Notes under the pieces: generated by a model
Databases searched by the model: none
What the model was told of the DNA's origin: nothing
The model's input: only the letters and a program-made list of their open reading frames with translations
NCBI RefSeq assembly: GCF_001695835.1
Contig: NZ_MBSO01000004.1
Location: 62,001 to 126,000, forward strand
Direction: 5' to 3'
Source of the DNA: Ensifer sp. LC11
GTDB lineage: Bacteria; Pseudomonadota; Alphaproteobacteria; Rhizobiales; Rhizobiaceae
DNA: 64,000 bases
Shown: positions 1 to 64,000 of the stretch, in pieces
Numbering within the stretch: position 1 is the first letter of the stretch
Layout: each line of letters starts with the position of its first letter
Translations under genes and position numbers: made by a program

Positions 1-387
1 CGCCGAGAACTGCGGCGGGACCTGGCTGATGACGCCGGTATACTTCGGCAGCAGCGCGCGGATTGCCTCTTCGATCGGCCGCTCGGCCGAAGAATGCGTG
101 ACCTCGCCTTCGAGATCGTCGGTCGAGCGCTCCTCGCCCCAGGCAACGGTGAATTCGTAGATCTTGCGGCCGTCCATCACATAAGGGACCGTCTTGGTCG
201 CATCCCCGAGTGCGATCGGCAGCATGCCCGAGGCCAGCGGATCAAGCGTGCCGGCATGGCCGGCCTTCTGGGCCTTGAACAGCCACTTGATCTTCGAGAC
301 GGCTTCGGTGGAGCCGAAGTCGAGCGGCTTGTCGAGGATCAGCCAGCCCGAGATCGGGCGGCCCTTGGGCTTACGCGGTTTGGACAT
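1..387 (-). CDS. truB: tRNA pseudouridine(55) synthase TruB, N-terminal part (runs off window)
   Basis: TruB makes pseudouridine 55 in the T-loop of tRNAs. The first 129 residues are visible; the rest lies beyond the window edge. The segment [12 protein letters not shown] carries the family catalytic aspartate, here Asp49, and is followed by a lysine/threonine-rich strand typical of the family. The start is the ATG at 385-387, eight bases after the rbfA stop, so it is the last visible gene of the rimP-nusA-infB-rbfA-truB operon. The reading is secure; only the C-terminal half cannot be assessed. Confidence 0.95.
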
Positions 388-395
388 GAAATCTA

Positions 396-803
396 CTATT
401 CTTCGTCTTCGCTGGTCTGATCGAGATCGCGGCTGACTTCCGGCGAACGCAGGAGCGCATCGATCTTCTTGTAGTTGTCGAAGCTCGTATCATCGCGGAA
501 ACGAACGTCGGGCATGTATTTCATCTGCCTGAGCTGCGGGCCGAGGCGGCCGCGAATGTACTTGGCATTGCGGTTCAGCGCGTCGATGACCTCGGCATGG
601 TTGGGCACGCCGAGGGGCGTGACATAGGCCGTGGCGATTTTCAGATCAGGCGACATGCGCACTTCCGAGATCGCGATGACCGTCTTTTCGATCACGGGAT
701 CGCGAACCTCGCCGCGCTGCAGAACCTGGGTAATGGCGGCACGAACCTGTTCGCCAACGCGCAGCATGCGCTGGGAAGGGGCAGAGGATGTGGCTTTGCT
801 CAT
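396..803 (-). CDS. rbfA: 30S ribosome-binding factor A
   Basis: RbfA is a small KH-like protein that helps mature the 5' end of 16S rRNA and is needed for late 30S assembly and cold adaptation. The 135-residue product has the expected core, including the stretch around [18 protein letters not shown] and the following helix [20 protein letters not shown] with the conserved P-x-L-x-F/R region. It sits between infB and truB, the usual place. A GAGG ribosome-binding site lies 8 bases before the ATG, and directly upstream of that is a terminator-like hairpin (816-855), so expression may be partly uncoupled from infB. The C-terminus is acidic. Confidence 0.95.
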
Positions 804-815
804 GGACGGTACCTC

Positions 816-855
816 AAAAAAATGCGAGCGCCGAAGGATAACCCGGCGCCCGCAT
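816..855 (-). terminator. Intrinsic terminator between infB and rbfA
   Basis: On the minus strand a 12-bp stem (844-855 with 822-833, one G-T pair) is followed by a run of seven T (822-816). It fills most of the 72-bp infB-rbfA gap and ends just before the rbfA ribosome-binding site. By form it is a good Rho-independent terminator inside an operon usually thought of as continuous. Confidence 0.75.
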
Positions 856-875
856 AATCTCTAATCGGACGAGAC

Positions 876-3575
876 TTAAAGCGTCCGCGTGATGTGCTCG
901 ACGCGGAAGCACTCGATCGTATCGCCGGCACGGATGTCTTCGTAGTTCTCGAAGGCCATGCCGCATTCCTGACCGACGTTGACTTCCGAGACTTCGTCCT
1001 TGAAGCGCTTGAGGGTCTTGAGCTTGCCTTCGTGGATGACGACGTTGTCGCGAACCAGACGGACGCCGACGCCACGCTCGACCTTGCCCTCGGTGACGCG
1101 GCAACCCGCGACCTTGCCGACCTTGGTGATGTTGAACACCTCCAGGATCTCGGCGTTGCCGAGGAAGGTTTCGCGGCGCTCGGGCGAGAGCAGACCGGAC
1201 ATCGCCGCCTTCACGTCATCCACCAGATCGTAGATGATGTTGTAGTAGCGGATTTCGATGCCGGCACGCTCGGCGGCCGAACGGGCCTGCGAGTTGGCGC
1301 GGACGTTGAAGCCGATGATCGCTGCGTTCGACGCCTCGGCAAGCGAGATGTCGGACTCGGTGATACCGCCGGCACCGGAATGCACGACGCGCGCACGCAC
1401 TTCGTCGGTTCCGAGCTTGTCGAGCGCACCGGCGATCGCTTCGATCGAACCTTGCACGTCGCCCTTGATGACCAGCGGGAACTCCTTGAGACCGGAGGTC
1501 TGGAGCTGGCTCATCATCTGCTCGAGCGAACCGCGCGAACCGGACTGGCGAGCAACCTGCTTCTCACGAGCGAGACGCTGGCGGTACTCGGAAATCTCGC
1601 GAGCGCGGCTTTCGTTCTCGACGACGGCGAACTTGTCACCGGCAGCCGGGGTACCCGAAAGGCCGAGAACCTCGACCGGCATCGACGGACCCGCTTCCTT
1701 GACGTGTTCGCCCTTGTCGTTGACGAGTGCGCGGACACGGCCCCACTGATCACCGGCAACGATAATCTGGCCCGGACGCAGTGTGCCCTTCTGAACGAGG
1801 ACGGTCGCAACCGCACCGCGACCACGGTCAAGCTCGGCTTCAACCACAGTACCTTCGGCCGTCCGGTTCGGATTGGCCTTGAGGTCGAGGATTTCGGACT
1901 GCAGCAGGATCGCTTCCAGCAGCTTGTCGAGGTTGGTGCCGTTCTTCGCGGAAACTTCCACGTCGAGAACTTCACCGCCCATGGATTCGACGAAGACTTC
2001 GTGCTGCAGCAGCTCGGTGCGAACCTTCTGCGGGTTCGCCGACGGCTTGTCGACCTTGTTGATCGCCACGATGATCGGAACACCAGCCGCCTTGGCGTGG
2101 TTGATCGATTCAATCGTCTGCGGCATCACGCTGTCGTCAGCCGCAACCACCAGGATCGCGATGTCGGTCGCCTGGGCACCACGGGCACGCATGGCGGTAA
2201 ACGCCGCGTGGCCGGGGGTGTCGATGAAGGTGATCTTGTTGCCGTTCTGCTCGACCTGGTAGGCGCCGATGTGCTGGGTGATGCCGCCGGCTTCACCGGC
2301 CACCACGTTGGCGTGACGGATCGCATCGAGCAGCGAGGTCTTGCCGTGGTCGACGTGACCCATGATCGTGACGATCGGCGGACGCGGCAGCATTTCCTCT
2401 TCGGCATCGGTCACGTTGAAGATACCCTCTTCAACGTCGGATTCCGAAACGCGCTTTACCGTATGACCGAATTCGCCGGCGATGAGTTCAGCCATGTCGG
2501 CGTCGATCAGATCGCCGGGCTTCATCATCTGACCTTCCTTCATCAGGTACTTGATGACGTCGACGGCGCGTTCGGACATGCGCTGCGACAGTTCCTGAAT
2601 GGTGATGGTCTCAGGCAGAATGACTTCGCGAGAAATCTTCTCGCGGGTTTCCTGCATCTGGCTGCGCTTGAACTTCTCCTGGCGGCGACGCATGGCCGAC
2701 AGCGACCGGGCGCGCTGGCCACCATCCTCGTCGGCAGCCGTGGTCAGCGTCAGCTTGCCCTGGCGGCGACCATCGTCGCCCTTCGGGCGGGCCGGAACCT
2801 TGGCAGGCTCGGGACGCACGACCTTGCCACGTACCGGACCAGCGCCGGAGCGCGGGCCACGATCGTCGTCCTTTTCGTTGTCGACCTTGCGGTTGCGCAG
2901 CGCACCGGCCGGTGCCGGCGTCGGAGCGGCTGCCGCCGGCGCGGCGGGGCGACCTGCCTGCGGGCGATTGTCGACACGACGCTCGGTGGCGGCAGGTGCG
3001 CGAGCAGCCACGGGGCGCTCTTCGACAACCTCTTCAACCTTGGCTTCGGGCTCGACGGCCGCGCGGGCTGCTTCCTCGGCGGCGCGGCGTGCGGCTTCTT
3101 CCTTCTCCTGAAGGAGACGGGCTTCTTCCTCACGCTTGCGGCGCGCTTCGTTCTCGGCGCGAACGACCGCTTCTTCCGCTTCGCGGATCTGAGCTTCCGC
3201 CAGAGCACGGCGGCGCGCATCGATCTCACCAGCCGACAGCTGGTTCAGAACAACGCCGACGCGCGGACGGTTCGCCTGATTGGCTTCCTGGCGCGACTGA
3301 TGCTGCTGCGGCTGCGGTGCCGGACGGCCAGACGGCTGCGGCTGGGCCGGACGCTGTTCGACCGGCCGTGCGGCGGGAGCCGTGGCCACCGGTGTGATCG
3401 GGCGTTCGTCCTTCGGGCGGTGGAAGGGGCGTTTCTTGGTTTCGACCACGACCGCCTTGGTGCGGCCACGGCCCATGTCCTGACGCACGGTCCCCTGCGA
3501 AACCCCGTGGGGTTTCAGGGTCAGCGTCTTCTTGCCTGCTGCGCTGCCTGTCTTGTCGTCGTTGTTGTCGGTCAT
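876..3575 (-). CDS. infB: Translation initiation factor IF-2
   Basis: IF-2 is the GTPase that places initiator fMet-tRNA on the 30S subunit and promotes subunit joining. The 899-residue protein has a long, low-complexity N-terminal region rich in Ala, Pro, Glu and Arg (to about residue 310), an IF2_N-like segment (about 320-375) and the GTPase domain: G1 GHVDHGKT near residue 405, G3 DTPGH near 451 and G4 NKVD near 506. Domains II, III and the fMet-tRNA-binding C-terminal domain follow (ends with [13 protein letters not shown]). The ATG at 3573-3575 has a TAGGAACGGA ribosome-binding site. Length is normal for alphaproteobacteria, which have an extended N-terminus. The complementary strand carries a long antisense frame, a GC-bias shadow. 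Confidence 0.98.
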
Positions 3576-3680
3576 TCCGTTCCGTTCCTAGCGATCAGGA
3601 CCGGATGCGTATCACCCAACCCTGTCTTCCAAATTGTCTCGAACAATGTCCGCGATGCTGGCATCTGCCGGTGACGCGTG

Positions 3681-4388
3681 TCATTGCTGTGGCTTGCCAG
3701 CGCCGCCTTCGGCCCGGACCGGGACGGATCCTCGGTACTTTTCGAGCATGATTGCGCGCTTCACTACACCCTCACCCGCCTGCCCTGCAAGCGCTGCGGC
3801 ATGGATAAAAGCATTACTTCCTAAAAGGCCCTCCATTTCCGCCCCGGTGAAGGGACGGAACGAAGGTATTTCCGTTTCGTCGTCGGCCACGAAGCTCATC
3901 GCCTTGCGGGCCTGGTCTATCTTGCGCACGCCGTCAGCTGCAGCATCGGCCGCATGAAACACGGCAAGCGCTGCAAGACCGCGCACGGCCTGCTCCGTCT
4001 TCGTCGCGCCGGAGATGAACTGGGCCGCCTTACGTGCCATGTTCATCATACCGGCCAGCTGCTCGCAGAGCAGCCGGTCGACGTCGTCGGCGAGCGTCGC
4101 GTCAGCCTTGACGTCCGCCTTCAGGGCGCGGGCGAAGAACTTCTTCGCCACCGCCTTCTCGATGAGCGCCCGCTCGGCCTTCACCCAGCAGCCGCGCCCC
4201 GGAAGCTGTCGCTTCAGATCGGGGACGACGCGGCCGTCGGGGCCTGCAACGAAGCGGATCAACTCGTCGGGCGAACCGCTTTCGCGGGTGACGATGCAGG
4301 TCCGCGTGCTGCCGCTGCGATCCTTCGGACCCCCATCCGTGGGCAAGGCGTCCGAAGGCAGGCTGTCGGCATGATCAGAGGCGATCAT
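3681..4388 (-). CDS. YlxR (DUF448) RNA-binding protein fused to an L7Ae-like domain
   Basis: The 235-residue protein joins two RNA-binding modules. Residues about 25-100 match the YlxR/DUF448 fold (RTCIVTRE, RFVAGPDG, LPGRGCWV). The C-terminal half, with LAGMMNMARKAAQFISG and a later ARKAMSFVADD, resembles the L7Ae/L30e fold, where the GxxxA-like helix binds kink-turn RNA. It lies between nusA and infB, its usual position, with 5 bases to nusA. In Firmicutes the two modules are separate genes (ylxR, ylxQ); in alphaproteobacteria they are commonly fused. Exact function is unsettled; a role in ribosome assembly or transcript handling is inferred from position and fold. The 104-bp gap to infB has no clear terminator. 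Confidence 0.85.
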   Translation of the reverse strand: MIASDHADSLPSDALPTDGGPKDRSGSTRTCIVTRESGSPDELIRFVAGPDGRVVPDLKRQLPGRGCWVKAERALIEKAVAKKFFARALKADVKADATLADDVDRLLCEQLAGMMNMARKAAQFISGATKTEQAVRGLAALAVFHAADAAADGVRKIDQARKAMSFVADDETEIPSFRPFTGAEMEGLLGSNAFIHAAALAGQAGEGVVKRAIMLEKYRGSVPVRAEGGAGKPQQ

Positions 4389-4393
4389 CGTCC

Positions 4394-6013
4394 TTAAGCG
4401 TCCTGCTCGGCGCCTTCGGCAACGTCGATCGGCTCATCACCTTCGACCTCTTCGCTTGCCAGGTCCTCTTCCGTGATCCACCCGGCCGCAAGGCGTGCCT
4501 GAACGATCATGGCTTCGGCCTCAGTGCGCGAAACGTCGAACTTCGAGAAGGTGCCTTCGAAACGCTTGGTTTCGCCATCCTTGCGTTCGCTCCAGCCGAC
4601 GAGATCGTCAGCGGCGCAGCCGGCAAAGTCTTCGATCGTCTTGATGCCTTCCTCGCCGAGGGCAACGAGCATCTGGCTCGTCAGGCCGTCGATCGAGCGC
4701 AGTTCGTCGGCGACGCCGAGTTCCTTGCGCTTGGCATCCATTTCCGCCTCGATCCGGTCCAGGTACTCGCGAGCGCGGGTCTGGATTTCGGTCGCAGTCT
4801 CTTCGTCAAAACCGTCGATCGACGAGATTTCGTCGAGGTCGACATAGGCGACCTCCTCGACGGCGGCAAAGCCTTCGGAAGCCAGCACCTGGCCGACCAT
4901 CTCGTCGACGTCGAGCGCGTCCATGAACAGGTTGGTGCGCTCGGTGAATTCCTTCTGGCGGCGCTCGCTCTCTTCCTGCTCGGTGAGGATGTCGATGTCC
5001 CAACCGGTCAGCTGCGAAGCGAGGCGAACGTTCTGGCCGCGGCGGCCGATGGCGAGCGACAGCTGCTCGTCCGGAACCACCACTTCGATGCGCTCGGCAT
5101 CCTCGTCGAGAACGACCTTGGCCACTTCCGCCGGCTGCAGCGCGTTGACGATGAACGATGCCGGGTCCTGCGACCACGGAATGATGTCGATCTTTTCGCC
5201 CTGCAGTTCGCCAACGACGGCCTGAACGCGCGAACCGCGCATACCGACGCAGGCGCCAACCGGATCGATCGAACTGTCGTTCGAGACGACAGCGATCTTG
5301 GCGCGCGAACCCGGGTCACGGGCAACCGACTTGATCTGGATGATGCCGTCGTAGATTTCCGGCACTTCCATGGTGAAGAGCTTCACCATGAACTGCGGAT
5401 GGGTGCGCGACAGGAAAATCTGCGGGCCGCGCTGTTCGCGGCGCACGTCGTAGACGAAAGCGCGGACGCGGTCGCCATAACGCATGTTTTCGCGCGGGAT
5501 CATCTCGTCACGGCGGATGATGCCTTCGCCACGGCCGAGATCAACGATGACGTTGCCGTATTCGACGCGCTTGACGGTGCCGTTGACGATCTCGCCAACA
5601 CGATCCTTGAATTCGTCGAACTGGCGGTCGCGCTCGGCCTCACGAACCTTCTGCACGATGACTTGCTTGGCCGACTGGGCGGCGATGCGACCGAAGTCCA
5701 TCGGCGGCAGCGGGTCGGCGATGAAATCGCCAAGCTTGGCGTCGGGGTTGCGATCGCGAGCAAGCTCGAGCGGGATCTGTGTGGAGTAGTCGTCAGCCTT
5801 CTCGACCACTTCCAGAAGACGCTGCAGGCGGATTTCACCGGTCTTGGAGTTGATGTCGGCGCGGATGTTGGATTCCGACCCATAACGCGAGCGGGCGGCC
5901 TTCTGGATCGCATCGGCCATTGCGGCCAGAACGATCTCGCGGTCGATCACCTTTTCACGCGCCACGGCATCCGCGATCTGCAGAAGCTCGAGCCGGTTAG
6001 CACTGACTGCCAT
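4394..6013 (-). CDS. nusA: Transcription termination/antitermination factor NusA
   Basis: NusA binds RNA polymerase and modulates pausing, intrinsic termination and rRNA antitermination. The 539-residue product shows the N-terminal polymerase-binding domain (about 1-125), an S1 domain (about 130-200, containing [22 protein letters not shown]), two KH domains (about 200-345, with [18 protein letters not shown] and [14 protein letters not shown]) and two C-terminal helix-hairpin-helix repeats (about 365-510). The tail is very acidic. It starts with an ATG at 6011-6013, 45 bp after rimP. As part of its own operon it is a plausible controller of the leader hairpin at 6713-6740, an inference from the known autoregulation of nusA operons. 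Confidence 0.97.
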
Positions 6014-6058
6014 GTCTTGTCTCCGTTGGGTTGCAGGGGGCTTTACGCACCGCCCGGC

Positions 6059-6679
6059 TTATTCCTCAATAGGTGAATCTTCGTCTTCGAAATTCTCGTT
6101 CGCAGCGCGCTCGGCCTTGGCCTTCTTGTCGGCCGTCAGCGCGTCACGGATCAGGTCATCCGTCAGGATCAGCCGCGCTTCGGAAAGCGTGGTGAACGGG
6201 ATCACGACGACGGGCTCCTCGCCGTAGGCTGGCTGGTCGCGCTCAAGCCGGAAACCGTCGTCATCAACGGAAACGATCTTGCCGCGGAACCGCTTGCGGC
6301 CATCAACCAGAACCGACGTCTCGCACTTCAGCAGGTGCCCCTGCCAGCGGAAGAAGTCGGACTTGCGCACCATGGGGCGGTCGATGCCTGGCGACGACAC
6401 TTCGAGATGATACGCCTTGTCGATCGGATCTTCCACATCGAGTACCGGCGAAATGGCCTTGGAGATCTCTTCGCAGTCCTCGACGGTCATGGTGCCGTCG
6501 TTGCGCTCGGCCATGATCTGCAGCGTCAGGCCGTTCTGGCCGGACATGCGCACGCGCACCAGGCGATAGCCCATCGGCACGAGAACGGGCTCGATGATAT
6601 CGGCGACACGCTGATCGAGACCGGTTTCGGTGATCAGGCGGGGTTCATTTGTATTTTCAGCCGTTGTCGTATCGGACAA
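6059..6679 (-). CDS. rimP: Ribosome maturation factor RimP
   Basis: RimP binds the 30S subunit and aids assembly around protein S12. The 206-residue product has the N-terminal alpha/beta domain (with [16 protein letters not shown], the family signature) and an SH3-like C-terminal domain, then an acidic tail. The start is a TTG at 6677-6679: a GAGGAG ribosome-binding site lies 8 bases upstream, whereas the ATG inside GAGGAGATG is directly next to that site and opens only an 18-codon out-of-frame reading. It is the first gene of the nusA operon; promoter and leader terminator lie just upstream. Confidence 0.93.
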
Positions 6680-6705
6680 ACGATCATCTCCTCAACGGAC
6701 CGGCT

Positions 6706-6740
6706 AATAAAAAAGAGCGGGTCCTGACGGGCCCACTCTT
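6706..6740 (-). terminator. Attenuator-like terminator in the rimP-nusA-infB leader
   Basis: On the minus strand AAGAGTGGGCCC pairs with GGACCCGCTCTT across a GTCA loop (12-bp stem, one mismatch, one G-T pair), followed by a run of six T and then TATT. It lies between the likely promoter (6767-6795) and the rimP start, about 20-25 nt into the transcript. No minus-strand gene lies upstream for it to terminate, so it is best read as a leader attenuator. Confidence 0.75.
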
Positions 6741-6766
6741 CATCTACCGATCAAGAATTTGAGGCT

Positions 6767-6795
6767 CATATACGCCCCATCGCCGCAAATTGCAA
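6767..6795 (-). promoter_or_regulatory. Putative sigma-70 promoter of the rimP operon
   Basis: On the minus strand -35 TTGCAA (6795-6790) and -10 TATATG (6772-6767) are separated by exactly 17 bp. Initiation near 6760 would give a leader of about 80 nt containing the attenuator hairpin. The call rests on hexamer match and spacing only. Confidence 0.55.
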
Positions 6796-6953
6796 GGCAT
6801 GGGGCCAACCGCAGCGAATGCGCCAGGTCTTTTGCCGCCGGCCATCTTTTGGCAACAGGGTCAGTTTCAGCGGGTGGCACTTCAGGGTCCCGGGCTTATA
6901 ACAGGAGAGTTCCGCTTCGAACCCGACAATCAACAGACAAGAGAGACGACGAG

Positions 6954-8588
6954 GTGCCCACCCGTATTTCGCCGCTGGCCCCCTTCAAGCACGACATCTT
7001 CCGCACCATCTGGATTGCAAGCCTTGCATCCAACTTCGGCGGGCTCATCCAATCGGTCGGCGCCGCCTGGCTGATGACCTCGATCTCACCTTCAGCAAAC
7101 ATGGTGGCGCTGGTGCAGGCGTCAACCTCGCTGCCCATCATGCTGTTCTCGGTGGTTTCGGGCGCGCTTGCCGACAATTTCGACCGGCGACGGATCATGC
7201 TGGTGGCGCAAACCTTCATGCTGGCGGTCTCGGCGCTATTGACGCTCTGCGCCTATGTCGGCCTGATCACGCCCTGGCTGCTCTTGTTTTTCACCTTCCT
7301 CATCGGCTGCGGCACGGCGCTCAACAACCCGTCCTGGCAGGCGTCCGTCGGCGACATGGTCCCGCGCGACGACTTGCCGGCGGCAGTCGCGCTCAACAGC
7401 ATGGGCTTCAACATCACCCGCAGCGTCGGCCCCGCGATCGGCGGCGCGATTGTTGCGGCAGCGGGTGCGGCAGCTGCCTTCTTCGCCAATACACTCAGCT
7501 ACTTCGCGATCCTCTTCGCACTGGTGCGCTGGCGACGGGACGTGCCGACCAGTCCCCTGCCGCGCGAGACGCTCGGACGCGCAATTTCCGCCGGACTGCG
7601 CTATGTCGCCATGTCGCCCAATATCGGCAAGGTGCTATTGCGCGGTTTCCTCTTCGGCCTCTCGGCAAGCGCCATCCTCGCGCTGCTGCCGCTTGTGGCC
7701 CGCGATCTGGTCAAGGGCGGCCCGCTGACCTATGGCCTGATGCTCGGCGCCTTCGGCCTTGGCGCGATCGGCGGGGCACTGCTCAGCGCCCGCCTGCGAG
7801 AGAAGCTCTCGAGCGAAGCGATCGTGCGCATCGCCTTTACCGGCTTTGCCACGAGCGCCGCGATCACGGCCTTCAGCGCTTACGCCTCCTTAAGCTGTCT
7901 GGCGCTGCTCGTCTCCGGCGCCTGCTGGGTGCTGGCGCTGTCGCTCTTCAACACGACGGTGCAGCTTTCTACGCCGCGCTGGGTCGTCGGCCGGGCGCTT
8001 TCGCTCTACCAGACGATGACCTTCGGCGGCATCGCCGGCGGCAGCTGGCTCTGGGGTACGGCCGCCGAACAATATGGCGCCGCCAACGCGCTGATTGGCT
8101 CCTGTCTCCTGATGTTTGCGGGCGTCGCAATCGGTCTGAGGCTGCCGTTGCCGGAGTTCACCTCACTCAACCTCGACCCGCTCAACCGCTTCATGGAGCC
8201 GCCGCTCGAGCTGGACCTGAAGCCCCGCAGCGGTCCGATCGTCATCATGATCGACTACGAGATCGCCGATGACGACATCCCCGAGTTCCTGACCACCATG
8301 GCCGAGCGCCGCCGCATCCGCATCCGCGATGGCGCCGGGCATTGGGCGCTGATGCGCGACCTTGAGAACCCGACCACCTGGACCGAAACCTATCATGTGC
8401 CGACCTGGGTCGAATATGTGCGCCACAACCAGCGCCGCACCCACGCAGACGCCGCCGTCGGCGACAGGCTGACGGCATTGCACAGCGGTAAAACGCCGCC
8501 GCGCGTGCACCGGATGATCGAGCGCCAGACGATCGTGCCAACCCACTACGAGCGCTACAAGCGCCAGGTCGATGTCGACATGCACTAG
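6954..8588 (+). CDS. MFS_3/EntS-like exporter with a C-terminal soluble domain
   Basis: This 544-residue protein has two parts. Residues about 10-400 form a 12-helix major facilitator of the MFS_3 type, with the loop 2-3 signature ADNFDRRRIM and the helix 5 segment NITRSVGPAIGGA. Residues about 430-544 are soluble and look like a dimeric alpha/beta-barrel (monooxygenase-like) domain: strand-helix pattern IVIMIDYEIADDDIPEFL, then WALMRDLENP and EYVRHNQRRT. This architecture recurs in rhizobial MFS proteins. The substrate is unknown; efflux of a small toxic compound is inferred. The GTG start at 6954 has a purine-rich GAGAGACGACGAG upstream; a longer frame reaches into the rimP promoter region and is unlikely. 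It is divergent from rimP. Confidence 0.8.
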   Translation: MPTRISPLAPFKHDIFRTIWIASLASNFGGLIQSVGAAWLMTSISPSANMVALVQASTSLPIMLFSVVSGALADNFDRRRIMLVAQTFMLAVSALLTLCAYVGLITPWLLLFFTFLIGCGTALNNPSWQASVGDMVPRDDLPAAVALNSMGFNITRSVGPAIGGAIVAAAGAAAAFFANTLSYFAILFALVRWRRDVPTSPLPRETLGRAISAGLRYVAMSPNIGKVLLRGFLFGLSASAILALLPLVARDLVKGGPLTYGLMLGAFGLGAIGGALLSARLREKLSSEAIVRIAFTGFATSAAITAFSAYASLSCLALLVSGACWVLALSLFNTTVQLSTPRWVVGRALSLYQTMTFGGIAGGSWLWGTAAEQYGAANALIGSCLLMFAGVAIGLRLPLPEFTSLNLDPLNRFMEPPLELDLKPRSGPIVIMIDYEIADDDIPEFLTTMAERRRIRIRDGAGHWALMRDLENPTTWTETYHVPTWVEYVRHNQRRTHADAAVGDRLTALHSGKTPPRVHRMIERQTIVPTHYERYKRQVDVDMH

Positions 8589-8651
8589 CGCCTCGCCAGT
8601 GACGCCACTTGCAAATGAGGTGATCTGGCCGCCGACATGACCGAGAATGGC

Positions 8652-8679
8652 GAAGGGGCCTCGCGACGCGGAGCCCTTC
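8652..8679. terminator. Hairpin between convergent genes
   Basis: GAAGGG (8652-8657) pairs with CCCTTC (8674-8679), with a further CTC/GAG inside, between the stops of the MFS gene and the lytic transglycosylase. There is no clean T-run; a weak bidirectional terminator is possible. Confidence 0.35.
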
Positions 8680-8697
8680 TTCGTCTTGACTGGATTT

Positions 8698-10155
8698 CTA
8701 GCGCAGCTTCGCCTTCAGCGAGGCGTCCGGGAAGCAGGTGGCAGCAAGGCCGCTCTTGGCCTGCCAGTCGCCGAGCGAGCGGCGCGTCTTGTAGCCGGGA
8801 AGGCCGTCGACCTTGCCGACGTCGTATCCCTTGGCAACCAGCGCCTTCTGCATCTTGAGCACATCCGAACGCAGCATGTTGCCGACATCGCCCCAGGCAC
8901 CGCGGAAGGCACCCCCGCCTGTCGAGATGCGGTCGGCGAGGTTGCCGATGAAGAGCGCGTAAAGGTCGGAGTTGTTGTACTCCTTGAGCACGTAGAAATT
9001 CGGCGTCACGACGAATTCCGGCCCGTGCCGTCCGGCCGGAACCAGCATCATCGACGACGCCGAAAGCTCATGCGACGGAAACGCCTTGCCGGAAATCCGC
9101 GTGATGCCGTTGTTCGCCCAATCCGACAGCGGACGGGCGAGATCCGGCCCTTCCTGCGCACAGGAAACCCCCTCGGGGATCGACACTTCGAAACCCCAGT
9201 CACGGCCGCGCTGCCAGCCCTTCTTGACGAGATAATTGGCGATCGAGGCCAGGCTGTCGGGAACCGAGTTCCAGATGTCGCGGCGGCCGTCGCCGTCGAA
9301 GTCGACGGCATATTGCAGGAAGCTCGACGGCATGAACTGCGGCTGGCCCATGGCGCCCGCCCAGGAGCCGCGCATCGCCGCCTCATCGACATCGCCGCTG
9401 TCGAGAATGTGCAGCGCCGCGATCAGCTCACGCCGGAAAAGGTCGGGCCGTGTCGACATGAAGGCCTTGGTCGCCAGCACATCGACGACCGGATAGGGGA
9501 TCTTGGCGCGGCCGAAGCCGGATTCGCGGCCCCAGATGGCAACGATGACCGAGGACGGCACACCATAGGTCCGTTCGATCTTCTTCAGGGTCGAGGCATG
9601 GGTGGCAGCAAGGCTGCCTCCAGTCGCAGCAAGGCCCTGCAGGCGCTTCTCCGAGAAGTAGCTGCCGGGCGAAGAAAACTCCGCCTGGCTCTGCTTCTGC
9701 TCCTTCGGCTTCGGGAAGCCGGGCGGCGCCAGATCCGGCAGATCCCAGTTCAGCTTCACACCGGCGAAAGCCGCCTTGAACGAGCCGGCGGAAATGCCCG
9801 CCTTCTGGGCTTCCGGCCAGAGGTCATTTTGAAGCCAGGTGCGGAACTGAGCCTCGACATCCGCCTTGGTGGCGGCGTGGGCGGGAAGGGAGAAGGCGAG
9901 GAAGGCGGCGACGGCTGCGAGGAAGAGAGCGCGTTTGCCCCCCTCTGCCCTGCCGGGCATCTCCCCCACAAGGGGGGAGATTACAAGTGGCTCGCTCCGA
10001 GCACCCACGCAATCGTTGCGTCGATCCAGACGCTCCGGTTGGAGCGAGTGGCCGGCCAAGGATCGATCTCCCCCACAAGGGGGGAGATCCCCGGCAGGGC
10101 AGAGGGGGGTGGCCGCTCGCGCAAGACCGGCTAACAATGAGCGAACAAAACGCAT
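8698..10155 (-). CDS. Lytic murein transglycosylase (MltB-like, SLT_2) with PG-binding domain
   Basis: The enzyme cleaves the MurNAc-GlcNAc bond of peptidoglycan to 1,6-anhydro products in the periplasm. The catalytic domain shows IWGRESGFG with the catalytic glutamate, then MRGSWAGAMGQPQFMPSSF. The C-terminal 60 residues are a PG_binding_1 repeat (DVLKMQKALVAKGYDVGKVDG). With the ATG at 10153-10155 (GAAGGG 6 bases upstream, 10 bp after the recR stop) the product is 485 residues. A 173-bp RIME-like repeat (9938-10110) interrupts the N-terminal export region in frame. Past it is a good signal peptide ending AHA-A. An ATG inside the repeat (9958-9960) would give a 420-residue protein with only that signal peptide; this is the main start-site doubt. 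Confidence 0.88.
   Translation of the reverse strand: MRFVRSLLAGLARAATPLCPAGDLPPCGGDRSLAGHSLQPERLDRRNDCVGARSEPLVISPLVGEMPGRAEGGKRALFLAAVAAFLAFSLPAHAATKADVEAQFRTWLQNDLWPEAQKAGISAGSFKAAFAGVKLNWDLPDLAPPGFPKPKEQKQSQAEFSSPGSYFSEKRLQGLAATGGSLAATHASTLKKIERTYGVPSSVIVAIWGRESGFGRAKIPYPVVDVLATKAFMSTRPDLFRRELIAALHILDSGDVDEAAMRGSWAGAMGQPQFMPSSFLQYAVDFDGDGRRDIWNSVPDSLASIANYLVKKGWQRGRDWGFEVSIPEGVSCAQEGPDLARPLSDWANNGITRISGKAFPSHELSASSMMLVPAGRHGPEFVVTPNFYVLKEYNNSDLYALFIGNLADRISTGGGAFRGAWGDVGNMLRSDVLKMQKALVAKGYDVGKVDGLPGYKTRRSLGDWQAKSGLAATCFPDASLKAKLR
9938..10110. repeat. RIME-like palindromic element within a coding region
   Basis: The 173-bp element starts CCCCCCTCTGCCCTGCCGGG and ends with its reverse complement; inside each end is a hairpin of the form ATCTCCCCC-ACAA-GGGGGGAGAT. 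From memory this matches the rhizobial intergenic mosaic elements (RIME), two large palindromes around a short centre. It lies in the signal-peptide region of the lytic transglycosylase and keeps the frame open. Confidence 0.8.
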
Positions 10156-10165
10156 CGGCATCCCT

Positions 10166-10771
10166 TCAGATCGACGTGCGGGCGCGAAGGGCGGCGGCCA
10201 GCGTGCCTTCGTCGAGATAGTCGAGCTCGCCGCCCACCGGCACGCCATGGGCAAGCCGCGTGATCTTCACCTCCATGCCCTCGAGCTGGTCGGTGATGTA
10301 GTGCGCGGTTGTCTGGCCCTCGACAGTGGCGTTGACGGCGATGATCAGTTCGCGGACGCCGCCATTGGCGACGCGCTGGACGAGCCCCTTGATGTTGAGG
10401 TCGTCGGGGCCGACGCCGTCAAGCGGCGAGAGCGTGCCACCGAGCACGTGGTAAGCTGCGTTCATCGCGCCGGCGCGTTCCAGCGCCCACAGGTCGGACA
10501 CGTCCTCGACGACGATGATCACCGACTGGTCGCGGCGCTCGTCGGCGCAGACGGTGCAGGGATCGATCGTATCGACATTGCCGCAGCAGGAGCAGATCCG
10601 GACCTTGCGGTGCGCCTCGCCCATCGCCTCGGCGAGAGGGCCCAGCAGCTGGTCCTTCTTCTTGACGAGGTGCAGCGCTGCACGCCGGGCCGAGCGCGGC
10701 CCGAGCCCCGGGACTTTCGCCAGGAGCTGGATGAGTTTTTCGATTTCGGGACCGGTGACTCGTTTTGCCAT
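10166..10771 (-). CDS. recR: Recombination protein RecR
   Basis: RecR acts with RecF/RecO to load RecA at single-strand gaps. The 201-residue protein has the N-terminal helix-hairpin-helix ([17 protein letters not shown]), a four-cysteine zinc finger ([16 protein letters not shown], about residues 57-72) and a C-terminal TOPRIM domain ([15 protein letters not shown], then [14 protein letters not shown]). Length equals that of E. coli RecR. It precedes the lytic transglycosylase gene by 10 bp, suggesting co-transcription. In many bacteria recR follows dnaX-ebfC; here a LysE-family gene sits between ebfC and recR. Confidence 0.97.
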
Positions 10772-10846
10772 GCGGCGCTTTTAGCCCATATCGGCCCCGA
10801 ACGGAATCGTCTTCGCGGACCGTCCTGCGATCCGGCGAGACGGTGA

Positions 10847-11458
10847 TCAGCGCGTAGCGATCGCCACGGCGGCACTGGCAATCGTCGCGGCACTCGCCCG
10901 ATTGGCGATGCGCACCGCCCGCCGGCTTTTCAGGAAGGTGCGCGCCCTGGAAGCCATCGCCACCCAGCCGAAATCGACAATCACGAGCACGACCAGCATC
11001 GTCGCCACCAGCTCCATCCAGCCGATGACCGTCACCGAGCGAAGATCGATGATGGACGGCAGCAGCGCCACATAAAACATCATTACCTTGGGATTGCCGA
11101 GAGTGACCGTGATGCCGGCAAAGAACAGTTTCGCGGCCGAGCGTGACTGCGGCAGCTGGTCTGCCGGCATGTCGGGCTCCGCCGTCCACATTTTCCAGGC
11201 GAGATAAAGCAGATAGGCGACACCCAGCCATTTGATCGCGACGAAGAGCAGATGGAAGCTCTCGGCAATGGCGGCAAGGCCGGCGACCGCAAACGAGAGC
11301 CAGATGGCCTCGCCGATCCAGAGTGCCACCAGGAAAGGCATGACGTCGCGCGCGCCCTTCGCCAGCACGCGGGCGACCAGTGCTGCGACGCTCGGTCCGG
11401 GCGATCCGGCCGCAACCAGCAAGGCACCGGCAAAGACCAGCAGGGATGCGAATGTCAT
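10847..11458 (-). CDS. LysE/RhtB-family amino-acid exporter
   Basis: A 203-residue inner-membrane protein with about six hydrophobic segments. The N-terminal pattern AAGSPGPSVAALVARVLAKG corresponds to the LysE/RhtB signature (usually xxPGPxxxxxxxxxxxxG), and GNPKVMMFYVALLP is the second conserved motif. The family exports amino acids or related metabolites such as homoserine, threonine or lysine; the substrate here cannot be told. A strong GAGGAGG ribosome-binding site lies 6 bases before the ATG. It sits between ebfC and recR but with larger gaps than neighbouring operon genes, so it may have its own promoter. Confidence 0.88.
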   Translation of the reverse strand: MTFASLLVFAGALLVAAGSPGPSVAALVARVLAKGARDVMPFLVALWIGEAIWLSFAVAGLAAIAESFHLLFVAIKWLGVAYLLYLAWKMWTAEPDMPADQLPQSRSAAKLFFAGITVTLGNPKVMMFYVALLPSIIDLRSVTVIGWMELVATMLVVLVIVDFGWVAMASRARTFLKSRRAVRIANRASAATIASAAVAIATR

Positions 11459-11616
11459 GGACAGCCTCCTCTTTGGGGCTGCACCCTAACATGGATCGGT
11501 GACGATGGTAGCGGCGGCGGATCGCCATGCATTCGGGCGAGGCCCGCTCTCTCGCTGATCGCAAGATCGCCGCTCGCGCGTCATCCGGCGGTCCTGACCG
11601 CCGAGGCGGAACAGGA

Positions 11617-11654
11617 ACAGATGCGGGCGGCGTTCGGCCCGCATCCTGTTTTTT
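11617..11654. terminator. Strong hairpin downstream of ebfC with a plus-strand T-run
   Basis: ACAG/ATGCGGGC pairs with GCCCGCAT/CCTGT around 11617-11647, followed on the plus strand by TTTTTT (11649-11654). A second hairpin (CGGCGG/CCGCCG) lies about 30 bp before it. On the minus strand it would end the dnaX-ebfC transcript but without a T-run; the plus-strand form is the better terminator although no plus-strand gene precedes it. Confidence 0.55.
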
Positions 11655-11670
11655 AGACCCCAGGAAAGGA

Positions 11671-11994
11671 TCAGAACGGCAGCTTCATGCCGGGCGGGAT
11701 CGGCAGGCCGGCGGTCAGTTCGCGGGTCTTTTCCGCCTGAACGGCTTCGGCCTTGTCCTTGGCGTCCTTGTGAGCGGCGACGATCAGGTCTTCGAGGATC
11801 TCGACGTCGTCTTCCTTGAAGAGCGAAGGGTCGATCTTCAGGCTCTTGAGGTTGCCCTTGCCGTCGAGGCGAACGGTCACGAGACCGCCACCGGAGGCGC
11901 CATCGACTTCGAGTGCGGCGATCTCCGCCTGCATCTTCTCCATCTTGGCCTGCATTTCCTTGACCTTGCCCATCATCCCCATGATGTCGCGCAT
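11671..11994 (-). CDS. ebfC: YbaB/EbfC nucleoid-associated DNA-binding protein
   Basis: A 107-residue protein of the YbaB/EbfC family, which bind DNA as dimers and are found next to dnaX-recR in many bacteria. The N-terminal coiled-coil helix ([22 protein letters not shown]) and the following sheet with [21 protein letters not shown] match the family tweezers fold. The C-terminal [10 protein letters not shown] is typical. It lies 37 bp downstream of dnaX and is probably co-transcribed with it. Role in recombination or chromosome organisation is inferred from family knowledge. Confidence 0.93.
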
Positions 11995-12031
11995 CGTCGT
12001 CTCCTGTTCTGCTTAACTGCCCGTCGATCGG

Positions 12032-13900
12032 CTATTCGATATCATCGCCGGGGACGATATCGCCTTCGGCGGATTCGGCTGTGGCCGGAGCCTGGCTCTC
12101 GACCTCTTCTTCGACGGCGCGAATGCGCACGTCGGTGATCTTGGCGCCCGGGAAACGGGCGAGAATGGCGGCGACATCCGGGTCCTGGCGCGCGTCGTTG
12201 ACGCGCTGCTCCTGCGCCCGCTGTTCGGCCTCGATCAGCGTCGGCTCACCGGCCTCACGGCTGAAGCTGACGATCCAGTGGATACCGGTCCACTCCTTGA
12301 GTTTGACCGCCAATTCGCCAAGCAGCGTCTTCGGCGCATCGTCCGACACGTTGACGTCGAGACGACCGGGCTCGATACGCACCAGCCGCAGAAAGCCGCG
12401 CACCAGCGTCTTCAGCTTGATGTCTTTGTTCTTGGCGCAGAGGTCAGCGATGTCGGCGATCGAATTGACCGGCACCGAAGGCTGCGGCCTGGCGGCAGGG
12501 GCTGCCATCGGGCGTTCTTCGATGCGGCCGACGGTGACCGGCTGCGGCGCCGCATCCGGCACGGCGCGCAACATCGTTGCGCCATTGCTCGTCGGGCGCT
12601 GCACCGGCATCGCCTGCGAAGCCTGTGCCGATATCGAGACCGGGGCCGAGGCCTGTACGCCGCCGCCATTGCCTCCACCGGGCGCTGGACGAGCGCCGCC
12701 GCCTTCGTTGCCGGAGAGTTCCAGCAGGCGCCGTGCAGCCTCTTCCGGCGCCGGCAGATGTGCGGCATGCGCCAAACGGATCAGCACCATTTCGGCAGCG
12801 CCCGCCGGGCGCGACGACCCTTCAGCCTCCGGAATGCCCTTCAAGAGCATCTGCCAGATGCGTGACAGGGCGGTGACCGCGATGCTGTCGGCGAAAACGG
12901 CGCCGCGCGTGCGCTCGATCTCGCTCAGAGACTGATCGTTGACCGCCTCCGGCACATATTTCATGCGGGTGACGAGATGGGTGAAATCGGCCAGATCGGT
13001 CAGCACGACGGTCGGATTGGCGCCGGCCTCGTATTGCCCGGTAAATTCCTTGAGAGCGGCGGCGACGTCGCCTTTGACGATATGGTCGAAGAGATCGACG
13101 ATGCGCGCGCGGTCGGCGAGACCCAGCATCGAGCGCACGGTCTCAACTTCGACTGTCCCGCCGCCATGGGCGATCGCCTGGTCGAGCAGCGACAGGCCGT
13201 CACGCGCCGAACCTTCGGCAGCGCGGGCCACCATCGCAAGCGCTTCCGGATCGAAGGAGACGCCTTCCTTGCCGAGGATCGTCGAAAACAGGCCGACGAG
13301 ATCAGACGCGCTGATCCGGCGCAGATCGAAGCGCTGGCAGCGCGAAAGCACGGTGATCGGAACTTTTCGGATTTCGGTGGTGGCGAAGATGAACTTCACA
13401 TGCTCCGGCGGCTCTTCGAGTGTCTTCAACAGGCCGTTGAAGGCCTGGGTCGAGAGCATGTGCACTTCGTCGATGATGTAGACCTTGTAGCGCGCCGATA
13501 CCGGACGGTAGCGCACCTGCTCAATGATCTCGCGGATATCGTCGATACCGGTATGTGAAGCGGCGTCCATCTCGATGACGTCGACATGGCGGCCATCCAT
13601 GATCGCCTGGCAATGCTCGCCGGGAACGCGCAAATCAATCGTCGGCCGGTCAACGTCTGGTGTCTTGTAGTTCAGCGCCCGGGCAAGAATACGGGCGGTG
13701 GTGGTCTTTCCGACCCCGCGCACCCCGGTCAGCATATAGGCCTGGGCGATGCGGCCGGTCTCGAAGGCGTTGGTGAGCGTGCGCACCATCGGCTCCTGTC
13801 CGACCATCAGGTCGGAGAAGTCCTTGGGGCGGTATTTGCGCGCCAGAACACGATAGGCGGCTGGTTTCTCAACGGATGAAATGGACGTGTCGTCGCTCAT
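12032..13900 (-). CDS. dnaX: DNA polymerase III subunits gamma and tau
   Basis: DnaX is the ATPase of the clamp loader and ties the replisome together. The 622-residue protein has Walker A GVRGVGKT near residues 59-66, the DEVH Walker B (IIDEVHMLS), sensor 1 (FIFATTEIRKVP) and the arginine-finger region LSRCQRFDLRR. Of the four cysteines of the usual zinc module only one is kept (GEHCQAI). The C-terminal part has a Pro/Ala-rich linker and a tau-like domain. The ATG at 13898-13900 is chosen because a longer frame would run through the SRP RNA gene. The RNA gene lies 47 bp upstream and ebfC 37 bp downstream. Confidence 0.95.
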   Translation of the reverse strand: MSDDTSISSVEKPAAYRVLARKYRPKDFSDLMVGQEPMVRTLTNAFETGRIAQAYMLTGVRGVGKTTTARILARALNYKTPDVDRPTIDLRVPGEHCQAIMDGRHVDVIEMDAASHTGIDDIREIIEQVRYRPVSARYKVYIIDEVHMLSTQAFNGLLKTLEEPPEHVKFIFATTEIRKVPITVLSRCQRFDLRRISASDLVGLFSTILGKEGVSFDPEALAMVARAAEGSARDGLSLLDQAIAHGGGTVEVETVRSMLGLADRARIVDLFDHIVKGDVAAALKEFTGQYEAGANPTVVLTDLADFTHLVTRMKYVPEAVNDQSLSEIERTRGAVFADSIAVTALSRIWQMLLKGIPEAEGSSRPAGAAEMVLIRLAHAAHLPAPEEAARRLLELSGNEGGGARPAPGGGNGGGVQASAPVSISAQASQAMPVQRPTSNGATMLRAVPDAAPQPVTVGRIEERPMAAPAARPQPSVPVNSIADIADLCAKNKDIKLKTLVRGFLRLVRIEPGRLDVNVSDDAPKTLLGELAVKLKEWTGIHWIVSFSREAGEPTLIEAEQRAQEQRVNDARQDPDVAAILARFPGAKITDVRIRAVEEEVESQAPATAESAEGDIVPGDDIE

Positions 13901-13947
13901 CGACCCTGCCGCTGTTCGAACTCGTGTCCCGACAGGACGGAGAAGGT

Positions 13948-14043
13948 GGGAGGCTGGCACGATGACCCGTGCCGGGCTCGTTAGGGCTGCTTCCTTCCGG
14001 ACCTGACCCGGTTGGCGAGTGGCTCGTCCACCACCAACCTCCC
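13948..14043 (-). ncRNA. ffs: Signal recognition particle RNA, small (4.5S) type
   Basis: The minus strand contains the near-invariant SRP domain IV core GGTCAGGTCCGGAAGGAAGC. The ends pair (GGGAGGTTGG at 14043 with CCAGCCTCCC ending 13948) to give a 96-nt hairpin-like RNA. It lies directly upstream of dnaX, the common alphaproteobacterial arrangement. It guides membrane proteins co-translationally with Ffh. Confidence 0.94.
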
Positions 14044-14049
14044 GGCTTC

Positions 14050-14078
14050 CATATCGGCAATATCGAAAGCAAATGCAA
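14050..14078 (-). promoter_or_regulatory. Promoter of the SRP RNA gene
   Basis: On the minus strand TTGCAT (14078-14073) and GATATG (14055-14050) are 17 bp apart, and the predicted first base, seven after the -10 box, is the G at 14043 that begins the paired RNA end. This agreement supports both calls. Confidence 0.65.
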
Positions 14079-14154
14079 GCCAAGCCGTCAAAAAACTGAT
14101 ATCGATATGCAAAACAAAGCGAATCCGTTGCCTGTGCCCGAGGAGACCTGCTTG

Positions 14155-14556
14155 ATGCCCTTCACCCTCGACGAGCGGCTCGAACGCGACGGCATCCCCA
14201 TTGCCTCGATCGGGCTTTGCCAGATGCGGCTGATGAACGACCGCCGCTGGCCCTGGCTCGTGCTCATTCCGCAGCGTGAAGGAATCTCCGAGATTTTCGA
14301 CCTTTCGCCGCTCGATCAGACGATGCTGACCTTCGAAACCAACATGGCAGCGACCGCTTTGAAGAAAGTCACCGGCGCTGAGAAGATCAACATCGGCGCA
14401 TTGGGCAATATCGTTCGGCAGCTTCATGTGCATATCATCGCCCGCAGCGACGGCGACCCCAACTGGCCGGGACCAGTCTGGGGTTTCGGCAAGTCGGAGC
14501 CGTGGGACGAAAACGAACATCAGACCTTCGCAGCGCGCATTCTGGAAAACCTCTGA
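14155..14556 (+). CDS. HIT-family nucleotide-binding protein
   Basis: HIT proteins hydrolyse or transfer nucleotides, for example from dinucleoside polyphosphates. The 133-residue product contains QLHVHIIARSDGDPNWPGPVWG, which fits the HIT active-site strand but has only two histidines of the usual H-x-H-x-H: the third is isoleucine. This form is, from memory, typical of a rhizobial HIT subgroup, so activity cannot be assumed. The ATG at 14155 has GAGGAG 9 bases upstream; an upstream in-frame ATG (about 14107) is less well placed. The stop is two bases before nudC, so the two genes are probably co-transcribed. Confidence 0.85.
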   Translation: MPFTLDERLERDGIPIASIGLCQMRLMNDRRWPWLVLIPQREGISEIFDLSPLDQTMLTFETNMAATALKKVTGAEKINIGALGNIVRQLHVHIIARSDGDPNWPGPVWGFGKSEPWDENEHQTFAARILENL

Positions 14557-14558
14557 AC

Positions 14559-15539
14559 ATGACGAAATCGATCTTTGACCTTCGTAGTCCGCATCCGGAG
14601 CCAAGCACCCTCGTCGCCTTTTCCGAAAACCATCTGGATCGCCAGTCCGAGCACCGCAAGGACGATTGCGTCGAGTTGGCGCTCAAGCACCCGGGTGCCC
14701 ATTTCCTGACCTTCTCTGGGCCGAAGCTCATCGTCAAACACGACGAGAAGATCATCGACCCGTTGTTTGCCCCTTACGAACTGGACGGGCTGGAGCCGGT
14801 TCTCGACGAGACCATCCTGCTCGGCTACCTGCCCAACGGCGAACCGCGGCTTGCGGTGCCGACCGGCCTGACCGAAGAGACGATCACCGAACCCTTCAAG
14901 ATTGCCGACGGCCGCACACTCTACCGGCAACAGATGCTGCCGGAGGAATTGCTCGGCCAGTTTGCGCAGGCCTCGAGCCTCATCACCTGGAATGCCAGCA
15001 ACCGCTTTTGCGGCCGCTGCGCAGGCCCGATGGAAGGCAAGGCCGGCGGCTACCGCCGGGTCTGCACCGCCTGCGGCCATATGGTCTTCCCACGGACGGA
15101 TCCGGTCGTCATCATGATGACGATCGACCTTGAGCGCGACCTTTGTCTGCTCGGTCGCAGCCCGCATTTTGCGCCGGGCATGTATTCGTGTCTCGCCGGC
15201 TTCGTCGAGCCGGGCGAGACGATCGAAAATGCCGTGCGCCGCGAAACGCACGAGGAGTCCGGCATCCATGTGGGCCGGGTGCGCTATCATGCCTCGCAGC
15301 CCTGGCCGATGCCGCACACGCTGATGATCGGCTGCTATGCCGAGGCGAAATCGACGGTCATCAAGCGCGACGAGCAGGAGCTGGAAGACGTGCGCTGGTT
15401 CACCCGCGAGGAAACGATCGCGATGCTCGAACGCTCGACCGGCGTTGCCGATACCGGCGACGAGCATGTTCCACCGCCGAAGGGCGCGATCGCACACCAA
15501 CTGATGCGCGACTGGCTCGCCTGGGGCGAGCGGGCGTAA
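14559..15539 (+). CDS. nudC: NAD(+) diphosphatase (NADH pyrophosphatase) NudC
   Basis: NudC splits NAD(H) to NMN(H) and AMP and removes NAD caps from RNA. The 326-residue protein has the N-terminal NUDIX-like domain, a zinc ribbon (FCGRCAGPMEGKAGGYRRVCTACG, cysteines spaced C-x2-C and C-x2-C), a full Nudix box (GFVEPGETIENAVRRETHEESG) and the NudC-specific motif SQPWPMPHTLM. All metal-binding residues of the box are present. It follows the HIT gene by two bases; both act on nucleotides, which makes a joint housekeeping role plausible. Confidence 0.95.
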   Translation: MTKSIFDLRSPHPEPSTLVAFSENHLDRQSEHRKDDCVELALKHPGAHFLTFSGPKLIVKHDEKIIDPLFAPYELDGLEPVLDETILLGYLPNGEPRLAVPTGLTEETITEPFKIADGRTLYRQQMLPEELLGQFAQASSLITWNASNRFCGRCAGPMEGKAGGYRRVCTACGHMVFPRTDPVVIMMTIDLERDLCLLGRSPHFAPGMYSCLAGFVEPGETIENAVRRETHEESGIHVGRVRYHASQPWPMPHTLMIGCYAEAKSTVIKRDEQELEDVRWFTREETIAMLERSTGVADTGDEHVPPPKGAIAHQLMRDWLAWGERA

Positions 15540-15560
15540 GCGCGCTGGAGGAGACCGGCC

Positions 15561-16268
15561 TTGTCCCGCTCCGAACGGTTGCTCGATCTTCTGCAGGTGC
15601 TGAGGCGCTACCGCCAGCCGGTGAGCGGCCAGCGGCTTGCAGAAGAGACCGGCGTCAGCCTCCGAACGCTCTACCGCGACATTGCCAGCCTGCAAGCCCA
15701 GGGCGCCCATATCGAGGGCGAACCGGGGCTCGGCTATGTGCTGAAGCCGGGCTTCATGCTGCCACCGATGATGTTTTCAGCCGAGGAGATCGAAGCGCTC
15801 GTGCTCGGCTCACGCTGGGTCTCCAAGCGCACCGATGACGATCTCGCCGGCGCTGCGGCGAATGCACTCGCGAAGATCGCGGCGGTGCTACCCGTCGAGC
15901 TTCGCGAAGAACTTGATAGTTCGACCCTGCTCGTCGGGCCGAGCCCGCCGGCCACCAACGGCATCGATATCGCCGCACTCAGGCGGGCAATCCGCAACGA
16001 ACGCAAGGTCGAACTCGATTACGTGGACAATGACGGCAGCGCGACGCAGCGAACCATCTGGCCCTTTGCCCTCGGTTTCTTCGAAAATGTCCGCATGGTC
16101 ATGGCGTGGTGTGAACTTCGCCTGGATTTCCGCCACTTCCGCGCCGACCGGATGCGGCAGATGACGGTGACCGAGGCGCGGTATCCCCGCCGCCGACAGG
16201 TGCTGATGAAGGATTGGCGTGCGAGCCAGAACATGGCCGCGTCCAATCGACAGACGGTCGGCTCCTGA
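15561..16268 (+). CDS. YafY-type transcriptional regulator (HTH_11 + WYL)
   Basis: A 235-residue regulator. Residues about 5-60 form a helix-turn-helix (LLDLLQVLRRYRQPVSGQRLAEETGVSLRTLYRDIASL). A WYL domain follows, where the usual W-Y-L region reads VELDYVDNDGSATQRTIWPFALGFFENVRMVMAWCELR. The start is a TTG at 15561 with GGAGGAG 7 bases upstream. It is followed by a VOC-family gene on the same strand; such YafY-VOC pairs are common. A perfect CTGACA-N5-TGTCAG palindrome lies between the two and is the likely operator. Ligand unknown. Confidence 0.88.
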   Translation: MSRSERLLDLLQVLRRYRQPVSGQRLAEETGVSLRTLYRDIASLQAQGAHIEGEPGLGYVLKPGFMLPPMMFSAEEIEALVLGSRWVSKRTDDDLAGAAANALAKIAAVLPVELREELDSSTLLVGPSPPATNGIDIAALRRAIRNERKVELDYVDNDGSATQRTIWPFALGFFENVRMVMAWCELRLDFRHFRADRMRQMTVTEARYPRRRQVLMKDWRASQNMAASNRQTVGS

Positions 16269-16286
16269 GGCCGGCCCTGGTCCATG

Positions 16287-16303
16287 CTGACAGAAATTGT
16301 CAG
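16287..16303. promoter_or_regulatory. Putative operator of the YafY/WYL regulator
   Basis: CTGACA-GAAAT-TGTCAG, a perfect 6-bp inverted repeat with 5-bp spacer, lies 44 bp before the VOC start. Position between regulator and partner gene suggests control of the VOC gene. Confidence 0.55.
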
Positions 16304-16346
16304 TGCGCGCGCCTAGCCTGCAACTCCCGCAACAAGGAGGCAGGAC

Positions 16347-16715
16347 ATGGCCAAGGCAAATCTCATCGTACTCTATGTCAAGGACCCGCTGGCAAGCGTC
16401 GGATTCTACCGCAAGATCCTCGAACAGGAACCAACGGTCGAGTATCAGACATTCTCATCCTTTGAGCTGCCCGGCGGCTTCACGCTCGGGCTCTGGGCCG
16501 AACATACGGTCGCGCCGGAGCCGACGGCATCAGGCCATCGCTCGGAACTGGCTTTCATGGTGGAAGACGAGGGCGCGGTGCGCGCACATTATGAGAAATG
16601 GAAGGCGGAAGGCCTGCCGATCTCACAGGAGTTGACCGAGATGGATTTCGGTCCCACCTTCGTCGCGCTCGACCCGGATGATCACCGGTTGCGCGTCTGC
16701 CTTTACGATTCGTGA
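16347..16715 (+). CDS. VOC (glyoxalase/bleomycin-resistance/dioxygenase) superfamily protein
   Basis: A 122-residue protein with the paired beta-alpha-beta-beta-beta pattern of the VOC fold: NLIVLYVKDPLASVGFYRKILEQEP at the N-terminus and FVALDPDDHRLRVCLYD at the C-terminus. Enzymatic role (lyase, antibiotic binding, dioxygenase) cannot be decided; typical metal ligands His and Glu are not obvious in the first strand, where YVKD replaces the usual H. An AAGGAGG ribosome-binding site precedes the ATG. It is likely controlled by the YafY-type regulator upstream through the palindrome at 16287-16303. Confidence 0.85.
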   Translation: MAKANLIVLYVKDPLASVGFYRKILEQEPTVEYQTFSSFELPGGFTLGLWAEHTVAPEPTASGHRSELAFMVEDEGAVRAHYEKWKAEGLPISQELTEMDFGPTFVALDPDDHRLRVCLYDS

Positions 16716-16729
16716 CGGGAAGGCAGAGG

Positions 16730-16765
16730 CGCGCATCCCGCAAGCTTAAAGCGGCGGGATGCGCG
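16730..16765. terminator. Bidirectional hairpin between VOC gene and DUF1127 gene
   Basis: CGCGCATCCCGC (16730-16741) and GCGGGATGCGCG (16754-16765) are exact complements: a 12-bp stem between two convergent stops. No strong T-run on either side. Confidence 0.6.
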
Positions 16766-16776
16766 AATGGCTCGGA

Positions 16777-16914
16777 TTAGCGGCCGTAAACGGCAGCCTG
16801 GATCTGCGAACGGGACAGACCGATATCGCTCAGTGCATGGTCGTCGAGAGCGTTCAGCTCGCGGATCGCACGGCGGGTCTTCGCATATTCCATGATCTTC
16901 TGACGGATCTTCAT
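16777..16914 (-). CDS. DUF1127 small protein
   Basis: A 45-residue basic protein, MKIRQKIMEY at the start and LDDHALSDIGLSRSQI near the end, which is the DUF1127 (YjiS-like) signature. These arginine-rich small proteins are abundant in Rhizobiales; published work in Agrobacterium and Rhodobacter links them to phosphate metabolism, RNA turnover and stress responses. GGAG lies 8 bases before the ATG at 16912-16914. A perfect TAGGCATTTGCCTA palindrome 33 bp upstream may be a control site. It is a stand-alone gene, convergent with the VOC gene. Confidence 0.9.
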   Translation of the reverse strand: MKIRQKIMEYAKTRRAIRELNALDDHALSDIGLSRSQIQAAVYGR

Positions 16915-17267
16915 CTTTAACACTCCATACTTGAACGAGCGTTAGATAGGCATTTGCCTAAAATTTGAGTACCGCCGCGATTGCAGATTAGGCATGCGCA
17001 AGACGCGTAGCCGGTTAACGAATTTTTGCCACTTTCTTCATTCGGCGTAGCGACGAACCCCAATGTTTCTCACGGGGACTTGACGGTCTGGTCTGTCGAA
17101 ACCGTATCACCTACGTCGAAAATTAAATTAGCCGGCTGGCATGTGCGGCGGCTTGTCACTCAGTGACAATACAACCTTAAGGATTTGCATTGATGAGAAT
17201 TCAGGCGCTTTGCGCCGCATGACAGGCAAACGACACCGCCCCTCCTCCCCTTGGCAAAGGGGATGAA
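16915..17267. other. Intergenic region upstream of DUF1127 gene, with palindrome
   Basis: No gene is seen here. The region is less GC-rich than its surroundings. It holds the palindrome TAGGCATTTGCCTA (16947-16960) and a further TAGGCA half (16989-16994), both upstream of the DUF1127 start, plus a short CCCCTT-GGCA-AAGGGG hairpin near 17246-17262. A promoter for the DUF1127 gene must lie here but no clear hexamer pair stands out. Confidence 0.5.
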
Positions 17268-17288
17268 GAGGCTCGCGGCGCGAGCCTC
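17268..17288 (-). terminator. Hairpin downstream of pheA
   Basis: GAGGCTCGC and GCGAGCCTC form a perfect 9-bp stem with a 3-nt loop, 43 bp after the pheA stop. On the minus strand it is followed by TTCATCC, a weak T-tract. Confidence 0.6.
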
Positions 17289-17331
17289 GCTGTCATTGAG
17301 AATGAACCGATGCTGGCGGGGCGGGCCCGCT

Positions 17332-18186
17332 TCAGAGCACGCCGCGCATCGGGTGCGCCTTGTAGGTACCGAGGATACGGACCTTTTCGGAGAAGAAGCG
17401 CAACTCATCCATCGCGTGGCGCACGCCGATATCATCCGGATGTCCCTCGATGTCGGCATAGAACTGGGTGGCTACGAACTTGCCGCCGAGCTGGTAGCTC
17501 TCGAGCTTCGTCATGTTGATGCCGTTGGTGGCAAAACCGCCCATGGCCTTGTAGAGGGCTGCCGGAATGTTGCGGACGTTGAAGACGAAGGTGGTGATGA
17601 TCACCTCGTCGTCTGCGGCGCGCGACGCACGGCCCTCCTCACGTGAAAGCACGACGAAACGCGTGACGTTGCTTTCGGTGTCCTCGACGTTTTCAGCAAT
17701 GATTTCGAGCCCGTAGAGATCGGCGGCGAGCCGCGGGGCGAGTGCTGCCATCGTGCGGTCGCCCTTTTCCGATACAAGCTTGGCGGCGCCCGCTGTATCG
17801 CCGGCGACGACCGGCTTCCAGCCATTGGCGCGCACGATCTTGCGGCACTGGCCGAGTGCATGGATGTGGCTGTGGACGGTGCGAACCTCGTCGCGGGTCA
17901 CGCCGGGCAGCACCATCAGCTGAAAACGGATCGGCATGAAGTATTCGCCGACGATGTGCAGCCGCGATTCCGGCAAGAGGTGGTGGATGTCCGCCACACG
18001 GCCGGCGATCGTGTTCTCGATCGGGATCATCGCCAGATCGGCGTCACCGTTCTCGACCGCGACGAAGGCATCCTCGAAGGTCTGGCAGGGCAGCGGCTCC
18101 ATCGACGGGAACATGTCGCGGCAGGCCATGTCGGAATTGGCGCCATAATCGCCCTGGAAGGAAATCCTGTTGGTCTTAGCGGTCAC
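17332..18186 (-). CDS. pheA: Prephenate dehydratase with ACT domain
   Basis: PheA converts prephenate to phenylpyruvate in phenylalanine synthesis. The 284-residue, monofunctional protein has the two-lobed dehydratase domain (ISFQGDYGANSD, VPIENTIAGRV-type segment, and the catalytic TRF in SNVTRFVVLS) and a C-terminal ACT domain (NIPAALYKAMGGFATNGINMTKLESY) for phenylalanine feedback. The ACT motif usually written ESRP reads ESYQ here. No chorismate mutase domain is fused. The GTG at 18184-18186 is the start, with AAGGAAGAG upstream; it lies 22 bp after kdsB, so both are one transcript. Confidence 0.95.
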   Translation of the reverse strand: MTAKTNRISFQGDYGANSDMACRDMFPSMEPLPCQTFEDAFVAVENGDADLAMIPIENTIAGRVADIHHLLPESRLHIVGEYFMPIRFQLMVLPGVTRDEVRTVHSHIHALGQCRKIVRANGWKPVVAGDTAGAAKLVSEKGDRTMAALAPRLAADLYGLEIIAENVEDTESNVTRFVVLSREEGRASRAADDEVIITTFVFNVRNIPAALYKAMGGFATNGINMTKLESYQLGGKFVATQFYADIEGHPDDIGVRHAMDELRFFSEKVRILGTYKAHPMRGVL

Positions 18187-18208
18187 GTTCTCTTCCTTCT
18201 CGGGTTCT

Positions 18209-18967
18209 TTACGGGTGAATTCGGGCGGACAGAATACGGCGGGCTTTTTCCAGCTCCACGGGCGTGTCGACGCCAAGCGGAACCGAGTCGACGATCTCGG
18301 CATCGATGCGCATGCCCGCTTCGAGCGCCCGCAGCTGTTCCAGTGATTCGCGGCGTTCGAGCACGGAAGGGGCAAGCGCAACGAACCGCTCGAGTGCCTT
18401 GCGGCGATAGGCATAGAGGCCGATGTGGTGATAGAGGGGGCCGTCGCCATAGGGCGCCGTGGCGCGGGTAAAGTAAAGCGCACGCAGCCGGGTGTCGGAA
18501 AGGGGCGAACCGACGACCTTGACGATGTTCGGATTGGTCTTCTCGCTCTCTTCGGTGATCGCCACCGTCAGCGTCGCGATGTCGGTGCCGGCGTTTTCGA
18601 GCGGGTTCAGCGCCGCGCGGATCGAGGCCGGCTCGACCGTCGGCAGATCGCCCTGCACGTTGATGACGATCTCGGCCCTGCCGTCCGGATCGGCCTTCTG
18701 CAGCGCCTCGTAGATCCGGTCGGAGCCGGACTGATGATCGATGCGGGTCATGATCGCTTCGAAGCCGGCGTCGCGCACCACGTCAAGGACTTCTTGATTG
18801 TCGACGGCGACGACCACGCGGCCGACCTCCGCTTCGCTGGCGCGCTTTGCCACCTGGACGATCATCGGCAGGCCGCAAATATCGGCGAGCGGCTTGCCGG
18901 GCAGGCGTGTCGAGGCCATGCGTGCCGGGATGAGCACGATGGCCCTACCTGAATTTTCGCGATTCAT
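18209..18967 (-). CDS. kdsB: 3-deoxy-manno-octulosonate cytidylyltransferase
   Basis: KdsB activates KDO as CMP-KDO for lipopolysaccharide core synthesis. The 252-residue product has the nucleotide-binding N-terminus [15 protein letters not shown], the motifs [11 protein letters not shown] and [11 protein letters not shown] (Mg-binding aspartate) and the substrate-binding segment [11 protein letters not shown]. Length matches E. coli KdsB. It is the first gene of the kdsB-pheA unit and is divergent from the cytochrome c gene, 157 bp away. Confidence 0.97.
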
Positions 18968-19123
18968 GATCTGGCCTTCAAAAGCCCCGCTGAAAGTGTC
19001 AATAAGTCTCAGTTAGGGGCCGATAATCACTGTTGCAACGCAGAGCCAAAAGACATAGGTTCCGCGCGATTTCAAGATAGGCCGGGTTTTTGTTTGCGCC
19101 GGTGGCAAAGGGAGCGTTTGCAG

Positions 19124-19792
19124 ATGAATTCATATGTGAACATGGGCGTGGGTGCCTTTTTGGGGACGGTCTTCGTTCTGATGTCCGTGTCCATTGCATC
19201 GGAAGGCATTTTCCATTCCGAAGCTCCCGAAAAGGAAGGCTTTGCGATCGTTGCCGAAGAAGGCACGTCTGAAGCCGGCGCCGGTGGTGGCGCAGAAGTC
19301 GAAGTCGATATCAAGCCGCTGCTGCTCAAGGCCGACGCTGCTGCCGGCGAAGCCGTATTCAAGAAATGCGCGAGCTGTCACACCGCCGACAAGGGCGGCG
19401 CAAACAAAGTCGGTCCGAACCTCTGGGGCCTCGTCAACCGTCCGATCGCCTCGCATGAGGGCTTCAGCTACTCGGCCGGCATGAAGACCTTTGCCGAAGG
19501 CGGCAAGGTCGTCTGGGACTACGACCACCTCAGCTACTTCATCGAAGCACCGAAGAAGCACGTTCCGGGCACCGCCATGGGCTTTGCCGGCGTCAAGAAG
19601 CCTGACGAGCGTGCCAACCTGATCGCCTGGCTGCGCGAGCAGGCCGATTCGCCGGCGGCACTTCCGGATGCGGCGGCCGCTGCCGAGGCGGCACCAGCTG
19701 CCGGCGCCGAAGGCGCCAAGCCGGCTGAAGGCCAGGCCGCTCCGGCCACGGAAGTCAAGCCGGCCGAAGGCCAACCCGCACCGGCGCACTGA
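19124..19792 (+). CDS. cycM: Membrane-anchored c-type cytochrome, CycM-like
   Basis: A 222-residue cytochrome with an uncleaved N-terminal membrane anchor (about residues 8-25), a periplasmic class I haem c domain (CASCH at 82-86; the axial methionine is in PGTAMGFAG) and a Pro/Ala/Glu-rich tail. In Bradyrhizobium, CycM passes electrons from the bc1 complex to the aa3-type oxidase; the same job is inferred here. The ATG at 19124 has AAGGGAG about 9 bases upstream. It is divergent from kdsB and followed by a strong terminator. Confidence 0.93.
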
Positions 19793-19818
19793 GCCAAGCG
19801 GTCAAGCAATGACTTTTC

Positions 19819-19853
19819 AAAAGGCCCGGCTCGCTCCGGGCCTTTTCGTTTTT
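19819..19853 (+). terminator. Rho-independent terminator of cycM
   Basis: AAAAGGCCCGG pairs with CCGGGCCTTTT around CTCGCT, followed by CGTTTTT. It lies 26 bp after the stop codon. Confidence 0.9.
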
Positions 19854-20000
19854 CGGGATCAACTGCCCCTTCGTCGAGGCTTCTTCGTCGACTGCTCCGC
19901 GCAAAGCGGCAACAGCAAGAGGCACGCTTCCGGATGAAACACTTTCAAAATACCGGCAAGGCGGTCCAGCAACAGATCCGGCCTATGAACCCTGGAGCAC

Positions 20001-20945
20001 TTACACCAAGAGGTAGGCCCACACCGAAACGCTGATAACGCCGAGTGCGGTCGTCAGCGTGATGGTCGACGATGCAAGCGCGTGACCGACGTTGAAGTGA
20101 TTGGCGATCAGCCAGGCATTGACGCCTGTCGGCACCGCCGAGGTCAGCACCAGCGCCGTTGTCCAATTGTCGTTAAGCCCGAGCAGATGGCAGCTCGCAT
20201 AGACGACTGCGGGCATGACCACGAGTTTCAAGGCGCTGGTCGCCGAGGCAAGCCCGATATTGCCGGCAAGGCCGTATTTGTCGAGCGCCATGCCGATCGA
20301 GATCAGCGCCGCGGGTGCTGCCATCGACGCCAACTGATCGACCACGGTCTTGACCGGCCCGCCGAGCGGCTGGCCGACGAGATGAAACGCCGCGCCTGAC
20401 ACCAGACCGATAACCAGCGGGTTGCGCACCAGGTTGCGGGCAACACCGGCGAGAAGGTGAAGCCGGCTTTGGCCCGGCTTGCCGCTGGTGCGACGCTCCG
20501 CGCGTTCCATCAACAACGTGCCTGCGATCATCATGACGGGCAGATGCACGGAGAGCAGGATCGAAATCGCAACAATGCCGTCTTCGCCGACGATGCGCGA
20601 CACCAGCGGCAGCCCGATGAAAACGGTGTTGGCGAAGGCCGAGGAAACACCGGCCAGCACGCCGACGCGCGCGTCACGGCCGAACAGGAACCGTGCACTC
20701 AGATGCCCCGCCGCCCAGGTCACCGCAACGCCGGAGAAATAGGCGACCCAGAGCGGCCAGGGCGAACCGTCCTTGAAATCCGCCTCGGCGATCGTGCGAA
20801 ACAACAGGATGGGGACGGCGACGCGAAAAACGAATTCCCCGAGCGCCTCGCCGACTGCAGGTTTCAGATAGCCTGACCGAACCAGCAGCCAGCCGGCGAG
20901 GATCAGGATGAAGATGGGCAGAACGTTCTGGAAGATGTCGGACAT
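20001..20945 (-). CDS. AEC-family (auxin efflux carrier-like) transporter
   Basis: A 314-residue membrane protein with about ten hydrophobic helices. N-terminal ILPIF-type segment and GEFVFRVAVPILLFRTIAEADF, plus the C-terminal NLGVAAALVLTSAVPTGVNAWLIANHF-like pattern, mark the AEC family, which transports malate, malonate or other carboxylates. The substrate is not evident and no enzyme gene is adjacent. The ATG at 20943-20945 is chosen: AAGG lies 8 bases upstream and the protein begins MSDIFQNVLPIFILI as family members do. Confidence 0.85.
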   Translation of the reverse strand: MSDIFQNVLPIFILILAGWLLVRSGYLKPAVGEALGEFVFRVAVPILLFRTIAEADFKDGSPWPLWVAYFSGVAVTWAAGHLSARFLFGRDARVGVLAGVSSAFANTVFIGLPLVSRIVGEDGIVAISILLSVHLPVMMIAGTLLMERAERRTSGKPGQSRLHLLAGVARNLVRNPLVIGLVSGAAFHLVGQPLGGPVKTVVDQLASMAAPAALISIGMALDKYGLAGNIGLASATSALKLVVMPAVVYASCHLLGLNDNWTTALVLTSAVPTGVNAWLIANHFNVGHALASSTITLTTALGVISVSVWAYLLV

Positions 20946-21104
20946 GCGCGGGCCTTGGGATGGTCCTCTCAGCAATAGCCGCCTTCACACGTGCGCCGCA
21001 AGCGCGTGCGAAAGAGGGAACCATCAGCAACCGCAGGCGTTCCCGAAAGACATAAGTTCAGACATGGCAAGACTTGTGGTCCGAAAGGCTTAAGGAAAGC
21101 GACC

Positions 21105-21398
21105 ATGCCGCCAGAAAAACCCATCTATGCCCATCGGGACGACGATCCGCATCTCACGGATGACGCGCTTGCCGACAAGGTCCTGCGCTTCATCGGTTAT
21201 GCGACGTTGATCGACACGAGCGAAATCTCGGTGATCGCGCTCGGCGAGATCGTGGTTCTTTCCGGCGAGGTCGCGAGCGAAACGGACATCCGCTGCGCCG
21301 GCGACGCGGCGGCATCGGTGAGCGGCGTCTCCAGCGTCGAAAACCGGCTCACGGTCAAGCCGGGCCAAACCAGACCAGACGAGGCCGGGGATGGCTAA
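21105..21398 (+). CDS. BON-domain protein
   Basis: A 97-residue protein whose centre fits a BON domain: ALADKVLRFIGYATLIDTSEISVIALGEIVVLSGEVASETDIRCAGDAAASVSGVSSVENRLTV, with the typical glycine-rich strand (LSGEV) and the V-x-x-V-x-N-x-L end. BON domains bind lipids or membranes in OsmY-type stress proteins, but there is no signal peptide here, so it may be cytoplasmic. AAGGA lies 8 bases before the ATG. Stand-alone gene. Confidence 0.85.
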   Translation: MPPEKPIYAHRDDDPHLTDDALADKVLRFIGYATLIDTSEISVIALGEIVVLSGEVASETDIRCAGDAAASVSGVSSVENRLTVKPGQTRPDEAGDG

Positions 21399-21646
21399 CC
21401 CCCATCCGACGGTTGCCGCGCGCAAGGCCGGATGATAGGACAGCCCACCATTGGCCGACGACACGGCTGGCGATATCGCCAGCAGCACGCCCAGGGAGCC
21501 GCCCATGAGGACTGACAAGTCAGCAACCAGGTAAGCCGCAACGACTGTTGAAAGTTGTTGCGGCGTCTGTCGGCTCATATCCCAGAGTATTGTGAGAACG
21601 TGGCAGGTCGCCGCCGAATGTTACCCATTTGCGCGGATGTTTTATC

Positions 21647-22849
21647 ATGCCCGATCACAACCACCTTACCTGGCCCTATTCGCTTCCGGCAGCGCTGCTG
21701 CTGATGGCGCCATTCGATATCCTGGCGTCGCTTGCGATGGACATCTATCTGCCTGTCGTGCCTGAAATGCCCGATATTCTCGGCACGTCTCCTGCAATCG
21801 TGCAGTTGACGCTCAGCCTCTATATGCTGCTGTTGGGTCTTGGCCAGGTCCTCTTCGGCCCGCTCTCCGACCGCTTCGGCCGCCGTCCGGTGCTTCTCGG
21901 TGGCGCGACCTTGTTTGCCCTCTCGTCGCTGGGACTGGCAGTCACGAGCTCGGCGCCCGTCTTCGTGGCGCTCCGTCTCGCGCAGGCAACCGGTGCCTCT
22001 GCCGCGCTGGTCGCGACCTTCGCGACCGTACGTGACGTCTATGCCACGCGTCCGGAAGGCGTGACGATCTATGGCCTTTTCAGCGCCATGCTCTCCTTCG
22101 TGCCGGCGCTTGGGCCGATTGCCGGTGCATTGATATCAGGGGCGCTTGGATGGCAGGCGATCTTTCTGACGCTCGGTATCATCGGCCTCGCCGCGCTCGG
22201 CCAAGCTTTGCTGCGCTGGCCCGAAACGCGGCCCGCCACCTCGAGAAACGTGCAGCCAGGCTTCGCGCCCATTCTGAGCAATGGCGCATTCTGGACCTAT
22301 ACACTCGGCTCCAGCACGGCGATGGGCGCGTTCTTCGTGTTCTTCTCGACGGCGCCGCGCCTGCTCATCGATCGCGCCGGCTATTCTGAGCTGGGCTTCA
22401 GCCTGGCCTTTGCCACAGCCGCAATGGTGATGATCGTGACCACGCGTTTCGCCAAGGGCTTCGTCGCCCGTTTTGGCACCGCCGGCTGCCTCGCTCGCGG
22501 CATGGCGCTCCTGATGTCAGGCGGCCTGCTGCTTGCGGCCGGCGAAGTCGTCACCACGCCCTGCTTTGCGAGCTTCGTGCTGCCAATGTGGGTGATTGCC
22601 GTCGGCATCGTCATGACGGCGTCTGTGACCGCAAACGGCGCGCTCAAGGCCTTCGACGCAATCGCGGGAACCGCTGTGGCGCTTTACTTCTCGATCCAGA
22701 GCCTGATCGTCGGCCTCATCGGCACCGGCGCCGTGCTGCTGCTCGGGGGTGACACGGCCTGGCCGCTGGTCGGCTATTGCCTGATCATGGCCACGGTCAC
22801 GCTTGCCGCGCTGGCACGGCTGAACTGGCGCGAAAGGCAACCTGCCTAA
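21647..22849 (+). CDS. FloR/CmlA-like Bcr/CflA-family multidrug (phenicol) exporter
   Basis: A 400-residue, 12-helix drug/H+ antiporter. Its N-terminus, LPAALLLMAPFDILASLAMD, and the following YLPVVP, TLSLYM, GPLSDRFGRRPVLLGGAT, VATFATVRDVYATRPEGV and ALGPIAGALI are, from memory, nearly identical in long stretches to the florfenicol exporter FloR and related CmlA. Length (FloR about 404) also agrees. Phenicol efflux is therefore likely, though expression and specificity are not shown. No mobile-element sequence flanks it, so it looks like a resident chromosomal gene. The ATG at 21647 is preferred over an upstream TTG; the ribosome-binding site is weak. Confidence 0.85.
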   Translation: MPDHNHLTWPYSLPAALLLMAPFDILASLAMDIYLPVVPEMPDILGTSPAIVQLTLSLYMLLLGLGQVLFGPLSDRFGRRPVLLGGATLFALSSLGLAVTSSAPVFVALRLAQATGASAALVATFATVRDVYATRPEGVTIYGLFSAMLSFVPALGPIAGALISGALGWQAIFLTLGIIGLAALGQALLRWPETRPATSRNVQPGFAPILSNGAFWTYTLGSSTAMGAFFVFFSTAPRLLIDRAGYSELGFSLAFATAAMVMIVTTRFAKGFVARFGTAGCLARGMALLMSGGLLLAAGEVVTTPCFASFVLPMWVIAVGIVMTASVTANGALKAFDAIAGTAVALYFSIQSLIVGLIGTGAVLLLGGDTAWPLVGYCLIMATVTLAALARLNWRERQPA

Positions 22850-22931
22850 AACCGGCCCCGGAACAGGCCCTCTGTTCCGGGGATCCCACCCGCCGAAAGG
22901 CGATATCGCCCGACAAGCCAAACAACGCCCC

Positions 22932-22962
22932 TTGACCTCGCCCATGGGGCAGGCCTCAGACT
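22932..22962 (+). promoter_or_regulatory. MerR-type promoter with operator dyad
   Basis: TTGACC (22932-22937) and CAGACT (22957-22962) are 19 bp apart, the long spacer typical of MerR-controlled promoters. Between them sits a dyad CCT-N2-CCCATGGG-N2-AGG. The start codon begins six bases after the -10 box, so the mRNA would be leaderless. Confidence 0.6.
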
Positions 22963-22968
22963 TGCCTC

Positions 22969-23775
22969 ATGACCGATTCTTACTTCCTCCCCGGCCGCTT
23001 CGGCGCCGCCACCCGACTGTCACCGAAGGCCCTCAGGCTCTATGCCGAGCAAGGTTTGCTCGTTCCCGCCCATGTCGATCCGGCGACGGGCTATCGCTAC
23101 TACGCGGCCGCGCAAGCGGGCCGCGCGCGACTGATCGCCCGGCTGCGGCAACTGGGCCTGCCGATCGCGCGGATCGCACGCCTGATCGAGCTCCCGCCCG
23201 AAGCTCGCCTCGCCGAGCTGCACGCCTGGCTGGAGGTGCAGACCAAGCGGCTCGAAGAGCAGTCCGAGCTGGTGGAGGCGATCGTCAGGCAATCGAGTGG
23301 CGGCGATGATCCGCTTATCGGCGCTGTCCGTGTGCGAGACGTTGCCGCTTCGAAACTCGTCTACCGGCAAGGTCATGTGAGCGTTGATGCGCTCGAGGCC
23401 TTCACGCAAAGCGCCGAGGCGGAGATCCGCGCCTATCTCGCGCGATGCGGGAAAAGCGATAGCGGACCGATGACGCTGCACTTCCACGAACCGGTCAACC
23501 ACGACGGCAAAGGTCTCGTCGAAGTCGCGCTTCCCTATAGCGGCAGCCTCGAACCATCGGGCGATCTGCGCATCCGGTTTCAGCCGGAAGGGCGCGAAGC
23601 GTATTTGGCGGTGCCGGAAACGCTCGAAACCTTCCCGATGGTGCTTCGCGTCTACGACGCCATCGAGACCTGGTTCGAACAAAGCAGCGATCTCAACTGC
23701 TTCGGCAGCCCCTACGAAACCTATCCCGGCAGCGGCGACGCCCGTTTCGACGTCGCCTATCCCATCGTGCTTTAG
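22969..23775 (+). CDS. MerR-family regulator with effector-binding (GyrI-like) domain
   Basis: A 268-residue regulator. Residues about 8-75 are a MerR winged helix (LSPKALRLYAEQGLLVPAHVDPATGYRYY, then QAGRARLIARLRQLGLPIARI), followed by a dimerisation helix and a C-terminal GyrI/BmrR-like effector domain (about 115-268). It has no upstream Shine-Dalgarno site but a MerR-type promoter ending six bases before its ATG, pointing to autoregulation and a leaderless message. The next gene, 42 bp away, encodes a cysteine-peptidase-like protein; the pair may form one response unit. Effector unknown. Confidence 0.87.
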   Translation: MTDSYFLPGRFGAATRLSPKALRLYAEQGLLVPAHVDPATGYRYYAAAQAGRARLIARLRQLGLPIARIARLIELPPEARLAELHAWLEVQTKRLEEQSELVEAIVRQSSGGDDPLIGAVRVRDVAASKLVYRQGHVSVDALEAFTQSAEAEIRAYLARCGKSDSGPMTLHFHEPVNHDGKGLVEVALPYSGSLEPSGDLRIRFQPEGREAYLAVPETLETFPMVLRVYDAIETWFEQSSDLNCFGSPYETYPGSGDARFDVAYPIVL

Positions 23776-23817
23776 CGTAAGCCACTTCTTTCCCCGACCA
23801 TTCAAGGATTCCATCCG

Positions 23818-24747
23818 ATGCAGCACGTTCCCTATGTGGGCTCCGGCCCCTATTGCTATGCCAATTCCTTCGCCATGATGTTCGGCGATGCGGCGCCCTC
23901 CACCGCCGTGATCGAATTTTCCACCAGCAGCCCCTTCGGCATGCAGCTCATCGGCGGCTCGCTGCCGTTCTTCGATCCCTATGGCTGGGACCCGGAGGCC
24001 GGGTTCGACGGCGCGCTCGAGGCGCTCGGCTGGACGTCCGAGATCAGCAAGGGCGGCGATGCCGAAGACGCGCTTTCCCGCCTCCGCTCGGCACTGAAGG
24101 ACGGCCCTGTCTGGGTGGGGCCGGTGGAGATGGGCCATCTGCGGCATCAGCCCGGCATGACCGGGCCGATCGAGGCCGACCACTACGTTGTGGCGCTCAC
24201 GCTCGACGAAGAACGGGTGCTCATGCACGATCCGCAAGGTTATCCCTACGCGGCGCTGCCAATCGGCGATTTCATGGCAGCCTGGGAAGCGAAGACGCTT
24301 ACCTATGGAGAGCCGTTTACGATGCGGTGGGGCTTCCGTCGCGTCGCAGACGTCTCGGAGCCTGATGCGATCCGGGCCTCGACACCGGCGGCGATCCATT
24401 GGTTGTCGATGCGGACGGACCGGCCGATGCCTGCAGGCAGCTTCGGCAACGCAGACGCTGCCGAAGCACTTGCGGCGCTGATCGAGGGTGGTTGCGACAA
24501 AGACCTGCGGGCGCATCTGATCCACTTCGCCGTTCGCGTCGGCACCCGCCGCGCCGCCGACGCCGCAACCTGCCTGTCGCGCGTCGGGCTTTTGAAATCT
24601 GCCGCCATCGCCGGCGAGCAGGCCCGACTGATCGGCGCGCTGCAGTACCCCTTGGTCGTTCGAAAGGATGGCGAAGCTGCAGAAGCGCTGCGCAGGTTGG
24701 CTCCGACCTACGATCGGCTACTCGCCGCCCTCCGCGGCGGCGAGTAA
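23818..24747 (+). CDS. BtrH-N/C39-like cysteine peptidase-fold protein
   Basis: A 309-residue soluble protein. The N-terminal half has the ordered residues of a papain/C39-like fold: Cys13 in GPYCYANSFAMM, His122 in EADHYVVAL and Asp138 in MHDPQGYPY. This resembles the BtrH N-terminal/C39-like group, some of which are acyltransferases in antibiotic synthesis rather than proteases. The C-terminal half is helical without recognised motifs. No signal peptide. It is co-directional with the MerR regulator 42 bp upstream. Possible roles are amide bond cleavage or transfer on a small molecule sensed by the regulator; this is inference only. Confidence 0.65.
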   Translation: MQHVPYVGSGPYCYANSFAMMFGDAAPSTAVIEFSTSSPFGMQLIGGSLPFFDPYGWDPEAGFDGALEALGWTSEISKGGDAEDALSRLRSALKDGPVWVGPVEMGHLRHQPGMTGPIEADHYVVALTLDEERVLMHDPQGYPYAALPIGDFMAAWEAKTLTYGEPFTMRWGFRRVADVSEPDAIRASTPAAIHWLSMRTDRPMPAGSFGNADAAEALAALIEGGCDKDLRAHLIHFAVRVGTRRAADAATCLSRVGLLKSAAIAGEQARLIGALQYPLVVRKDGEAAEALRRLAPTYDRLLAALRGGE

Positions 24748-24810
24748 GGCGACGGTTGCAAAGCCGTATTCCAGGCAGAAACCAATTCGGACGCTTCTCC
24801 GGAGCGCCGC

Positions 24811-24826
24811 GCGTTCATGTGAACGC
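24811..24826. repeat. Short palindrome and degenerate repeat in a convergent gap
   Basis: GCGTTCATGTGAACGC is a perfect palindrome in the 148-bp gap between convergent genes. The following CTCTAGCACTTTGATCCTGG and GAGCGGGAT resemble fragments of rhizobial intergenic repeats remembered from other genomes. It may end transcription from either side. Confidence 0.3.
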
Positions 24827-24895
24827 ACCAGGACACTCTAGCACTTTGATCCTGGAGCATCTTTCCGCCTCACCTCCACTTGAGAGCGGGATACT

Positions 24896-25519
24896 CTAGG
24901 CAATAAGCTCGGAGAAACTCCTTGGGCGCTCCGACTTCGGACCGCGCACCGCGGCATAGTGAACGCCGACCACACCGTTGCTGTAGTGTTCGCTACCCAT
25001 CAACCGCAGTTCGTTCTTTTCCCTGAGCCGGGCGAACCATGGTTCGCCCGGTGAAACGACCGGATAGACGAAGAAATGATAGCGATCGACCAGACCCAGG
25101 CCGATCACCGTCTGCGCCAGGCTGGCGCCGCCCGAGAGGTGAATATCACCGCCGGGCGCAGCCTTCAGCTCCATCAGATAGCGCGACAAAGCGGCGTCAT
25201 CGAGCGCCACGACCTTTTCGGCGTTGTTCCATGGGCTGATCGCCTGTTCGCCGGCGCGGGAAAACACGATCTTACGATAGTCGTGCATACGTTTGGCCAT
25301 GATACGATTGGTCTCGCCATTCGCGTCATCGGCGAGAGCGCCCGGCCAGTAGCCGACCATCTCCTCGTAGGTCGTTCGACCGACAAGCACAGTGTCGTAG
25401 CCGGCATAGAGCCGGTCGATCGCCCGGTACTGCTCCTCGACGACCGTACCCATCCAGGCAAGCGGGTCGTCCAGCCGGCCATCGAGCGTCGTCATCATCT
25501 GCAGGACGATGTTGCGCAA
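24896..25519 (-). CDS. RibD C-terminal/dihydrofolate-reductase-like protein
   Basis: A 207-residue protein of the RibD_C (DHFR-fold) family: MTTLDGRLDDP at the N-terminus, VLVGRTTYEEMVGYWP, KIVFSRAG and GGDIHLSGGASLAQTVIGLGLVDRYHFFVYPVV. Such stand-alone proteins are probably NADPH-dependent reductases of unknown substrate, not folate enzymes. The start is a TTG at 25517-25519 with AAGGAGG upstream; that site overlaps the stop of the SRPBCC gene, indicating coupled translation. It is the last gene of the arsR-srpbcc-reductase operon, a combination common in soil bacteria. Confidence 0.82.
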   Translation of the reverse strand: MRNIVLQMMTTLDGRLDDPLAWMGTVVEEQYRAIDRLYAGYDTVLVGRTTYEEMVGYWPGALADDANGETNRIMAKRMHDYRKIVFSRAGEQAISPWNNAEKVVALDDAALSRYLMELKAAPGGDIHLSGGASLAQTVIGLGLVDRYHFFVYPVVSPGEPWFARLREKNELRLMGSEHYSNGVVGVHYAAVRGPKSERPRSFSELIA

Positions 25520-25528
25520 ATCGCCTCC

Positions 25529-26008
25529 TTAGTGGACTTGCTGTTCGACGAGACGGGCCAGTTGCTCGGCCACCGTTCCCCAGCCGTCGTGGAAACCCAT
25601 CTCCTCGTGCATGTCCCGATCGGCCTTGCTCCGGTGCATCACATGGGCGGCATAGTGCGTGCCTTGCGGATGATCACTAAGCGTGATGACCGCCGTCATG
25701 AAGGGATTTTTGGCCGGGCGCCAGCCGCCAACCAGCGTATCGGTAAAGACGATGCACATGAGATCGTCGACGGCGAGAAAGCAGGCATCGAGATGCGGTA
25801 CGAATTCGCCGCCAGCTTCGCTGATATGAGTGACAAGCGCGCCGCCGGGCTTCAGATCCATGTCGACCACCCTGCATTTGGCCGGCGCCGGAACCCACCA
25901 CTTTTCGAACCGTGCGCGATCGGTCCAGGCGCGCCAGACAGCAGAACGGGGCGCCTTGATGATGCGCGACATCGCCAGGTCGAGTTCGGGATCGGGCGAG
26001 CGGGTCAT
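25529..26008 (-). CDS. SRPBCC (AHSA1-type) domain protein
   Basis: A 159-residue protein of the START/Bet v1-like AHSA1 family: SRIIKAPRSAVWRAWTDRARFEKWWVPA is the usual first helix and loop, and FHDGWGTVAEQLARLVEQ is the closing helix. The fold makes a deep hydrophobic pocket for a small ligand. The ATG at 26006-26008 has GAGGAGG 6 bases upstream, inside the end of the ArsR gene, whose stop is one base away. ArsR-AHSA1 pairs are widespread and thought to sense and bind a shared ligand, which is unknown. Confidence 0.88.
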   Translation of the reverse strand: MTRSPDPELDLAMSRIIKAPRSAVWRAWTDRARFEKWWVPAPAKCRVVDMDLKPGGALVTHISEAGGEFVPHLDACFLAVDDLMCIVFTDTLVGGWRPAKNPFMTAVITLSDHPQGTHYAAHVMHRSKADRDMHEEMGFHDGWGTVAEQLARLVEQQVH

Positions 26009-26009
26009 G

Positions 26010-26342
26010 TCATTCCTCCTCGTTTTCGGTGACAAATTGTTCCAGCCGATCGGCGCGACCCTCCCAGACTGCGCGCTGCGCGGCGAGCCAGGCGTCGACC
26101 ACGGAGAATTGCGCCTTCTCGATGGCGCAGGTGCGCACCCGGCCGTGCTTGCGCGTGCGGATGAGCCCGCTGCCTTCCAGGAAGTGGATGTGCTTCATGA
26201 AGGATGGCAGCGCCATGTCGAAGGGCCTGGCGAGATCACTGATGCTCGCCGGCCCGCCACCAAGCCGAGCCAGCACGGCGCGCCTCGTCGGATCGGCGAG
26301 CGCCTGAAAGATTACGTCCAATCGATCTGAATACTGTTCCAT
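26010..26342 (-). CDS. ArsR-family transcriptional regulator
   Basis: A 110-residue winged-helix repressor: IFQALADPTRRAVLARLGGGPASISDLARPFDMALPSFMKHIHFLEGSGLIRTRKHGRVRTCAIE is the typical ArsR core. Metal-binding cysteines of true ArsR/SmtB sensors are absent, so it belongs to the non-metal subgroup found with AHSA1 proteins. The ATG at 26340-26342 is favoured; a GTG 15 bases upstream lies inside the operator. The 27-bp palindrome at 26346-26372 abuts the start codon, so autoregulation is very likely. Confidence 0.9.
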   Translation of the reverse strand: MEQYSDRLDVIFQALADPTRRAVLARLGGGPASISDLARPFDMALPSFMKHIHFLEGSGLIRTRKHGRVRTCAIEKAQFSVVDAWLAAQRAVWEGRADRLEQFVTENEEE

Positions 26343-26345
26343 AAG

Positions 26346-26372
26346 GCTAAGTATCACGGGCGAATACTTAGC
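26346..26372. promoter_or_regulatory. Operator of the ArsR-SRPBCC operon
   Basis: GCTAAGTAT and ATACTTAGC form a perfect 9-bp inverted repeat with 9-bp spacer, three bases from the ArsR start. A smaller CTAA-CTA-TTAG palindrome lies at 26380-26390. A -35 TTGCGC/-10 TACTTA pair (17-bp spacer) overlaps the repeat on the minus strand. Confidence 0.7.
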
Positions 26373-26470
26373 GCAACAGCTAACTATTAGAGCACGGATC
26401 CACCGGGATCAGGGCGCCTTTGGCATCTTAGCCCGCATGCTCTCTTTGGCTCGGTCGAACAACAATCGCG

Positions 26471-27109
26471 TCACCGCTTGCGGGCGACGATGTAGGGACG
26501 GTTCTCATTGTCCTTCGTTGCATGACTTTCGGTGGCAAGGATGTCGAAGCCAGCGACAGTCATCTGCCGGCTCAGTTCCGCCACTCCGAACGTGCCCGCA
26601 TAGGGCGCCAATCCGATCGCGCGCATCGCCGGCAGCAAGACCAGCCGGATCAGCGGATTCATATCACCGACGCAGGGTGTCTTGGTGATGAACAGTCCAC
26701 GCGATGCAAGCAAGGCGTGGATGGTGCCGAGCGTGCCCGAGAGATCGCGCACGAGATGGAGATAATTGAAGCCGAGAACCACGTCGTACTGCGCCCGCTC
26801 AACCGCAAGCGTTTCCGCTACCGTGGTACGGAAGGCAAGGTGCGGCATCAGATCGGGAGCGTATCTCTCCCTCGCGATCGCAATCATCTCGGTGGAAATA
26901 TCGGTCGCAAGGTAATCTCGAACGTCGCCTGCGAGCCGAAATGCCGTCGTTCCGGTGCCGCAACCGAGCTCCAGGACCCGATCATCCGGCAGAAGCAAGG
27001 CGCGGGTGCGCTCCAGTGTGCGCTCGTATCCGGCGGGATCCGCGATGGCGCCCTTGGCGTATCTGCGCGACGTCCGGTCCCAGAAACGCGCGTCGCTCGC
27101 TGTGCTCAT
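26471..27109 (-). CDS. Class I SAM-dependent methyltransferase
   Basis: A 212-residue methyltransferase: motif I VLELGCGTGTTAFRLA, acidic loop DYLATDIS, and motif IV region YDVVLGFNYLHLV. A small-molecule or quinone-like substrate is possible but not determined. The C-terminal part has a hydrophobic stretch (LIRLVLLPAMRAIGLAPYAG), perhaps a membrane-associated helix. The ATG at 27107-27109 has GGAG 8 bases upstream. Isolated gene between the ArsR operon and tRNA-Ser. Confidence 0.88.
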   Translation of the reverse strand: MSTASDARFWDRTSRRYAKGAIADPAGYERTLERTRALLLPDDRVLELGCGTGTTAFRLAGDVRDYLATDISTEMIAIARERYAPDLMPHLAFRTTVAETLAVERAQYDVVLGFNYLHLVRDLSGTLGTIHALLASRGLFITKTPCVGDMNPLIRLVLLPAMRAIGLAPYAGTFGVAELSRQMTVAGFDILATESHATKDNENRPYIVARKR

Positions 27110-27401
27110 GCTGCCTGCTCCCCAGAACGCGGCCATGTCTCCTCGGCAGAATCGTCGGGCCGAGGCCGCACCGGTCAAGGATGTCCTGCCGAAGTGCAAC
27201 TATCGATGCCATCGGCAGTACCGCACGATTATCAACAAATGGCGGAGAAAGAACCGTCAATCGGCAAGGGGCCTCCTCCGCCTCATCCCAGGCGAACCCA
27301 ACCGACGGCTTCAAGCATATAGGGTACTCTCAACTGCAACCGTGACGGGGCAGAAACACCCGAAAACAGAGGCGAGAGATTGAGAACCTGCGGAGAAAAG
27401 A

Positions 27402-27491
27402 TGGCGGACAGAGAGGGATTCGAACCCTCGATACGCTTTCACGTATACACGCGTTCCAGGCGTGCGCCTTCAACCACTCGGCCACCTGTCC
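27402..27491 (-). tRNA. tRNA-Ser(GGA)
   Basis: The minus strand folds into a 90-nt class II tRNA: acceptor GGACAGG/TCTGTCC, D-arm, anticodon loop CTGGAAC with anticodon GGA, a long variable arm (GTATACGTG/AAAGCGTAT region) as expected for serine, T-arm GAGGG-TTCGAAT-CCCTC and an encoded CCA end. Confidence 0.97.
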
Positions 27492-27577
27492 ATCCGTCAG
27501 CAGCCGATGGTCAACCCGGCTGGATGGGAAGGGCGAGGCCCTTCTTGTCAGCTGGTGTGAACCGGCGGACGCGCGTC

Positions 27578-27605
27578 TATATACCGATGATTTGCTTGGG
27601 ATCAA
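27578..27605 (-). promoter_or_regulatory. Possible promoter for tRNA-Ser
   Basis: On the minus strand TTGATC (27605-27600) and TATATA (27583-27578) are 16 bp apart. The tRNA 5' end would lie about 80 nt downstream, long for a tRNA leader. The remaining intergenic DNA to 27875 shows no further gene or clear site. Confidence 0.4.
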
Positions 27606-27875
27606 CTGCTTTCTGACAGATTGTTGACATCTTGTGAAACCGGACGGCCCACGGCCCCCATTGTGCATGTCGGCGGGTGCGCCTATCTCTGGCGCCGGGA
27701 CGAGCGTGACGCCTCCGACCCGCTGCCGGTGCCGCCTCGGCGCTGTTCAGATCACCCGCATATTTTTCCGTCGGGCCTTGTCCGAGGCCCACGCGATCGA
27801 AGAAGATGCGGTTCTGAACAATGCGCCCGGTCAAGAGCAAGGCGTGCGCCCGTGACATGAAGGGAATATGGACCG

Positions 27876-28193
27876 ATGCGGTTTGTGTTGAGGTTGGCAA
27901 GCGCCGTCGTCCTGTTTGCAGCCGTGCTTGCCGGCGCCGTCGACGCGATCCAATCGGTTGCCGCGTCGGAACTGGTGATGACGTCGCTCGGCGACGATCT
28001 GGAGGCGCTCGGCGCCGATACGGCAAGCTGGGTCCAGTTCGCGCAGCGCAGCGACGCGGCGCCGACGATCTGGCACTCGATCCTGCACTGGGTGCTGATG
28101 CAGCCGGCCTTCGCCGTGCTGGCTCTCGTCGCCCTCATCCTGTGGATGGCCGGATACAAGAAGCGGCCGGCGGCGGGACGCTTCGCCGCCTGA
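27876..28193 (+). CDS. Small two-helix membrane protein, hypothetical
   Basis: A 105-residue protein with an N-terminal hydrophobic helix ([26 protein letters not shown]), a polar central region with [23 protein letters not shown], and a second helix ([19 protein letters not shown]). The end is basic, suggesting a cytoplasmic C-terminus. No known domain recognised. It precedes msrA by 41 bp and may be co-transcribed. AAGGGA lies about 11 bases before the ATG. Confidence 0.7.
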
Positions 28194-28234
28194 CCTCCCC
28201 GCGCCGATCTCCTCCCGATGAAAGGAGTATGCTG

Positions 28235-28888
28235 ATGTTCCTGATCGACATGTTCAACAAGAAGACGATCATGCCGGATGCGCAGACGGCGCTGCCCGGC
28301 CGCCAAGAGGCGATCCCGACGGCCGAAACGCATTTCGTTTCCGGGCGGCTGCTGAAAGGCCCCTACCCCGACGGCACCAGGACGATCCTCTTCGGCATGG
28401 GCTGCTTCTGGGGTGCGGAGCGACTGCTGTGGAACATTCAGGGGGTCCATGTCACCGCTGTCGGCTATGCGGGAGGGCTGACGCCGAACCCGACCTATCA
28501 GGAGACAACCACCGGCCTCACCGGCCATGCCGAAGTGGTGCTGGTCGTCTATGAGCCGCAAAAGGTTCCGCTTGCCGTGCTGCTCAAGACCTTCTTCGAG
28601 GAGCACGACCCGACCCAGGGCATGCGCCAGGGCAACGATATCGGCACCACCTACCGCTCGGCGATCTATGCCTATGACGATGAGCAACTGGCGGAAGCCA
28701 AGGCCGCACGCACCGCGTTCCAGGCGGCCTTGAAGTATTCCAACCATGGCGGCAAGATCACCACCGAGATCAGCAAAGCCGGCCCGTTCTACTTCGCCGA
28801 GGACTACCACCAGCAATATCTGGCGAAGAACCCGAACGGCTATTGCGGACTGCGCGGCACAGGCGTGAGCTGCCCGATCGGCCACTAG
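28235..28888 (+). CDS. msrA: Peptide methionine (S)-sulfoxide reductase MsrA
   Basis: MsrA repairs oxidised methionine in proteins. The 217-residue product has the active-site GCFWGAE (catalytic Cys57), [19 protein letters not shown] and the C-terminal EDYHQQYL. Further cysteines in [12 protein letters not shown] near the end serve as resolving residues for thioredoxin recycling. No MsrB domain is fused. The ATG at 28235 stands 7 bases after AAAGGAG; another ATG two codons upstream is too close to that site. Confidence 0.96.
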
Positions 28889-29260
28889 ATCGCGCCCCAC
28901 ACGTCAAAGCGGGAGGCCGGCGGAAGACCGCACGCTCTTTTCTTCGTTCCGCGCTGCCTGGCCCCTCCGCATCCGGATGCCCGGAACGGCTGCGCACCAC
29001 CCACAACCCTGAGGCCGCACCCGAGAGGCGCCGACACGTCGCCGCGATCGCAAAAGCACAACAGAACCGGTGCCTTACGAGCACCGGCATCTGTGGCTTG
29101 TATTTTTACCATCCGAAAAATTTTGAGTGTTTTTTTGCCGTGACCGTGCAAGGATGCGCCACCCTAGCCCCAAGGAGAAGGGGGTGGGTTCCGCAGACAG
29201 GTTCCGCAAGGAGCCGGCGGGAGGACCCAATAAGATCAATAGCGACAACAGGGCTGCACG
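28889..29260. other. Intergenic region between msrA and BMP-family gene
   Basis: No convincing gene. It contains the terminator-like hairpin at 29067-29087 and, after it, AT-rich DNA with T-runs (about 29100-29140) and a G-rich stretch before the next start codon. A promoter and leader of the binding-protein gene should be here; no riboswitch class was recognised. Confidence 0.5.
29067..29087 (+). terminator. Terminator-like hairpin after msrA
   Basis: CCGGTGC and GCACCGG form a perfect 7-bp stem with a 7-nt loop; TATTTTT follows about 12 bases later. The distance from msrA (179 bp) and the late T-run keep confidence moderate. Confidence 0.4.
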
Positions 29261-30253
29261 ATGAAAAAAACCATTCTCGGTCTCTTTGCCTTTTCGATGA
29301 TGTCCGCGACGGCTCTGGCCGCCGACATCAAGCCGGCGATCATCTACGATCTCGGCGGCAAGTTCGACAAATCCTTCAACGAGGCTGCCTTTAACGGCGC
29401 CGAGAAGTTCAAGACGGAGTCGGGCGTCGAATACCGCGAGTTCGAAATCGCCAATGACGCCCAGCGCGAACAGGCGCTGCGCCGCTTTGCCAGCGACGGC
29501 AACAGCCCGATCGTCATGGCCGGCTTCAACTGGGCGGCCTCGCTCGAGAAGATCGCGCCCGAATATCCTGATATCAAGTTCGCCATCATCGACATGGTCG
29601 TCGAGAAGCCGAACGTCAAATCGGTCGTCTTCAAGGAACAGGAAGGCTCCTACCTCGTCGGCGTTCTCGCCGGCCTCGCTTCGAAGTCGAAGACCGTCAG
29701 CTTCATCGGCGGCATGGACGTTCCGCTGATCCACAAGTTCGCCTGTGGCTACGTTGGCGGCGCCAAGTCGACCGGCGCTGACATCAAGGTTCTGGAAGCC
29801 TACACCGGCACGACGCCGGACGCCTGGAACGACCCGGTCAAGGGCGGCGAAATCGCCAAGTCGCAGATCGACCAGGGCTCGGATGTCGTCTACCACGCTG
29901 CCGGCGGCACCGGCGTCGGCGTCCTGCAGGCAGCTGCAGATGCCGGCAAGCTCGGCATCGGCGTCGATTCCAACCAGAACGGCCTGCAGCCGGGCAAGGT
30001 TCTGACCTCGATGCTGAAGCGCGTCGACGTCGCTGTCTACGAAGCCTTCACGGCGGCCAAGAACGACAAGTTCGAATTCGGCATCTCCAACCTCGGCCTC
30101 AAGGAAGATGGCGTCGGCTACGCCCTCGACGACAACAACAAGGCGCTGATCACGCCTGAAATGCTCGACGCCGTGGAAAAGGTGAAAGCCGAAATCATTG
30201 CCGGCAAGGTCCAGGTTCACGACTACATGAGCGACGAGGCCTGCCCCTACTAA
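29261..30253 (+). CDS. BMP-family ABC transporter substrate-binding protein
   Basis: A 330-residue periplasmic binding protein of the BMP/Med (PnrA-like) family, which mostly bind nucleosides. Residues 1-20 are a signal peptide ending ALA-A, not a lipobox. Family segments are [79 protein letters not shown] and [23 protein letters not shown]. The transport ATPase and permease genes are not adjacent, so it is an orphan here. AGGG lies 7 bases before the ATG. Confidence 0.92.
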
Positions 30254-30273
30254 GGCTCGCCGTCAGGAAACAG

Positions 30274-30307
30274 AAAGGCCGCCGGTTCGTTGGACCGGCG
30301 GCCTTTT
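30274..30307. terminator. Bidirectional terminator after BMP gene and slyX
   Basis: AAAGGCCGCCGGT pairs with ACCGGCGGCCTTT around TCGTTGG, giving a 13-bp stem; TTTTCATTTT follows on the plus strand and TTTCTG on the minus strand. It lies between two convergent genes. Confidence 0.88.
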
Positions 30308-30334
30308 CATTTTCCGTTCTGCCTTTGCAGGCAC

Positions 30335-30544
30335 TCAATAGTGCGGCGGCCGGGTGATCGCCGGCGCATCGAGCGACTGCTCTTCGAGCGACAGGAAGCG
30401 CTCGGTCAGCCGGTCGAGCTTGGCGCGCGTCTGCTCGACCACCTTCCACTGCTCGGCAAGCTGATCGGAAAGCTCTTCGATTGTCTTTGCCTGGTGGGCC
30501 ACCGTTTCCTCAAGGTGGGTGATCCGCTCGTCCGCCTTGCTCAT
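30335..30544 (-). CDS. slyX: SlyX-family protein
   Basis: A 69-residue protein that is almost wholly one coiled-coil helix (ERITHLEETVAHQAKTIEELSDQLAEQWKVVEQTRAKLDRLTERFLSLEE) and ends with the PPHY tail characteristic of SlyX. Function is unknown in all bacteria. GGGAG stands 9 bases before the ATG at 30542-30544. It follows the EI24-like gene by 80 bp. Confidence 0.92.
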   Translation of the reverse strand: MSKADERITHLEETVAHQAKTIEELSDQLAEQWKVVEQTRAKLDRLTERFLSLEEQSLDAPAITRPPHY

Positions 30545-30624
30545 GTCTGCATTCTCCCTATCGACGCGTCGCGCCATTTGCCGGCAGATTGGCCACGGCG
30601 GCCCCCATGTCAAGCGATGGCCTC

Positions 30625-31365
30625 TCAGGCCTTTACCGCCGCGCCGCCCGTCAGTGAAAATCCTGGATCCTTTGCCGAAAGACGCTTGTGCAGATGCACC
30701 ATCAGTCCGGCGGCGAAAAGCGGCGTCAACAGGTTGACGAAGGGCACCGCCAGGAAGGCTGCGAGCAGAAGACCGGCAAGGAACACCGTCGAGCGGTGCT
30801 TTGCGCGAAAAAGCCGCGCCTCTGCCGGCGGGCGATAGCGCATTGCCGCAAACTCGAAGAACTCCCGTCCGAGCAGGTAGCCGTTGACGAGAAAGAAGGC
30901 GACGAGGTTGACGCCGGGAACAAGCAGCAGGAAAAGTGCAAGCAGGTTGCCGAGGATGACGACGCCCAAAAACTTCAGCGATCCGGCGATAGCCTCGCCG
31001 AGCGGCAGCGCCCTGCCCGGCGGCTCGTGTGGATAGTCCCGCTTCTCGATGACCTCTGCGACATCGTCGAGGAAGAAGCCAGCAATCAACGCGGTGACGG
31101 GAGCCAGAAGCAAGGCGAGCGCCAGCGCCAGGCCGAGGCTCGCAAAGATGCCGACGACGAAGGTGAGCCAGCCGGCCCAGACGGGCGTGCCCGGCATCAG
31201 CGTATCGATCCATGGAAGCGCCAGCCAGATGAACAGTTCGCGCACGGCAAGCCAGAGCGCGACAAGTGCGAGGACCGTCAATCCAAGCACTTTCCAGAAG
31301 ACTGACCGGGTCTCGGGCGCAAGCAGATTGGCAAGCGAAAGCCGTGCCGCGTCCAATATCATCAT
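30625..31365 (-). CDS. EI24/CysZ-like integral membrane protein
   Basis: A 246-residue membrane protein with about six hydrophobic segments. The pattern LLLAPVTALIAGFFLDDVAEVIEKRDYP and LLLVPGVNLVAFFLVNGYLLGREFFEFAAMRY is the EI24 domain signature; the family includes the sulfate transporter CysZ, but sulfate transport is not shown here and no cysteine genes are near. Two adjacent ATG codons (31365 and 31362) follow a GGAG site; either may be used. Confidence 0.85.
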   Translation of the reverse strand: MMILDAARLSLANLLAPETRSVFWKVLGLTVLALVALWLAVRELFIWLALPWIDTLMPGTPVWAGWLTFVVGIFASLGLALALALLLAPVTALIAGFFLDDVAEVIEKRDYPHEPPGRALPLGEAIAGSLKFLGVVILGNLLALFLLLVPGVNLVAFFLVNGYLLGREFFEFAAMRYRPPAEARLFRAKHRSTVFLAGLLLAAFLAVPFVNLLTPLFAAGLMVHLHKRLSAKDPGFSLTGGAAVKA

Positions 31366-31592
31366 CACTCTCCAGTGTCGGCCAAGGTTCGACAACGCAT
31401 GTAGGCAGAGGTGCCACCGGCGACAAGCCCGCCATGCGCCTCGTCTTTATGCAAGATTCATCCAGCTGGTCTATGTCGAGCATGGAAAACGCCGATAGTG
31501 GCGATATTCTAGAAGAAATGCGCGATTGCCGGCGACAGGCCCCGGCGACAGACCCCGCCGACAGACAATGACGGCGCCGCACGGAGGATGAC

Positions 31593-32954
31593 ATGACAAG
31601 ACCAACAACACTCGCCAGCCTCTCGGTGCTCGTCCAAGGGGGCAAGCTGGACCCCGTCGATCTCGTCGACCAAACCTATGCCGCGATCGATGCGCATGGC
31701 GACTATGCGATCTTCACGGAACTTACGCGCGACCGCGCAAGGCGCGATGCAGAAGCCGCGTCGCGGCGGCTGAGAGCCGGGCGGTCTCTTGGTCTGCTCG
31801 ACGGCCTGCCGCTTGCCTGGAAGGACCTGTTCGACATGGCCGGCAGCGTGACAACTGCCGGCTCGACGGTGCTGCGGACGAGCGCCGCGGCAACGAAAGA
31901 CGCTCCTGTCGTCACCGCCGTTTCGGCTGCCGGCATGGTCAGCATCGGGCGCACCAACATGAGCGAGTTCGCCTTCTCCGGCCTCGGCATCAACCCGCAT
32001 TACGGCACGCCGAGAAACCCGGCCGCCACCGACGTCGAGCGCATCCCCGGCGGGTCCTCCTCCGGTTCAGGTGTTGCGGTCGCAGCCGGGCTGGTACCAG
32101 CGGCTATTGGTACCGATACCGGTGGCTCCGTCCGCATCCCTGCGGCACTGACGGGCATCGTCGGCTACAAGGCAACCCGCGGCCGCTATGCGATGAAGGG
32201 CGTGTTTCCGCTGGCCGAAAGTCTGGATTCGCTTGGGCCGCTCTGCCATACGGTGCAGGACGTCGTTTGGGTCGATGCCGCCATGCACGGGCTGACGGCG
32301 CCGACCGTGCGCCGCGCCGATCTCTCGGGCGTCGCGCTGGTCGTCCCGGAAACGATTGTCTTTGACGATGCGGAGCCGGAGGTCGTCGAAGCCTTCGAAG
32401 ATACGATCAGGCGATTGGAGAAGGCCGGCGTCACCGTCAGCCGGCGCGCTTTCCCGACTTTTTCGGCGATCTTCGGGCTCATGGCGCGGCACGGCGCACT
32501 GGTGACGGCCGAGGCCTATGCGCTTCACCGCCAGCGGCTGGCCGGTCCAGAAGCCAATGCCATGGACCCGCGCGTCGTCGCCCGCACCCGGCTCGGCGAA
32601 AAGATCACCATGCCGGACTATATCGCCCTGCTCGACGCCCGCGATCAGTTGATCCACGAGACGGTCGAAGGCTTGAGGCCGAACGAGCTCATCGCCCATC
32701 CGACGCTGCCGCATGTGGCGCCGCCGATCGCGCCGCTCATCGAAGACGACGAGCTGTTCTTCAAAACCAATGCCAAGACGCTGCGCAACACCTCGATCGG
32801 CAATTTCCTGGATTTCTGCGGCATCTCCATCCCGTGCGGGCTGGGCGCTGCCGAAATGCCCGTCGGTTTCCAGCTGGCCGCCCCGCATCACCAGGACGAC
32901 CGGCTGCTCGCCGTCGCGCTCTCTGCCGAGGCGATCATCTGGGGTGAGGCATGA
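31593..32954 (+). CDS. Amidase-signature family hydrolase
   Basis: A 453-residue amidase-signature enzyme. The catalytic triad is visible: Lys77 (PLAWKDLFD), cis-Ser155 in GGSSSGSG and Ser179 in DTGGSVRIPA, 24 residues apart as in the family. It cleaves an amide of a small molecule; the substrate is unknown. GGAGG stands 5 bases before the ATG. Its stop overlaps the start of the ROK kinase by four bases, and that gene overlaps cutC the same way, so the three are a translationally coupled operon next to the amino-sugar genes. Deacylation of an N-acyl sugar or peptide is a possible role. Confidence 0.88.
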   Translation: MTRPTTLASLSVLVQGGKLDPVDLVDQTYAAIDAHGDYAIFTELTRDRARRDAEAASRRLRAGRSLGLLDGLPLAWKDLFDMAGSVTTAGSTVLRTSAAATKDAPVVTAVSAAGMVSIGRTNMSEFAFSGLGINPHYGTPRNPAATDVERIPGGSSSGSGVAVAAGLVPAAIGTDTGGSVRIPAALTGIVGYKATRGRYAMKGVFPLAESLDSLGPLCHTVQDVVWVDAAMHGLTAPTVRRADLSGVALVVPETIVFDDAEPEVVEAFEDTIRRLEKAGVTVSRRAFPTFSAIFGLMARHGALVTAEAYALHRQRLAGPEANAMDPRVVARTRLGEKITMPDYIALLDARDQLIHETVEGLRPNELIAHPTLPHVAPPIAPLIEDDELFFKTNAKTLRNTSIGNFLDFCGISIPCGLGAAEMPVGFQLAAPHHQDDRLLAVALSAEAIIWGEA

Positions 32955-33862
32955 TCGTCTGTTTCGATATCGGCGGCTCGGCGATCAAGGGTGCGATCGT
33001 CCATTCGCGCGAGCGGATCTTTCCGCTGCCACGTCGAACGACCCCGCTCACCAACTTCCGCCAGTTCGTGCAGGTGCTCGAATCGGTGCTCGACGAAGCC
33101 GGTGGGCACCCGGATTGCGTGGCGATCTCGATCACCGGCGTCATCGATCCGGAGACGCGGCGGATCAAATGCGCCAATATCCCCTGTATCGACGGCCGCG
33201 AACTGGTGGCCGAACTCGAGGCGGCGCTGCATCTGCCGGTCAGGATCGCCAATGATGCGGACTGCTTTGCACTGGCCGAAGCCGGTGCCGGTGCCGGGCG
33301 CGGCCACCGCATCGTGTTCGGCGCGATCCTTGGCACCGGTGTCGGCGGCGGCCTGGTCATCGACGGCCGATTGATCAATGCCGATGGCGGCTTTGCCGGC
33401 GAGTGGGGGCACGGCCCGGCGATCGCGGCCGAAGCCGGCAATCCGCCGATTGCCATTCCCGCCTATGAATGCGGCTGCGGCCAGCGGCGCTGCGTCGATA
33501 CGGTCGGCGGCGCCCGTGGGCTGGAGCGCCTGCACCAGACCGCCCATGGCAAGACACTTTCGAGCCACGAGATCATCGAGGCCTGGCAAGCAGGCAATAC
33601 CGAGGCGAAGCGCACGGTCGAACTTCTCGTCGATCTTGTCAGCTCACCGCTGGCGCTCGTCATCAACATATCAGGCGCGACCATTGTGCCTGTCGGCGGC
33701 GGCCTTTCCAATTCCGAGGAGCTGCTTGCCGAGATCGACAGGGCGGTTCGTAGCCGGATTCTGAGGCAATTCGACCGACCCCTGGTGGTGCGTGGCGAAT
33801 GCCGAGTCGAGCCCGGCCTGATCGGCGCGGCACTGCTTGGATTGGGGGAAGAGAGAGTATGA
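32951..33862 (+). CDS. ROK-family sugar kinase
   Basis: A 303-residue ROK kinase: ATP-binding CFDIGGSAIKGAIV at the N-terminus, NDADCFALAEAGAGAGRG, GTGVGGGLVIDG, EWGHGP and the zinc-binding CGCGQRRCVDTVGG. ROK kinases with the E-x-G-H motif phosphorylate GlcNAc, ManNAc or glucose. With nagA, murQ and an amidase nearby, an N-acetyl amino sugar is the likely substrate (inference). The ATG at 32951 overlaps the amidase stop (ATGA) and its own stop overlaps the cutC start. Confidence 0.9.
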   Translation: MIVCFDIGGSAIKGAIVHSRERIFPLPRRTTPLTNFRQFVQVLESVLDEAGGHPDCVAISITGVIDPETRRIKCANIPCIDGRELVAELEAALHLPVRIANDADCFALAEAGAGAGRGHRIVFGAILGTGVGGGLVIDGRLINADGGFAGEWGHGPAIAAEAGNPPIAIPAYECGCGQRRCVDTVGGARGLERLHQTAHGKTLSSHEIIEAWQAGNTEAKRTVELLVDLVSSPLALVINISGATIVPVGGGLSNSEELLAEIDRAVRSRILRQFDRPLVVRGECRVEPGLIGAALLGLGEERV

Positions 33863-34584
33863 GCGGCATCAAGCTTGAAGTCTGCGTCGACGACGCCGAC
33901 GGCCTGTACGCGGCAATCGAAGGCGGCGCCGACCGCATCGAGCTTTGTGCGGCCCTTTCCGTCGGCGGTCTGACGCCCAATCCGGGGCTGATGGCGCTGG
34001 CCGGCCCGCCAGCGGTGCCCGTTTACGCCATGATCCGTCCGCGTCCCGGCGATTTCGTCTTCTCCGCTGCGGACCTCGACGTCATGCGCCGCGATATCGA
34101 CGCGGCACGCGCAGCCGGCCTCGCCGGTGTCGTGCTCGGTGCCTCGCTCGCTGGTGGCCGCCTCGACACCTCGATGCTCACCAAGCTCACGGGCCATGCG
34201 GCCGGGCTCGGAATGACGCTGCATCGCGCCTTCGATCTGGTGCCGGATTTCGCCGAGGCGATGGAGGTTGCGGTCGAGCTCGGTTTCGAGCGGATCCTGA
34301 CCTCGGGCGGCGCCAGAAGCGCGCCGCAAGCAGCCGATCAGCTCGCTGAAATCGTCTCTCTCGCCAAGGGCCGGCTGTCGGTCATGCCTGGATCCGGCGT
34401 CACGCTTGAGACGGTCGATGCGCTGCTCGACCGATTGACGGTCGGCGAAGTGCATTCCTCGTGTTCCGTTCGTGAGCCGGCTCAAGATCAGCGGATGGTC
34501 GACATGGGTTTCGTTTCGGCCGATCGCCGACGCACGGATGTGGCAACGGTCCGGGCGATGAAGGCGAAGCTTTCACAGCGCTGA
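33859..34584 (+). CDS. cutC: CutC-family protein
   Basis: A 241-residue TIM-barrel protein of the CutC family: LEVCVDDADGLYAAIEGGADRIELCAALSVGGLTPNPG at the N-terminus and RPRPGDFVFSAADLDVM, then ILTSGGA and MPGSGVTLETV. CutC was first linked to copper tolerance in E. coli but the enzymatic role is not established, and its repeated occurrence with sugar genes suggests a metabolic function. Its ATG overlaps the ROK kinase stop by four bases, so the two proteins are made together. A strong terminator follows. Confidence 0.92.
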   Translation: MSGIKLEVCVDDADGLYAAIEGGADRIELCAALSVGGLTPNPGLMALAGPPAVPVYAMIRPRPGDFVFSAADLDVMRRDIDAARAAGLAGVVLGASLAGGRLDTSMLTKLTGHAAGLGMTLHRAFDLVPDFAEAMEVAVELGFERILTSGGARSAPQAADQLAEIVSLAKGRLSVMPGSGVTLETVDALLDRLTVGEVHSSCSVREPAQDQRMVDMGFVSADRRRTDVATVRAMKAKLSQR

Positions 34585-34605
34585 CACGGGTGCTGCCTGA
34601 AATTG

Positions 34606-34641
34606 AAAAGCCCCGGAGCGATTGCGCCGTCCGGGGCTTTT
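34606..34641. terminator. Bidirectional terminator between cutC and nagA
   Basis: AAAAGCCCCGG (34606-34616) pairs with CCGGGGCTTTT (34631-34641): an 11-bp stem with A-tract and T-tract, able to stop transcription in both directions between convergent genes. Confidence 0.9.
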
Positions 34642-34658
34642 GCTTGGTAGCCTGAAGA

Positions 34659-35819
34659 TTAGGCCGCGTAGACCTGCGTGCCGGCGATCCATGTGGAGCC
34701 CATGGCGAGCTCCGGCGTCAAGAGCACGAAATCGGCATCCGCGCCCGCCTTCAGCCGGCCCTTGTGGGTGGCAAGCCCCATGGCATCGGCCGGATAGGCG
34801 GAGGCCATGCGCAACGCTTCCTCGACCGGGAGACCGAGCTTCTCGTGCACGAAGCGGACCGACGAGAGCATATCGATGTCGGCGCCGGCAAGCGTGCCGT
34901 CGGCAAGCGTCAGACGTCCGCCCTCACGCAGGATCTCGCGACCGTTCAGCTGGAAGCTCGTCATGTCGGTGCCAATCGGCGACATGGCGTCGGTCACCAG
35001 GAAGATCTGGCCCGGGCCCACCTTCGCACGCAGCGCCACGCCCATCGAGGCCGGCTCGACATGGTAGCCGTCGGCGATCAGGCCCGCATGGAGCGTGCCG
35101 GTGGCCAAAGCCGCGCCGACAACGCCCGGTTCGCGATGACCGAGGCCGCTCATGGCGTTGAAGAGATGGGTCACCGTGCGGGCACCCGCCTTGGCGTAGG
35201 CAACGGCGGTTTCATAGCCGACGTCCGTGTGGCCGAGGCTGACGACGGCACCGGCATCGGCCAGCGCCCGCACCTGCTCCTTGGTGGCGTTTTCCGGCGC
35301 CACGGTGACCATCAGCACGCCGAGCGCCTTGGCGCAGGCGAGCATTTCGGCGAGGTCGGCGTCATCCATGGGGCGGATGAGTTTCGGATCGTGGGCGCCC
35401 TTGCGCGCCACCGAAAGATGCGGACCTTCGAGATGCAGACCGAGGAAGCCGGGCACGCCTTCGGCCTTGGCTTGAAGTCCGGCCTGGATGGTCGCCGTTC
35501 TCACTTCGCGCGTGTCGGTGATCAGCGTCGGCAGCAGCGCCGTGGTGCCGAACTTGGCATGCGCCGAACAGATCTGTCGGATGCCCTCGACGGTCGGCTC
35601 CTCGTTCAGAAGCGCACCACCGCCGCCGTTCACCTGCAGGTCGATGAAGCCCGGCACGAGAAGCATGCCATGCGCATCGATCCTTTCGGCATCGGCTGGG
35701 ACATCCGCCGCGGCGACGATCGCCTTGACGCGGCCGCCCTCGATGACAAGGGCGCAGCCGTCGTGCCATTCGACGCCGTCGAACAGCCGGGCGCCGGTGA
35801 TTGCCTTCCTCTCGCTCAT
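34659..35819 (-). CDS. nagA: N-acetylglucosamine-6-phosphate deacetylase
   Basis: NagA removes acetate from GlcNAc-6-phosphate to give GlcN-6-phosphate. The 386-residue amidohydrolase has VPGFIDLQVNGGGG (the metal-site region where NagA enzymes have H/Q), GLHLEGPHLS with the conserved metal-binding glutamate, SLGHTDVGYE, THLFNAMSGLGHREPGVVG and LVTDAMSPIGTD. It overlaps the SIS-isomerase stop by four bases and is the last gene of the BadF kinase-gntR-SIS-nagA operon. Confidence 0.95.
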   Translation of the reverse strand: MSERKAITGARLFDGVEWHDGCALVIEGGRVKAIVAAADVPADAERIDAHGMLLVPGFIDLQVNGGGGALLNEEPTVEGIRQICSAHAKFGTTALLPTLITDTREVRTATIQAGLQAKAEGVPGFLGLHLEGPHLSVARKGAHDPKLIRPMDDADLAEMLACAKALGVLMVTVAPENATKEQVRALADAGAVVSLGHTDVGYETAVAYAKAGARTVTHLFNAMSGLGHREPGVVGAALATGTLHAGLIADGYHVEPASMGVALRAKVGPGQIFLVTDAMSPIGTDMTSFQLNGREILREGGRLTLADGTLAGADIDMLSSVRFVHEKLGLPVEEALRMASAYPADAMGLATHKGRLKAGADADFVLLTPELAMGSTWIAGTQVYAA

Positions 35820-36838
35820 CTCGTCTCCGTTACCTTCTTGAGGCTTGCCGGCGCATCGGGGTTAAGACCGCGCGAGCGCGACCAGGCTTCGACGAAACCG
35901 TAGAACGGCAGGATCAGCGTCAGCGCGTCCGTGATCGGATGGCCCGTCTCGACGAACGGCAGGCGCTTGGCCTTGGCCGCGCGGCTCGAGGTAGCATGAA
36001 CCACAGCACCCTTTTCCGCCATACCGTCGGCGATACCGGCAACCGAAGTTTCCGCCGCGTCACGCGCGGCAAGCGTCAGCACCGGGAATTTGGCGCCGAC
36101 CAGCGCCACCGGACCATGCAGCACTTCTGCCGCGGAATAGGCTTCCGCATGCATGCCCGAGGTTTCCTTGAACTTCAGTGCGGCTTCGCTGGCGATCGCC
36201 AGCGCCGGGCCGCGGCCGAGCACGTAGAGCGATTCCGCCTCGCCGAGATCGTCGGCAAAGGTCTGCCAGTCGAGCTTAACGGCCTTGGCAAACTGGTTCG
36301 GAAGATCCGCGACCGCCCGCTTAAGCGCGGCATCTCCGGTCCATTCCCCGAGCACGGCAAGGCCGGCAACGATCGAATTGACGTAGGACTTGGTCGCAGC
36401 GACGGCGATTTCAGGGCCGGCGAGAATGTCCAGCGGATGCGTGCAGGCCTCGGAAATCGGCGAGGGCAGCGTGTTGGTGAGCGCGATCGAGACCGCACCG
36501 GCATCGGTCGCGGCCTGCGCCATGGCGACGATATCCGGGCTCTTGCCCGATTGCGAAATTGCGATGGCCGCCGCCCCGCCGAGCTTCAGCTTGGCGCCGT
36601 AGATCGAGGCGAGCGAAGGACCGAGCGAGGCAACCGGCCGACCGGCCTGCAGTTCGATCGCATATTTCAGGAAGAGTGCCGCATGGTCGGAGGAGCCACG
36701 GGCGATCGTTACCAGGAAGGCCGGATCCTTGGCGCGCAAGGCAGCACCGGCTGCCTTCAGCTGGTCGGCGGAACGCTCCAGCAAACGCTGGGCGGCTTCG
36801 GGGATCTCGTCGATTTCTCGGCGCATATTGGTCTGCAT
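35816..36838 (-). CDS. SIS-domain aminosugar isomerase/deaminase (NagB-II/AgaS-like)
   Basis: A 340-residue protein with two SIS domains and no glutaminase domain. Key segments: ARGSSDHAALFLKYAIE, ISQSGKSPDIVAMAQAA, TKSYVNSIVAGLAVL, and GRGPALAIASEAALKFKETSGMHAEAYSAAEVLHGP. The layout resembles NagB-II, the GlmS-like GlcN-6-phosphate deaminase, which fits just before nagA: product fructose-6-phosphate plus ammonia. AgaS-type isomerase is the alternative. The ATG at 36836-36838 has AAAGGA 7 bases upstream. Confidence 0.88.
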   Translation of the reverse strand: MQTNMRREIDEIPEAAQRLLERSADQLKAAGAALRAKDPAFLVTIARGSSDHAALFLKYAIELQAGRPVASLGPSLASIYGAKLKLGGAAAIAISQSGKSPDIVAMAQAATDAGAVSIALTNTLPSPISEACTHPLDILAGPEIAVAATKSYVNSIVAGLAVLGEWTGDAALKRAVADLPNQFAKAVKLDWQTFADDLGEAESLYVLGRGPALAIASEAALKFKETSGMHAEAYSAAEVLHGPVALVGAKFPVLTLAARDAAETSVAGIADGMAEKGAVVHATSSRAAKAKRLPFVETGHPITDALTLILPFYGFVEAWSRSRGLNPDAPASLKKVTETR

Positions 36839-36866
36839 GGTCAATTCCTTTCTGCGGGCCGTCGCT

Positions 36867-37631
36867 TTAGGATTCCGACAGCGTCAGTTCCGCGACAAAG
36901 TCATAGGCGTCGCCCCGGTAGAGCGAGCGGGTGAATTCGACGACGCGTCCCGATGCGAGATAGGAGACGCGTTCGATGGAAAGGCCGGCCGAGCCGACGG
37001 CAACGCCGAGCATCGAGGCATCCGGATCCTTGATGTTGCAGGCGGAGATGCGCTGCACGGCGCGAACCGGGCGCGCGCGGGTCTTGTCGAGCGCGGAATA
37101 GAGCGACGAGGTAACGGTCTGCGGATCGGGCAGGAACTCCGCCGAAATGCTGGCGCGTTCGATCGCGAGCGGCATGTCGTCGGCGATGCGCAGGCGGCCG
37201 AGGCGGGCAACCAGCGCGTCGGCCGGCAGGCCGAGCGCCATCATCTCGTCCGGCGAGGGATGGAACAGGCCGCGTTCAAGCCAACGGGCGTGCGTATTCA
37301 GACCACGGCGCGCCATATCCTCGGTGAACGAGGTCAGCCGCGACAGCGACTGCTGCACCTTGGAGACCGGCTTGACCACGAAGGTGCCGGAGCCATGGCG
37401 GCGAACCAGCAATCCGTCGCGCACAAGATCGTCGACCGCCTTGCGCACAGTGACACGACTGATGTTGGCGTAGTCGGCAAGATCACGCTCGGGCGGCAGC
37501 GCGTCGCCATGATTGAGCTTTCCCGATTGGATCGCCTCTTCGAGTGATTGCCGAAGCTTCAGATAGAGCGGGCCCGAGCCTCCGGCCTGCAAGCCCTCGA
37601 GCGGCAGAATGGATGCGAGCTGGTGCGTCAT
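36867..37631 (-). CDS. GntR/HutC-family regulator (UTRA domain), NagQ/NagR-like
   Basis: A 254-residue regulator with an N-terminal GntR winged helix (LYLKLRQSLEEAIQSGKLNHGDALPPERDLADYANISRVTVRKAVDDLVRDGLLVRRHGSGTFV) and a C-terminal UTRA ligand domain (from about 100). GntR/UTRA regulators such as DasR and NagR respond to GlcNAc-6P or GlcN-6P, the intermediates of this pathway. Its start overlaps the BadF kinase stop by four bases. Probable targets are the two matching direct-repeat sites at 38534-38551 and 38666-38683. Confidence 0.9.
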   Translation of the reverse strand: MTHQLASILPLEGLQAGGSGPLYLKLRQSLEEAIQSGKLNHGDALPPERDLADYANISRVTVRKAVDDLVRDGLLVRRHGSGTFVVKPVSKVQQSLSRLTSFTEDMARRGLNTHARWLERGLFHPSPDEMMALGLPADALVARLGRLRIADDMPLAIERASISAEFLPDPQTVTSSLYSALDKTRARPVRAVQRISACNIKDPDASMLGVAVGSAGLSIERVSYLASGRVVEFTRSLYRGDAYDFVAELTLSES

Positions 37632-38512
37632 GCGCCGGCCCTCGCCTGTGAGCCAAAACGCTGGGCGGCAAGCGCAACGGCGCCGGTCAATGCGTCAGCT
37701 TCCGCTTCGACGATGAGCGCCTGGTGCCGTTCGGCAAGCCATGGGCGATAGAGCGGCGCCAGTCCGCCGAGCAGACACAGCCTGGCGCTTCCCCTTGCGA
37801 CCACGACGTCAAGCGCCTCATCCACCGTGAGCGCTGCGGCCTTCAGCAGCCGTACGGCGACGGGGTCGCCGTCTGCAGCACCCTCGAAAACGCGCGGCGC
37901 ATAGCGACCAAACTCGCCTGGTTTGGCAAGCCGAGCGAAATCGACGACGTCGCGCGGATCGTTGTTGAACTCCGCCATGACGGATGCGGTGACCGCGGAG
38001 CCTTCGTGGATGTTGTCGAAGGCGAGCAGGCTTTCCTGCAGGAGCGCGTGGCCGATGCGGGCGCCGCTGCCATGATCGCCGATGGTGAAGCCCCAGCCGC
38101 CGACATAGCTGACAGTCTCGCCCTGGCGCAGGATATAGATGGTGCCGGTGCCGAGGATGGCGACGGCGCCGTCCTGGTTGCCGAGCGCGCCCTGAAACGC
38201 GATCAGACCGTCGGATTCGATTTCGGCGGCAGCGAAGGGAAGACGGCGCTTTACGTAATGCACGGCATCGCCGACATTGTGCCCGGCCACACCAACAATC
38301 GCCTTGGCGTCCGCGATACCCTGGGGATCGAGGCCCGCCTCTTGGAAGGCGGCACGGGAGGCTTCACCGATATTGGAAAGCGCCGTCTCCGGATCGGTCA
38401 GGATATTGGCGGCGCCGGCCTTGCCGCGCCCGAGTATACGCCCGTCCAGCGACGCCACGGCCGCCCGGCAGCTCGTTCCGCCACCATCGATTCCAATCAG
38501 GTAATTTGTCAT
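37628..38512 (-). CDS. BadF/BadG/BcrA/BcrD-type amino-sugar kinase
   Basis: A 294-residue ASKHA-fold kinase: IGIDGGGTSCRAAV phosphate-1 motif, GVAGHNVGD, DGLIAFQGALGNQDGAVAILGTG (adenosine/phosphate region) and WGFTIGDHGSGARIG. The BadF group includes GlcNAc kinases (NagK) and the N-acetylmuramic acid/GlcNAc kinase MurK. With murQ divergent and nagA in the same operon, phosphorylation of MurNAc and/or GlcNAc is the best inference. GGAGG stands 5 bases before the ATG at 38510-38512; the next gene overlaps by four bases. Confidence 0.9.
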   Translation of the reverse strand: MTNYLIGIDGGGTSCRAAVASLDGRILGRGKAGAANILTDPETALSNIGEASRAAFQEAGLDPQGIADAKAIVGVAGHNVGDAVHYVKRRLPFAAAEIESDGLIAFQGALGNQDGAVAILGTGTIYILRQGETVSYVGGWGFTIGDHGSGARIGHALLQESLLAFDNIHEGSAVTASVMAEFNNDPRDVVDFARLAKPGEFGRYAPRVFEGAADGDPVAVRLLKAAALTVDEALDVVVARGSARLCLLGGLAPLYRPWLAERHQALIVEAEADALTGAVALAAQRFGSQARAGA

Positions 38513-38533
38513 GAGCACCTCCGGCCACTGAGG

Positions 38534-38551
38534 ATACCAAAAAAATACCAA
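38534..38551 (-). promoter_or_regulatory. Direct-repeat regulatory site before the kinase-nagA operon
   Basis: On the minus strand TTGGTATTTTTTTGGTAT: two TTGGTAT copies 11 bp apart, 22 bp before the kinase start. The same 18-mer (one change) lies before murQ in the opposite orientation. Confidence 0.6.
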
Positions 38552-38665
38552 TAACCAAGCCTGAATCCATCTGCACTTTCGATTTCGTTGCAATACATTG
38601 AATTTTATAAGCTAATTTAGCTGATCTATTTTTTCCGGCGCCAAAAGTTAAATTCTTCTGGACAA

Positions 38666-38683
38666 TTGGTATTTTTTTGGCAT
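38666..38683 (+). promoter_or_regulatory. Direct-repeat regulatory site before murQ
   Basis: TTGGTATTTTTTTGGCAT on the plus strand, 28 bp before the murQ start, matching the site before the divergent operon in 17 of 18 positions. AGCTAATTTAGCT (38610-38622), a perfect palindrome, sits midway between the two. Confidence 0.6.
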
Positions 38684-38711
38684 TAATTTCAACCGAGAGG
38701 AGACACGACCC

Positions 38712-39608
38712 ATGCCGTCAGTGAAGACCGAAGAGCGTCACGACAACGCCAAGGGCCTGGATCTTATGCATCCGGCGCTGGCGCTTCGACTGCTCGCATC
38801 CGGGCAGCAAGCCGCCGCCAAGGCGGTTGACGGCGCGATTGAGTCGATCTCCGCAGCCGCCTCGATCGCCGCGGAAAGCCTCGCTTCCGGCCGGCGTCTC
38901 GCCTATGCTGGCGCAGGCAGCTCCGGGCTGATGGCAATGGCCGATGCGCTCGAACTGCCCGGCACCTACGGCATTGCCCAGGAGCAGATCGTTATCCTGC
39001 TCGCCGGTGGCGCTGCCAGCCTCAGCGATCTGGCAGGTGGCTATGAAGACGATATGGACCTTGCCCGCGACGACGTGCGCAAGGCCGGCATCGGTGCGGG
39101 CGACTGTCTGGTTTCCGTTTCCGCCAGCGGCTCCACCCCTTACGCCCTTGCCGCTGCCGACGAGGCACGCAAGCTCGGCGCCAAGGTGATTGCTGTCGCC
39201 AACAACCCGGGTGCCGCCCTCTTCAACGACGCCGATGTTTCGATCCTACTGCAGACACCGCCGGAAGTGATCTCCGGCTCGACCCGCATGGGTGCCGGCA
39301 CGGCGCAGAAGATCGCCTTCAACATGTTCTCGACACTGGTCGGTATCCACCTCGGCCACGTGCTCGACGGCCACATGGTCAACCTGCGGGCCGACAATAT
39401 CAAGCTGCACGGCCGCGCCATTCGCATCGTCACCGATGTCACCGGCATCAGCGCCGCCGAGGCCGGCCGACTGATCACCATGGCTGCCGGCTCGGTCAAG
39501 GTCGCGATCCTTCTCGCTTCCGGCGCGAAGGACGTCGCGGCAGCGGAGGCCGCACTCAAAGAAGCCAAGCAGAACCTGCGCCGGGCGATCGATATCGTCT
39601 CGGCCTGA
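38712..39608 (+). CDS. murQ: N-acetylmuramic acid 6-phosphate etherase
   Basis: MurQ cleaves the D-lactyl ether of MurNAc-6-phosphate to give GlcNAc-6-phosphate and D-lactate. The 298-residue protein has a SIS core with AGAGSSGLMAMADALELPGTYG, SASGSTPYALAAADEARKLG and the signature STRMGAGTAQKIAFNMFSTLVGIHLGHV. Length is that of E. coli MurQ. GAGGAG stands 9 bases before the ATG. It is the first gene of a unit with an ABC importer, divergent from the kinase-gntR-SIS-nagA operon that would use its product. Confidence 0.95.
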   Translation: MPSVKTEERHDNAKGLDLMHPALALRLLASGQQAAAKAVDGAIESISAAASIAAESLASGRRLAYAGAGSSGLMAMADALELPGTYGIAQEQIVILLAGGAASLSDLAGGYEDDMDLARDDVRKAGIGAGDCLVSVSASGSTPYALAAADEARKLGAKVIAVANNPGAALFNDADVSILLQTPPEVISGSTRMGAGTAQKIAFNMFSTLVGIHLGHVLDGHMVNLRADNIKLHGRAIRIVTDVTGISAAEAGRLITMAAGSVKVAILLASGAKDVAAAEAALKEAKQNLRRAIDIVSA

Positions 39609-39664
39609 ACAATTTCGGGATCCAAACCGCGCCGAAGCGGCGCCCATAAAAAGGGAGAACCTGC

Positions 39665-40924
39665 ATGACCCGTACAACAATCAAAGGCCTGCTGCTCGCT
39701 TCGAGCATTCTCGGCACGGCCGGGCTGGCGCACGCCGAGGACGTGACGCTGACCATCGAAAGCTGGCGCAACGACGACCTGGCGATCTGGCAGGAAAAGC
39801 TGATCCCGGCCTTCGAAGCCAAGAACCCGGGCATCAAGGTCAAGTTCGCGCCGATGGCGCCGACTGAATACAATGCCGCGCTCAACGCCAAGCTCGATGC
39901 CGGCTCCGCGGGTGACCTCGTTACCTGCCGTCCGTTCGACGTTTCGCTCGAACTCTACAACAAGAAGCATCTCGCCGACCTGACGGCGCTGCCGGGCATG
40001 GAAAACTTCTCGCCGGTCGCCAGGTCCGCCTGGACCACCGATGACGGCAAGGCCACCTTCTGCGTGCCGATGGCATCGGTCATCCACGGCTTCATCTACA
40101 ACAAGGACGCCTTCGACCAGCTCGGCATCCAGATCCCGACGACGGAAGCCGAATTCTTCGCCGCCCTCGACAAGATCAAGGCCGACGGCAACTACATCCC
40201 GATGGCGATGGGCACCAAGGACCTCTGGGAAGCCGCGACCATGGGCTACCAGAACATCGGCCCGAACTACTGGAAGGGTGAAGAAGGTCGCGCTGCGCTG
40301 ATCAAGGGCGAGCAGAAGCTGACCGACGAGCCGTGGGTCGAGCCCTACCGCGTTCTTGCCAAGTGGAAGGACTATCTCGGCGACGGCTTCGAAGCCCAGA
40401 CCTATCCGGACAGCCAGAACCTCTTCACGCTCGGCCGCGCCGCGATCTATCCGGCCGGCTCTTGGGAAATCGGCCTGTTCAACACCCAGGCCCAGTTCAA
40501 GATGGGCGCCTTCCCGCCGCCGGTGAAGAACGCCGGCGACACCTGCTACATCTCGGACCACAACGACATCGGCATCGGCCTCAATACCAAGAGCGCCCAT
40601 GCCGAACAGGCCAAGACCTTCCTGACCTGGGTCGCTTCGCCTGAATTCGCCGACATCTACGCCAATGCGCTGCCGGGCTTCTTCAGCCTCAACTCGACCC
40701 CGGTGAAGATGACCGATCCGCTCGCTCAGGAATTCGTCTCCTGGCGCGAAAAGTGCAAGCCGACGATCCGCTCGACCTACCAGATCCTGGCGCGCGGCAC
40801 GCCGAGCCTCGAAAACGAGACCTGGGTCGAATCGGCCAACGTCATCAACGGCACGGATACGCCGGAGGTTGCGGCCGAGAAGCTGCAGAAGGGCCTCGAC
40901 GCCTGGTACAAGCCGGCGAAGTAA
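39665..40924 (+). CDS. ABC sugar transporter, substrate-binding protein (family 1)
   Basis: A 419-residue periplasmic binding protein with a signal peptide ending AHA-E (residues 1-24). LTIESWRNDDLAIWQEKLIPAFEAKNPGIKVKF is the usual first lobe of carbohydrate-binding family 1, and AIYPAGSWEIGLF and GLNTKSAHAEQAKTFLTWVASPEF are conserved later segments. AAGGGAG precedes the ATG. It lies 56 bp after murQ and before the permeases, so the ligand is probably MurNAc, GlcNAc or a cell-wall or chitin fragment (inference). A long palindromic gap separates it from the permease genes. Confidence 0.93.
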   Translation: MTRTTIKGLLLASSILGTAGLAHAEDVTLTIESWRNDDLAIWQEKLIPAFEAKNPGIKVKFAPMAPTEYNAALNAKLDAGSAGDLVTCRPFDVSLELYNKKHLADLTALPGMENFSPVARSAWTTDDGKATFCVPMASVIHGFIYNKDAFDQLGIQIPTTEAEFFAALDKIKADGNYIPMAMGTKDLWEAATMGYQNIGPNYWKGEEGRAALIKGEQKLTDEPWVEPYRVLAKWKDYLGDGFEAQTYPDSQNLFTLGRAAIYPAGSWEIGLFNTQAQFKMGAFPPPVKNAGDTCYISDHNDIGIGLNTKSAHAEQAKTFLTWVASPEFADIYANALPGFFSLNSTPVKMTDPLAQEFVSWREKCKPTIRSTYQILARGTPSLENETWVESANVINGTDTPEVAAEKLQKGLDAWYKPAK

Positions 40925-40948
40925 GAAGAGACGTAAGCGCAACAGGTT

Positions 40949-41118
40949 CCCTCCCCTTTTGGGGGAGGGTCGGCCCTACAGCGCCGCGCGTCTCAGACGC
41001 GCAAAGAGCACCTTGAACCGGATGGAATTTAAGGATGCCGTAGGGACCGGGCGGGGCGACATGCCGCAAGAGGCACTCCCCCAGCCGAAGCGTCACCGGC
41101 CTCCCCTAGTGGGGGGCC
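40949..41118. repeat. Mosaic of palindromic repeats between binding-protein and permease genes
   Basis: The 347-bp gap holds CCCTCCCC-TTTTG-GGGGAGGG (40949-40969), the palindrome GCGCGTCT-C-AGACGCGC (40986-41002) with CGCAAAG after it, and GGCCTCCCC-TAGT-GGGGGGCC (41098-41118). These resemble rhizobial intergenic repeats known from memory. No gene is seen between 40925 and 41271. Such structures often protect the binding-protein end of a transporter mRNA. Confidence 0.6.
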
Positions 41119-41271
41119 ACCGACGCAGTCGTTTGCAAAAGAACGCGATAGACTTAACCTTCGTCATGAGCCCTTAAAAAGGGGCAGATGGCATACGGCG
41201 AGACCGGCCGTGTGGCGTCGGTGCGCATCGTGATTGTCTGGGGAACCGGTCTTCTAGAAACGGATGGATCA

Positions 41272-42222
41272 ATGAGTGACGCTCTTTCAGTGCAAGACGG
41301 AAAGCCGACCGCAAGGCGGCCGAAGCGCTGGCACATCCTCGTCTTCCTGCTCCCGGCCTTCCTGGTCTATTCGGCGGTGATGATCCTGCCGCTGATCGAG
41401 ACGCTCAGGCTCTCTCTGTTCAACACGGTCGACGGCCAGCCGGCCTTCGTCGGCCTTGCCAATTTCCAGACGCTGTTTGGAGAAGAGCGCTGGGCCCACG
41501 ACTTCTGGAACGCACTGAAGAACAACGTCATCTTCTTCATCATTCACATGTGCGTACAGAACCCGATCGGCGTGGCGCTCGCCGCCATGCTGTCGATCCC
41601 GAAGCTGCGATTCGTCACCTTCTACCGCACGGCAATCTTCCTGCCGACACTGCTCTCCTTCGTGATCGTCGGCTTCATCTGGAAGCTGATCCTGTCGCCG
41701 ATCTGGGGCGTGTCGCCCTGGATCCTCGACCTCGTTGGCCTGAAGTCGCTGTTTGCACCCTGGCTCGGGAAGCCGGGTTCCGCGCTCATCGCCGTGTCGC
41801 TGATCTCGGTGTGGCAATATGTCGGCATCCCGATGATGCTGATCTACGCAGCGCTGCTCAATATTCCCGATGAGGTGATCGAGGCTGCGGAATGCGACGG
41901 CGTCACCGGCTGGAGCCAGTTCTGGAAAATCAAGCTGCCGCTGATCCTGCCGGCCATCGGCATCATCTCGATCCTAACCTTCGTCGGCAACTTCAACGCC
42001 TTCGACCTGGTCTACACGGTGCAGGGCGCGCTTGCCGGCCCCGACGGCTCGACCGACATTCTCGGCACGTTGCTCTACCGCACCTTCTTCGGTTTCCAGC
42101 TGCAGCTCGGTGACCGCTCCATGGGCGCGACAATCGCCACGGTGATGTTCCTGATCATCCTCGCCGGCGTGTCGCTCTACCTCTTCGTCATCCAGCGCCG
42201 CATGCGCCGCTACCAGTTCTGA
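41272..42222 (+). CDS. ABC sugar transporter permease (MalF/UgpA-type)
   Basis: A 316-residue inner-membrane protein with six helices and the ATPase-contact loop EAAECDGVTGWSQFWKIKLPLILPAI (EAA-x3-G-x9-I-x-LP). The N-terminus is cytoplasmic and basic (KPTARRPKRWH). It pairs with the next gene to form the channel of a carbohydrate importer of the CUT1 class. The ATG at 41272 lies after a weak purine-rich site; an upstream in-frame start reaching the repeat region is less likely. Next gene 11 bp away. Confidence 0.93.
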   Translation: MSDALSVQDGKPTARRPKRWHILVFLLPAFLVYSAVMILPLIETLRLSLFNTVDGQPAFVGLANFQTLFGEERWAHDFWNALKNNVIFFIIHMCVQNPIGVALAAMLSIPKLRFVTFYRTAIFLPTLLSFVIVGFIWKLILSPIWGVSPWILDLVGLKSLFAPWLGKPGSALIAVSLISVWQYVGIPMMLIYAALLNIPDEVIEAAECDGVTGWSQFWKIKLPLILPAIGIISILTFVGNFNAFDLVYTVQGALAGPDGSTDILGTLLYRTFFGFQLQLGDRSMGATIATVMFLIILAGVSLYLFVIQRRMRRYQF

Positions 42223-42233
42223 GGAGACCGGAG

Positions 42234-43073
42234 ATGTCGAAAGCACGCGATTCCATCTTCCGCACCGGCTTCGTCCATGTGGCACTGATCGCCTACACGC
42301 TCGTGTCACTGTTTCCGGTGTTCCTGACGATCATCAACTCGTTCAAGGATCGCAACGCGATCTTCAGGGCACCGCTGACGATCCCGACGCCGCAAACCTT
42401 CAGCCTGATCGGTTATGAAACCGTTCTCGGCCAGGGCGACTTCGCCACCTATTTCCAGAACAGCTTCATCGTCACGATCGTCTCGATCGCGCTGGTGCTG
42501 CTCTTCGGGGCGATGGCCGCCTTCGCGCTGTCGGAGTACCGCTTCCGCGGCAACACCGTCATGGGCCTCTATCTGGCGATCGGCATCATGATCCCGATCC
42601 GGCTTGGCACCGTCGCCATCCTCCAGGGCATGGTCGCCGCCAACCTGGTCAACACGCTGACGGCGCTGATCCTGGTCTACACGGCGCAAGGGTTGCCACT
42701 CGCGATCTTCATCCTCTCGGAATTCATGCGCACGGTTTCGGATGACCTGAAAAATGCCGGGCGCATCGACGGGCTATCGGAATACGCGATCTTCTTCCGC
42801 CTGGTGCTGCCGCTGGTCAGGCCGGCGATGGCGACCGTCGCGGTGTTCACGATGATTCCGATCTGGAACGACCTCTGGTTCCCGCTGATCCTCGCTCCGG
42901 CCGAAGCGACCAAGACCGTGACGCTCGGTTCGCAGATCTTCATAGGCCAGTTCGTCACCAACTGGAATGCGGTGCTTGCGGCGCTGTCGCTCGCCATCCT
43001 TCCCGTACTCGTCCTCTACGTCATCTTCTCGCGGCAGCTGATCCGCGGCATCACGGCAGGAGCAGTCAAGTGA
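42234..43073 (+). CDS. ABC sugar transporter permease (MalG/UgpE-type)
   Basis: A 279-residue permease with six helices. The EAA-like loop reads LKNAGRIDGLSEYAIFFRLVLPLVRPA, where the first alanines are changed to KNA but glycine and LP are kept, as is common in the second CUT1 permease. It completes the importer with the preceding permease and the ATPase at 44147. Its TGA stop overlaps the GTG start of the Gfo/Idh gene (GTGA), showing coupled translation. Confidence 0.93.
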   Translation: MSKARDSIFRTGFVHVALIAYTLVSLFPVFLTIINSFKDRNAIFRAPLTIPTPQTFSLIGYETVLGQGDFATYFQNSFIVTIVSIALVLLFGAMAAFALSEYRFRGNTVMGLYLAIGIMIPIRLGTVAILQGMVAANLVNTLTALILVYTAQGLPLAIFILSEFMRTVSDDLKNAGRIDGLSEYAIFFRLVLPLVRPAMATVAVFTMIPIWNDLWFPLILAPAEATKTVTLGSQIFIGQFVTNWNAVLAALSLAILPVLVLYVIFSRQLIRGITAGAVK

Positions 43074-44134
43074 GTGCAAGCAGCAAACCGGTCCGGGTCC
43101 TCGTTGCAGGGCTCGGCAACATGGGGCGCAGCCATGCGCTCGCCTATCACAACAATCCCGGCTTCGAGATCGTCGGCCTCGTCAACCGTTCGAAGGTGCC
43201 GCTGCCGGAGGAGCTGAGCGGCTACGAGATCCATCCCGACTTCAAAACGGCGCTTGCCGAACTGAAGCCGGAACTCTGCTCGATCTGCACCTATTCCGAC
43301 AGCCATGCCGACTTTGCGGTCATGGCATTTGAAGCGGGTGCCGACGTCTTCGTCGAAAAGCCGCTCGCAACCACCGTCGCCGACGCAGAGCGCGTTGTCG
43401 CGGCGGCCAAGAAGCACGGCCGCAAGCTGGTGATCGGCTACATCCTGCGCCACCATCCCTCGTGGATCCGGCTGATTGCCGAAGCCCGCAAGCTTGGTGG
43501 TCCCTACGTCTTCCGCATGAACCTGAACCAGCAGTCGAGCGGACCGACCTGGGAAACGCACAAGTCGCTGATGAAGACGACGTCGCCGATCGTCGATTGC
43601 GGCGTGCACTATGTCGACGTCATGTGCCAGATCACCGACGCCAAGCCGGTGGAAGTGCGTGGCATGGGGCTTCGCCTCTCCGACGAGATCGCGACCGACA
43701 TGTATAACTACGGTCACCTGCAGGTGATCTTCGAGGATGGTTCCGCCGGCTGGTACGAAGCCGGTTGGGGCCCGATGATCTCGGAAACCGCGTTCTTCGT
43801 GAAGGACGTGATGTCGCCAAAGGGATCCGTGTCGATCGTCATGGACCAGAACGCCAAGTCCGATGACATCGACATGCACACCAAGACCGCTGTCATCCGG
43901 CTGCACAATGCCGAGACCGGCCCAGACGGCCGTTTCCTCAAACCCGACGAGGACCTGAAAATGGACGGTGAACCCGGTCACCAGGAACTCTGCGACCGCG
44001 AACAGGCCTATGTGCTGAAGGCCATTCGCGAAGACATCAACCTCGACCGTCACATGAACGACGCCGTCCAGTCCCTGCGCATCTGCCTTGCGGCGGACGA
44101 AAGCGTGCGGACCGGCAGACCAGTCAAACTCTAA
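43070..44134 (+). CDS. Gfo/Idh/MocA-family NAD(P)-dependent oxidoreductase
   Basis: A 354-residue sugar-type dehydrogenase: Rossmann motif VLVAGLGNMGRSHALAY, the family EKPL (DVFVEKPLATTVADAE) with its catalytic lysine, and the D-x-G-x-H motif in PIVDCGVHYVDVM. The family oxidises a hydroxyl of sugars, sugar acids or glycosides. Its place inside the importer operon, between permeases and ATPase, means its substrate is probably the imported sugar or a derivative. This step is not part of the classical MurNAc or GlcNAc route and is a point of interest. Start is a GTG at 43070. Confidence 0.92.
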   Translation: MSASSKPVRVLVAGLGNMGRSHALAYHNNPGFEIVGLVNRSKVPLPEELSGYEIHPDFKTALAELKPELCSICTYSDSHADFAVMAFEAGADVFVEKPLATTVADAERVVAAAKKHGRKLVIGYILRHHPSWIRLIAEARKLGGPYVFRMNLNQQSSGPTWETHKSLMKTTSPIVDCGVHYVDVMCQITDAKPVEVRGMGLRLSDEIATDMYNYGHLQVIFEDGSAGWYEAGWGPMISETAFFVKDVMSPKGSVSIVMDQNAKSDDIDMHTKTAVIRLHNAETGPDGRFLKPDEDLKMDGEPGHQELCDREQAYVLKAIREDINLDRHMNDAVQSLRICLAADESVRTGRPVKL

Positions 44135-44146
44135 GGGGGCAACCAG

Positions 44147-45148
44147 GTGGGATCGCTTCAACTCAAATCCATCCGCAAGGCCTATGGTAGCCATGAGGTG
44201 CTGAAGGGCATTGACCTCGAGGTGAAGGACGGCGAGTTCGTCATCTTCGTCGGACCATCCGGCTGCGGCAAGTCGACCTTGCTGCGCACCATTGCCGGCC
44301 TCGAGGACGCGACCTCGGGCAGCGTGCAGATCGACGGCACCGAAGTCGGCCACGTGGCGCCCGCCAAGCGCGGCATCGCCATGGTGTTCCAGTCCTATGC
44401 GCTCTATCCGCACCTGACGGTGAAGGACAATATGGGGCTTGGCCTGAAGCAGGCCGGCAAGCCGAAGGCGGAGATCGACGACAAGGTCGGCAAAGCGGCG
44501 AGCATGCTGTCGCTCGACCCCTACCTCGCCCGTCGCCCGGCCGAACTTTCGGGCGGCCAGCGTCAGCGCGTGGCGATCGGCCGCGCCATCGTGCGCGAAC
44601 CGAAGCTCTTCCTGTTCGACGAGCCGCTTTCGAACCTCGATGCGGCGCTGCGCGTCAACACCCGGCTCGAAATCGCAAGGCTGCATCGCAGCCTGAAGGC
44701 GACGATGATCTATGTGACCCACGACCAGGTGGAGGCAATGACGCTCGCCGACAAGATCGTCGTGCTCAACGCCGGCAAGATCGAGCAGATCGGCTCGCCG
44801 ATGGATCTCTACAACCGGCCCGCCAACGTCTTCGTCGCCGGCTTCATCGGCTCGCCGCAGATGAACTTCATCGACGGCGCGCGCCTTGGCGACACCCGCG
44901 CCAAGACGATCGGCATCCGCCCTGAGCATATGGCGCTTTCGCGCGAAAGCGGCGACTGGAAGGGTAAGGTGGTTCACGTCGAGCATCTCGGCGCCGACAC
45001 CATCGTCTATCTCGAATCCGAACAGGCCGGCACCATCACCGTGCGGCTCTTTGGCGAACATCGCTACGCGCCCGACGACATCGTCTATGCGACGCCGATG
45101 GTCGGCAGCATGCACCGTTTCGGCGCCGACGATCGGATCCTCGACTGA
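44147..45148 (+). CDS. ABC sugar transporter ATP-binding protein (UgpC/MsmK-type)
   Basis: A 333-residue ATPase: Walker [11 protein letters not shown]-loop [13 protein letters not shown], signature [14 protein letters not shown], Walker [14 protein letters not shown] and the switch histidine in [14 protein letters not shown]. The C-terminal part (about 235-333) is the TOBE/MalK-like regulatory domain. The start is a GTG at 44147 with GGGGG 7 bases upstream, 12 bp after the oxidoreductase. It powers the CUT1 importer. A terminator follows at 45191-45235. Confidence 0.95.
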
Positions 45149-45190
45149 GCCGTTCTTAGGGCCACGCCCTATCACAGCTACGTGAAATTA

Positions 45191-45235
45191 AGCCGCCATG
45201 GAGCATAAACCCCTGTGGCGGCTAAGTTATTTTTT
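45191..45235 (+). terminator. Terminator of the murQ-ABC operon
   Basis: AGCCGCCA (45191-45198) pairs with TGGCGGCT (45216-45223), followed by AAGTTATTTTTT. Confidence 0.8.
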
Positions 45236-45278
45236 GGCTCGACGCACCGCATCCTGCTGTTGCGCTGCAAAGCAAATT

Positions 45279-45302
45279 AACATACATTTGTGTTTGTATA
45301 TT
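45279..45302. promoter_or_regulatory. AcrR-like operator upstream of the RND pump genes
   Basis: ATACA-N8-TGTAT lies within a 24-bp site containing ACATACATTTGTG. From memory this 13-mer and most of the rest equal the E. coli AcrR operator (19 of 24 positions). It lies about 115 bp before the pump adaptor gene; the TetR gene at the operon end is the likely binder. Confidence 0.65.
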
Positions 45303-45417
45303 AGCTTTCCGGTATTTGCCGACCCTGATACCGGTTCCGCTTCCCTTCACTTCCGGACCGCACGGGCCTCTTGCGAGATGCACCGGCCGCCTGCGGTCAC
45401 CGAATATGGACATCGCT

Positions 45418-46626
45418 ATGCGCATGAACCGACCGACACTGGCCGCCGCCTTGGCAACCGTGATTCTTCTTTCCGGTTGCCAGAAAGAGGACGAGGCGCC
45501 GGCAGCCGCCGCATTTCCCCCGTCCGCGGTCGCCGTCTTCACCACCAAGACCGAAACGCTGCCGATCACCAACGAGCTTCCCGGCCGCATCACCGCGACA
45601 CGCGTCGCCGAAGTGCGCCCGCGCGTCTCCGGCATCGTCGTCGAGCGTGTCTTCCAGCAGGGCTCCAAGGTCAACGAGGGCGACGTGCTCTACCGCATCG
45701 ACCCGGCCCCCTTCCGCGTGCAGGTCGAAAAGGCCGAGGCAACGCTCAGGCGTGCCCAGTCCGTGCGCCTGCAGGCCCAGCAGAAGGCTGACCGCCAGGA
45801 GCAGCTGAAGAAGGCGAACGTCGTTGCCGCCCAGAGTTTCGACGACGCGTCCGCCCTGCTGGCCGCCGCCGACGCGGACGTCGCGATTGCCCAGGCGGGT
45901 CTGGCGGCAGCGCAACTCGACCTGCAATATGCCGACGTCACGGCGCCGATCAGCGGCCGCATCGGCCGCGCGCTGATTACCGAAGGCGCACTGGTCAGCG
46001 CCAACAGCTCGGAAAATCTCGCGACGATCCAGCAGCTCGATCCGCTCTATGCCGACTTCACCCAGTCGGCGACCGACCTCATCCGCCTGCGCAAGGCGCT
46101 CGAGGAAGGCGAGATGATGAGCGGTGACGAGGAGGCCGAAGTCCAGCTCGTGCTCGACGACGGCACCGCTTACGAACACAAGGGCAAGCTCCTGTTTTCG
46201 GAAGCGGCCGTTGATGCGACCACCGGCCAGGTGACGCTGCGCGGTGAGTTCCCGAACCCCGACAATGACCTGCTTCCGGGCATGTACGTGCGCGTGCTCG
46301 TTCAGCAGGGCGTCGAGAAGGACGCGATCACCGTTCCGCAGCAAGCCGTCCAGCGCAACAATGCCGGCCAGTCGCAGGTCTATGTCGTTGCCGCCGACAA
46401 CAAGGTCGAGTTCCGCAATGTCACGCTCGGCCGTACGATCGGCACCCGTTGGCAGGTAACCTCCGGTCTCAAGGCCGGCGAGAAAGTCATCGTCGAAGGC
46501 TTCCAGAAGATCGGCCCCGGTGCGCCGGTCGAGCCGACGGACTGGAACCCGGACGCAAAGCCTGCGGCCGAAGCGGCGCAAACGACGGCATCTGCCGGCG
46601 AGAAGCCTGCCGAAGCTACAAAGTGA
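45418..46626 (+). CDS. RND efflux periplasmic adaptor (AcrA-like lipoprotein)
   Basis: A 402-residue membrane-fusion protein. A lipoprotein signal ends in LLSG-C (Cys21). The lipoyl-like halves, alpha-helical hairpin (VEKAEATLRRAQSVRLQAQQKADRQEQLKKANVVAAQSFDDA) and the beta-barrel segment DVTAPISGRIGRALITEGALV follow in the AcrA order. It links the inner-membrane pump to an outer-membrane channel, whose gene is not in the window. Three close ATG codons exist (45406, 45418, 45424); 45418 is preferred for spacing from a weak GGA and signal-peptide shape. The pump gene starts 9 bp after the stop. Confidence 0.93.
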   Translation: MRMNRPTLAAALATVILLSGCQKEDEAPAAAAFPPSAVAVFTTKTETLPITNELPGRITATRVAEVRPRVSGIVVERVFQQGSKVNEGDVLYRIDPAPFRVQVEKAEATLRRAQSVRLQAQQKADRQEQLKKANVVAAQSFDDASALLAAADADVAIAQAGLAAAQLDLQYADVTAPISGRIGRALITEGALVSANSSENLATIQQLDPLYADFTQSATDLIRLRKALEEGEMMSGDEEAEVQLVLDDGTAYEHKGKLLFSEAAVDATTGQVTLRGEFPNPDNDLLPGMYVRVLVQQGVEKDAITVPQQAVQRNNAGQSQVYVVAADNKVEFRNVTLGRTIGTRWQVTSGLKAGEKVIVEGFQKIGPGAPVEPTDWNPDAKPAAEAAQTTASAGEKPAEATK

Positions 46627-46635
46627 GTTTGATTG

Positions 46636-49600
46636 ATGCCTAGTTTTTTCATCGACAGGCCTATTTTTGCCTGGGTGGTGGCGATCTTCATCATGGTCGC
46701 CGGCGTCATTGCGATTCCGCTTCTGCCGGTCTCGCAATATCCTGACGTCGCGCCGCCACAGATCTCCATCAACACGAGCTATCCCGGCGCTTCGTCGCAG
46801 GACACCTATCAGAGCGTCACGCGACTGATCGAAGACGAGCTGAACGGCGTCGAAGGCCTGCTCTACTTCGAATCGACGTCGAGCGCTTCCGGCTCGGTTG
46901 AAATCAGCGCCACCTTTGCGCCCGGCACCGATCCGGGACAGGCGGCGGTCGACATCCAGAACCGTGTTCGCCGCGTCGAGCCGCGCCTGCCCGATTCGGT
47001 CAAGCGCCAGGGCGTGCAGGTTGATGAAGCCGGCTCCGGCTTCCTGCTGATCATCGCGCTGACCTCGACCGACGGCTCTATGGATGCGATCGGCCTCGGC
47101 GACTACCTCAGCCGCAACGTTCTGAGCGAAGTGCAGCGCGTGCCCGGTGTCGGCCGCGCGCAGCTGTTTGCCACCGAACGCTCGATGCGCGTCTGGCTCG
47201 ATCCCGACAAGATGCTGGGTCTCAACCTGACGGCTGCCGACGTGACGGCTGCGATCCAGGCGCAGAACGCCCAGATCGCCTCCGGCTCGATCGGCGCGCA
47301 GCCGAACCCGATCACCCAGCAGATCAGCGCACCCGTCGTCGTCAAGGGTCAGCTCGAGAGCGCCGAGGAATTCGGCGCCATCGTGCTTCGCGCCAATCCG
47401 GACGGCTCTTCGGTTCGCCTGCGCGACGTCGCCCGTCTCGAGATCGGCGGCGAGAGCTACGCCTTCTCGACGCGGCTCAACGGCAAGCCGTCCGCGGCCA
47501 TCGCCGTCCAGCTTTCGCCGAGCGGCAACGCCATGTCGACCTCGGCTGCGATCAAGGAACGCATGGACGAACTGGCGAAGTTCTTCCCGCAGGGCCTCGA
47601 GTATTCGATCCCCTACGACACCTCGCCCTTCGTCGCCGTCTCGATCGAGAAGGTGCTTTCGACCCTCGTCGAAGCCGTTGCGCTCGTCTTCATCGTGATG
47701 TTCCTGTTCCTGCAGAACATCCGCTACACCATCATCCCGACGCTCGTCGTGCCGGTCGCTCTGCTCGGCACCTGCGCCGTCATGCTGGCGATGGGCTTCT
47801 CGATCAATGTGCTCACCATGTTCGGCATGGTGCTGGCGATCGGCATTCTCGTCGACGATGCGATCATCGTCGTCGAAAACGTCGAACGCATCATGTCGGA
47901 GGAAGGGCTGACGCCGAAGGAAGCGACCCGCAAGGCAATGAAGCAGATCACCGGCGCCGTCATCGGTATCACGCTGGTGCTTGCCTCGGTGTTCATTCCG
48001 ATGGCCTTCTTCCCCGGCGCCGTCGGCGTGATCTATCGCCAGTTCTCGCTGACGATGGTCGTGTCGATCCTGTTCTCGGCGCTGCTTGCCCTGTCGCTGA
48101 CGCCTGCACTTTGCGCGAGCTTCCTGAAGCAGGTTCCGAAGGGCCATCACCACGCCAAGCGCGGTTTCTTCGGCTGGTTCAACCGGACCTTCGACAAGAC
48201 CTCGCACGGCTATAGCGGCCTGGTGAAGGGCCTCGTCAACCGCTCGGGCCGCTACATGATCGTCTATCTGGCGGTGCTGGCCGGTCTCGGCTGGCTGTTC
48301 ATGAAGCTGCCGTCGTCGTTCCTGCCGGATGAGGACCAGGGCTATGTCATCGTGATGATGCAGCTCCCGTCGGAAGCCACGGGCAACCGGACCACCGAAG
48401 TCGTCGAGCAGACGGAGAAGATCTTCGCCCAGGAGGGCGCTGTCGAACGCATCATCGCGATCAACGGCTTCTCCTTCTTCGGCACCGGCCAGAACGCAGC
48501 GCTCGCCTTCGTGACGCTGAAAGACTGGAAGGAACGCGACGCCGACAATGCGGCCCAGTCGATCGCCATGCGCGCAACGATGGCCATGAGCCAGATCAAG
48601 GATGCGATCAGCTTCGCGCTGTCGCCGCCGGCGATCCAGGGCCTCGGCACCACGGGCGGCTTCTCCTTCCGCCTGCAGGACCGCGGCGGTCTCGGCGAAG
48701 CGGCGCTGTCGCAGGCCCGCGACCAGCTTCTCGGAATGGCCGCGGAGAGCAAGGTGCTCACGGGCGTTCGCTTCGAAGGCATGCCGGATGCGGCCCAGGT
48801 CAGCGTGACCATTGACCGCGAGAAGGCGAATACCTTCGGGGTCACTTTCGCCGACATCAACTCGACGATCTCGACCAACCTCGGCTCGTCCTACGTCAAC
48901 GACTTCCCCAACGCCGGACGCATGCAGCGCGTGACGGTGCAGGCGGACGAAGGTCAGCGCATGCAGACCGCCGACCTCCTGAACCTGAACGTCCGCAATA
49001 CCAATGGCGGCATGGTACCGCTGTCAGCCTTCGCGACCGTGGAATGGGTGAAGGCTTCGACCCAGACGATCGGCTATAACGGCTACCCATCCGTCCGTAT
49101 CAGCGGTGAAGCCGCCCACGGCTACTCCTCGGGTGACGCGATTGCCGAGATGCAACGGCTGGCGGGGCAATTGCCTGCTGGCTTCGGTTACGAGTGGACC
49201 GGCCAGTCTCTGCAGGAAATCCAGTCGGGCACCCAGGCACCGCTCCTGATCGCGCTGTCGTGCCTTCTGGTATTCCTGTGCCTGGCCGCACTCTATGAGA
49301 GCTGGTCGATCCCGGTCGCGGTCATCATGGTGGTGCCGCTCGGCGTCATCGGCTCCGTTTTGGCGGTCACCATGCGCGACATGCCGAACGACGTTTACTT
49401 CAAGGTCGGTCTCATCGCGATCATCGGCCTGTCGGCCAAGAACGCGATCCTGATCATCGAGTTTGCCAAAGAACTGCGCGAGCAGGGCAAATCGCTGATC
49501 GATGCGACACTGGAGGCGGCGCATCTGCGCTTCCGTCCGATCCTGATGACGTCGCTGGCCTTCACGCTCGGCGTTCTGCCGCTGGCGATCGCCACGGGTG

Positions 49601-49776
49601 CCAGCTCGGGCAGCCAGCGCGCCATCGGCACCGGCGTCATGGGCGGGATGATCTCGGCAACGGTGCTGGCGGTCTTCTTTGTCCCGGTGTTCTTCGTGTT
49701 CGTCACGAAGATCTTCGGTCGCAAGAAGGTGGAAAACACACCGACAGCCGCAGAAAACCCGACACCAGCCGAGTAA
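46636..49776 (+). CDS. RND multidrug efflux transporter (AcrB/HAE1-like)
   Basis: A 1046-residue inner-membrane proton/drug antiporter of the HAE1 group. It starts PSFFIDRPIFAWVVAIFIMV as AcrB-type pumps do, and Asp407/Asp408 (ILVDDAIIVVENV) and Lys935 (SAKNAILIIEFAK) form the proton relay; the numbers match AcrB closely. GSTSASGSVEISATFAPGTDPGQAAVDIQNRV is the porter-domain segment. Broad export of hydrophobic drugs and plant-derived compounds is expected. It is co-transcribed with the adaptor upstream and the TetR gene downstream. Confidence 0.96.
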   Translation: MPSFFIDRPIFAWVVAIFIMVAGVIAIPLLPVSQYPDVAPPQISINTSYPGASSQDTYQSVTRLIEDELNGVEGLLYFESTSSASGSVEISATFAPGTDPGQAAVDIQNRVRRVEPRLPDSVKRQGVQVDEAGSGFLLIIALTSTDGSMDAIGLGDYLSRNVLSEVQRVPGVGRAQLFATERSMRVWLDPDKMLGLNLTAADVTAAIQAQNAQIASGSIGAQPNPITQQISAPVVVKGQLESAEEFGAIVLRANPDGSSVRLRDVARLEIGGESYAFSTRLNGKPSAAIAVQLSPSGNAMSTSAAIKERMDELAKFFPQGLEYSIPYDTSPFVAVSIEKVLSTLVEAVALVFIVMFLFLQNIRYTIIPTLVVPVALLGTCAVMLAMGFSINVLTMFGMVLAIGILVDDAIIVVENVERIMSEEGLTPKEATRKAMKQITGAVIGITLVLASVFIPMAFFPGAVGVIYRQFSLTMVVSILFSALLALSLTPALCASFLKQVPKGHHHAKRGFFGWFNRTFDKTSHGYSGLVKGLVNRSGRYMIVYLAVLAGLGWLFMKLPSSFLPDEDQGYVIVMMQLPSEATGNRTTEVVEQTEKIFAQEGAVERIIAINGFSFFGTGQNAALAFVTLKDWKERDADNAAQSIAMRATMAMSQIKDAISFALSPPAIQGLGTTGGFSFRLQDRGGLGEAALSQARDQLLGMAAESKVLTGVRFEGMPDAAQVSVTIDREKANTFGVTFADINSTISTNLGSSYVNDFPNAGRMQRVTVQADEGQRMQTADLLNLNVRNTNGGMVPLSAFATVEWVKASTQTIGYNGYPSVRISGEAAHGYSSGDAIAEMQRLAGQLPAGFGYEWTGQSLQEIQSGTQAPLLIALSCLLVFLCLAALYESWSIPVAVIMVVPLGVIGSVLAVTMRDMPNDVYFKVGLIAIIGLSAKNAILIIEFAKELREQGKSLIDATLEAAHLRFRPILMTSLAFTLGVLPLAIATGASSGSQRAIGTGVMGGMISATVLAVFFVPVFFVFVTKIFGRKKVENTPTAAENPTPAE

Positions 49777-49786
49777 GCTGACATTG

Positions 49787-49813
49787 GACGGCCCGCCCAT
49801 TCGGCGGGCCGTC
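49787..49813 (+). terminator. Intercistronic hairpin between RND pump and TetR gene
   Basis: GACGGCCCGCC and GGCGGGCCGTC form a perfect 11-bp stem with a 5-nt loop, without a T-run. It may reduce read-through into the regulator gene or block mRNA decay. Confidence 0.55.
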
Positions 49814-49829
49814 GCCTGAGGAGGAATGA

Positions 49830-50474
49830 ATGCGCCGAACAAAGGCCGACGCAGAAGCAACCCGGCAGAAGATCCTAGGCGCCGCAGAGCGCGTCTTCTA
49901 TGAAAAGGGCGTGTCCAACACCACGCTTGACGAAATCGCCAAGGTCGCAGGCGTCACGCGCGGCGCCATCTATTGGCACTTTGCCAACAAGACCGACCTT
50001 TTCCTTGCGCTGCACGACGCCGTGCCTCTGCCACAGGAAGACATGGTCGCCCGCGAAATCGAGGCGGAAGCAGCCGATACCCTTTCCATTCTCGAAGGCG
50101 CCATGGGCGACTGGCTGGATGTTCTGGCCGCCGACGAGCAGCGCCAGCGCATTCTGACGATCATGTTGCGCACCAATTACGACGGCGACATGAGCGAGGT
50201 CCTGACCCGCCAGAAAGAACTCGACGAGCGCCACAATGTCCTGCTCGAACTCGCCTTCTCGCGCGCGCTCGCCAAGGGTCAGATGCACGAGAGCTGGACG
50301 CCGGCCTCGGCGACGCGGACACTGCACTGGATGATGCTCGGCCTCTGTACCGAATGGCTGCTCTTTGGCCGCCGCTTTGATCTGACGGCCGACGGACGCG
50401 AAGGTCTGAGCCGCCTGTTTGCCAGCTTTCGCGCGCCGGCGATCACAGCAACCGCCGTTGCCGCACGCCCCTAA
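49830..50474 (+). CDS. TetR-family repressor (AcrR/TtgR-like)
   Basis: A 214-residue regulator. The N-terminal helix-turn-helix reads RQKILGAAERVFYEKGVSNTTLDEIAKVAGVTRGAIYWHFANKTDLF, the TetR signature with the AcrR-type GAIYWHF. The ligand domain follows (about 60-200). GAGGAGG precedes the ATG. It sits at the end of the pump operon rather than divergent from it, unlike E. coli acrR, and probably binds the AcrR-like site at 45279-45302, so the operon would be autoregulated. Confidence 0.93.
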   Translation: MRRTKADAEATRQKILGAAERVFYEKGVSNTTLDEIAKVAGVTRGAIYWHFANKTDLFLALHDAVPLPQEDMVAREIEAEAADTLSILEGAMGDWLDVLAADEQRQRILTIMLRTNYDGDMSEVLTRQKELDERHNVLLELAFSRALAKGQMHESWTPASATRTLHWMMLGLCTEWLLFGRRFDLTADGREGLSRLFASFRAPAITATAVAARP

Positions 50475-50480
50475 CATCCT

Positions 50481-50508
50481 GAGCCGGCGCCCGTGCGGGT
50501 ACCGGCTC
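50481..50508. terminator. Hairpin between tetR-type gene and purU
   Basis: GAGCCGG (50481-50487) pairs with CCGGCTC (50502-50508) in the 53-bp gap between convergent genes; no strong T-run. Confidence 0.5.
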
Positions 50509-50527
50509 GGATGCCTTTCGGGCCCTC

Positions 50528-51382
50528 TTAGCTGAACACCACCGTCTTGTGACCGTTGAGCATCACGCGCCGCTCCAGGTGCAGCTTGACGGCTCGGGCA
50601 AGCACGCGGCTTTCAATGTCGCGGCCGGTCGCGACAAAATCCTCGGCCGTCAGCGCATGGCTGACGCGCTCGGTTTCCTGTTCGATGATCGGGCCTTCGT
50701 CGAGATCGGGCGTAACGTAATGCGCCGTCGCGCCGATCAGCTTCACGCCGCGCTCGTGCGCCTGATGGTAGGGCCTGGCGCCCTTGAAGCTCGGCAGGAA
50801 GGAATGGTGGATGTTGATCGCCTTGCCGTAGAGGCGCTTCGACAGGCTGTCGGAGAAAACCTGCATGTAGCGGGCGAGGATGACGAGGTCGGCGCCGGTC
50901 TCCTGCACCAGGCGCAAGAGCCGCTCCTCCTGCTCGGCCTTGTTCTCCTTCGATACCGGCCAACAGTGATAGGCGAGCCCCTCGGCTTCCGCCGTACGCC
51001 GGCTGTCCTCATGGTTGGAGACGATGGCAACGACCTCCGCATTCAGCCAACCGACGCGGATCTGGTAGAGCAGGTGCAGCAGCGCATGGTCGAACTTGGA
51101 AACGAGGACGAGGATCTTCGGTTTCACGCCTGCATCGGCAAGAGTGGTCCGCATCTGGAAGCGCTCGACGGCCGGGCGCAGGGCGCGCTCAACGTCGCTT
51201 GCAACAACATTTTCCGGCACCTGGAAAGCGATGCGCATGAAGAAGCTGTTCGTCTTTGTATCCCAGAACTGGTTGCTCTCGGCGATGTTGGCGCCGAGGC
51301 CGGCAAGCTCGGTGGTGACGGCGGCGACAATGCCGGGCTTGTCGTCGCAGGACAGGACAAGAATGAAGGTCTTCGGCGCCAT
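50528..51382 (-). CDS. purU: Formyltetrahydrofolate deformylase
   Basis: PurU hydrolyses 10-formyl-THF to formate and THF. The 284-residue protein has an N-terminal ACT domain (FILVLSCDDKPGIVAAVTTELAGLGANIAESNQFWD) and a formyltransferase-fold domain with NIHHSFLPSFKGARPYHQAHERGVKLIGATAHYVTPDLDEGPII, which carries the Asn-His-Asp catalytic set. GGAGGAG stands 3 bases before the ATG at 51380-51382. In bacteria it balances the one-carbon pool or feeds formate to PurT; no one-carbon gene is adjacent here. Confidence 0.95.
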   Translation of the reverse strand: MAPKTFILVLSCDDKPGIVAAVTTELAGLGANIAESNQFWDTKTNSFFMRIAFQVPENVVASDVERALRPAVERFQMRTTLADAGVKPKILVLVSKFDHALLHLLYQIRVGWLNAEVVAIVSNHEDSRRTAEAEGLAYHCWPVSKENKAEQEERLLRLVQETGADLVILARYMQVFSDSLSKRLYGKAINIHHSFLPSFKGARPYHQAHERGVKLIGATAHYVTPDLDEGPIIEQETERVSHALTAEDFVATGRDIESRVLARAVKLHLERRVMLNGHKTVVFS

Positions 51383-51513
51383 GATCTCCTCCGATTGCAG
51401 CCGTTTCGGACGGGGCTTCGGGCCCCTTCCCAACCGCTGCCTATGAGGTATCGAACGCGCCGGCAATCATTCCGGCAGCGACGGCCGGCGCTTTCTCTCA
51501 TCCTGATGGAAAG

Positions 51514-51544
51514 GCGCCCGGGGGCATAAAATGCCCCCGGGCGC
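51514..51544. terminator. Long perfect hairpin upstream of purU
   Basis: GCGCCCGGGGGCAT (51514-51527) and ATGCCCCCGGGCGC (51531-51544) form a 14-bp perfect stem with a 3-nt loop. It lies between polA (ending 51693) and purU (starting 51382), all minus strand, and may end the polA transcript. Confidence 0.6.
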
Positions 51545-51604
51545 TGCAAGATTCATCGCATGTGACTTTTGAGGTTTTCTGAGAGGATTCCATCAGAAAA
51601 CCAG

Positions 51605-51691
51605 GCGCAGCGCCGGATAGAAAACCGCTGCGCACTTTTTCCCCCTCGCAATTCCGGACGGAAAACCGCTACACACTTTTCCTGGAATTGC
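51605..51691. repeat. Tandem copies of a dispersed palindromic repeat next to the polA stop
   Basis: Two related units: 51605-51649 and 51648-51691. The second is bounded by GCAATTCC and GGAATTGC. On the minus strand both contain AAAGTG-N4-AGCGGTTTTC; a third relative lies at 57268-57315 on the plus strand. The second unit ends two bases before the polA stop codon. Confidence 0.65.
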
Positions 51692-51692
51692 T

Positions 51693-54600
51693 TCAGTGCG
51701 CCTCATCCCAGTTGGTCGCGGCGCGCGCATCGACCTTGAGCGGCACCTTCATGTCGAGCGCCGGCATCGCGGCGTTCTCCATCACGGAGACGACGATCGG
51801 AATGGTCTTTTCGACCTCTGCCTCCTCAACCTCGAAGATCAGTTCGTCATGCACCTGCAGCAACATGCGGGCCGAAAGCTTCGCCTCCGCCAGTGCCGGC
51901 TCCATCTTCACCATGGCGCGGCGGATGATGTCGGCCGCCGAGCCCTGGATCGGTGCGTTGATCGCGGCGCGTTCGTTGAAGGCACGATGCGACGGGATGG
52001 ACGAGCGAATATCGGGATAATGCGCGCGACGACCGAAGATGGTCTCGACATAGCCGTGCTCACGAGCAAAGGCCTTGGTGCCTTCCATATAATCGCGAAT
52101 GCCGGGGAAGCGCTCGAAGTAGCGCTTGATGTAATCGCCGGCTTCGGAGCGTTCGATCGACAGCTGATTGGCAAGGCCGAAGGCCGAGATGCCGTAGATG
52201 ATGCCGAAGTTGATGGCCTTGGCGCGCCGGCGGATTTCGCTCGGCATGCCCTCGACCGGCACGCCGAACATTTCGGACGCCGTCATCGCATGAATGTCGA
52301 CGCTGTCGGCGAAGGCCTGGCGCAGCTGCGGAATGTCGGCGACATGGGCGAGCACACGCAGTTCGATCTGGCTGTAGTCCGCCGAGACCAGCTTGTGGCC
52401 GGGTGTGGCGATGAAAGCCGTGCGGATCTTGCGGCCCTCGGCGGTGCGCACCGGAATGTTCTGAAGGTTCGGATCCGAGGACGACAGGCGGCCGGTTGTC
52501 GTGGCGGCGAGCGCATAGGACGTGTGCACCCGCTTCGTCTGCGGGTGGACGAAACCCGGAAGCGCATCGGTATAGGTGGACTTGAGCTTGGTCAGCTGCC
52601 GCCAGTCGACGATCTTGCGCGGCAGTTCATGGCCTTCGGCGGCGAGATCTTCCAGCACCTGCGCCGAGGTCGACCATTGCCCGGTCTTGGTCTTCGAGCC
52701 GCCGGCAAAGCCCATCTTGCCGAACAGGATGTCGCCGAGCTGCTTTGGCGAACCGATGGTGAAGGTTTCGCCGGCGAGCTTGTAGATCTCGTCCTCAAGC
52801 GCCGCTGCCCCTTGCGCCAGTTCACCCGAAAGCCGCGACAGGATCTGGCGATCGATGGTGATGCCACGGTCTTCCATGCGCGCGAGCACCGCGACCAGCG
52901 GTCGCTCCAGCCGCTCATAGACGCGTGTCAGTCCCTTGGCGACAAGCCGCGCCTTCAGGATGTGCCATAGCCTCAACGTGACGTCCGCATCCTCGGCGGC
53001 ATAGGCCGTTGCCCGGTCGATGTCGACGAAATCGAAGGTGACCGACGATTTGCCGCTGCCGGTGATGTCCTTGTAGGGGATCGGCTTGTGATTGAGCCAG
53101 CGTTCGGAGAGCGAGTCCATGCCGTGCGTGCCGTTGCCGGCGTCGACGACATAGGACATCAGCATGGTGTCGTCGAAGCTCTCCACGGTGATGCCGTGCC
53201 GCTTCATCACGAGGTAATCGTATTTCAGGTTCTGCGCGACCTTGAGGACCGATGGATCCTCCAGCAGCCGCTTCAGCCGGCTCAAGGCCTCGCCGACCGG
53301 GATCTGGTTTTCGGCCATCCCGCCACCAAGCAGATCACCGACGCCGGTCTTGTGAATCAGCGGAACATAGGCCGCACGGATCGAGGCACCCGTCGGATCG
53401 GGTCGATGGTCGGCGATCGCCAGCGAGAACCCGACGAGATCGGCCTGCATCGCATCGAGCGACGTCGTCTCCGTGTCGAAACCGACGACGCCGGCTTCTC
53501 GCGCAGCTGATATCCACTGGTCGAGGGTGGCGATGTCGCGGATCGTCACATAGCCGCTGTGATCGAACGGCGCCTTGGCGAAGACTTCCGCGCGGGCGGC
53601 GGCCAGCGCCTGCGGCGTGGCGTCTCCTGCGTCCGTTTCGCCGGAGCGCGACAGAACGGCAGCCGCTTCGGCCGCTTCACCGCGGACGACTGCCTTGGCG
53701 GCGGAACCGTTACTGACGGTCTTTGCTGCCTCTCCCTTGTCAAGGTCCGGACCACGCGCCTCCGCGCCCCATTCCACCGGTACATTGGCGGCATCGACGG
53801 CGTCTGTGTCGGTGCCCGTTGCCGTCGCGACACGGCGGGTCAGCGTCGTGAATTCCATCGCCTTCAAGAAAGCGATCAGCTTCGGTCCGTTCTGGGGTTC
53901 CAGGCCCAGCTCTTCCAGCGGGACATCGAGCGGCGTATCGGTCTTCAGCTCTACGAGCTGGCGCGACAGGCGCGCGAGATCGGCATTGGCGATGATGTTT
54001 TCGCGGCGCTTGGCCTGCTTGATTTCACCGGCGCGGGCAAGCAGCGTGTCGAGATCGCCGTACTCTTCCAGCAGCTGTGCCGCCGTCTTCGGGCCGATGC
54101 CGGGAATGCCGGGAACGTTGTCGGTCGAGTCACCGGTCATCGCCTGGAGATCGATCATCTTCTCCGGCGGCACGCCCCATTTCTCGATCACGTCAGGAAT
54201 CGAGATCTGCTTGTCCTTCATGCTGTCGTACATCGAGACGTTCGGCGTGACGAGCTGCATCAGGTCCTTGTCGGACGAGATGATGGTGACGCTGGCGCCC
54301 GCCTTTTCGGCAAGGCGCGTATAGGTCGCGATCAGATCGTCGGCCTCATAGCCTTCCTTTTCGATGCAAGGCAGGTTGAAGGCGCGGGTCGCATGGCGGA
54401 TCAGGCCGAACTGCGGAATGAGGTCTTCCGGCGGGGCGGTACGGTTGGCCTTGTACTGATCGTAGAGCGCATTGCGGAAGGTCTTCGACGAATAGTCGAA
54501 GATGACCGCGAAGTGCGTCGGCGTGACGCCGACCGACGTGTCGCGCGCATCGGTGAGCAGCTTCCACAACATGTTGCAGAAACCCGATACCGCATTGACG

Positions 54601-54701
54601 GGAAGGCCGTCGGACTTGCGGTTGAGCGGTGGAATGGCGTGGAACGCCCGGAAGATGAATCCTGAGCCGTCGACGAGGAAGAGATGATCACCGTTTTTCA
54701 T
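51693..54701 (-). CDS. polA: DNA polymerase I
   Basis: PolA removes primers and fills gaps. The 1002-residue protein has a 5'-3' exonuclease domain (about 1-290; SSDKDLMQLV, DSTDNVPGIPGIGPKTAAQLL), an Ala/Glu-rich linker (about 295-380), a 3'-5' exonuclease domain with the DxE motif intact (GFDTETTSLDAM) and the polymerase domain with motif A DYSQIELRVLAH, motif B RRRAKAINFGIIYGIS and motif C QVHDELIFEV. It is about 75 residues longer than the E. coli enzyme, mainly the linker. Proofreading should be active. The ATG at 54699-54701 is chosen over an upstream TTG. Monocistronic. Confidence 0.97.
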   Translation of the reverse strand: MKNGDHLFLVDGSGFIFRAFHAIPPLNRKSDGLPVNAVSGFCNMLWKLLTDARDTSVGVTPTHFAVIFDYSSKTFRNALYDQYKANRTAPPEDLIPQFGLIRHATRAFNLPCIEKEGYEADDLIATYTRLAEKAGASVTIISSDKDLMQLVTPNVSMYDSMKDKQISIPDVIEKWGVPPEKMIDLQAMTGDSTDNVPGIPGIGPKTAAQLLEEYGDLDTLLARAGEIKQAKRRENIIANADLARLSRQLVELKTDTPLDVPLEELGLEPQNGPKLIAFLKAMEFTTLTRRVATATGTDTDAVDAANVPVEWGAEARGPDLDKGEAAKTVSNGSAAKAVVRGEAAEAAAVLSRSGETDAGDATPQALAAARAEVFAKAPFDHSGYVTIRDIATLDQWISAAREAGVVGFDTETTSLDAMQADLVGFSLAIADHRPDPTGASIRAAYVPLIHKTGVGDLLGGGMAENQIPVGEALSRLKRLLEDPSVLKVAQNLKYDYLVMKRHGITVESFDDTMLMSYVVDAGNGTHGMDSLSERWLNHKPIPYKDITGSGKSSVTFDFVDIDRATAYAAEDADVTLRLWHILKARLVAKGLTRVYERLERPLVAVLARMEDRGITIDRQILSRLSGELAQGAAALEDEIYKLAGETFTIGSPKQLGDILFGKMGFAGGSKTKTGQWSTSAQVLEDLAAEGHELPRKIVDWRQLTKLKSTYTDALPGFVHPQTKRVHTSYALAATTTGRLSSSDPNLQNIPVRTAEGRKIRTAFIATPGHKLVSADYSQIELRVLAHVADIPQLRQAFADSVDIHAMTASEMFGVPVEGMPSEIRRRAKAINFGIIYGISAFGLANQLSIERSEAGDYIKRYFERFPGIRDYMEGTKAFAREHGYVETIFGRRAHYPDIRSSIPSHRAFNERAAINAPIQGSAADIIRRAMVKMEPALAEAKLSARMLLQVHDELIFEVEEAEVEKTIPIVVSVMENAAMPALDMKVPLKVDARAATNWDEAH

Positions 54702-54926
54702 GGGCAAATGGATAGCGCGGGGTGAGACAAAGGTCCATTGCGGTTTTCCCGCGCAACACTACATTTCGAGCCGGAAAGCAAAGCGCCTGATCACCACCGG
54801 CGATGGTGACTGACGGTCCTCTTTCGCGCTGTCGGAGCGGCATTTGAGCGACGGCTGGGGCCGGCCCGGCTTTCACGCAAACGTTACGCATTTGTAATGT
54901 CCGATTCGCCCGACCTATCCTTGAAA

Positions 54927-55102
54927 AGCCACATTTGACTCCTCAAATCCTAGTCAACGGCACCGAGTGATGCCGTCTTCTGGTGATTGGCCTGTCCCCC
55001 GCCCGCACCAGATGAGGACAAAGGCCTTATCCCCCTCTCCGGGCCTTTGTCCCGTTTTCAGGAAGCCGCCACGGCGCCGCCTCCGCGCCGTGGCGGTTTT
55101 TT
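54927..55102 (+). ncRNA. Candidate sRNA between polA and a MarR gene (alpha-r7-like)
   Basis: This gene-free region on the plus strand contains a run of hairpins: TTGACT/AGTCAA with loop CTCC (54935-54957), CGGCA/TGCCG (54958-54975), an 11-bp stem GGACAAAGGCC/GGCCTTTGTCC (55016-55052, then CGTTTT) and the strong terminator at 55066-55102. A TTGTAA-17 bp-CTATCC promoter lies at about 54892-54920. From memory, the rhizobial sRNA family alpha-r7 (Smr7C) is encoded between polA and a MarR gene; position and structure agree. Ends are estimates; a shorter RNA ending near 55057 is possible. Confidence 0.55.
55066..55102 (+). terminator. Strong Rho-independent terminator with no gene upstream
   Basis: CCGCCACGGCGC (55066-55077) pairs with GCGCCGTGGCGG (55085-55096), 12 bp, followed by TTTTTTG. 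No plus-strand protein gene precedes it, so it supports the sRNA call. Confidence 0.85.
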
Positions 55103-55220
55103 GTTTTGCCGGGGCAGGGTCCAATCAGGCCCGCTCAAATCGGAGTGAGTGCGGCTGGAACCAAGGTACATCGCCTGCATTGTAACTTGTCTTCATGGCG
55201 GTTCGAGCGTACCGATAGGC

Positions 55221-55664
55221 ATGGCCTTCAATCGTATGGAATCTGCGACCTACCTGGCCAGCCTTTTGGCGAAGGGCTTTTCGCGCGCGCTTCACGAGCG
55301 CGGCCAGAAGCTTGGGTTCGCGCCCGGACAATTTCCCATCCTGCTCGAGCTTTGGGCCGAAGAAGGCCTCACTCAGAAGCAACTGCTCGATCGGCTCGAT
55401 ATCGAACAGGCGACGATGGCCAACACACTTGCGCGCATGGAGCGCGACGGGCTCATCGTCCGCCGCAAACACCCGCAGGACAAGCGTTCGCAGCAGGTTT
55501 TCCTCACCGAACGGGCGAAGGAGATGGAGGCAGCCGCGAAAGAAGCAGCGCTTGCCGCCGACCAGTCGCTGCTTTCCGGCCTCAGAAACTTCGAGCGCGA
55601 GCTGATGCTTGAATATATGCGCATGGCGCTCGCCAGCATGGCGCGCGGCGACGGCCGCGTCTGA
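55221..55664 (+). CDS. MarR-family transcriptional regulator
   Basis: A 147-residue winged-helix protein: MESATYLASLLAKGFSRALHERGQKLGFAPGQFPILLELWAEEGLTQKQLLDRLDIEQATMANTLARMERDGLIVRRKHPQDKRSQQVFLTERAKE carries the whole MarR core including the wing (HPQDKRSQQV). Targets and ligand are unknown; phenolic or oxidative signals are typical. The ATG at 55221 is chosen by family alignment; the ribosome-binding site is weak, and ATG 55236 is an alternative. It follows the terminated sRNA region. Confidence 0.9.
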   Translation: MAFNRMESATYLASLLAKGFSRALHERGQKLGFAPGQFPILLELWAEEGLTQKQLLDRLDIEQATMANTLARMERDGLIVRRKHPQDKRSQQVFLTERAKEMEAAAKEAALAADQSLLSGLRNFERELMLEYMRMALASMARGDGRV

Positions 55665-55867
55665 ACTCCCTGCTCTGATCGTTCCATCAAAAAATTTGGC
55701 TTAAAGCCGGTGGCGTCTGGCTCTAAACCAGAGCAGCCGCGCCGAGCGAGCCAGCGGGCGTGAAGGCATGCGGCGCTGTGAAGCCACTGGATGATTTTGC
55801 GCGCAAAAGCGATTTCGATTTGCCGCTACTTGCAGTAGGTTCCGGCAAAACCGAAGCAAGGATATGC

Positions 55868-57259
55868 ATGATGGCACACATCACCTCCGTACTTGAACGC
55901 GCAGACGCCAACCTGCCTGACAGCCTCGACCGGCTGTTCGATCTCGTTCGGATCAAGTCGATCTCGACCGACCCGGCCTTCAAGGCCGAATGCCGCAAGG
56001 CAGCCGAATGGCTGGTGGCGGAACTCAACACCCTCGGCTTTGCCGCGTCGGTGCGCGACACGCCCGGTCATCCGATGGTCGTCGCCCATCACGACGGCGC
56101 GAGGCCCGATGCGCCGCACGTCCTCTTCTACGGTCACTACGACGTCCAGCCGGTCGACCCGCTGAACCTCTGGGACACCGATCCCTTCGAGCCCGGCATC
56201 AAGGAAATCGAGCCCGGTCGCAAGGTGATCACCGGCCGCGGCACGGCCGACGACAAGGGTCAGCTTTTGACGTTCGTCGAGGCGGTTCGCGCCTACAAGG
56301 ACGTTCATGGCGCCCTGCCCTGCCGCGTCACCATTCTCTTCGAAGGCGAAGAGGAATCCGGCTCGCCGTCGCTGAAGCCCTTCCTCGAAGCCAATGCCGC
56401 TGAGCTTAAGGCCGACTATGCGCTGGTCTGCGACACCAGCATGTGGGACCGGGACACGCCCGCGATCTCTGCCGGCCTGCGTGGCCTCGTCGGTGAGGAA
56501 GTCATCATCAAGGCTGCCGACCGTGACCTGCATTCGGGTTACTTCGGTGGTGCCGCCGCAAACCCGATCCGTATCCTGACGACCATTCTCGCCGGCCTCC
56601 ACGACGAAAACAGCCGCGTGACGCTCCCCGGCTTCTACGACGGCGTCGAAGAAACCCCGGCCCAGATCAAGGCCGCCTGGGAGACGCTCGGTCAAACGGC
56701 GGAAAAATTCCTTGGCGAAATCGGCCTGTCGATCCCGTCGGGCGAAAAGAACCGCTCGGTGCTGGAACTGACCTGGGCGCGCCCGACCGCCGAAGTCAAC
56801 GGCATCACCGGCGGCTATACCGGCGAAGGCTTCAAGACGGTGATTGCGGCGGAGGCTTCCGCGAAGGTGTCCTTCCGGCTCGTCGGCAACCAGAACCCGG
56901 AAAAGATCCGCGAGGCCTTCCGCGCCTATGTCCGCTCCAAGGTGCCGGCGGATTGCTCGGTGGAGTTCCATGCTCACGGCGGCTCTCCGGCCATCCACCT
57001 GCCCTACGAATCGCCGCTGCTCAACACGGCGAAGACGGCACTTTCCGACGAATGGCCGAAGCCCGCCGTCATCATCGGCATGGGTGGATCGATCCCGATC
57101 GTCGGCGATTTCCAGAAGATGCTCGGCATGGAATCGCTGCTCGTCGGCTTCGGTCTCTCCGACGACCGCATCCACTCGCCGAACGAAAAATACGAGCTGC
57201 AGTCCTATCACAAGGGCATCCGCTCCTGGATCCGCATCCTGGACGCGCTTGCGGCCTGA
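55868..57259 (+). CDS. M20-family metallopeptidase (dipeptidase/deacylase)
   Basis: A 463-residue zinc hydrolase of the M20 family. Metal ligands appear in LFYGHYDVQPVDP (His, Asp), RGTADDKGQ, FEGEEESGSPSL (catalytic and metal Glu), the DTSMWDRD segment and the C-terminal HSPNEKYEL (His). A dimerisation lid domain lies between about 200 and 320. It resembles CNDP/dipeptidase-like M20 proteins that cleave dipeptides or N-acyl amino acids. The substrate is unknown. AGGA precedes the ATG at 55868 by 5 bases; ATG 55871 is also possible. Confidence 0.92.
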   Translation: MMAHITSVLERADANLPDSLDRLFDLVRIKSISTDPAFKAECRKAAEWLVAELNTLGFAASVRDTPGHPMVVAHHDGARPDAPHVLFYGHYDVQPVDPLNLWDTDPFEPGIKEIEPGRKVITGRGTADDKGQLLTFVEAVRAYKDVHGALPCRVTILFEGEEESGSPSLKPFLEANAAELKADYALVCDTSMWDRDTPAISAGLRGLVGEEVIIKAADRDLHSGYFGGAAANPIRILTTILAGLHDENSRVTLPGFYDGVEETPAQIKAAWETLGQTAEKFLGEIGLSIPSGEKNRSVLELTWARPTAEVNGITGGYTGEGFKTVIAAEASAKVSFRLVGNQNPEKIREAFRAYVRSKVPADCSVEFHAHGGSPAIHLPYESPLLNTAKTALSDEWPKPAVIIGMGGSIPIVGDFQKMLGMESLLVGFGLSDDRIHSPNEKYELQSYHKGIRSWIRILDALAA

Positions 57260-57267
57260 GGCGGTCA

Positions 57268-57315
57268 GAGCGGGATGAGAGAAAGTGTGGGCGGTTTTCC
57301 GCTCACCTCCCGCTC
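57268..57315 (+). repeat. Dispersed palindromic repeat after the M20 gene
   Basis: GAGCGGGA (57268-57275) and TCCCGCTC (57308-57315) bound a unit whose core AAAGTGTGGGCGGTTTTCCG (57282-57301) recurs, with slight change, in the repeats at 51605-51691. The rest of the gap to 57620 has a GGCGGC-ACC-GCCGCC hairpin but no gene. Confidence 0.6.
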
Positions 57316-57542
57316 AACTCGACAAGCCGCGGCGGAACGCTCCGCTGCGGCCCTTCGACCACGGCGGCACCGCCGCCAAAGATGCAACCCTTTCGCGCAT
57401 CAGGTCTGCCGGTACGTGCGCCTTGTGGCCCGGTCGGTGCCAAGCCGGCGGTTTACCGTTTCCCCTTCACCGTTTCCCGGCCGTTTCTCGACCCTGGAAT
57501 GACCTTCAATCCTTGACCTCCGGGGTCTCAGGTGCTTCCTTT

Positions 57543-57560
57543 TTGTGAAACACATCACAA
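57543..57560. promoter_or_regulatory. CRP/FNR-like palindrome
   Basis: TTGTGA-AACACA-TCACAA is a perfect palindrome in its half-sites, and its core equals the TGTGA-N6-TCACA form of the enterobacterial CRP consensus. It lies in the gap upstream of the YbhN-type gene. Whether a rhizobial CRP/FNR protein binds it is unknown. Confidence 0.45.
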
Positions 57561-57620
57561 AGGGAAATCGGATCGTTGGCAAGGGTAAGGACCGAAGCGG
57601 CGCGCTGCGGGCGTGACGCT

Positions 57621-57740
57621 ATGACAAGGCGGTTTGGCAGAAAGGGCTTCTTCGCTCTGGGAACCTCAAGGGCGGCAGCAACCAAGCTGTCCGCCGAGCG
57701 CCGCGTCCTCCCCCTCACGTCGATCGCGATGCCGGCATGA
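57621..57740 (+). CDS. Possible 39-codon upstream ORF coupled to the YbhN-type gene
   Basis: An ATG at 57621 opens a basic 39-residue peptide (MTRRFGRKGFFALG at the start) whose TGA overlaps the ATG of the next gene (ATGA). The next gene lacks a good ribosome-binding site, which would fit coupling. There is no clear Shine-Dalgarno site for the small ORF either, so it is only a candidate. Confidence 0.3.
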   Translation: MTRRFGRKGFFALGTSRAAATKLSAERRVLPLTSIAMPA

Positions 57741-58696
57741 AGAGGCTGCAGACCTATTTCTGGCCTGTCGTCGGGCTTCTGGCGATCCTCTTTTCGGTAA
57801 ACGCGCTCTATCATGAGCTTCGCGGCCTGTCGCTCGACGAGTTCCTCGCGAGCTTCAATGCGATTTCGCTCGAAAGCTGGCTGCTTGCGATTGGCTCGAC
57901 GCTGGTCGCCTATGCAGCGCTTGCCGCCTATGACCGGCTGGCGCTCGACCATCTTGGCCACCGCATCTCGCTGTGGTTCATCACGCTCTGCTCGTTCACC
58001 ACCTACGCGCTTTCGCACAATCTCGGCGCCTCGGTCTTTTCCGGCGCGGTCGTGCGTTACCGCGCCTACCGATCCAAGGGGTTGTCGCCGGGCGAAGTCG
58101 GCGTGCTCGTCGCCTTCTGCTCCTTTACCTTCACGCTCGGCACGCTTGTGCTTTCGGCCGTCGTGCTGCTGGTGCGGCCCGACATCATCGAGCGCTTCGC
58201 GGAATTCCTGCCGGTGGAAATGTCGCTGACGACGGGTGTGCTCATCCTCATCGTCATCGGGCTTTACGTCATCGGCAGTCTCGTCGGCCTTCCCTCGTTC
58301 CGCACGCGCTGGTTCCAGCTTCACTACCCGAAGCCGAAGATCGTGTTCCGGCAATTGGTGATCGCGCCAGTGGAACTGATCGGCGCCGCCGGGATCATCT
58401 ATTTCGCGCTGCCGGAAGCCGGAAATCCGGGCTACATCGTCATCCTCGGGATTTTCCTCGCCTCCTTTTCAGCCGCCCTTCTTTCGCATGCACCTGGCGG
58501 GCTTGGCGTGCTCGAACTGATCTTCATCGCCGCATTGCCGGAAATGGACCCGGCCGCCGTTCTTGCGGCACTTGCGATTTTCCGGCTGCTCTACCTGATC
58601 ATTCCCTTCATCCTGGCGCTGGTAGTGATCCTCGTCTTCGAACGGGCGCGCTTCGTCGCGCAGCGACATCACCCCGGCGGAACTGATCTTCATTAA
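57737..58696 (+). CDS. YbhN/UPF0104-family membrane protein (MprF flippase-like domain)
   Basis: A 319-residue membrane protein with about eight hydrophobic helices, of the lysylphosphatidylglycerol synthase transmembrane family. Signatures are YALSHNLGASVFSGAVVRYRAYRSKGLSPGEV and LLSHAPGGLGVLELIFIAALP. It matches only the flippase half of MprF/LpiA; the soluble aminoacyl-transferase domain is missing, as in E. coli YbhN. A role in lipid movement or cardiolipin supply is inferred from the family. No good ribosome-binding site is seen before the ATG. Confidence 0.88.
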   Translation: MKRLQTYFWPVVGLLAILFSVNALYHELRGLSLDEFLASFNAISLESWLLAIGSTLVAYAALAAYDRLALDHLGHRISLWFITLCSFTTYALSHNLGASVFSGAVVRYRAYRSKGLSPGEVGVLVAFCSFTFTLGTLVLSAVVLLVRPDIIERFAEFLPVEMSLTTGVLILIVIGLYVIGSLVGLPSFRTRWFQLHYPKPKIVFRQLVIAPVELIGAAGIIYFALPEAGNPGYIVILGIFLASFSAALLSHAPGGLGVLELIFIAALPEMDPAAVLAALAIFRLLYLIIPFILALVVILVFERARFVAQRHHPGGTDLH

Positions 58697-58722
58697 GAAG
58701 GCGGCTCAGCGATCTTGCGCAA

Positions 58723-59211
58723 TCAGGGTGCGTTGCAGACGCCGGGCACCGCCTGCTCGAGCGGTCCCTTCACTTCCCGAAGCCGCGCGGCTTCGATCTG
58801 GTAGGGCGTAAACGGCGGTACCTGCAAGGACGGATTGATGATGCGCGCGACGTAGCAACCGGCGAAGAACCGAACCCGCGATCGTTTCTCGACGGACTTC
58901 ACCGCGACCGGGACAGCCGCATAGATGCTGCCGGCGCCAGCCTCCGTCCTGACCTTGCCGATCTTCACCTCGACGGAGACGGTGCGCGCATAGCCACGGG
59001 TGAAGGTCTGGAAACCGCCGACCGGTTTCGATTCACCGAAGTAGCCATAGGCGCGGGCAAATTCCTTGCGATTGATGGCGTTGTAAAGCGAGCGAACGAG
59101 GGCAGCGCCATCGGAGCGGTCGTCGATATAGCCGACGCTGTCCTGTGCCACGGCACCGCTGTTCAGCGCTGCGAAGGCGCTGAGCGCGATGACGGTGGAT
59201 CGTAGCTTCAT
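58723..59211 (-). CDS. Secreted hypothetical protein
   Basis: A 162-residue protein with a signal peptide (MKLRSTVIALSAFAALNSGAVA, cleavage before QDS). The mature part has GAALVRSLYNAINRKEFARAYGYFGE, suggestive of a small NTF2/SnoaL-like helix-start domain, followed by strands with GYARTVSVEVKIGKV, and two cysteines (GCYVAR, GVCNAP) that could form a disulfide. The family is not recognised. AAGGAGG stands about 5 bases before the ATG at 59209-59211. It is convergent with the YbhN-type gene. Confidence 0.75.
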   Translation of the reverse strand: MKLRSTVIALSAFAALNSGAVAQDSVGYIDDRSDGAALVRSLYNAINRKEFARAYGYFGESKPVGGFQTFTRGYARTVSVEVKIGKVRTEAGAGSIYAAVPVAVKSVEKRSRVRFFAGCYVARIINPSLQVPPFTPYQIEAARLREVKGPLEQAVPGVCNAP

Positions 59212-59298
59212 GCGGCCCTCCTTCGCGTCGGCTCGCACCCGAGCACAACAATAAGGCGAAGCCATAGCAGGATTCGCGGAAATATCGTCGATCGGAGG

Positions 59299-60213
59299 TC
59301 AGGCGGGCGGCAAGCCGGCCCGGCGGCGGGCGACGACGCGCTCGCGCCACACGGTGAAGATACCGGCGGCGACCACCAGCACGGAGCCTGCGATCATGTT
59401 GACCGTCAGCGTCTCGCTGAAGAGCGTCACGCCCATGATCGAAGCGAAGACGAGCTGCAGATAGGTCAGCGGCTGGACGGCCACCGCATCGAGGACCTCG
59501 TAGGCACGAATGAGGAAGTAATGGCTGGAGGAGCCGGTGATGCAGAGCAGCAGCATCCAGCCCCAATCTGCGGGCGAAAGCGTGACCCAGAAGAAAGGGC
59601 CGACCAGACTGATCGCCGCGGCACCGACGACGCCGGTGTAAAAGAAACTGGTCATCGCCGAATCCTGCCGGCTGACGAGCCGCGTGACGATGACGTAGAG
59701 CGCAAACAGGAGGGCCGCTCCGAGTGGCAGCAGGAAGGTTTGCTCGAACGCGCCTTCGGCAGGCTTCAGGATGAGAAGCACGCCGCCGAGGCCAACCGAG
59801 ATCGCCAGCCAACGCCGCCAGCCGACCCGCTCGCCCAGCAACGGCATCGAAAGCAGCGCTACGAACAAAGGCGTCGCCGCAAGGATCGCCTGCGAATGGG
59901 CAAGCCCCACCCATGTAAACGAGGTGATGACCATGACGATCTGGGTCGGCAGCAACACGCCACGCAAAATCTGAAGCCATGGTCTCTTGGTTGTCGCCGT
60001 GACTTTCAGGCCTTCCTTGGTGCGCGCGGCAAGCGCGATCGCAAAGAGCGCGAAGGCCCAGTACCGAATCATCGCCACGAAGACCGGCGGATAGATTGCG
60101 CCCAGATGCTTGGAGATGCCGTCCTGGATCGAGAAAATCACGATCGCCAGAAGTATGAAAACGTAACCGTTTGCTTTTGAAGGCTTGAAAGCTTGGGAAG
60201 CCGTGGACGTCAT
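59299..60213 (-). CDS. EamA/DMT-superfamily transporter
   Basis: A 304-residue membrane protein with ten helices in two EamA repeats: first repeat from YVFILLAIVIFSIQDGISKHL to GGVLLILKP, second from FLLPLGAALLFALYVIVTRL to GIFTVWRERVV. The family exports metabolites such as amino acids or nucleotide-sugars; the substrate here is unknown. The ATG at 60211-60213 begins a protein of normal family length; a longer frame upstream runs into the sRNA gene at 60303. The C-terminus is basic. Confidence 0.88.
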   Translation of the reverse strand: MTSTASQAFKPSKANGYVFILLAIVIFSIQDGISKHLGAIYPPVFVAMIRYWAFALFAIALAARTKEGLKVTATTKRPWLQILRGVLLPTQIVMVITSFTWVGLAHSQAILAATPLFVALLSMPLLGERVGWRRWLAISVGLGGVLLILKPAEGAFEQTFLLPLGAALLFALYVIVTRLVSRQDSAMTSFFYTGVVGAAAISLVGPFFWVTLSPADWGWMLLLCITGSSSHYFLIRAYEVLDAVAVQPLTYLQLVFASIMGVTLFSETLTVNMIAGSVLVVAAGIFTVWRERVVARRRAGLPPA

Positions 60214-60302
60214 GGCACGCCGATACCTGCATGAACCTGCCGCACCGCCGGTCGCGCGCGACGAACGCCACTTACATGGAAACACGGGCGCATTCGAGAC
60301 AT

Positions 60303-60419
60303 GAAAAGAGCCCCGTGTGGGAGGAGGTACACGGGGCTCTCGAACTTGATCGATGACTGGGAGGAGGAGTGCCATCGACCCGCATCGGGCGCCGCGGGAG
60401 GAGGTGCAGCGCTTCGATA
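60303..60419 (-). ncRNA. Trans-acting sRNA of the alpha-r14 (NfeR1-like) type
   Basis: The minus strand carries CCTCCTCCC three times (at about 60396-60404, 60360-60368 and 60319-60327), each an anti-Shine-Dalgarno motif. The last sits in the loop of a 12-bp stem AGAGCCCCGTGT/ACACGGGGCTCT followed by TTTT, a Rho-independent terminator. A consensus promoter precedes it. Three such motifs in about 115-125 nt is, from memory, the hallmark of alpha-r14 sRNAs such as NfeR1 of S. meliloti, which regulate many transporter mRNAs under osmotic stress and in symbiosis. Confidence 0.85.
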
Positions 60420-60425
60420 AGTCAT

Positions 60426-60454
60426 ATAATAATTATGCGTCGCAGCAATTTCAA
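60426..60454 (-). promoter_or_regulatory. Promoter of the alpha-r14-like sRNA
   Basis: On the minus strand TTGAAA (60454-60449) and TATTAT (60431-60426) are exactly 17 bp apart, placing the start near 60419. The rest of the gap to 60622 is AT-rich and shows no other feature. Confidence 0.75.
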
Positions 60455-60622
60455 GCAATTATTTTGCATTGCACAAAATCGTGAAGTCGCGCGCATCACG
60501 TCGCTGTAACCACATGGAAACCACAACTCTTGATGGCGTTTTGCTTTTCTTCACCGTTCCAAATATACGACCATTTGTACGCAGACCCAATATTTTCTCC
60601 CGATAATTGCAGGCATTTTAAG

Positions 60623-60973
60623 ATGAAATTGTTGCTCCAGATTTCCACGGCAATCATCGTCGTCCTGATCTTCGCCGTATGGCTTGCCAGCCTGCGCCTC
60701 GTCGTGCTGCCGCCTGGCTCCTTCAAGCTGAGGGCGATGACCGCACTCGTCTATCAGGGGCACGGTTATCGCCTGATCGACAGCCCGCTTGCCATGTGCG
60801 GCCGGCAGGTCTACCCGACCGACGACTGCGAACAGGTCGCCATGAACCACCTGGCCAACCGGGTTCTGCTGCGGCTGCCCTACAGCCAATGGCTCTACGA
60901 CTTCACCGAACCTTCCGCGCTGCGCCCCACGGCTTCCGTTGAAGATACGCCGTTGCGCAATTCCGTTCAGTAG
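60623..60973 (+). CDS. Membrane-anchored hypothetical protein
   Basis: A 116-residue protein with one N-terminal membrane helix (MKLLLQISTAIIVVLIFAVWLASLRLVVL) and a soluble, probably periplasmic rest with two cysteines (AMCGRQVYPTDDCEQVA). Length and composition suggest a small envelope protein. No family recognised. The ATG at 60623 is preferred, since the region upstream reads AT-rich and unlike coding sequence. It precedes the penicillin-binding protein gene by 231 bp. Confidence 0.6.
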   Translation: MKLLLQISTAIIVVLIFAVWLASLRLVVLPPGSFKLRAMTALVYQGHGYRLIDSPLAMCGRQVYPTDDCEQVAMNHLANRVLLRLPYSQWLYDFTEPSALRPTASVEDTPLRNSVQ

Positions 60974-61204
60974 AACATTGGCCGTTGCGAGCCGAGAGGG
61001 GGGAGCGGGAGGTCCGCTGCGGTCAAGGTTTTGAACCGTCAGGCTTTTTCACAGCGACTTTCTTAACTCCCCCTTAAATTGCCGCATTTAAAGTTCACCG
61101 GGTCGCCGTGGCGGATGGGCGCAAAGCGCCATGCCCGCCTTCGAGATCGAATTCACCGTAGCGGTCGGGCGCTTGGCCATCCGCAGAGGGATAATCCAAA
61201 CGGC

Positions 61205-63460
61205 ATGGCACCAAACGGCAGGTCAGGACAGCGGATCGAGCCCTCGTTCGGTAGAGACGAGGACGATGATGATGATTTCCGCGTCGAGGCCAGCGATCGC
61301 GTGACAGCCAGCCGCAAGGCAGCGCCTCGCGGCAAGCCCCCGGGCAAAAGCAAAAAGAAGACGGCGACCGGCAAGCGCGGTGGCAGCCGACGCGGCGGCG
61401 GTGGCGGCTTCATCGGCCTTGTCCGCACTCTGTTTTACTGGTGCATCGTGCTCGGCATCTGGGGCGCGATCGGCGTCGGCGGCCTGGTGCTCTATTACGG
61501 CGCGCGCATGCCGAGTGCTGAAAGCTGGTCGATCCCCGACCGGCCGCCGAACGTCAAGATCCTGTCGGTCGCAGGCGACATCATCGCCAATCGCGGGACG
61601 ACCGGCGGCGAAGCGTTGTCGCTCGAAAACATGTCGCCCTACATCCCCCAGGCCGTGATCGCCATCGAGGACCGCCGGTTCTATTCGCATTTCGGCATCG
61701 ATCCGCTGGGTCTGGCGCGCGCCATGCTGACGAATGTCACCACGGGCCGCATGGTGCAGGGCGGCTCGACGCTGACGCAACAGCTCGCCAAGAACCTGTT
61801 CCTGTCGCCGGAGCGCACGCTTGAGCGCAAGGTGCAGGAAGTGCTGCTCGCCTTCTGGCTCGAGCAGAAATATTCCAAGGACCAGATCCTGGCGATGTAT
61901 CTCAACCGGGTGTTCTTCGGCTCCAACGCCTATGGTGTGGAGGCGGCGTCCCGGCGCTACTTCAACAAGTCGGCGCGCGACGTGAACCTCGGCGAGGCGG
62001 CGGTGCTTGCCGGCCTGCTGAAAGCCCCGTCCCGGCTGTCGCCGGCGCGCGACCCCAAGGCAGCGGAAGAACGCGCCCAGATCGTTCTCGGCGCCATGCG
62101 CGAGGAAGGCTACGTTACCGACGGCGAAATCAAGACGGCGATGTCGCAGACGCCAACCAAGGCCAAGAGCTACTGGTCCGGCGCCGAGCACTATGTCGCC
62201 GACATGGTGATGGATCAGCTTCCCGGCATGATCGGCGAGATCAAGGAAGATCTGATCATCGACACCACCATCGACCTCAACCTTGAGAAGAAGGCCGAAG
62301 AGGTGATCAGCGCCACGCTCGACGGCGACGGCAAGAAGCTCGACGCCTCGCAGGCCGCCCTCGTCTCGATCGACGGCACCGGCGCCATCCGGGCGCTGGT
62401 CGGTGGCAAGGACTATGCCGAGAGCCAGTTCGACCGTGCCTCCAAGGCGAAGCGTCAACCCGGTTCGGCCTTCAAGCCGTTCGTCTATGCCGCCGCACTC
62501 GAAATCGGCCGCACGCCGATGTCGATCCGCAATGACGGACCGGTCCGGATCGGAAACTGGACGCCCGAGAATTACGACCAGAAGTATCGGGGCGAGGTGA
62601 CGATCGCCGACGCACTTGCCAATTCGCTGAACACCATCGCTGCACAGCTGGTGATGGAGGTGGGCCCTGCGAACGTCGTCAAGGTCGCCCATCGCCTCGG
62701 CATCGATTCCGAGATGCAGGCGAATGCCTCGATCGCGCTCGGCACCTCCGAAGTGAGCCTGGTCGAACTGACCTCGGCCTATGCGCCGTTCATGAATGGC
62801 GGCTTCAAGGCGACGCCGCACGTCATCCGCCGCATCTCCAAAGCGGATGGTACGGTGCTCTACGAAAACACCTATGACAACCCGCCACGCGTGCTCGATC
62901 CGGCTGTTGTCAGCGAGATGAACCAGATGATGGTGCGGGTGCTGACCAAGGGCACCGGCAAGAAGGCGCAGCTCAAGGGCTGGGAGGCGGCCGGCAAGAC
63001 CGGCACGACGCAGTCTTTCCGTGACGCGCTGTTCGTCGGCTATACCTCGAACCTCACGACCGGCGTCTGGTTCGGCAACGACGACGGCAAGTCGATGAAG
63101 AAGGTCACCGGCGGCGGCCTGCCGGCCAAGGCCTGGCACGATTTCATGATGGCCGCCCACGAAGGCCTCTCGCCCTCGCCGCTCTTCGGGACGACGGGCG
63201 TGCAACCGGTGTTCGACGAAGGTGTGCAAACGCCGCCCGGCGACATGATGTCCGGCGATCCGGAAGCCTTCCCGGAGGCGCCTGTCGGCGTCGATGGCGC
63301 GGTCGCCGTCGGACAACGCCCAATCGACCAGGGGGGCGATCAATGGGGTGGACAGGGCACCGACCAGGGCAATGGCGGGCTGGTGCCACCGGCCGATGTC
63401 GGCGAGACGACCGGGGCAACCCGCCGCACGACGCTCTTCGACATTCTGACCGGCGGTTGA
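61205..63460 (+). CDS. Bifunctional penicillin-binding protein (PBP1A-family)
   Basis: A 751-residue class A penicillin-binding protein that polymerises and cross-links peptidoglycan. After an acidic then Lys/Arg-rich cytoplasmic tail (about 1-70) and a membrane helix (about 72-98), the GT51 domain shows EDRRFYSHFGID, GGSTLTQQLAKN and ERKVQEVLLAFWLEQKYSKDQILAMYLN. The transpeptidase has the SxxK serine (Ser421, SAFK), SLN and KTGTT. A Gly/Gln-rich tail follows. The ATG at 61205 is chosen because the longer frame extends into a region without coding character. It lies upstream of dnaK, as in other rhizobia. Confidence 0.94.
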   Translation: MAPNGRSGQRIEPSFGRDEDDDDDFRVEASDRVTASRKAAPRGKPPGKSKKKTATGKRGGSRRGGGGGFIGLVRTLFYWCIVLGIWGAIGVGGLVLYYGARMPSAESWSIPDRPPNVKILSVAGDIIANRGTTGGEALSLENMSPYIPQAVIAIEDRRFYSHFGIDPLGLARAMLTNVTTGRMVQGGSTLTQQLAKNLFLSPERTLERKVQEVLLAFWLEQKYSKDQILAMYLNRVFFGSNAYGVEAASRRYFNKSARDVNLGEAAVLAGLLKAPSRLSPARDPKAAEERAQIVLGAMREEGYVTDGEIKTAMSQTPTKAKSYWSGAEHYVADMVMDQLPGMIGEIKEDLIIDTTIDLNLEKKAEEVISATLDGDGKKLDASQAALVSIDGTGAIRALVGGKDYAESQFDRASKAKRQPGSAFKPFVYAAALEIGRTPMSIRNDGPVRIGNWTPENYDQKYRGEVTIADALANSLNTIAAQLVMEVGPANVVKVAHRLGIDSEMQANASIALGTSEVSLVELTSAYAPFMNGGFKATPHVIRRISKADGTVLYENTYDNPPRVLDPAVVSEMNQMMVRVLTKGTGKKAQLKGWEAAGKTGTTQSFRDALFVGYTSNLTTGVWFGNDDGKSMKKVTGGGLPAKAWHDFMMAAHEGLSPSPLFGTTGVQPVFDEGVQTPPGDMMSGDPEAFPEAPVGVDGAVAVGQRPIDQGGDQWGGQGTDQGNGGLVPPADVGETTGATRRTTLFDILTGG

Positions 63461-63481
63461 GCCGATGCCAGCCGCTTTTTG
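63453..63481 (+). terminator. Possible terminator of the penicillin-binding protein gene
   Basis: GCGGTT pairs with AGCCGC (one G-T pair) over the stop codon, followed by TTTTTG. Short stem and overlap with the coding end keep confidence low. Confidence 0.4.
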
Positions 63482-63578
63482 ACGGGAGGACCGCGTTGCG
63501 CGCCGCCATCGGCAAGGGGCCAATTCCGGCTAGACAAATCCCGGGCTTGCATTTGCCCCCAAACGCCCCGCAGAATGC

Positions 63579-63608
63579 CTTGCAGTCCGAAACGCCGGTC
63601 CTTATATA
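63579..63608 (+). promoter_or_regulatory. Putative heat-shock-type promoter of dnaK
   Basis: CTTGCA (63579-63584) and CTTATATA (63601-63608) are 16 bp apart, a spacing and form close to RpoH-dependent promoters of rhizobia as remembered. The mRNA leader would be about 105 nt. Between 63482 and 63578 nothing else was recognised. Confidence 0.45.
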
Positions 63609-63683
63609 CGCCGCATCGGCGCAGTCTCAGCTGCGAAGAAATCCAAAGACCATCCCGTTAGGGGCTGTCTCACGAATGCCTGA

Positions 63684-64000
<317 letters not shown>

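Follow-up and report, generated by a model that had tools for sequence, protein, structure and literature searches.

How could free N-acetylmuramic acid (MurNAc) be brought into the cell and degraded where the genes at hand encode an ABC importer and a sugar kinase? This question is raised by a locus in the window, a stretch of 64,000 nucleotides from Ensifer sp. LC11, a soil bacterium akin to the nodule-forming rhizobia. All genes named by the first-pass annotation were found at or inside positions 31593-45148 with Pfam and NCBIfam, and its divergent operons were confirmed. The true unit is two of them, a leftward operon nagA-nagB2-gntR-badF (34659-38512, minus strand) and a rightward operon murQ-sbp-perm1-perm2-gfo-abc (38712-45148, plus strand), whose parts are of known kinds (Table 1). 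No PTS permease, the feature of MurP, was present at the locus, where the transport genes were those of an ABC system. We lean towards reading the two operons as a GntR-controlled regulon by which the bacterium would grow on two amino sugars of the cell wall, N-acetylglucosamine (GlcNAc) and MurNAc.

Table 1. Features of the locus and of the adjacent operon (positions in the window)
Feature	Position	Strand	Basis or remark
AS-family amidase, adjacent operon	31593..32954	+	NF004766 over cut-off
ROK kinase, NagK-like, adjacent operon	32951..33862	+	Pfam; PDB neighbours
CutC, adjacent operon	33859..34584	+	PF03932; ORF opens 33799, start 33859 inferred
nagA, N-acetylglucosamine-6-phosphate deacetylase	34659..35819	-	TIGR00221 over equivalog cut-off
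nagB2, SIS-type glucosamine-6-phosphate deaminase, NagB-II like	35816..36844	-	best NCBIfam NF046059, under cut-off
GntR/UTRA regulator, NagQ-like	36867..37631	-	PF00392 + PF07702; operators in divergent gap
BadF/NAGK-family kinase, proposed GlcNAc/MurNAc kinase	37628..38512	-	PF01869
operator 1, TACCAA-N5-TACCAAT tandem repeat	38534..38552	+	0 mismatches; conserved
operator 2, TGCCAA-N5-TACCAAT tandem repeat	38665..38683	-	conserved
murQ, MurNAc-6-phosphate etherase, MurQ-type SIS protein	38712..39608	+	NF003915 over cut-off
periplasmic sugar-binding protein, family-1 solute-binding	39665..40924	+	PF01547
CUT1 permease 1	41188..42222	+	PF00528; start perhaps 41272
CUT1 permease 2	42234..43073	+	PF00528
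Gfo/Idh/MocA oxidoreductase	43070..44134	+	PF01408 + PF22725
MalK-type ABC ATPase	44147..45148	+	PF00005 + PF08402

All 80 named rhizobial loci, which had been selected by MurQ, contained the complete ten-gene core, and the locus was largely intact in 60 family loci picked by the binding protein alone, so the gene arrangement is not due to chance, and the synteny that had been proposed as a check in other rhizobia was indeed found. Among the latter 60 loci, permease 1 and permease 2 were each present in all, the MalK-type ATPase in 59, badF, gntR and gfo in 57 each, nagA in 53, nagB2 in 51 and murQ in 47. Orthologues of the binding protein occurred in 62 of 121 family genomes and in 17 of 289 class genomes, with the genome's own copy counted in both. 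Within the genome itself, NagA, MurQ and the BadF kinase were each the sole member over the cut-off of the searched family.

In the proposed pathway, free GlcNAc and, most likely, MurNAc would be imported by the CUT1 ABC system and phosphorylated at C6 by the BadF/NAGK-family kinase. MurQ would then remove the D-lactyl ether, giving GlcNAc-6P and D-lactate from MurNAc-6P, NagA would deacetylate GlcNAc-6P, and the SIS-type NagB-II protein would convert GlcN-6P into fructose-6P and ammonia. MurQ matched the subfamily model NF003915 over its full length (318.4 bits, cut-off 168) and stayed below the equivalog cut-off of TIGR00274 (224.7 bits against 302). In an alignment of 114 MurQ rows (three of the window's own, two of E. 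coli and 109 others), Glu83 and Glu114 in the numbering of E. coli K-12 MurQ, which we take to be the catalytic residues, were kept in every row. By family match and both glutamates, the window's MurQ is a probable MurNAc-6P etherase. NagA passed the equivalog cut-off of TIGR00221 (306.7 bits, cut-off 225.65), and the best model for the SIS protein was NagB-II NF046059, at 281.9 bits (7e-84) and under the cut-off of 430; nagB2 adjoined nagA in all 15 class loci having both the binding protein and murQ.

The ORF of the BadF kinase (37628-38593, minus strand) opens at a TTG at 38593, and the ATG at 38512 is the presumed start. Membership of the BadF/NAGK family and the catalytic Asp were confirmed by PF01869 and by alignment to 1zc6, 8zo3 and the NAGK structures 2ch5/2ch6. 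Its nearest PDB chains were 1zc6, a probable GlcNAc kinase, and 8zo3, a MurNAc/GlcNAc kinase, and its sole NCBIfam model was NagK_SO3507 (NF046058, 192.9 bits, under the equivalog cut-off of 370). In the text on the MurK kinases, small residues at two positions are said to admit the lactyl group, together with the authors' warning that MurNAc binding cannot be read from the sequence alone (PMC10465942). In the window's kinase both residues are small: S precedes the catalytic D, and GGWG is present. Among the named rows, 79 of 80 had S or T before the catalytic D, mostly with GGWG, as did 48 of 57 in the family set and 12 of 17 in the class set, and by the published rule most BadF kinases would be free of the bulky block against the lactyl group. 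The rule is weak, since 8zo3, deposited as a MurNAc/GlcNAc kinase, carries ND, and F, N, W, D or H stood at this position in 9 of the 57 family rows and 5 of the 17 class rows.

Two copies of one tandem operator lay in the divergent gap, with no convincing copy elsewhere in the genome. Operator 1 was located just before the presumed badF start and was not met in 100 shuffles of the window, while operator 2 sits 28 bp before murQ. Operators were found in 139 of 151 divergent gaps, with two or more in 118; among 3020 base-shuffled gaps, 10 contained one operator and none contained two. In the class set, only 7 of 14 gaps had an operator. NagQ is described as a GntR regulator of GlcNAc use with tandem-repeat sites (PMC5343134). 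Here, too, a GntR-UTRA regulator adjoins nag genes and a tandem-repeat operator lies upstream of the operons, the likeness being one of repeat arrangement. The regulator would repress both operons from the two operators, and an amino-sugar phosphate would presumably release it.

As for the cargo, the import system probably serves GlcNAc in the first place, with MurNAc as second cargo, because 13 of the 60 family loci were without murQ (9 of these 13 genomes had no murQ match at E 1e-30) and because a Ruegeria importer of compatible layout, as compared from printed locus tags alone, serves GlcNAc. The report on R. pomeroyi nagTUVW (SPO1835, 1837-1839) assigns GlcNAc import by mutant growth and drawdown; against this, pooled TnSeq on GlcNAc in that paper enriched nagTUVW mutants (PMC10130141). 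In the class outside the family, 15 of 16 genomes, with 12 family codes, had murQ immediately next to the binding protein, and 13 of these 15 pairs were in the window's gene order. The murQ-badF pair was also met without this transporter, in 4 of 4 longer class loci and in 6 of 22 short ones (flanks up to about 1.5 kb). We infer a kinase-plus-ABC route to MurNAc-6P and regard it as well supported, since the MurQ glutamates are kept, murQ is present in 47 of the 60 loci and it stands beside the binding protein in those 15 genomes. The first-pass annotation was upheld in part: its PTS-independent MurNAc route agrees with the anatomy, the conserved catalytic residues, the class-wide murQ/binding-protein pairing and the shared operators, its larger substrate (see below) was not supported, and it had left out the probable priority of GlcNAc, to which the 13 loci lacking murQ point.

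The same observations bear on a possible, less probable reading, in which transporter and kinase serve GlcNAc (or chitobiose) only and MurQ takes MurNAc-6P that AnmK makes within the cell from recycled anhydro-MurNAc, the excess of the MurU shunt spilling over into catabolism. It would agree with the 13 loci that retain the transporter without murQ and with the published GlcNAc importer (PMC10130141). AnmK and a TsaE-APH/NTP-transferase (AmgK-MurU-like) pair are also present elsewhere in the genome, and for the relative A. tumefaciens a fosfomycin screen points to AnmK, MupP, AmgK and MurU for MurNAc recycling, with muropeptide import by YejABEF (PMC9790009). Against it, murQ adjoins the binding protein in nearly all the class genomes above, and here the two share one upstream operator, so that uptake and MurQ would be induced together. 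Of 30 short class loci, 4 had AnmK near murQ and 14 had badF there, 8 of the latter also with the binding protein. Moreover, murQ seems unnecessary for recycling because AnmK and the AmgK-MurU-like pair are at hand, and these shunt parts make it less likely that murQ serves anhydro-MurNAc recycling only, a possibility raised by the first-pass annotation itself.

A cargo consisting of a GlcNAc-containing disaccharide (such as GlcNAc-MurNAc or chitobiose), opened or modified by the Gfo/Idh enzyme in an NAD-dependent step before the kinase acts, is quite improbable. It draws on the core position of gfo (57 of 60 family loci), which stays with the pathway in 5 class loci where it has moved to the other of the two operons, on the EKP and DxGxH motifs, which all 149 rows carry, and on NCBIfam resemblance to UDP-GlcNAc 3-dehydrogenase and, weakly, disaccharide 3-dehydrogenase. 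The predicted model of the binding protein, mediocre at pLDDT 71.9, had many oligosaccharide binders as nearest folds, chitin-oligosaccharide binders among them, and these neighbours would not favour a monosaccharide cargo. However, all the Gfo/Idh matches were far below cut-offs, Pfam revealed no glycosidase among the ten core genes, and of 15 class loci gfo was not seen in two and only weakly matched in one. In the preferred GlcNAc and MurNAc pathway the enzyme would be a member with no step assigned.

The first-pass annotation had taken amidase, ROK kinase, CutC and Gfo/Idh together as pointing to a modified or larger substrate. Joint action of the first three with the core on a muropeptide-like compound is very improbable indeed, and the suggestion was not sustained: Gfo/Idh is a core gene, whereas the other three make up an operon of their own, limited to some lineages and outside the regulon. 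A larger substrate is not indicated by them, because the operator scan found no operator at their operon and because near the binding protein the amidase occurred in only 5 of the 60 family loci (two of them weak), against 10 for ROK and 14 for CutC. A hairpin parts the converging cutC and nagA, and ROK-cutC also occurs apart from this locus, having been met in 10 of the 20 unlinked cutC loci that were retrieved. The nearest named PDB kinases of ROK were the GlcNAc kinases 7p7i and 4db3, its best match 2ap1 being deposited as a putative regulator; under the printed MurK rule, its ND and EWGH residues would exclude MurNAc (PMC10465942). In favour of a link, of the 38 cutC genes counted in 61 genomes, 15 were no more than 10 kb away from the binding protein, and at least three different arrangements were seen.

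If the GlcNAc and MurNAc reading is true, many soil and plant-associated Alphaproteobacteria would eat the cell-wall sugar of dead neighbours via an ABC importer, and catabolism (MurQ) would be split from recycling (AnmK, AmgK-MurU) inside one genome. A literature search turned up no ABC-importer route for free MurNAc. The wider proposal, that a dedicated pathway of ABC import, kinase and etherase for exogenous muramic acid is widespread in Alphaproteobacteria and distinct from wall recycling, with an NAD-dependent Gfo/Idh redox step on a sugar of GlcNAc-MurNAc type, is speculative and rather unlikely. On the GlcNAc and MurNAc reading the locus would also offer a clean two-operator regulon and a conserved oxidoreductase awaiting a step.

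Compared with the E. coli murQP system, whose fetched K-12 order was murR-murQ-murP, the locus shares MurQ with both catalytic Glu, followed by NagA and a GlcN-6P deaminase, which is NagB in E. coli and a NagB-II-like SIS protein here. In E. coli the PTS protein MurP imports and phosphorylates under the regulator MurR, whereas here an ABC system, a kinase and a GntR regulator are found. R. pomeroyi nagTUVW likewise encodes an alphaproteobacterial ABC importer, and its printed locus tags leave out one number where gfo would lie; that importer is demonstrated only for GlcNAc (PMC10130141). The NagQ regulon of Proteobacteria has the GntR regulator, tandem-repeat operators and nagA and nagB in its core in common with the locus, but its core includes a PTS transporter, and the word murQ is absent from the main text (PMC5343134). 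The MurK MurNAc/GlcNAc kinases of Clostridium acetobutylicum and Tannerella forsythia are NAGK-related actin-like sugar kinases as well, and by the printed rule both they and BadF would be without a bulky block at the lactyl pocket, although the sequence relation is distant and BadF is accompanied here by an ABC importer and murQ (PMC10465942). A. tumefaciens recycling shares AnmK and the AmgK-MurU-like pair with the host genome; its route rebuilds UDP-MurNAc, in a main text without the word MurQ (PMC9790009), whereas the MurQ encoded here would lead MurNAc-6P into catabolism.

Use of both GlcNAc and MurNAc was the best reading of the locus, held with slightly better than even confidence. All genes named in the first-pass annotation were confirmed in the window by Pfam and NCBIfam scans, and the synteny in other rhizobia, suggested there as a check, was found: nagA-nagB2-gntR-badF diverged from murQ-sbp-perm1-perm2-gfo-abc (sbp encoding the binding protein), and this ten-gene order was present in all 80 named-genome loci obtained with MurQ as query (80 kept of 136 confirmed stretches). 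The closest were from Ensifer and Sinorhizobium, with MurQ identity up to 94%, followed by Rhizobium, Pararhizobium, Shinella, Agrobacterium and others. Since conservation of murQ in MurQ-selected loci is circular, the test was redone with the binding protein as bait. An orthologue (E <= 1e-100) existed in 62 of 121 family genomes, the own genome included, and 60 neighbourhoods from the other 61 were compared, genome G344 being omitted with its match at a contig edge. Both permease genes were present in 60/60 of these loci, the ATPase gene in 59, badF, gntR and gfo in 57 each, nagA in 53, nagB2 in 51, murQ in 47, cutC in 14, rok in 10 and the amidase gene in 5 (two at 26 and 31% identity), the lower counts being minima as contigs sometimes stop within the locus. 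Loci L136, L139 and L147 kept gntR, badF, the binding protein, permeases, gfo and ATPase, with no nagA, nagB2 or murQ seen in the fetched stretch.

A sample of 289 genomes from the class had the binding protein in 17 (E <= 1e-90) and MurQ over the cut-off in 38. murQ directly adjoined the binding-protein gene in 15 of the 16 class genomes outside the family, 13 of them in the window's order; the sole exception was genome G065, which had a contig with the binding protein only and no MurQ over the cut-off. The 15 adjacent loci, covering 12 family codes, all carried nagA and nagB2, with gntR in 14, badF in 13 (one displaced) and gfo in 12, plus one weak gfo match. NagA, MurQ and the BadF kinase were each the sole family member over the cut-off searched in the own genome, so that conversion of GlcNAc-6P to GlcN-6P there probably depends on this locus alone. 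NagB2 is not claimed as the sole GlcN-6P deaminase, since two Glucosamine_iso family (PF01182) proteins over the cut-off were encoded elsewhere in the genome; this family includes 6-phosphogluconolactonase too.

Features of the locus and of the rest of the window
Feature	Position	Strand	Remark
Small SRP RNA gene	13946-14042	-	
tRNA gene	27405-27491	-	
Amidase-ROK-cutC operon	31593-34584	+	adjoins nagA
cutC	33859-34584		
Hairpin	34606-34641		long, A and T tails, between converging cutC and nagA
nagA-nagB2-gntR-badF	34659-38512	-	
Operator 1	38534-38552	+	tandem repeat TRCCAA-N5-TACCAAT, badF/murQ gap
Operator 2	38665-38683	-	tandem repeat TRCCAA-N5-TACCAAT, badF/murQ gap
murQ-sbp-perm1-perm2-gfo-abc	38712-45148	+	
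146-base stretch	40925-41070		folds better than 198/200 shuffles
Hairpin	40949-40969		strong, between binding-protein gene and first permease gene
Efflux pair	45316-49776		membrane-fusion/RND (HlyD-type + AcrB-type), after locus
Small RNA ar7	54955-55102	+	alphaproteobacterial, over Rfam gathering score
Small RNA ar14	60303-60422	-	alphaproteobacterial, over Rfam gathering score

The operator repeat did not occur in 100 shuffles of the window, and a looser pattern with two mismatches was at chance level (9 observed, 9.2 expected), so only the exact pair was counted. The gap was measurable in 151 of 158 loci; 139 of these gaps carried one site or more, and 118 carried two or more. By set, an operator was present in 79/80 named, 53/57 family and 7/14 class gaps. 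Base-shuffled gaps gave one site in 10/3020 and two in none. A genome-wide scan returned 15 sites against 17 for a control pattern, with no convincing further regulon member; the loose pattern was matched exactly at one further place, on contig C23, which lacked the A-rich core of the gap pair. The hairpin behind the binding-protein gene is of a kind which often maintains high binding-protein mRNA.

E83 and E114 (E. coli numbering) were retained in 114/114 aligned MurQ rows (3 of the window's own, 2 from E. coli and 109 others). Loss of the catalytic base through an E114 to glycine change was ruled out, as numbering on E. coli K-12 MurQ showed both glutamates. A NagS-type GlcNAc-6P dehydratase was likewise ruled out as the identity of the murQ product: NagS forms a separate clade related to MurQ in the accessible text of its description (PMC12680351), and the protein encoded here scored far better with MurQ models and chains. 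Clusters of murQ, badF and nagA were also observed in alphaproteobacterial loci L225-L228, where none of the few neighbours scanned was a sugar transporter gene.

The BadF kinase aligned best with 1zc6 (probable GlcNAc kinase), then with 8zo3 (deposited as a MurNAc/GlcNAc kinase). MurNAc is hindered by a bulky residue at MurK positions 133-135, or by Asn at T94, according to the accessible part of the MurK study (PMC10465942). Ser or Thr preceded the catalytic Asp in BadF orthologues of 79/80 named, 48/57 family and 12/17 class rows, and the other site of the rule was mostly GGWG; the neighbouring ROK kinase had ND in 71/71 and EWGH in 72/72 rows counted. By this rule the BadF kinase could take MurNAc and the ROK kinase could not, which is weak evidence, because the MurK authors warn in the same text that MurNAc binding is not identifiable from sequence (PMC10465942), and 8zo3 carries ND although named a MurNAc/GlcNAc kinase.

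Less probably, MurQ might serve cell-wall recycling instead, and it could drain MurNAc-6P made by AnmK, which is present in the genome. In the same genome a nucleotidyltransferase gene comes after a TsaE-APH gene, an AmgK-MurU-like arrangement. The available text of an A. tumefaciens fosfomycin screen points to AnmK, MupP, AmgK and MurU in MurNAc recycling, with YejABEF as the importer (PMC9790009), and Caulobacter crescentus, without MurQ, is described as using the MurU route (PMC13046382, in part); MurQ is thus probably not required for recycling. badF lay beside murQ in 4/4 long-fetched class loci having murQ without this transporter. In short class loci, where flanks no longer than roughly 1.5 kb make the counts minima, badF was near murQ in 14/30 (8/8 that showed the binding protein, one of them the window's own, plus 6/22 of the rest) and AnmK in 4/30.

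MurNAc as the sole cargo is disfavoured, because murQ was absent from 13 of the 60 family loci, its absences were scattered on the binding-protein tree, and Ruegeria nagTUVW is a GlcNAc importer; the adjacency of murQ and the binding-protein gene outside the family, together with the shared operator, argues for MurNAc as a second cargo beside GlcNAc. Much of the remainder was retained in the 13 murQ-less loci. In nine of these genomes nothing matched murQ at E 1e-30, while the other four had a match elsewhere; no residual murQ was seen in the leaders among the output listed. The gap could be measured in 11 of the 13, and 8 of these kept two operators and 3 had none. On the binding-protein tree, the absence of murQ from 14 rows required no fewer than 12 changes against a shuffled mean of 13.0, and starred branches forced at least 8, counts which cannot separate gain from loss. 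We lean to loss of murQ, because 13 of 16 non-family loci keep it in place and two more have it beside the binding-protein gene in another order.

The amidase-ROK-cutC operon and gfo had been taken as extras outside known MurNAc pathways, pointing to a modified or larger substrate. This was not borne out: the operon heads toward nagA and stops at a hairpin, likely a two-way terminator (not listed by a consensus terminator scan of the window), has no operator and is confined to some lineages. The Gfo/Idh gene, unlike these three, is a core gene which accompanies the pathway genes, with its motifs in 149/149 rows, and in five class loci it sits in the other operon, still together with the pathway. 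ROK and cutC also pair up independently of the locus: 20 of the 23 unlinked cutC genes were fetched, and 10 of these had a ROK gene directly upstream, with a divergent one in one more. Yet across 61 genomes 15 of 38 cutC genes lay no further than 10 kb from the binding-protein gene, in at least three arrangements; chance would place about 0.4% of them in such a 20-kb interval, given a genome of 5 Mb, although related genomes are not independent. This clustering is a lead on CutC and does not speak for a larger substrate. Named for copper homeostasis, cutC accompanies a ROK sugar kinase in the window and in part of the loci L189-L208; in L189, L190 and L192 it is flanked by genes of Dpp/Opp-type transporters. 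That CutC acts in sugar catabolism seems a testable idea. Homologues of the efflux pair occurred in 68/80 and 67/80 named stretches (a few of them elsewhere in the stretch) and only 6/60 family loci, and the pair is probably a mere lineage neighbour.

The binding-protein fold was a predicted model of medium confidence, and its structural neighbours bind many different sugars. GapMind reportedly assigns the S. meliloti orthologue, SMc02869-SMc02873, to GlcNAc uptake. The literature found on SMc02873 consisted of a proteomics table, and no paper was found for six neighbouring tags; a GlcNAc kinase and transporter matter for GlcNAc use in S. meliloti, given without tags in the accessible text (PMC11378808). 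In Ruegeria pomeroyi, nagTUVW (SPO1835, SPO1837-1839) was proposed by GapMind as a GlcNAc importer, and the available account reports growth on GlcNAc reduced by 78% and drawdown by 93% in an SPO1839 mutant (PMC10130141). The skipped tag, SPO1836, corresponds to the place of gfo here, a likeness of layout alone. In alpha- and betaproteobacteria GlcNAc use is regulated by NagQ, a GntR-type protein with tandem-repeat sites in the available description (PMC5343134); the regulator here resembles it in type and in such sites, compared by description rather than motif. In the literature searched, mostly outside subscription journals and partly in excerpt, no ABC importer for free MurNAc was found, and this locus was not found described as a MurNAc system; import of MurNAc or muropeptides by MurP, AmpG and YejBEF, the Tannerella MurT transporter, MurK kinases and GlcNAc ABC importers are known in those sources. 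The enzyme classes are all known, and what is new is their combination and its class-wide spread.
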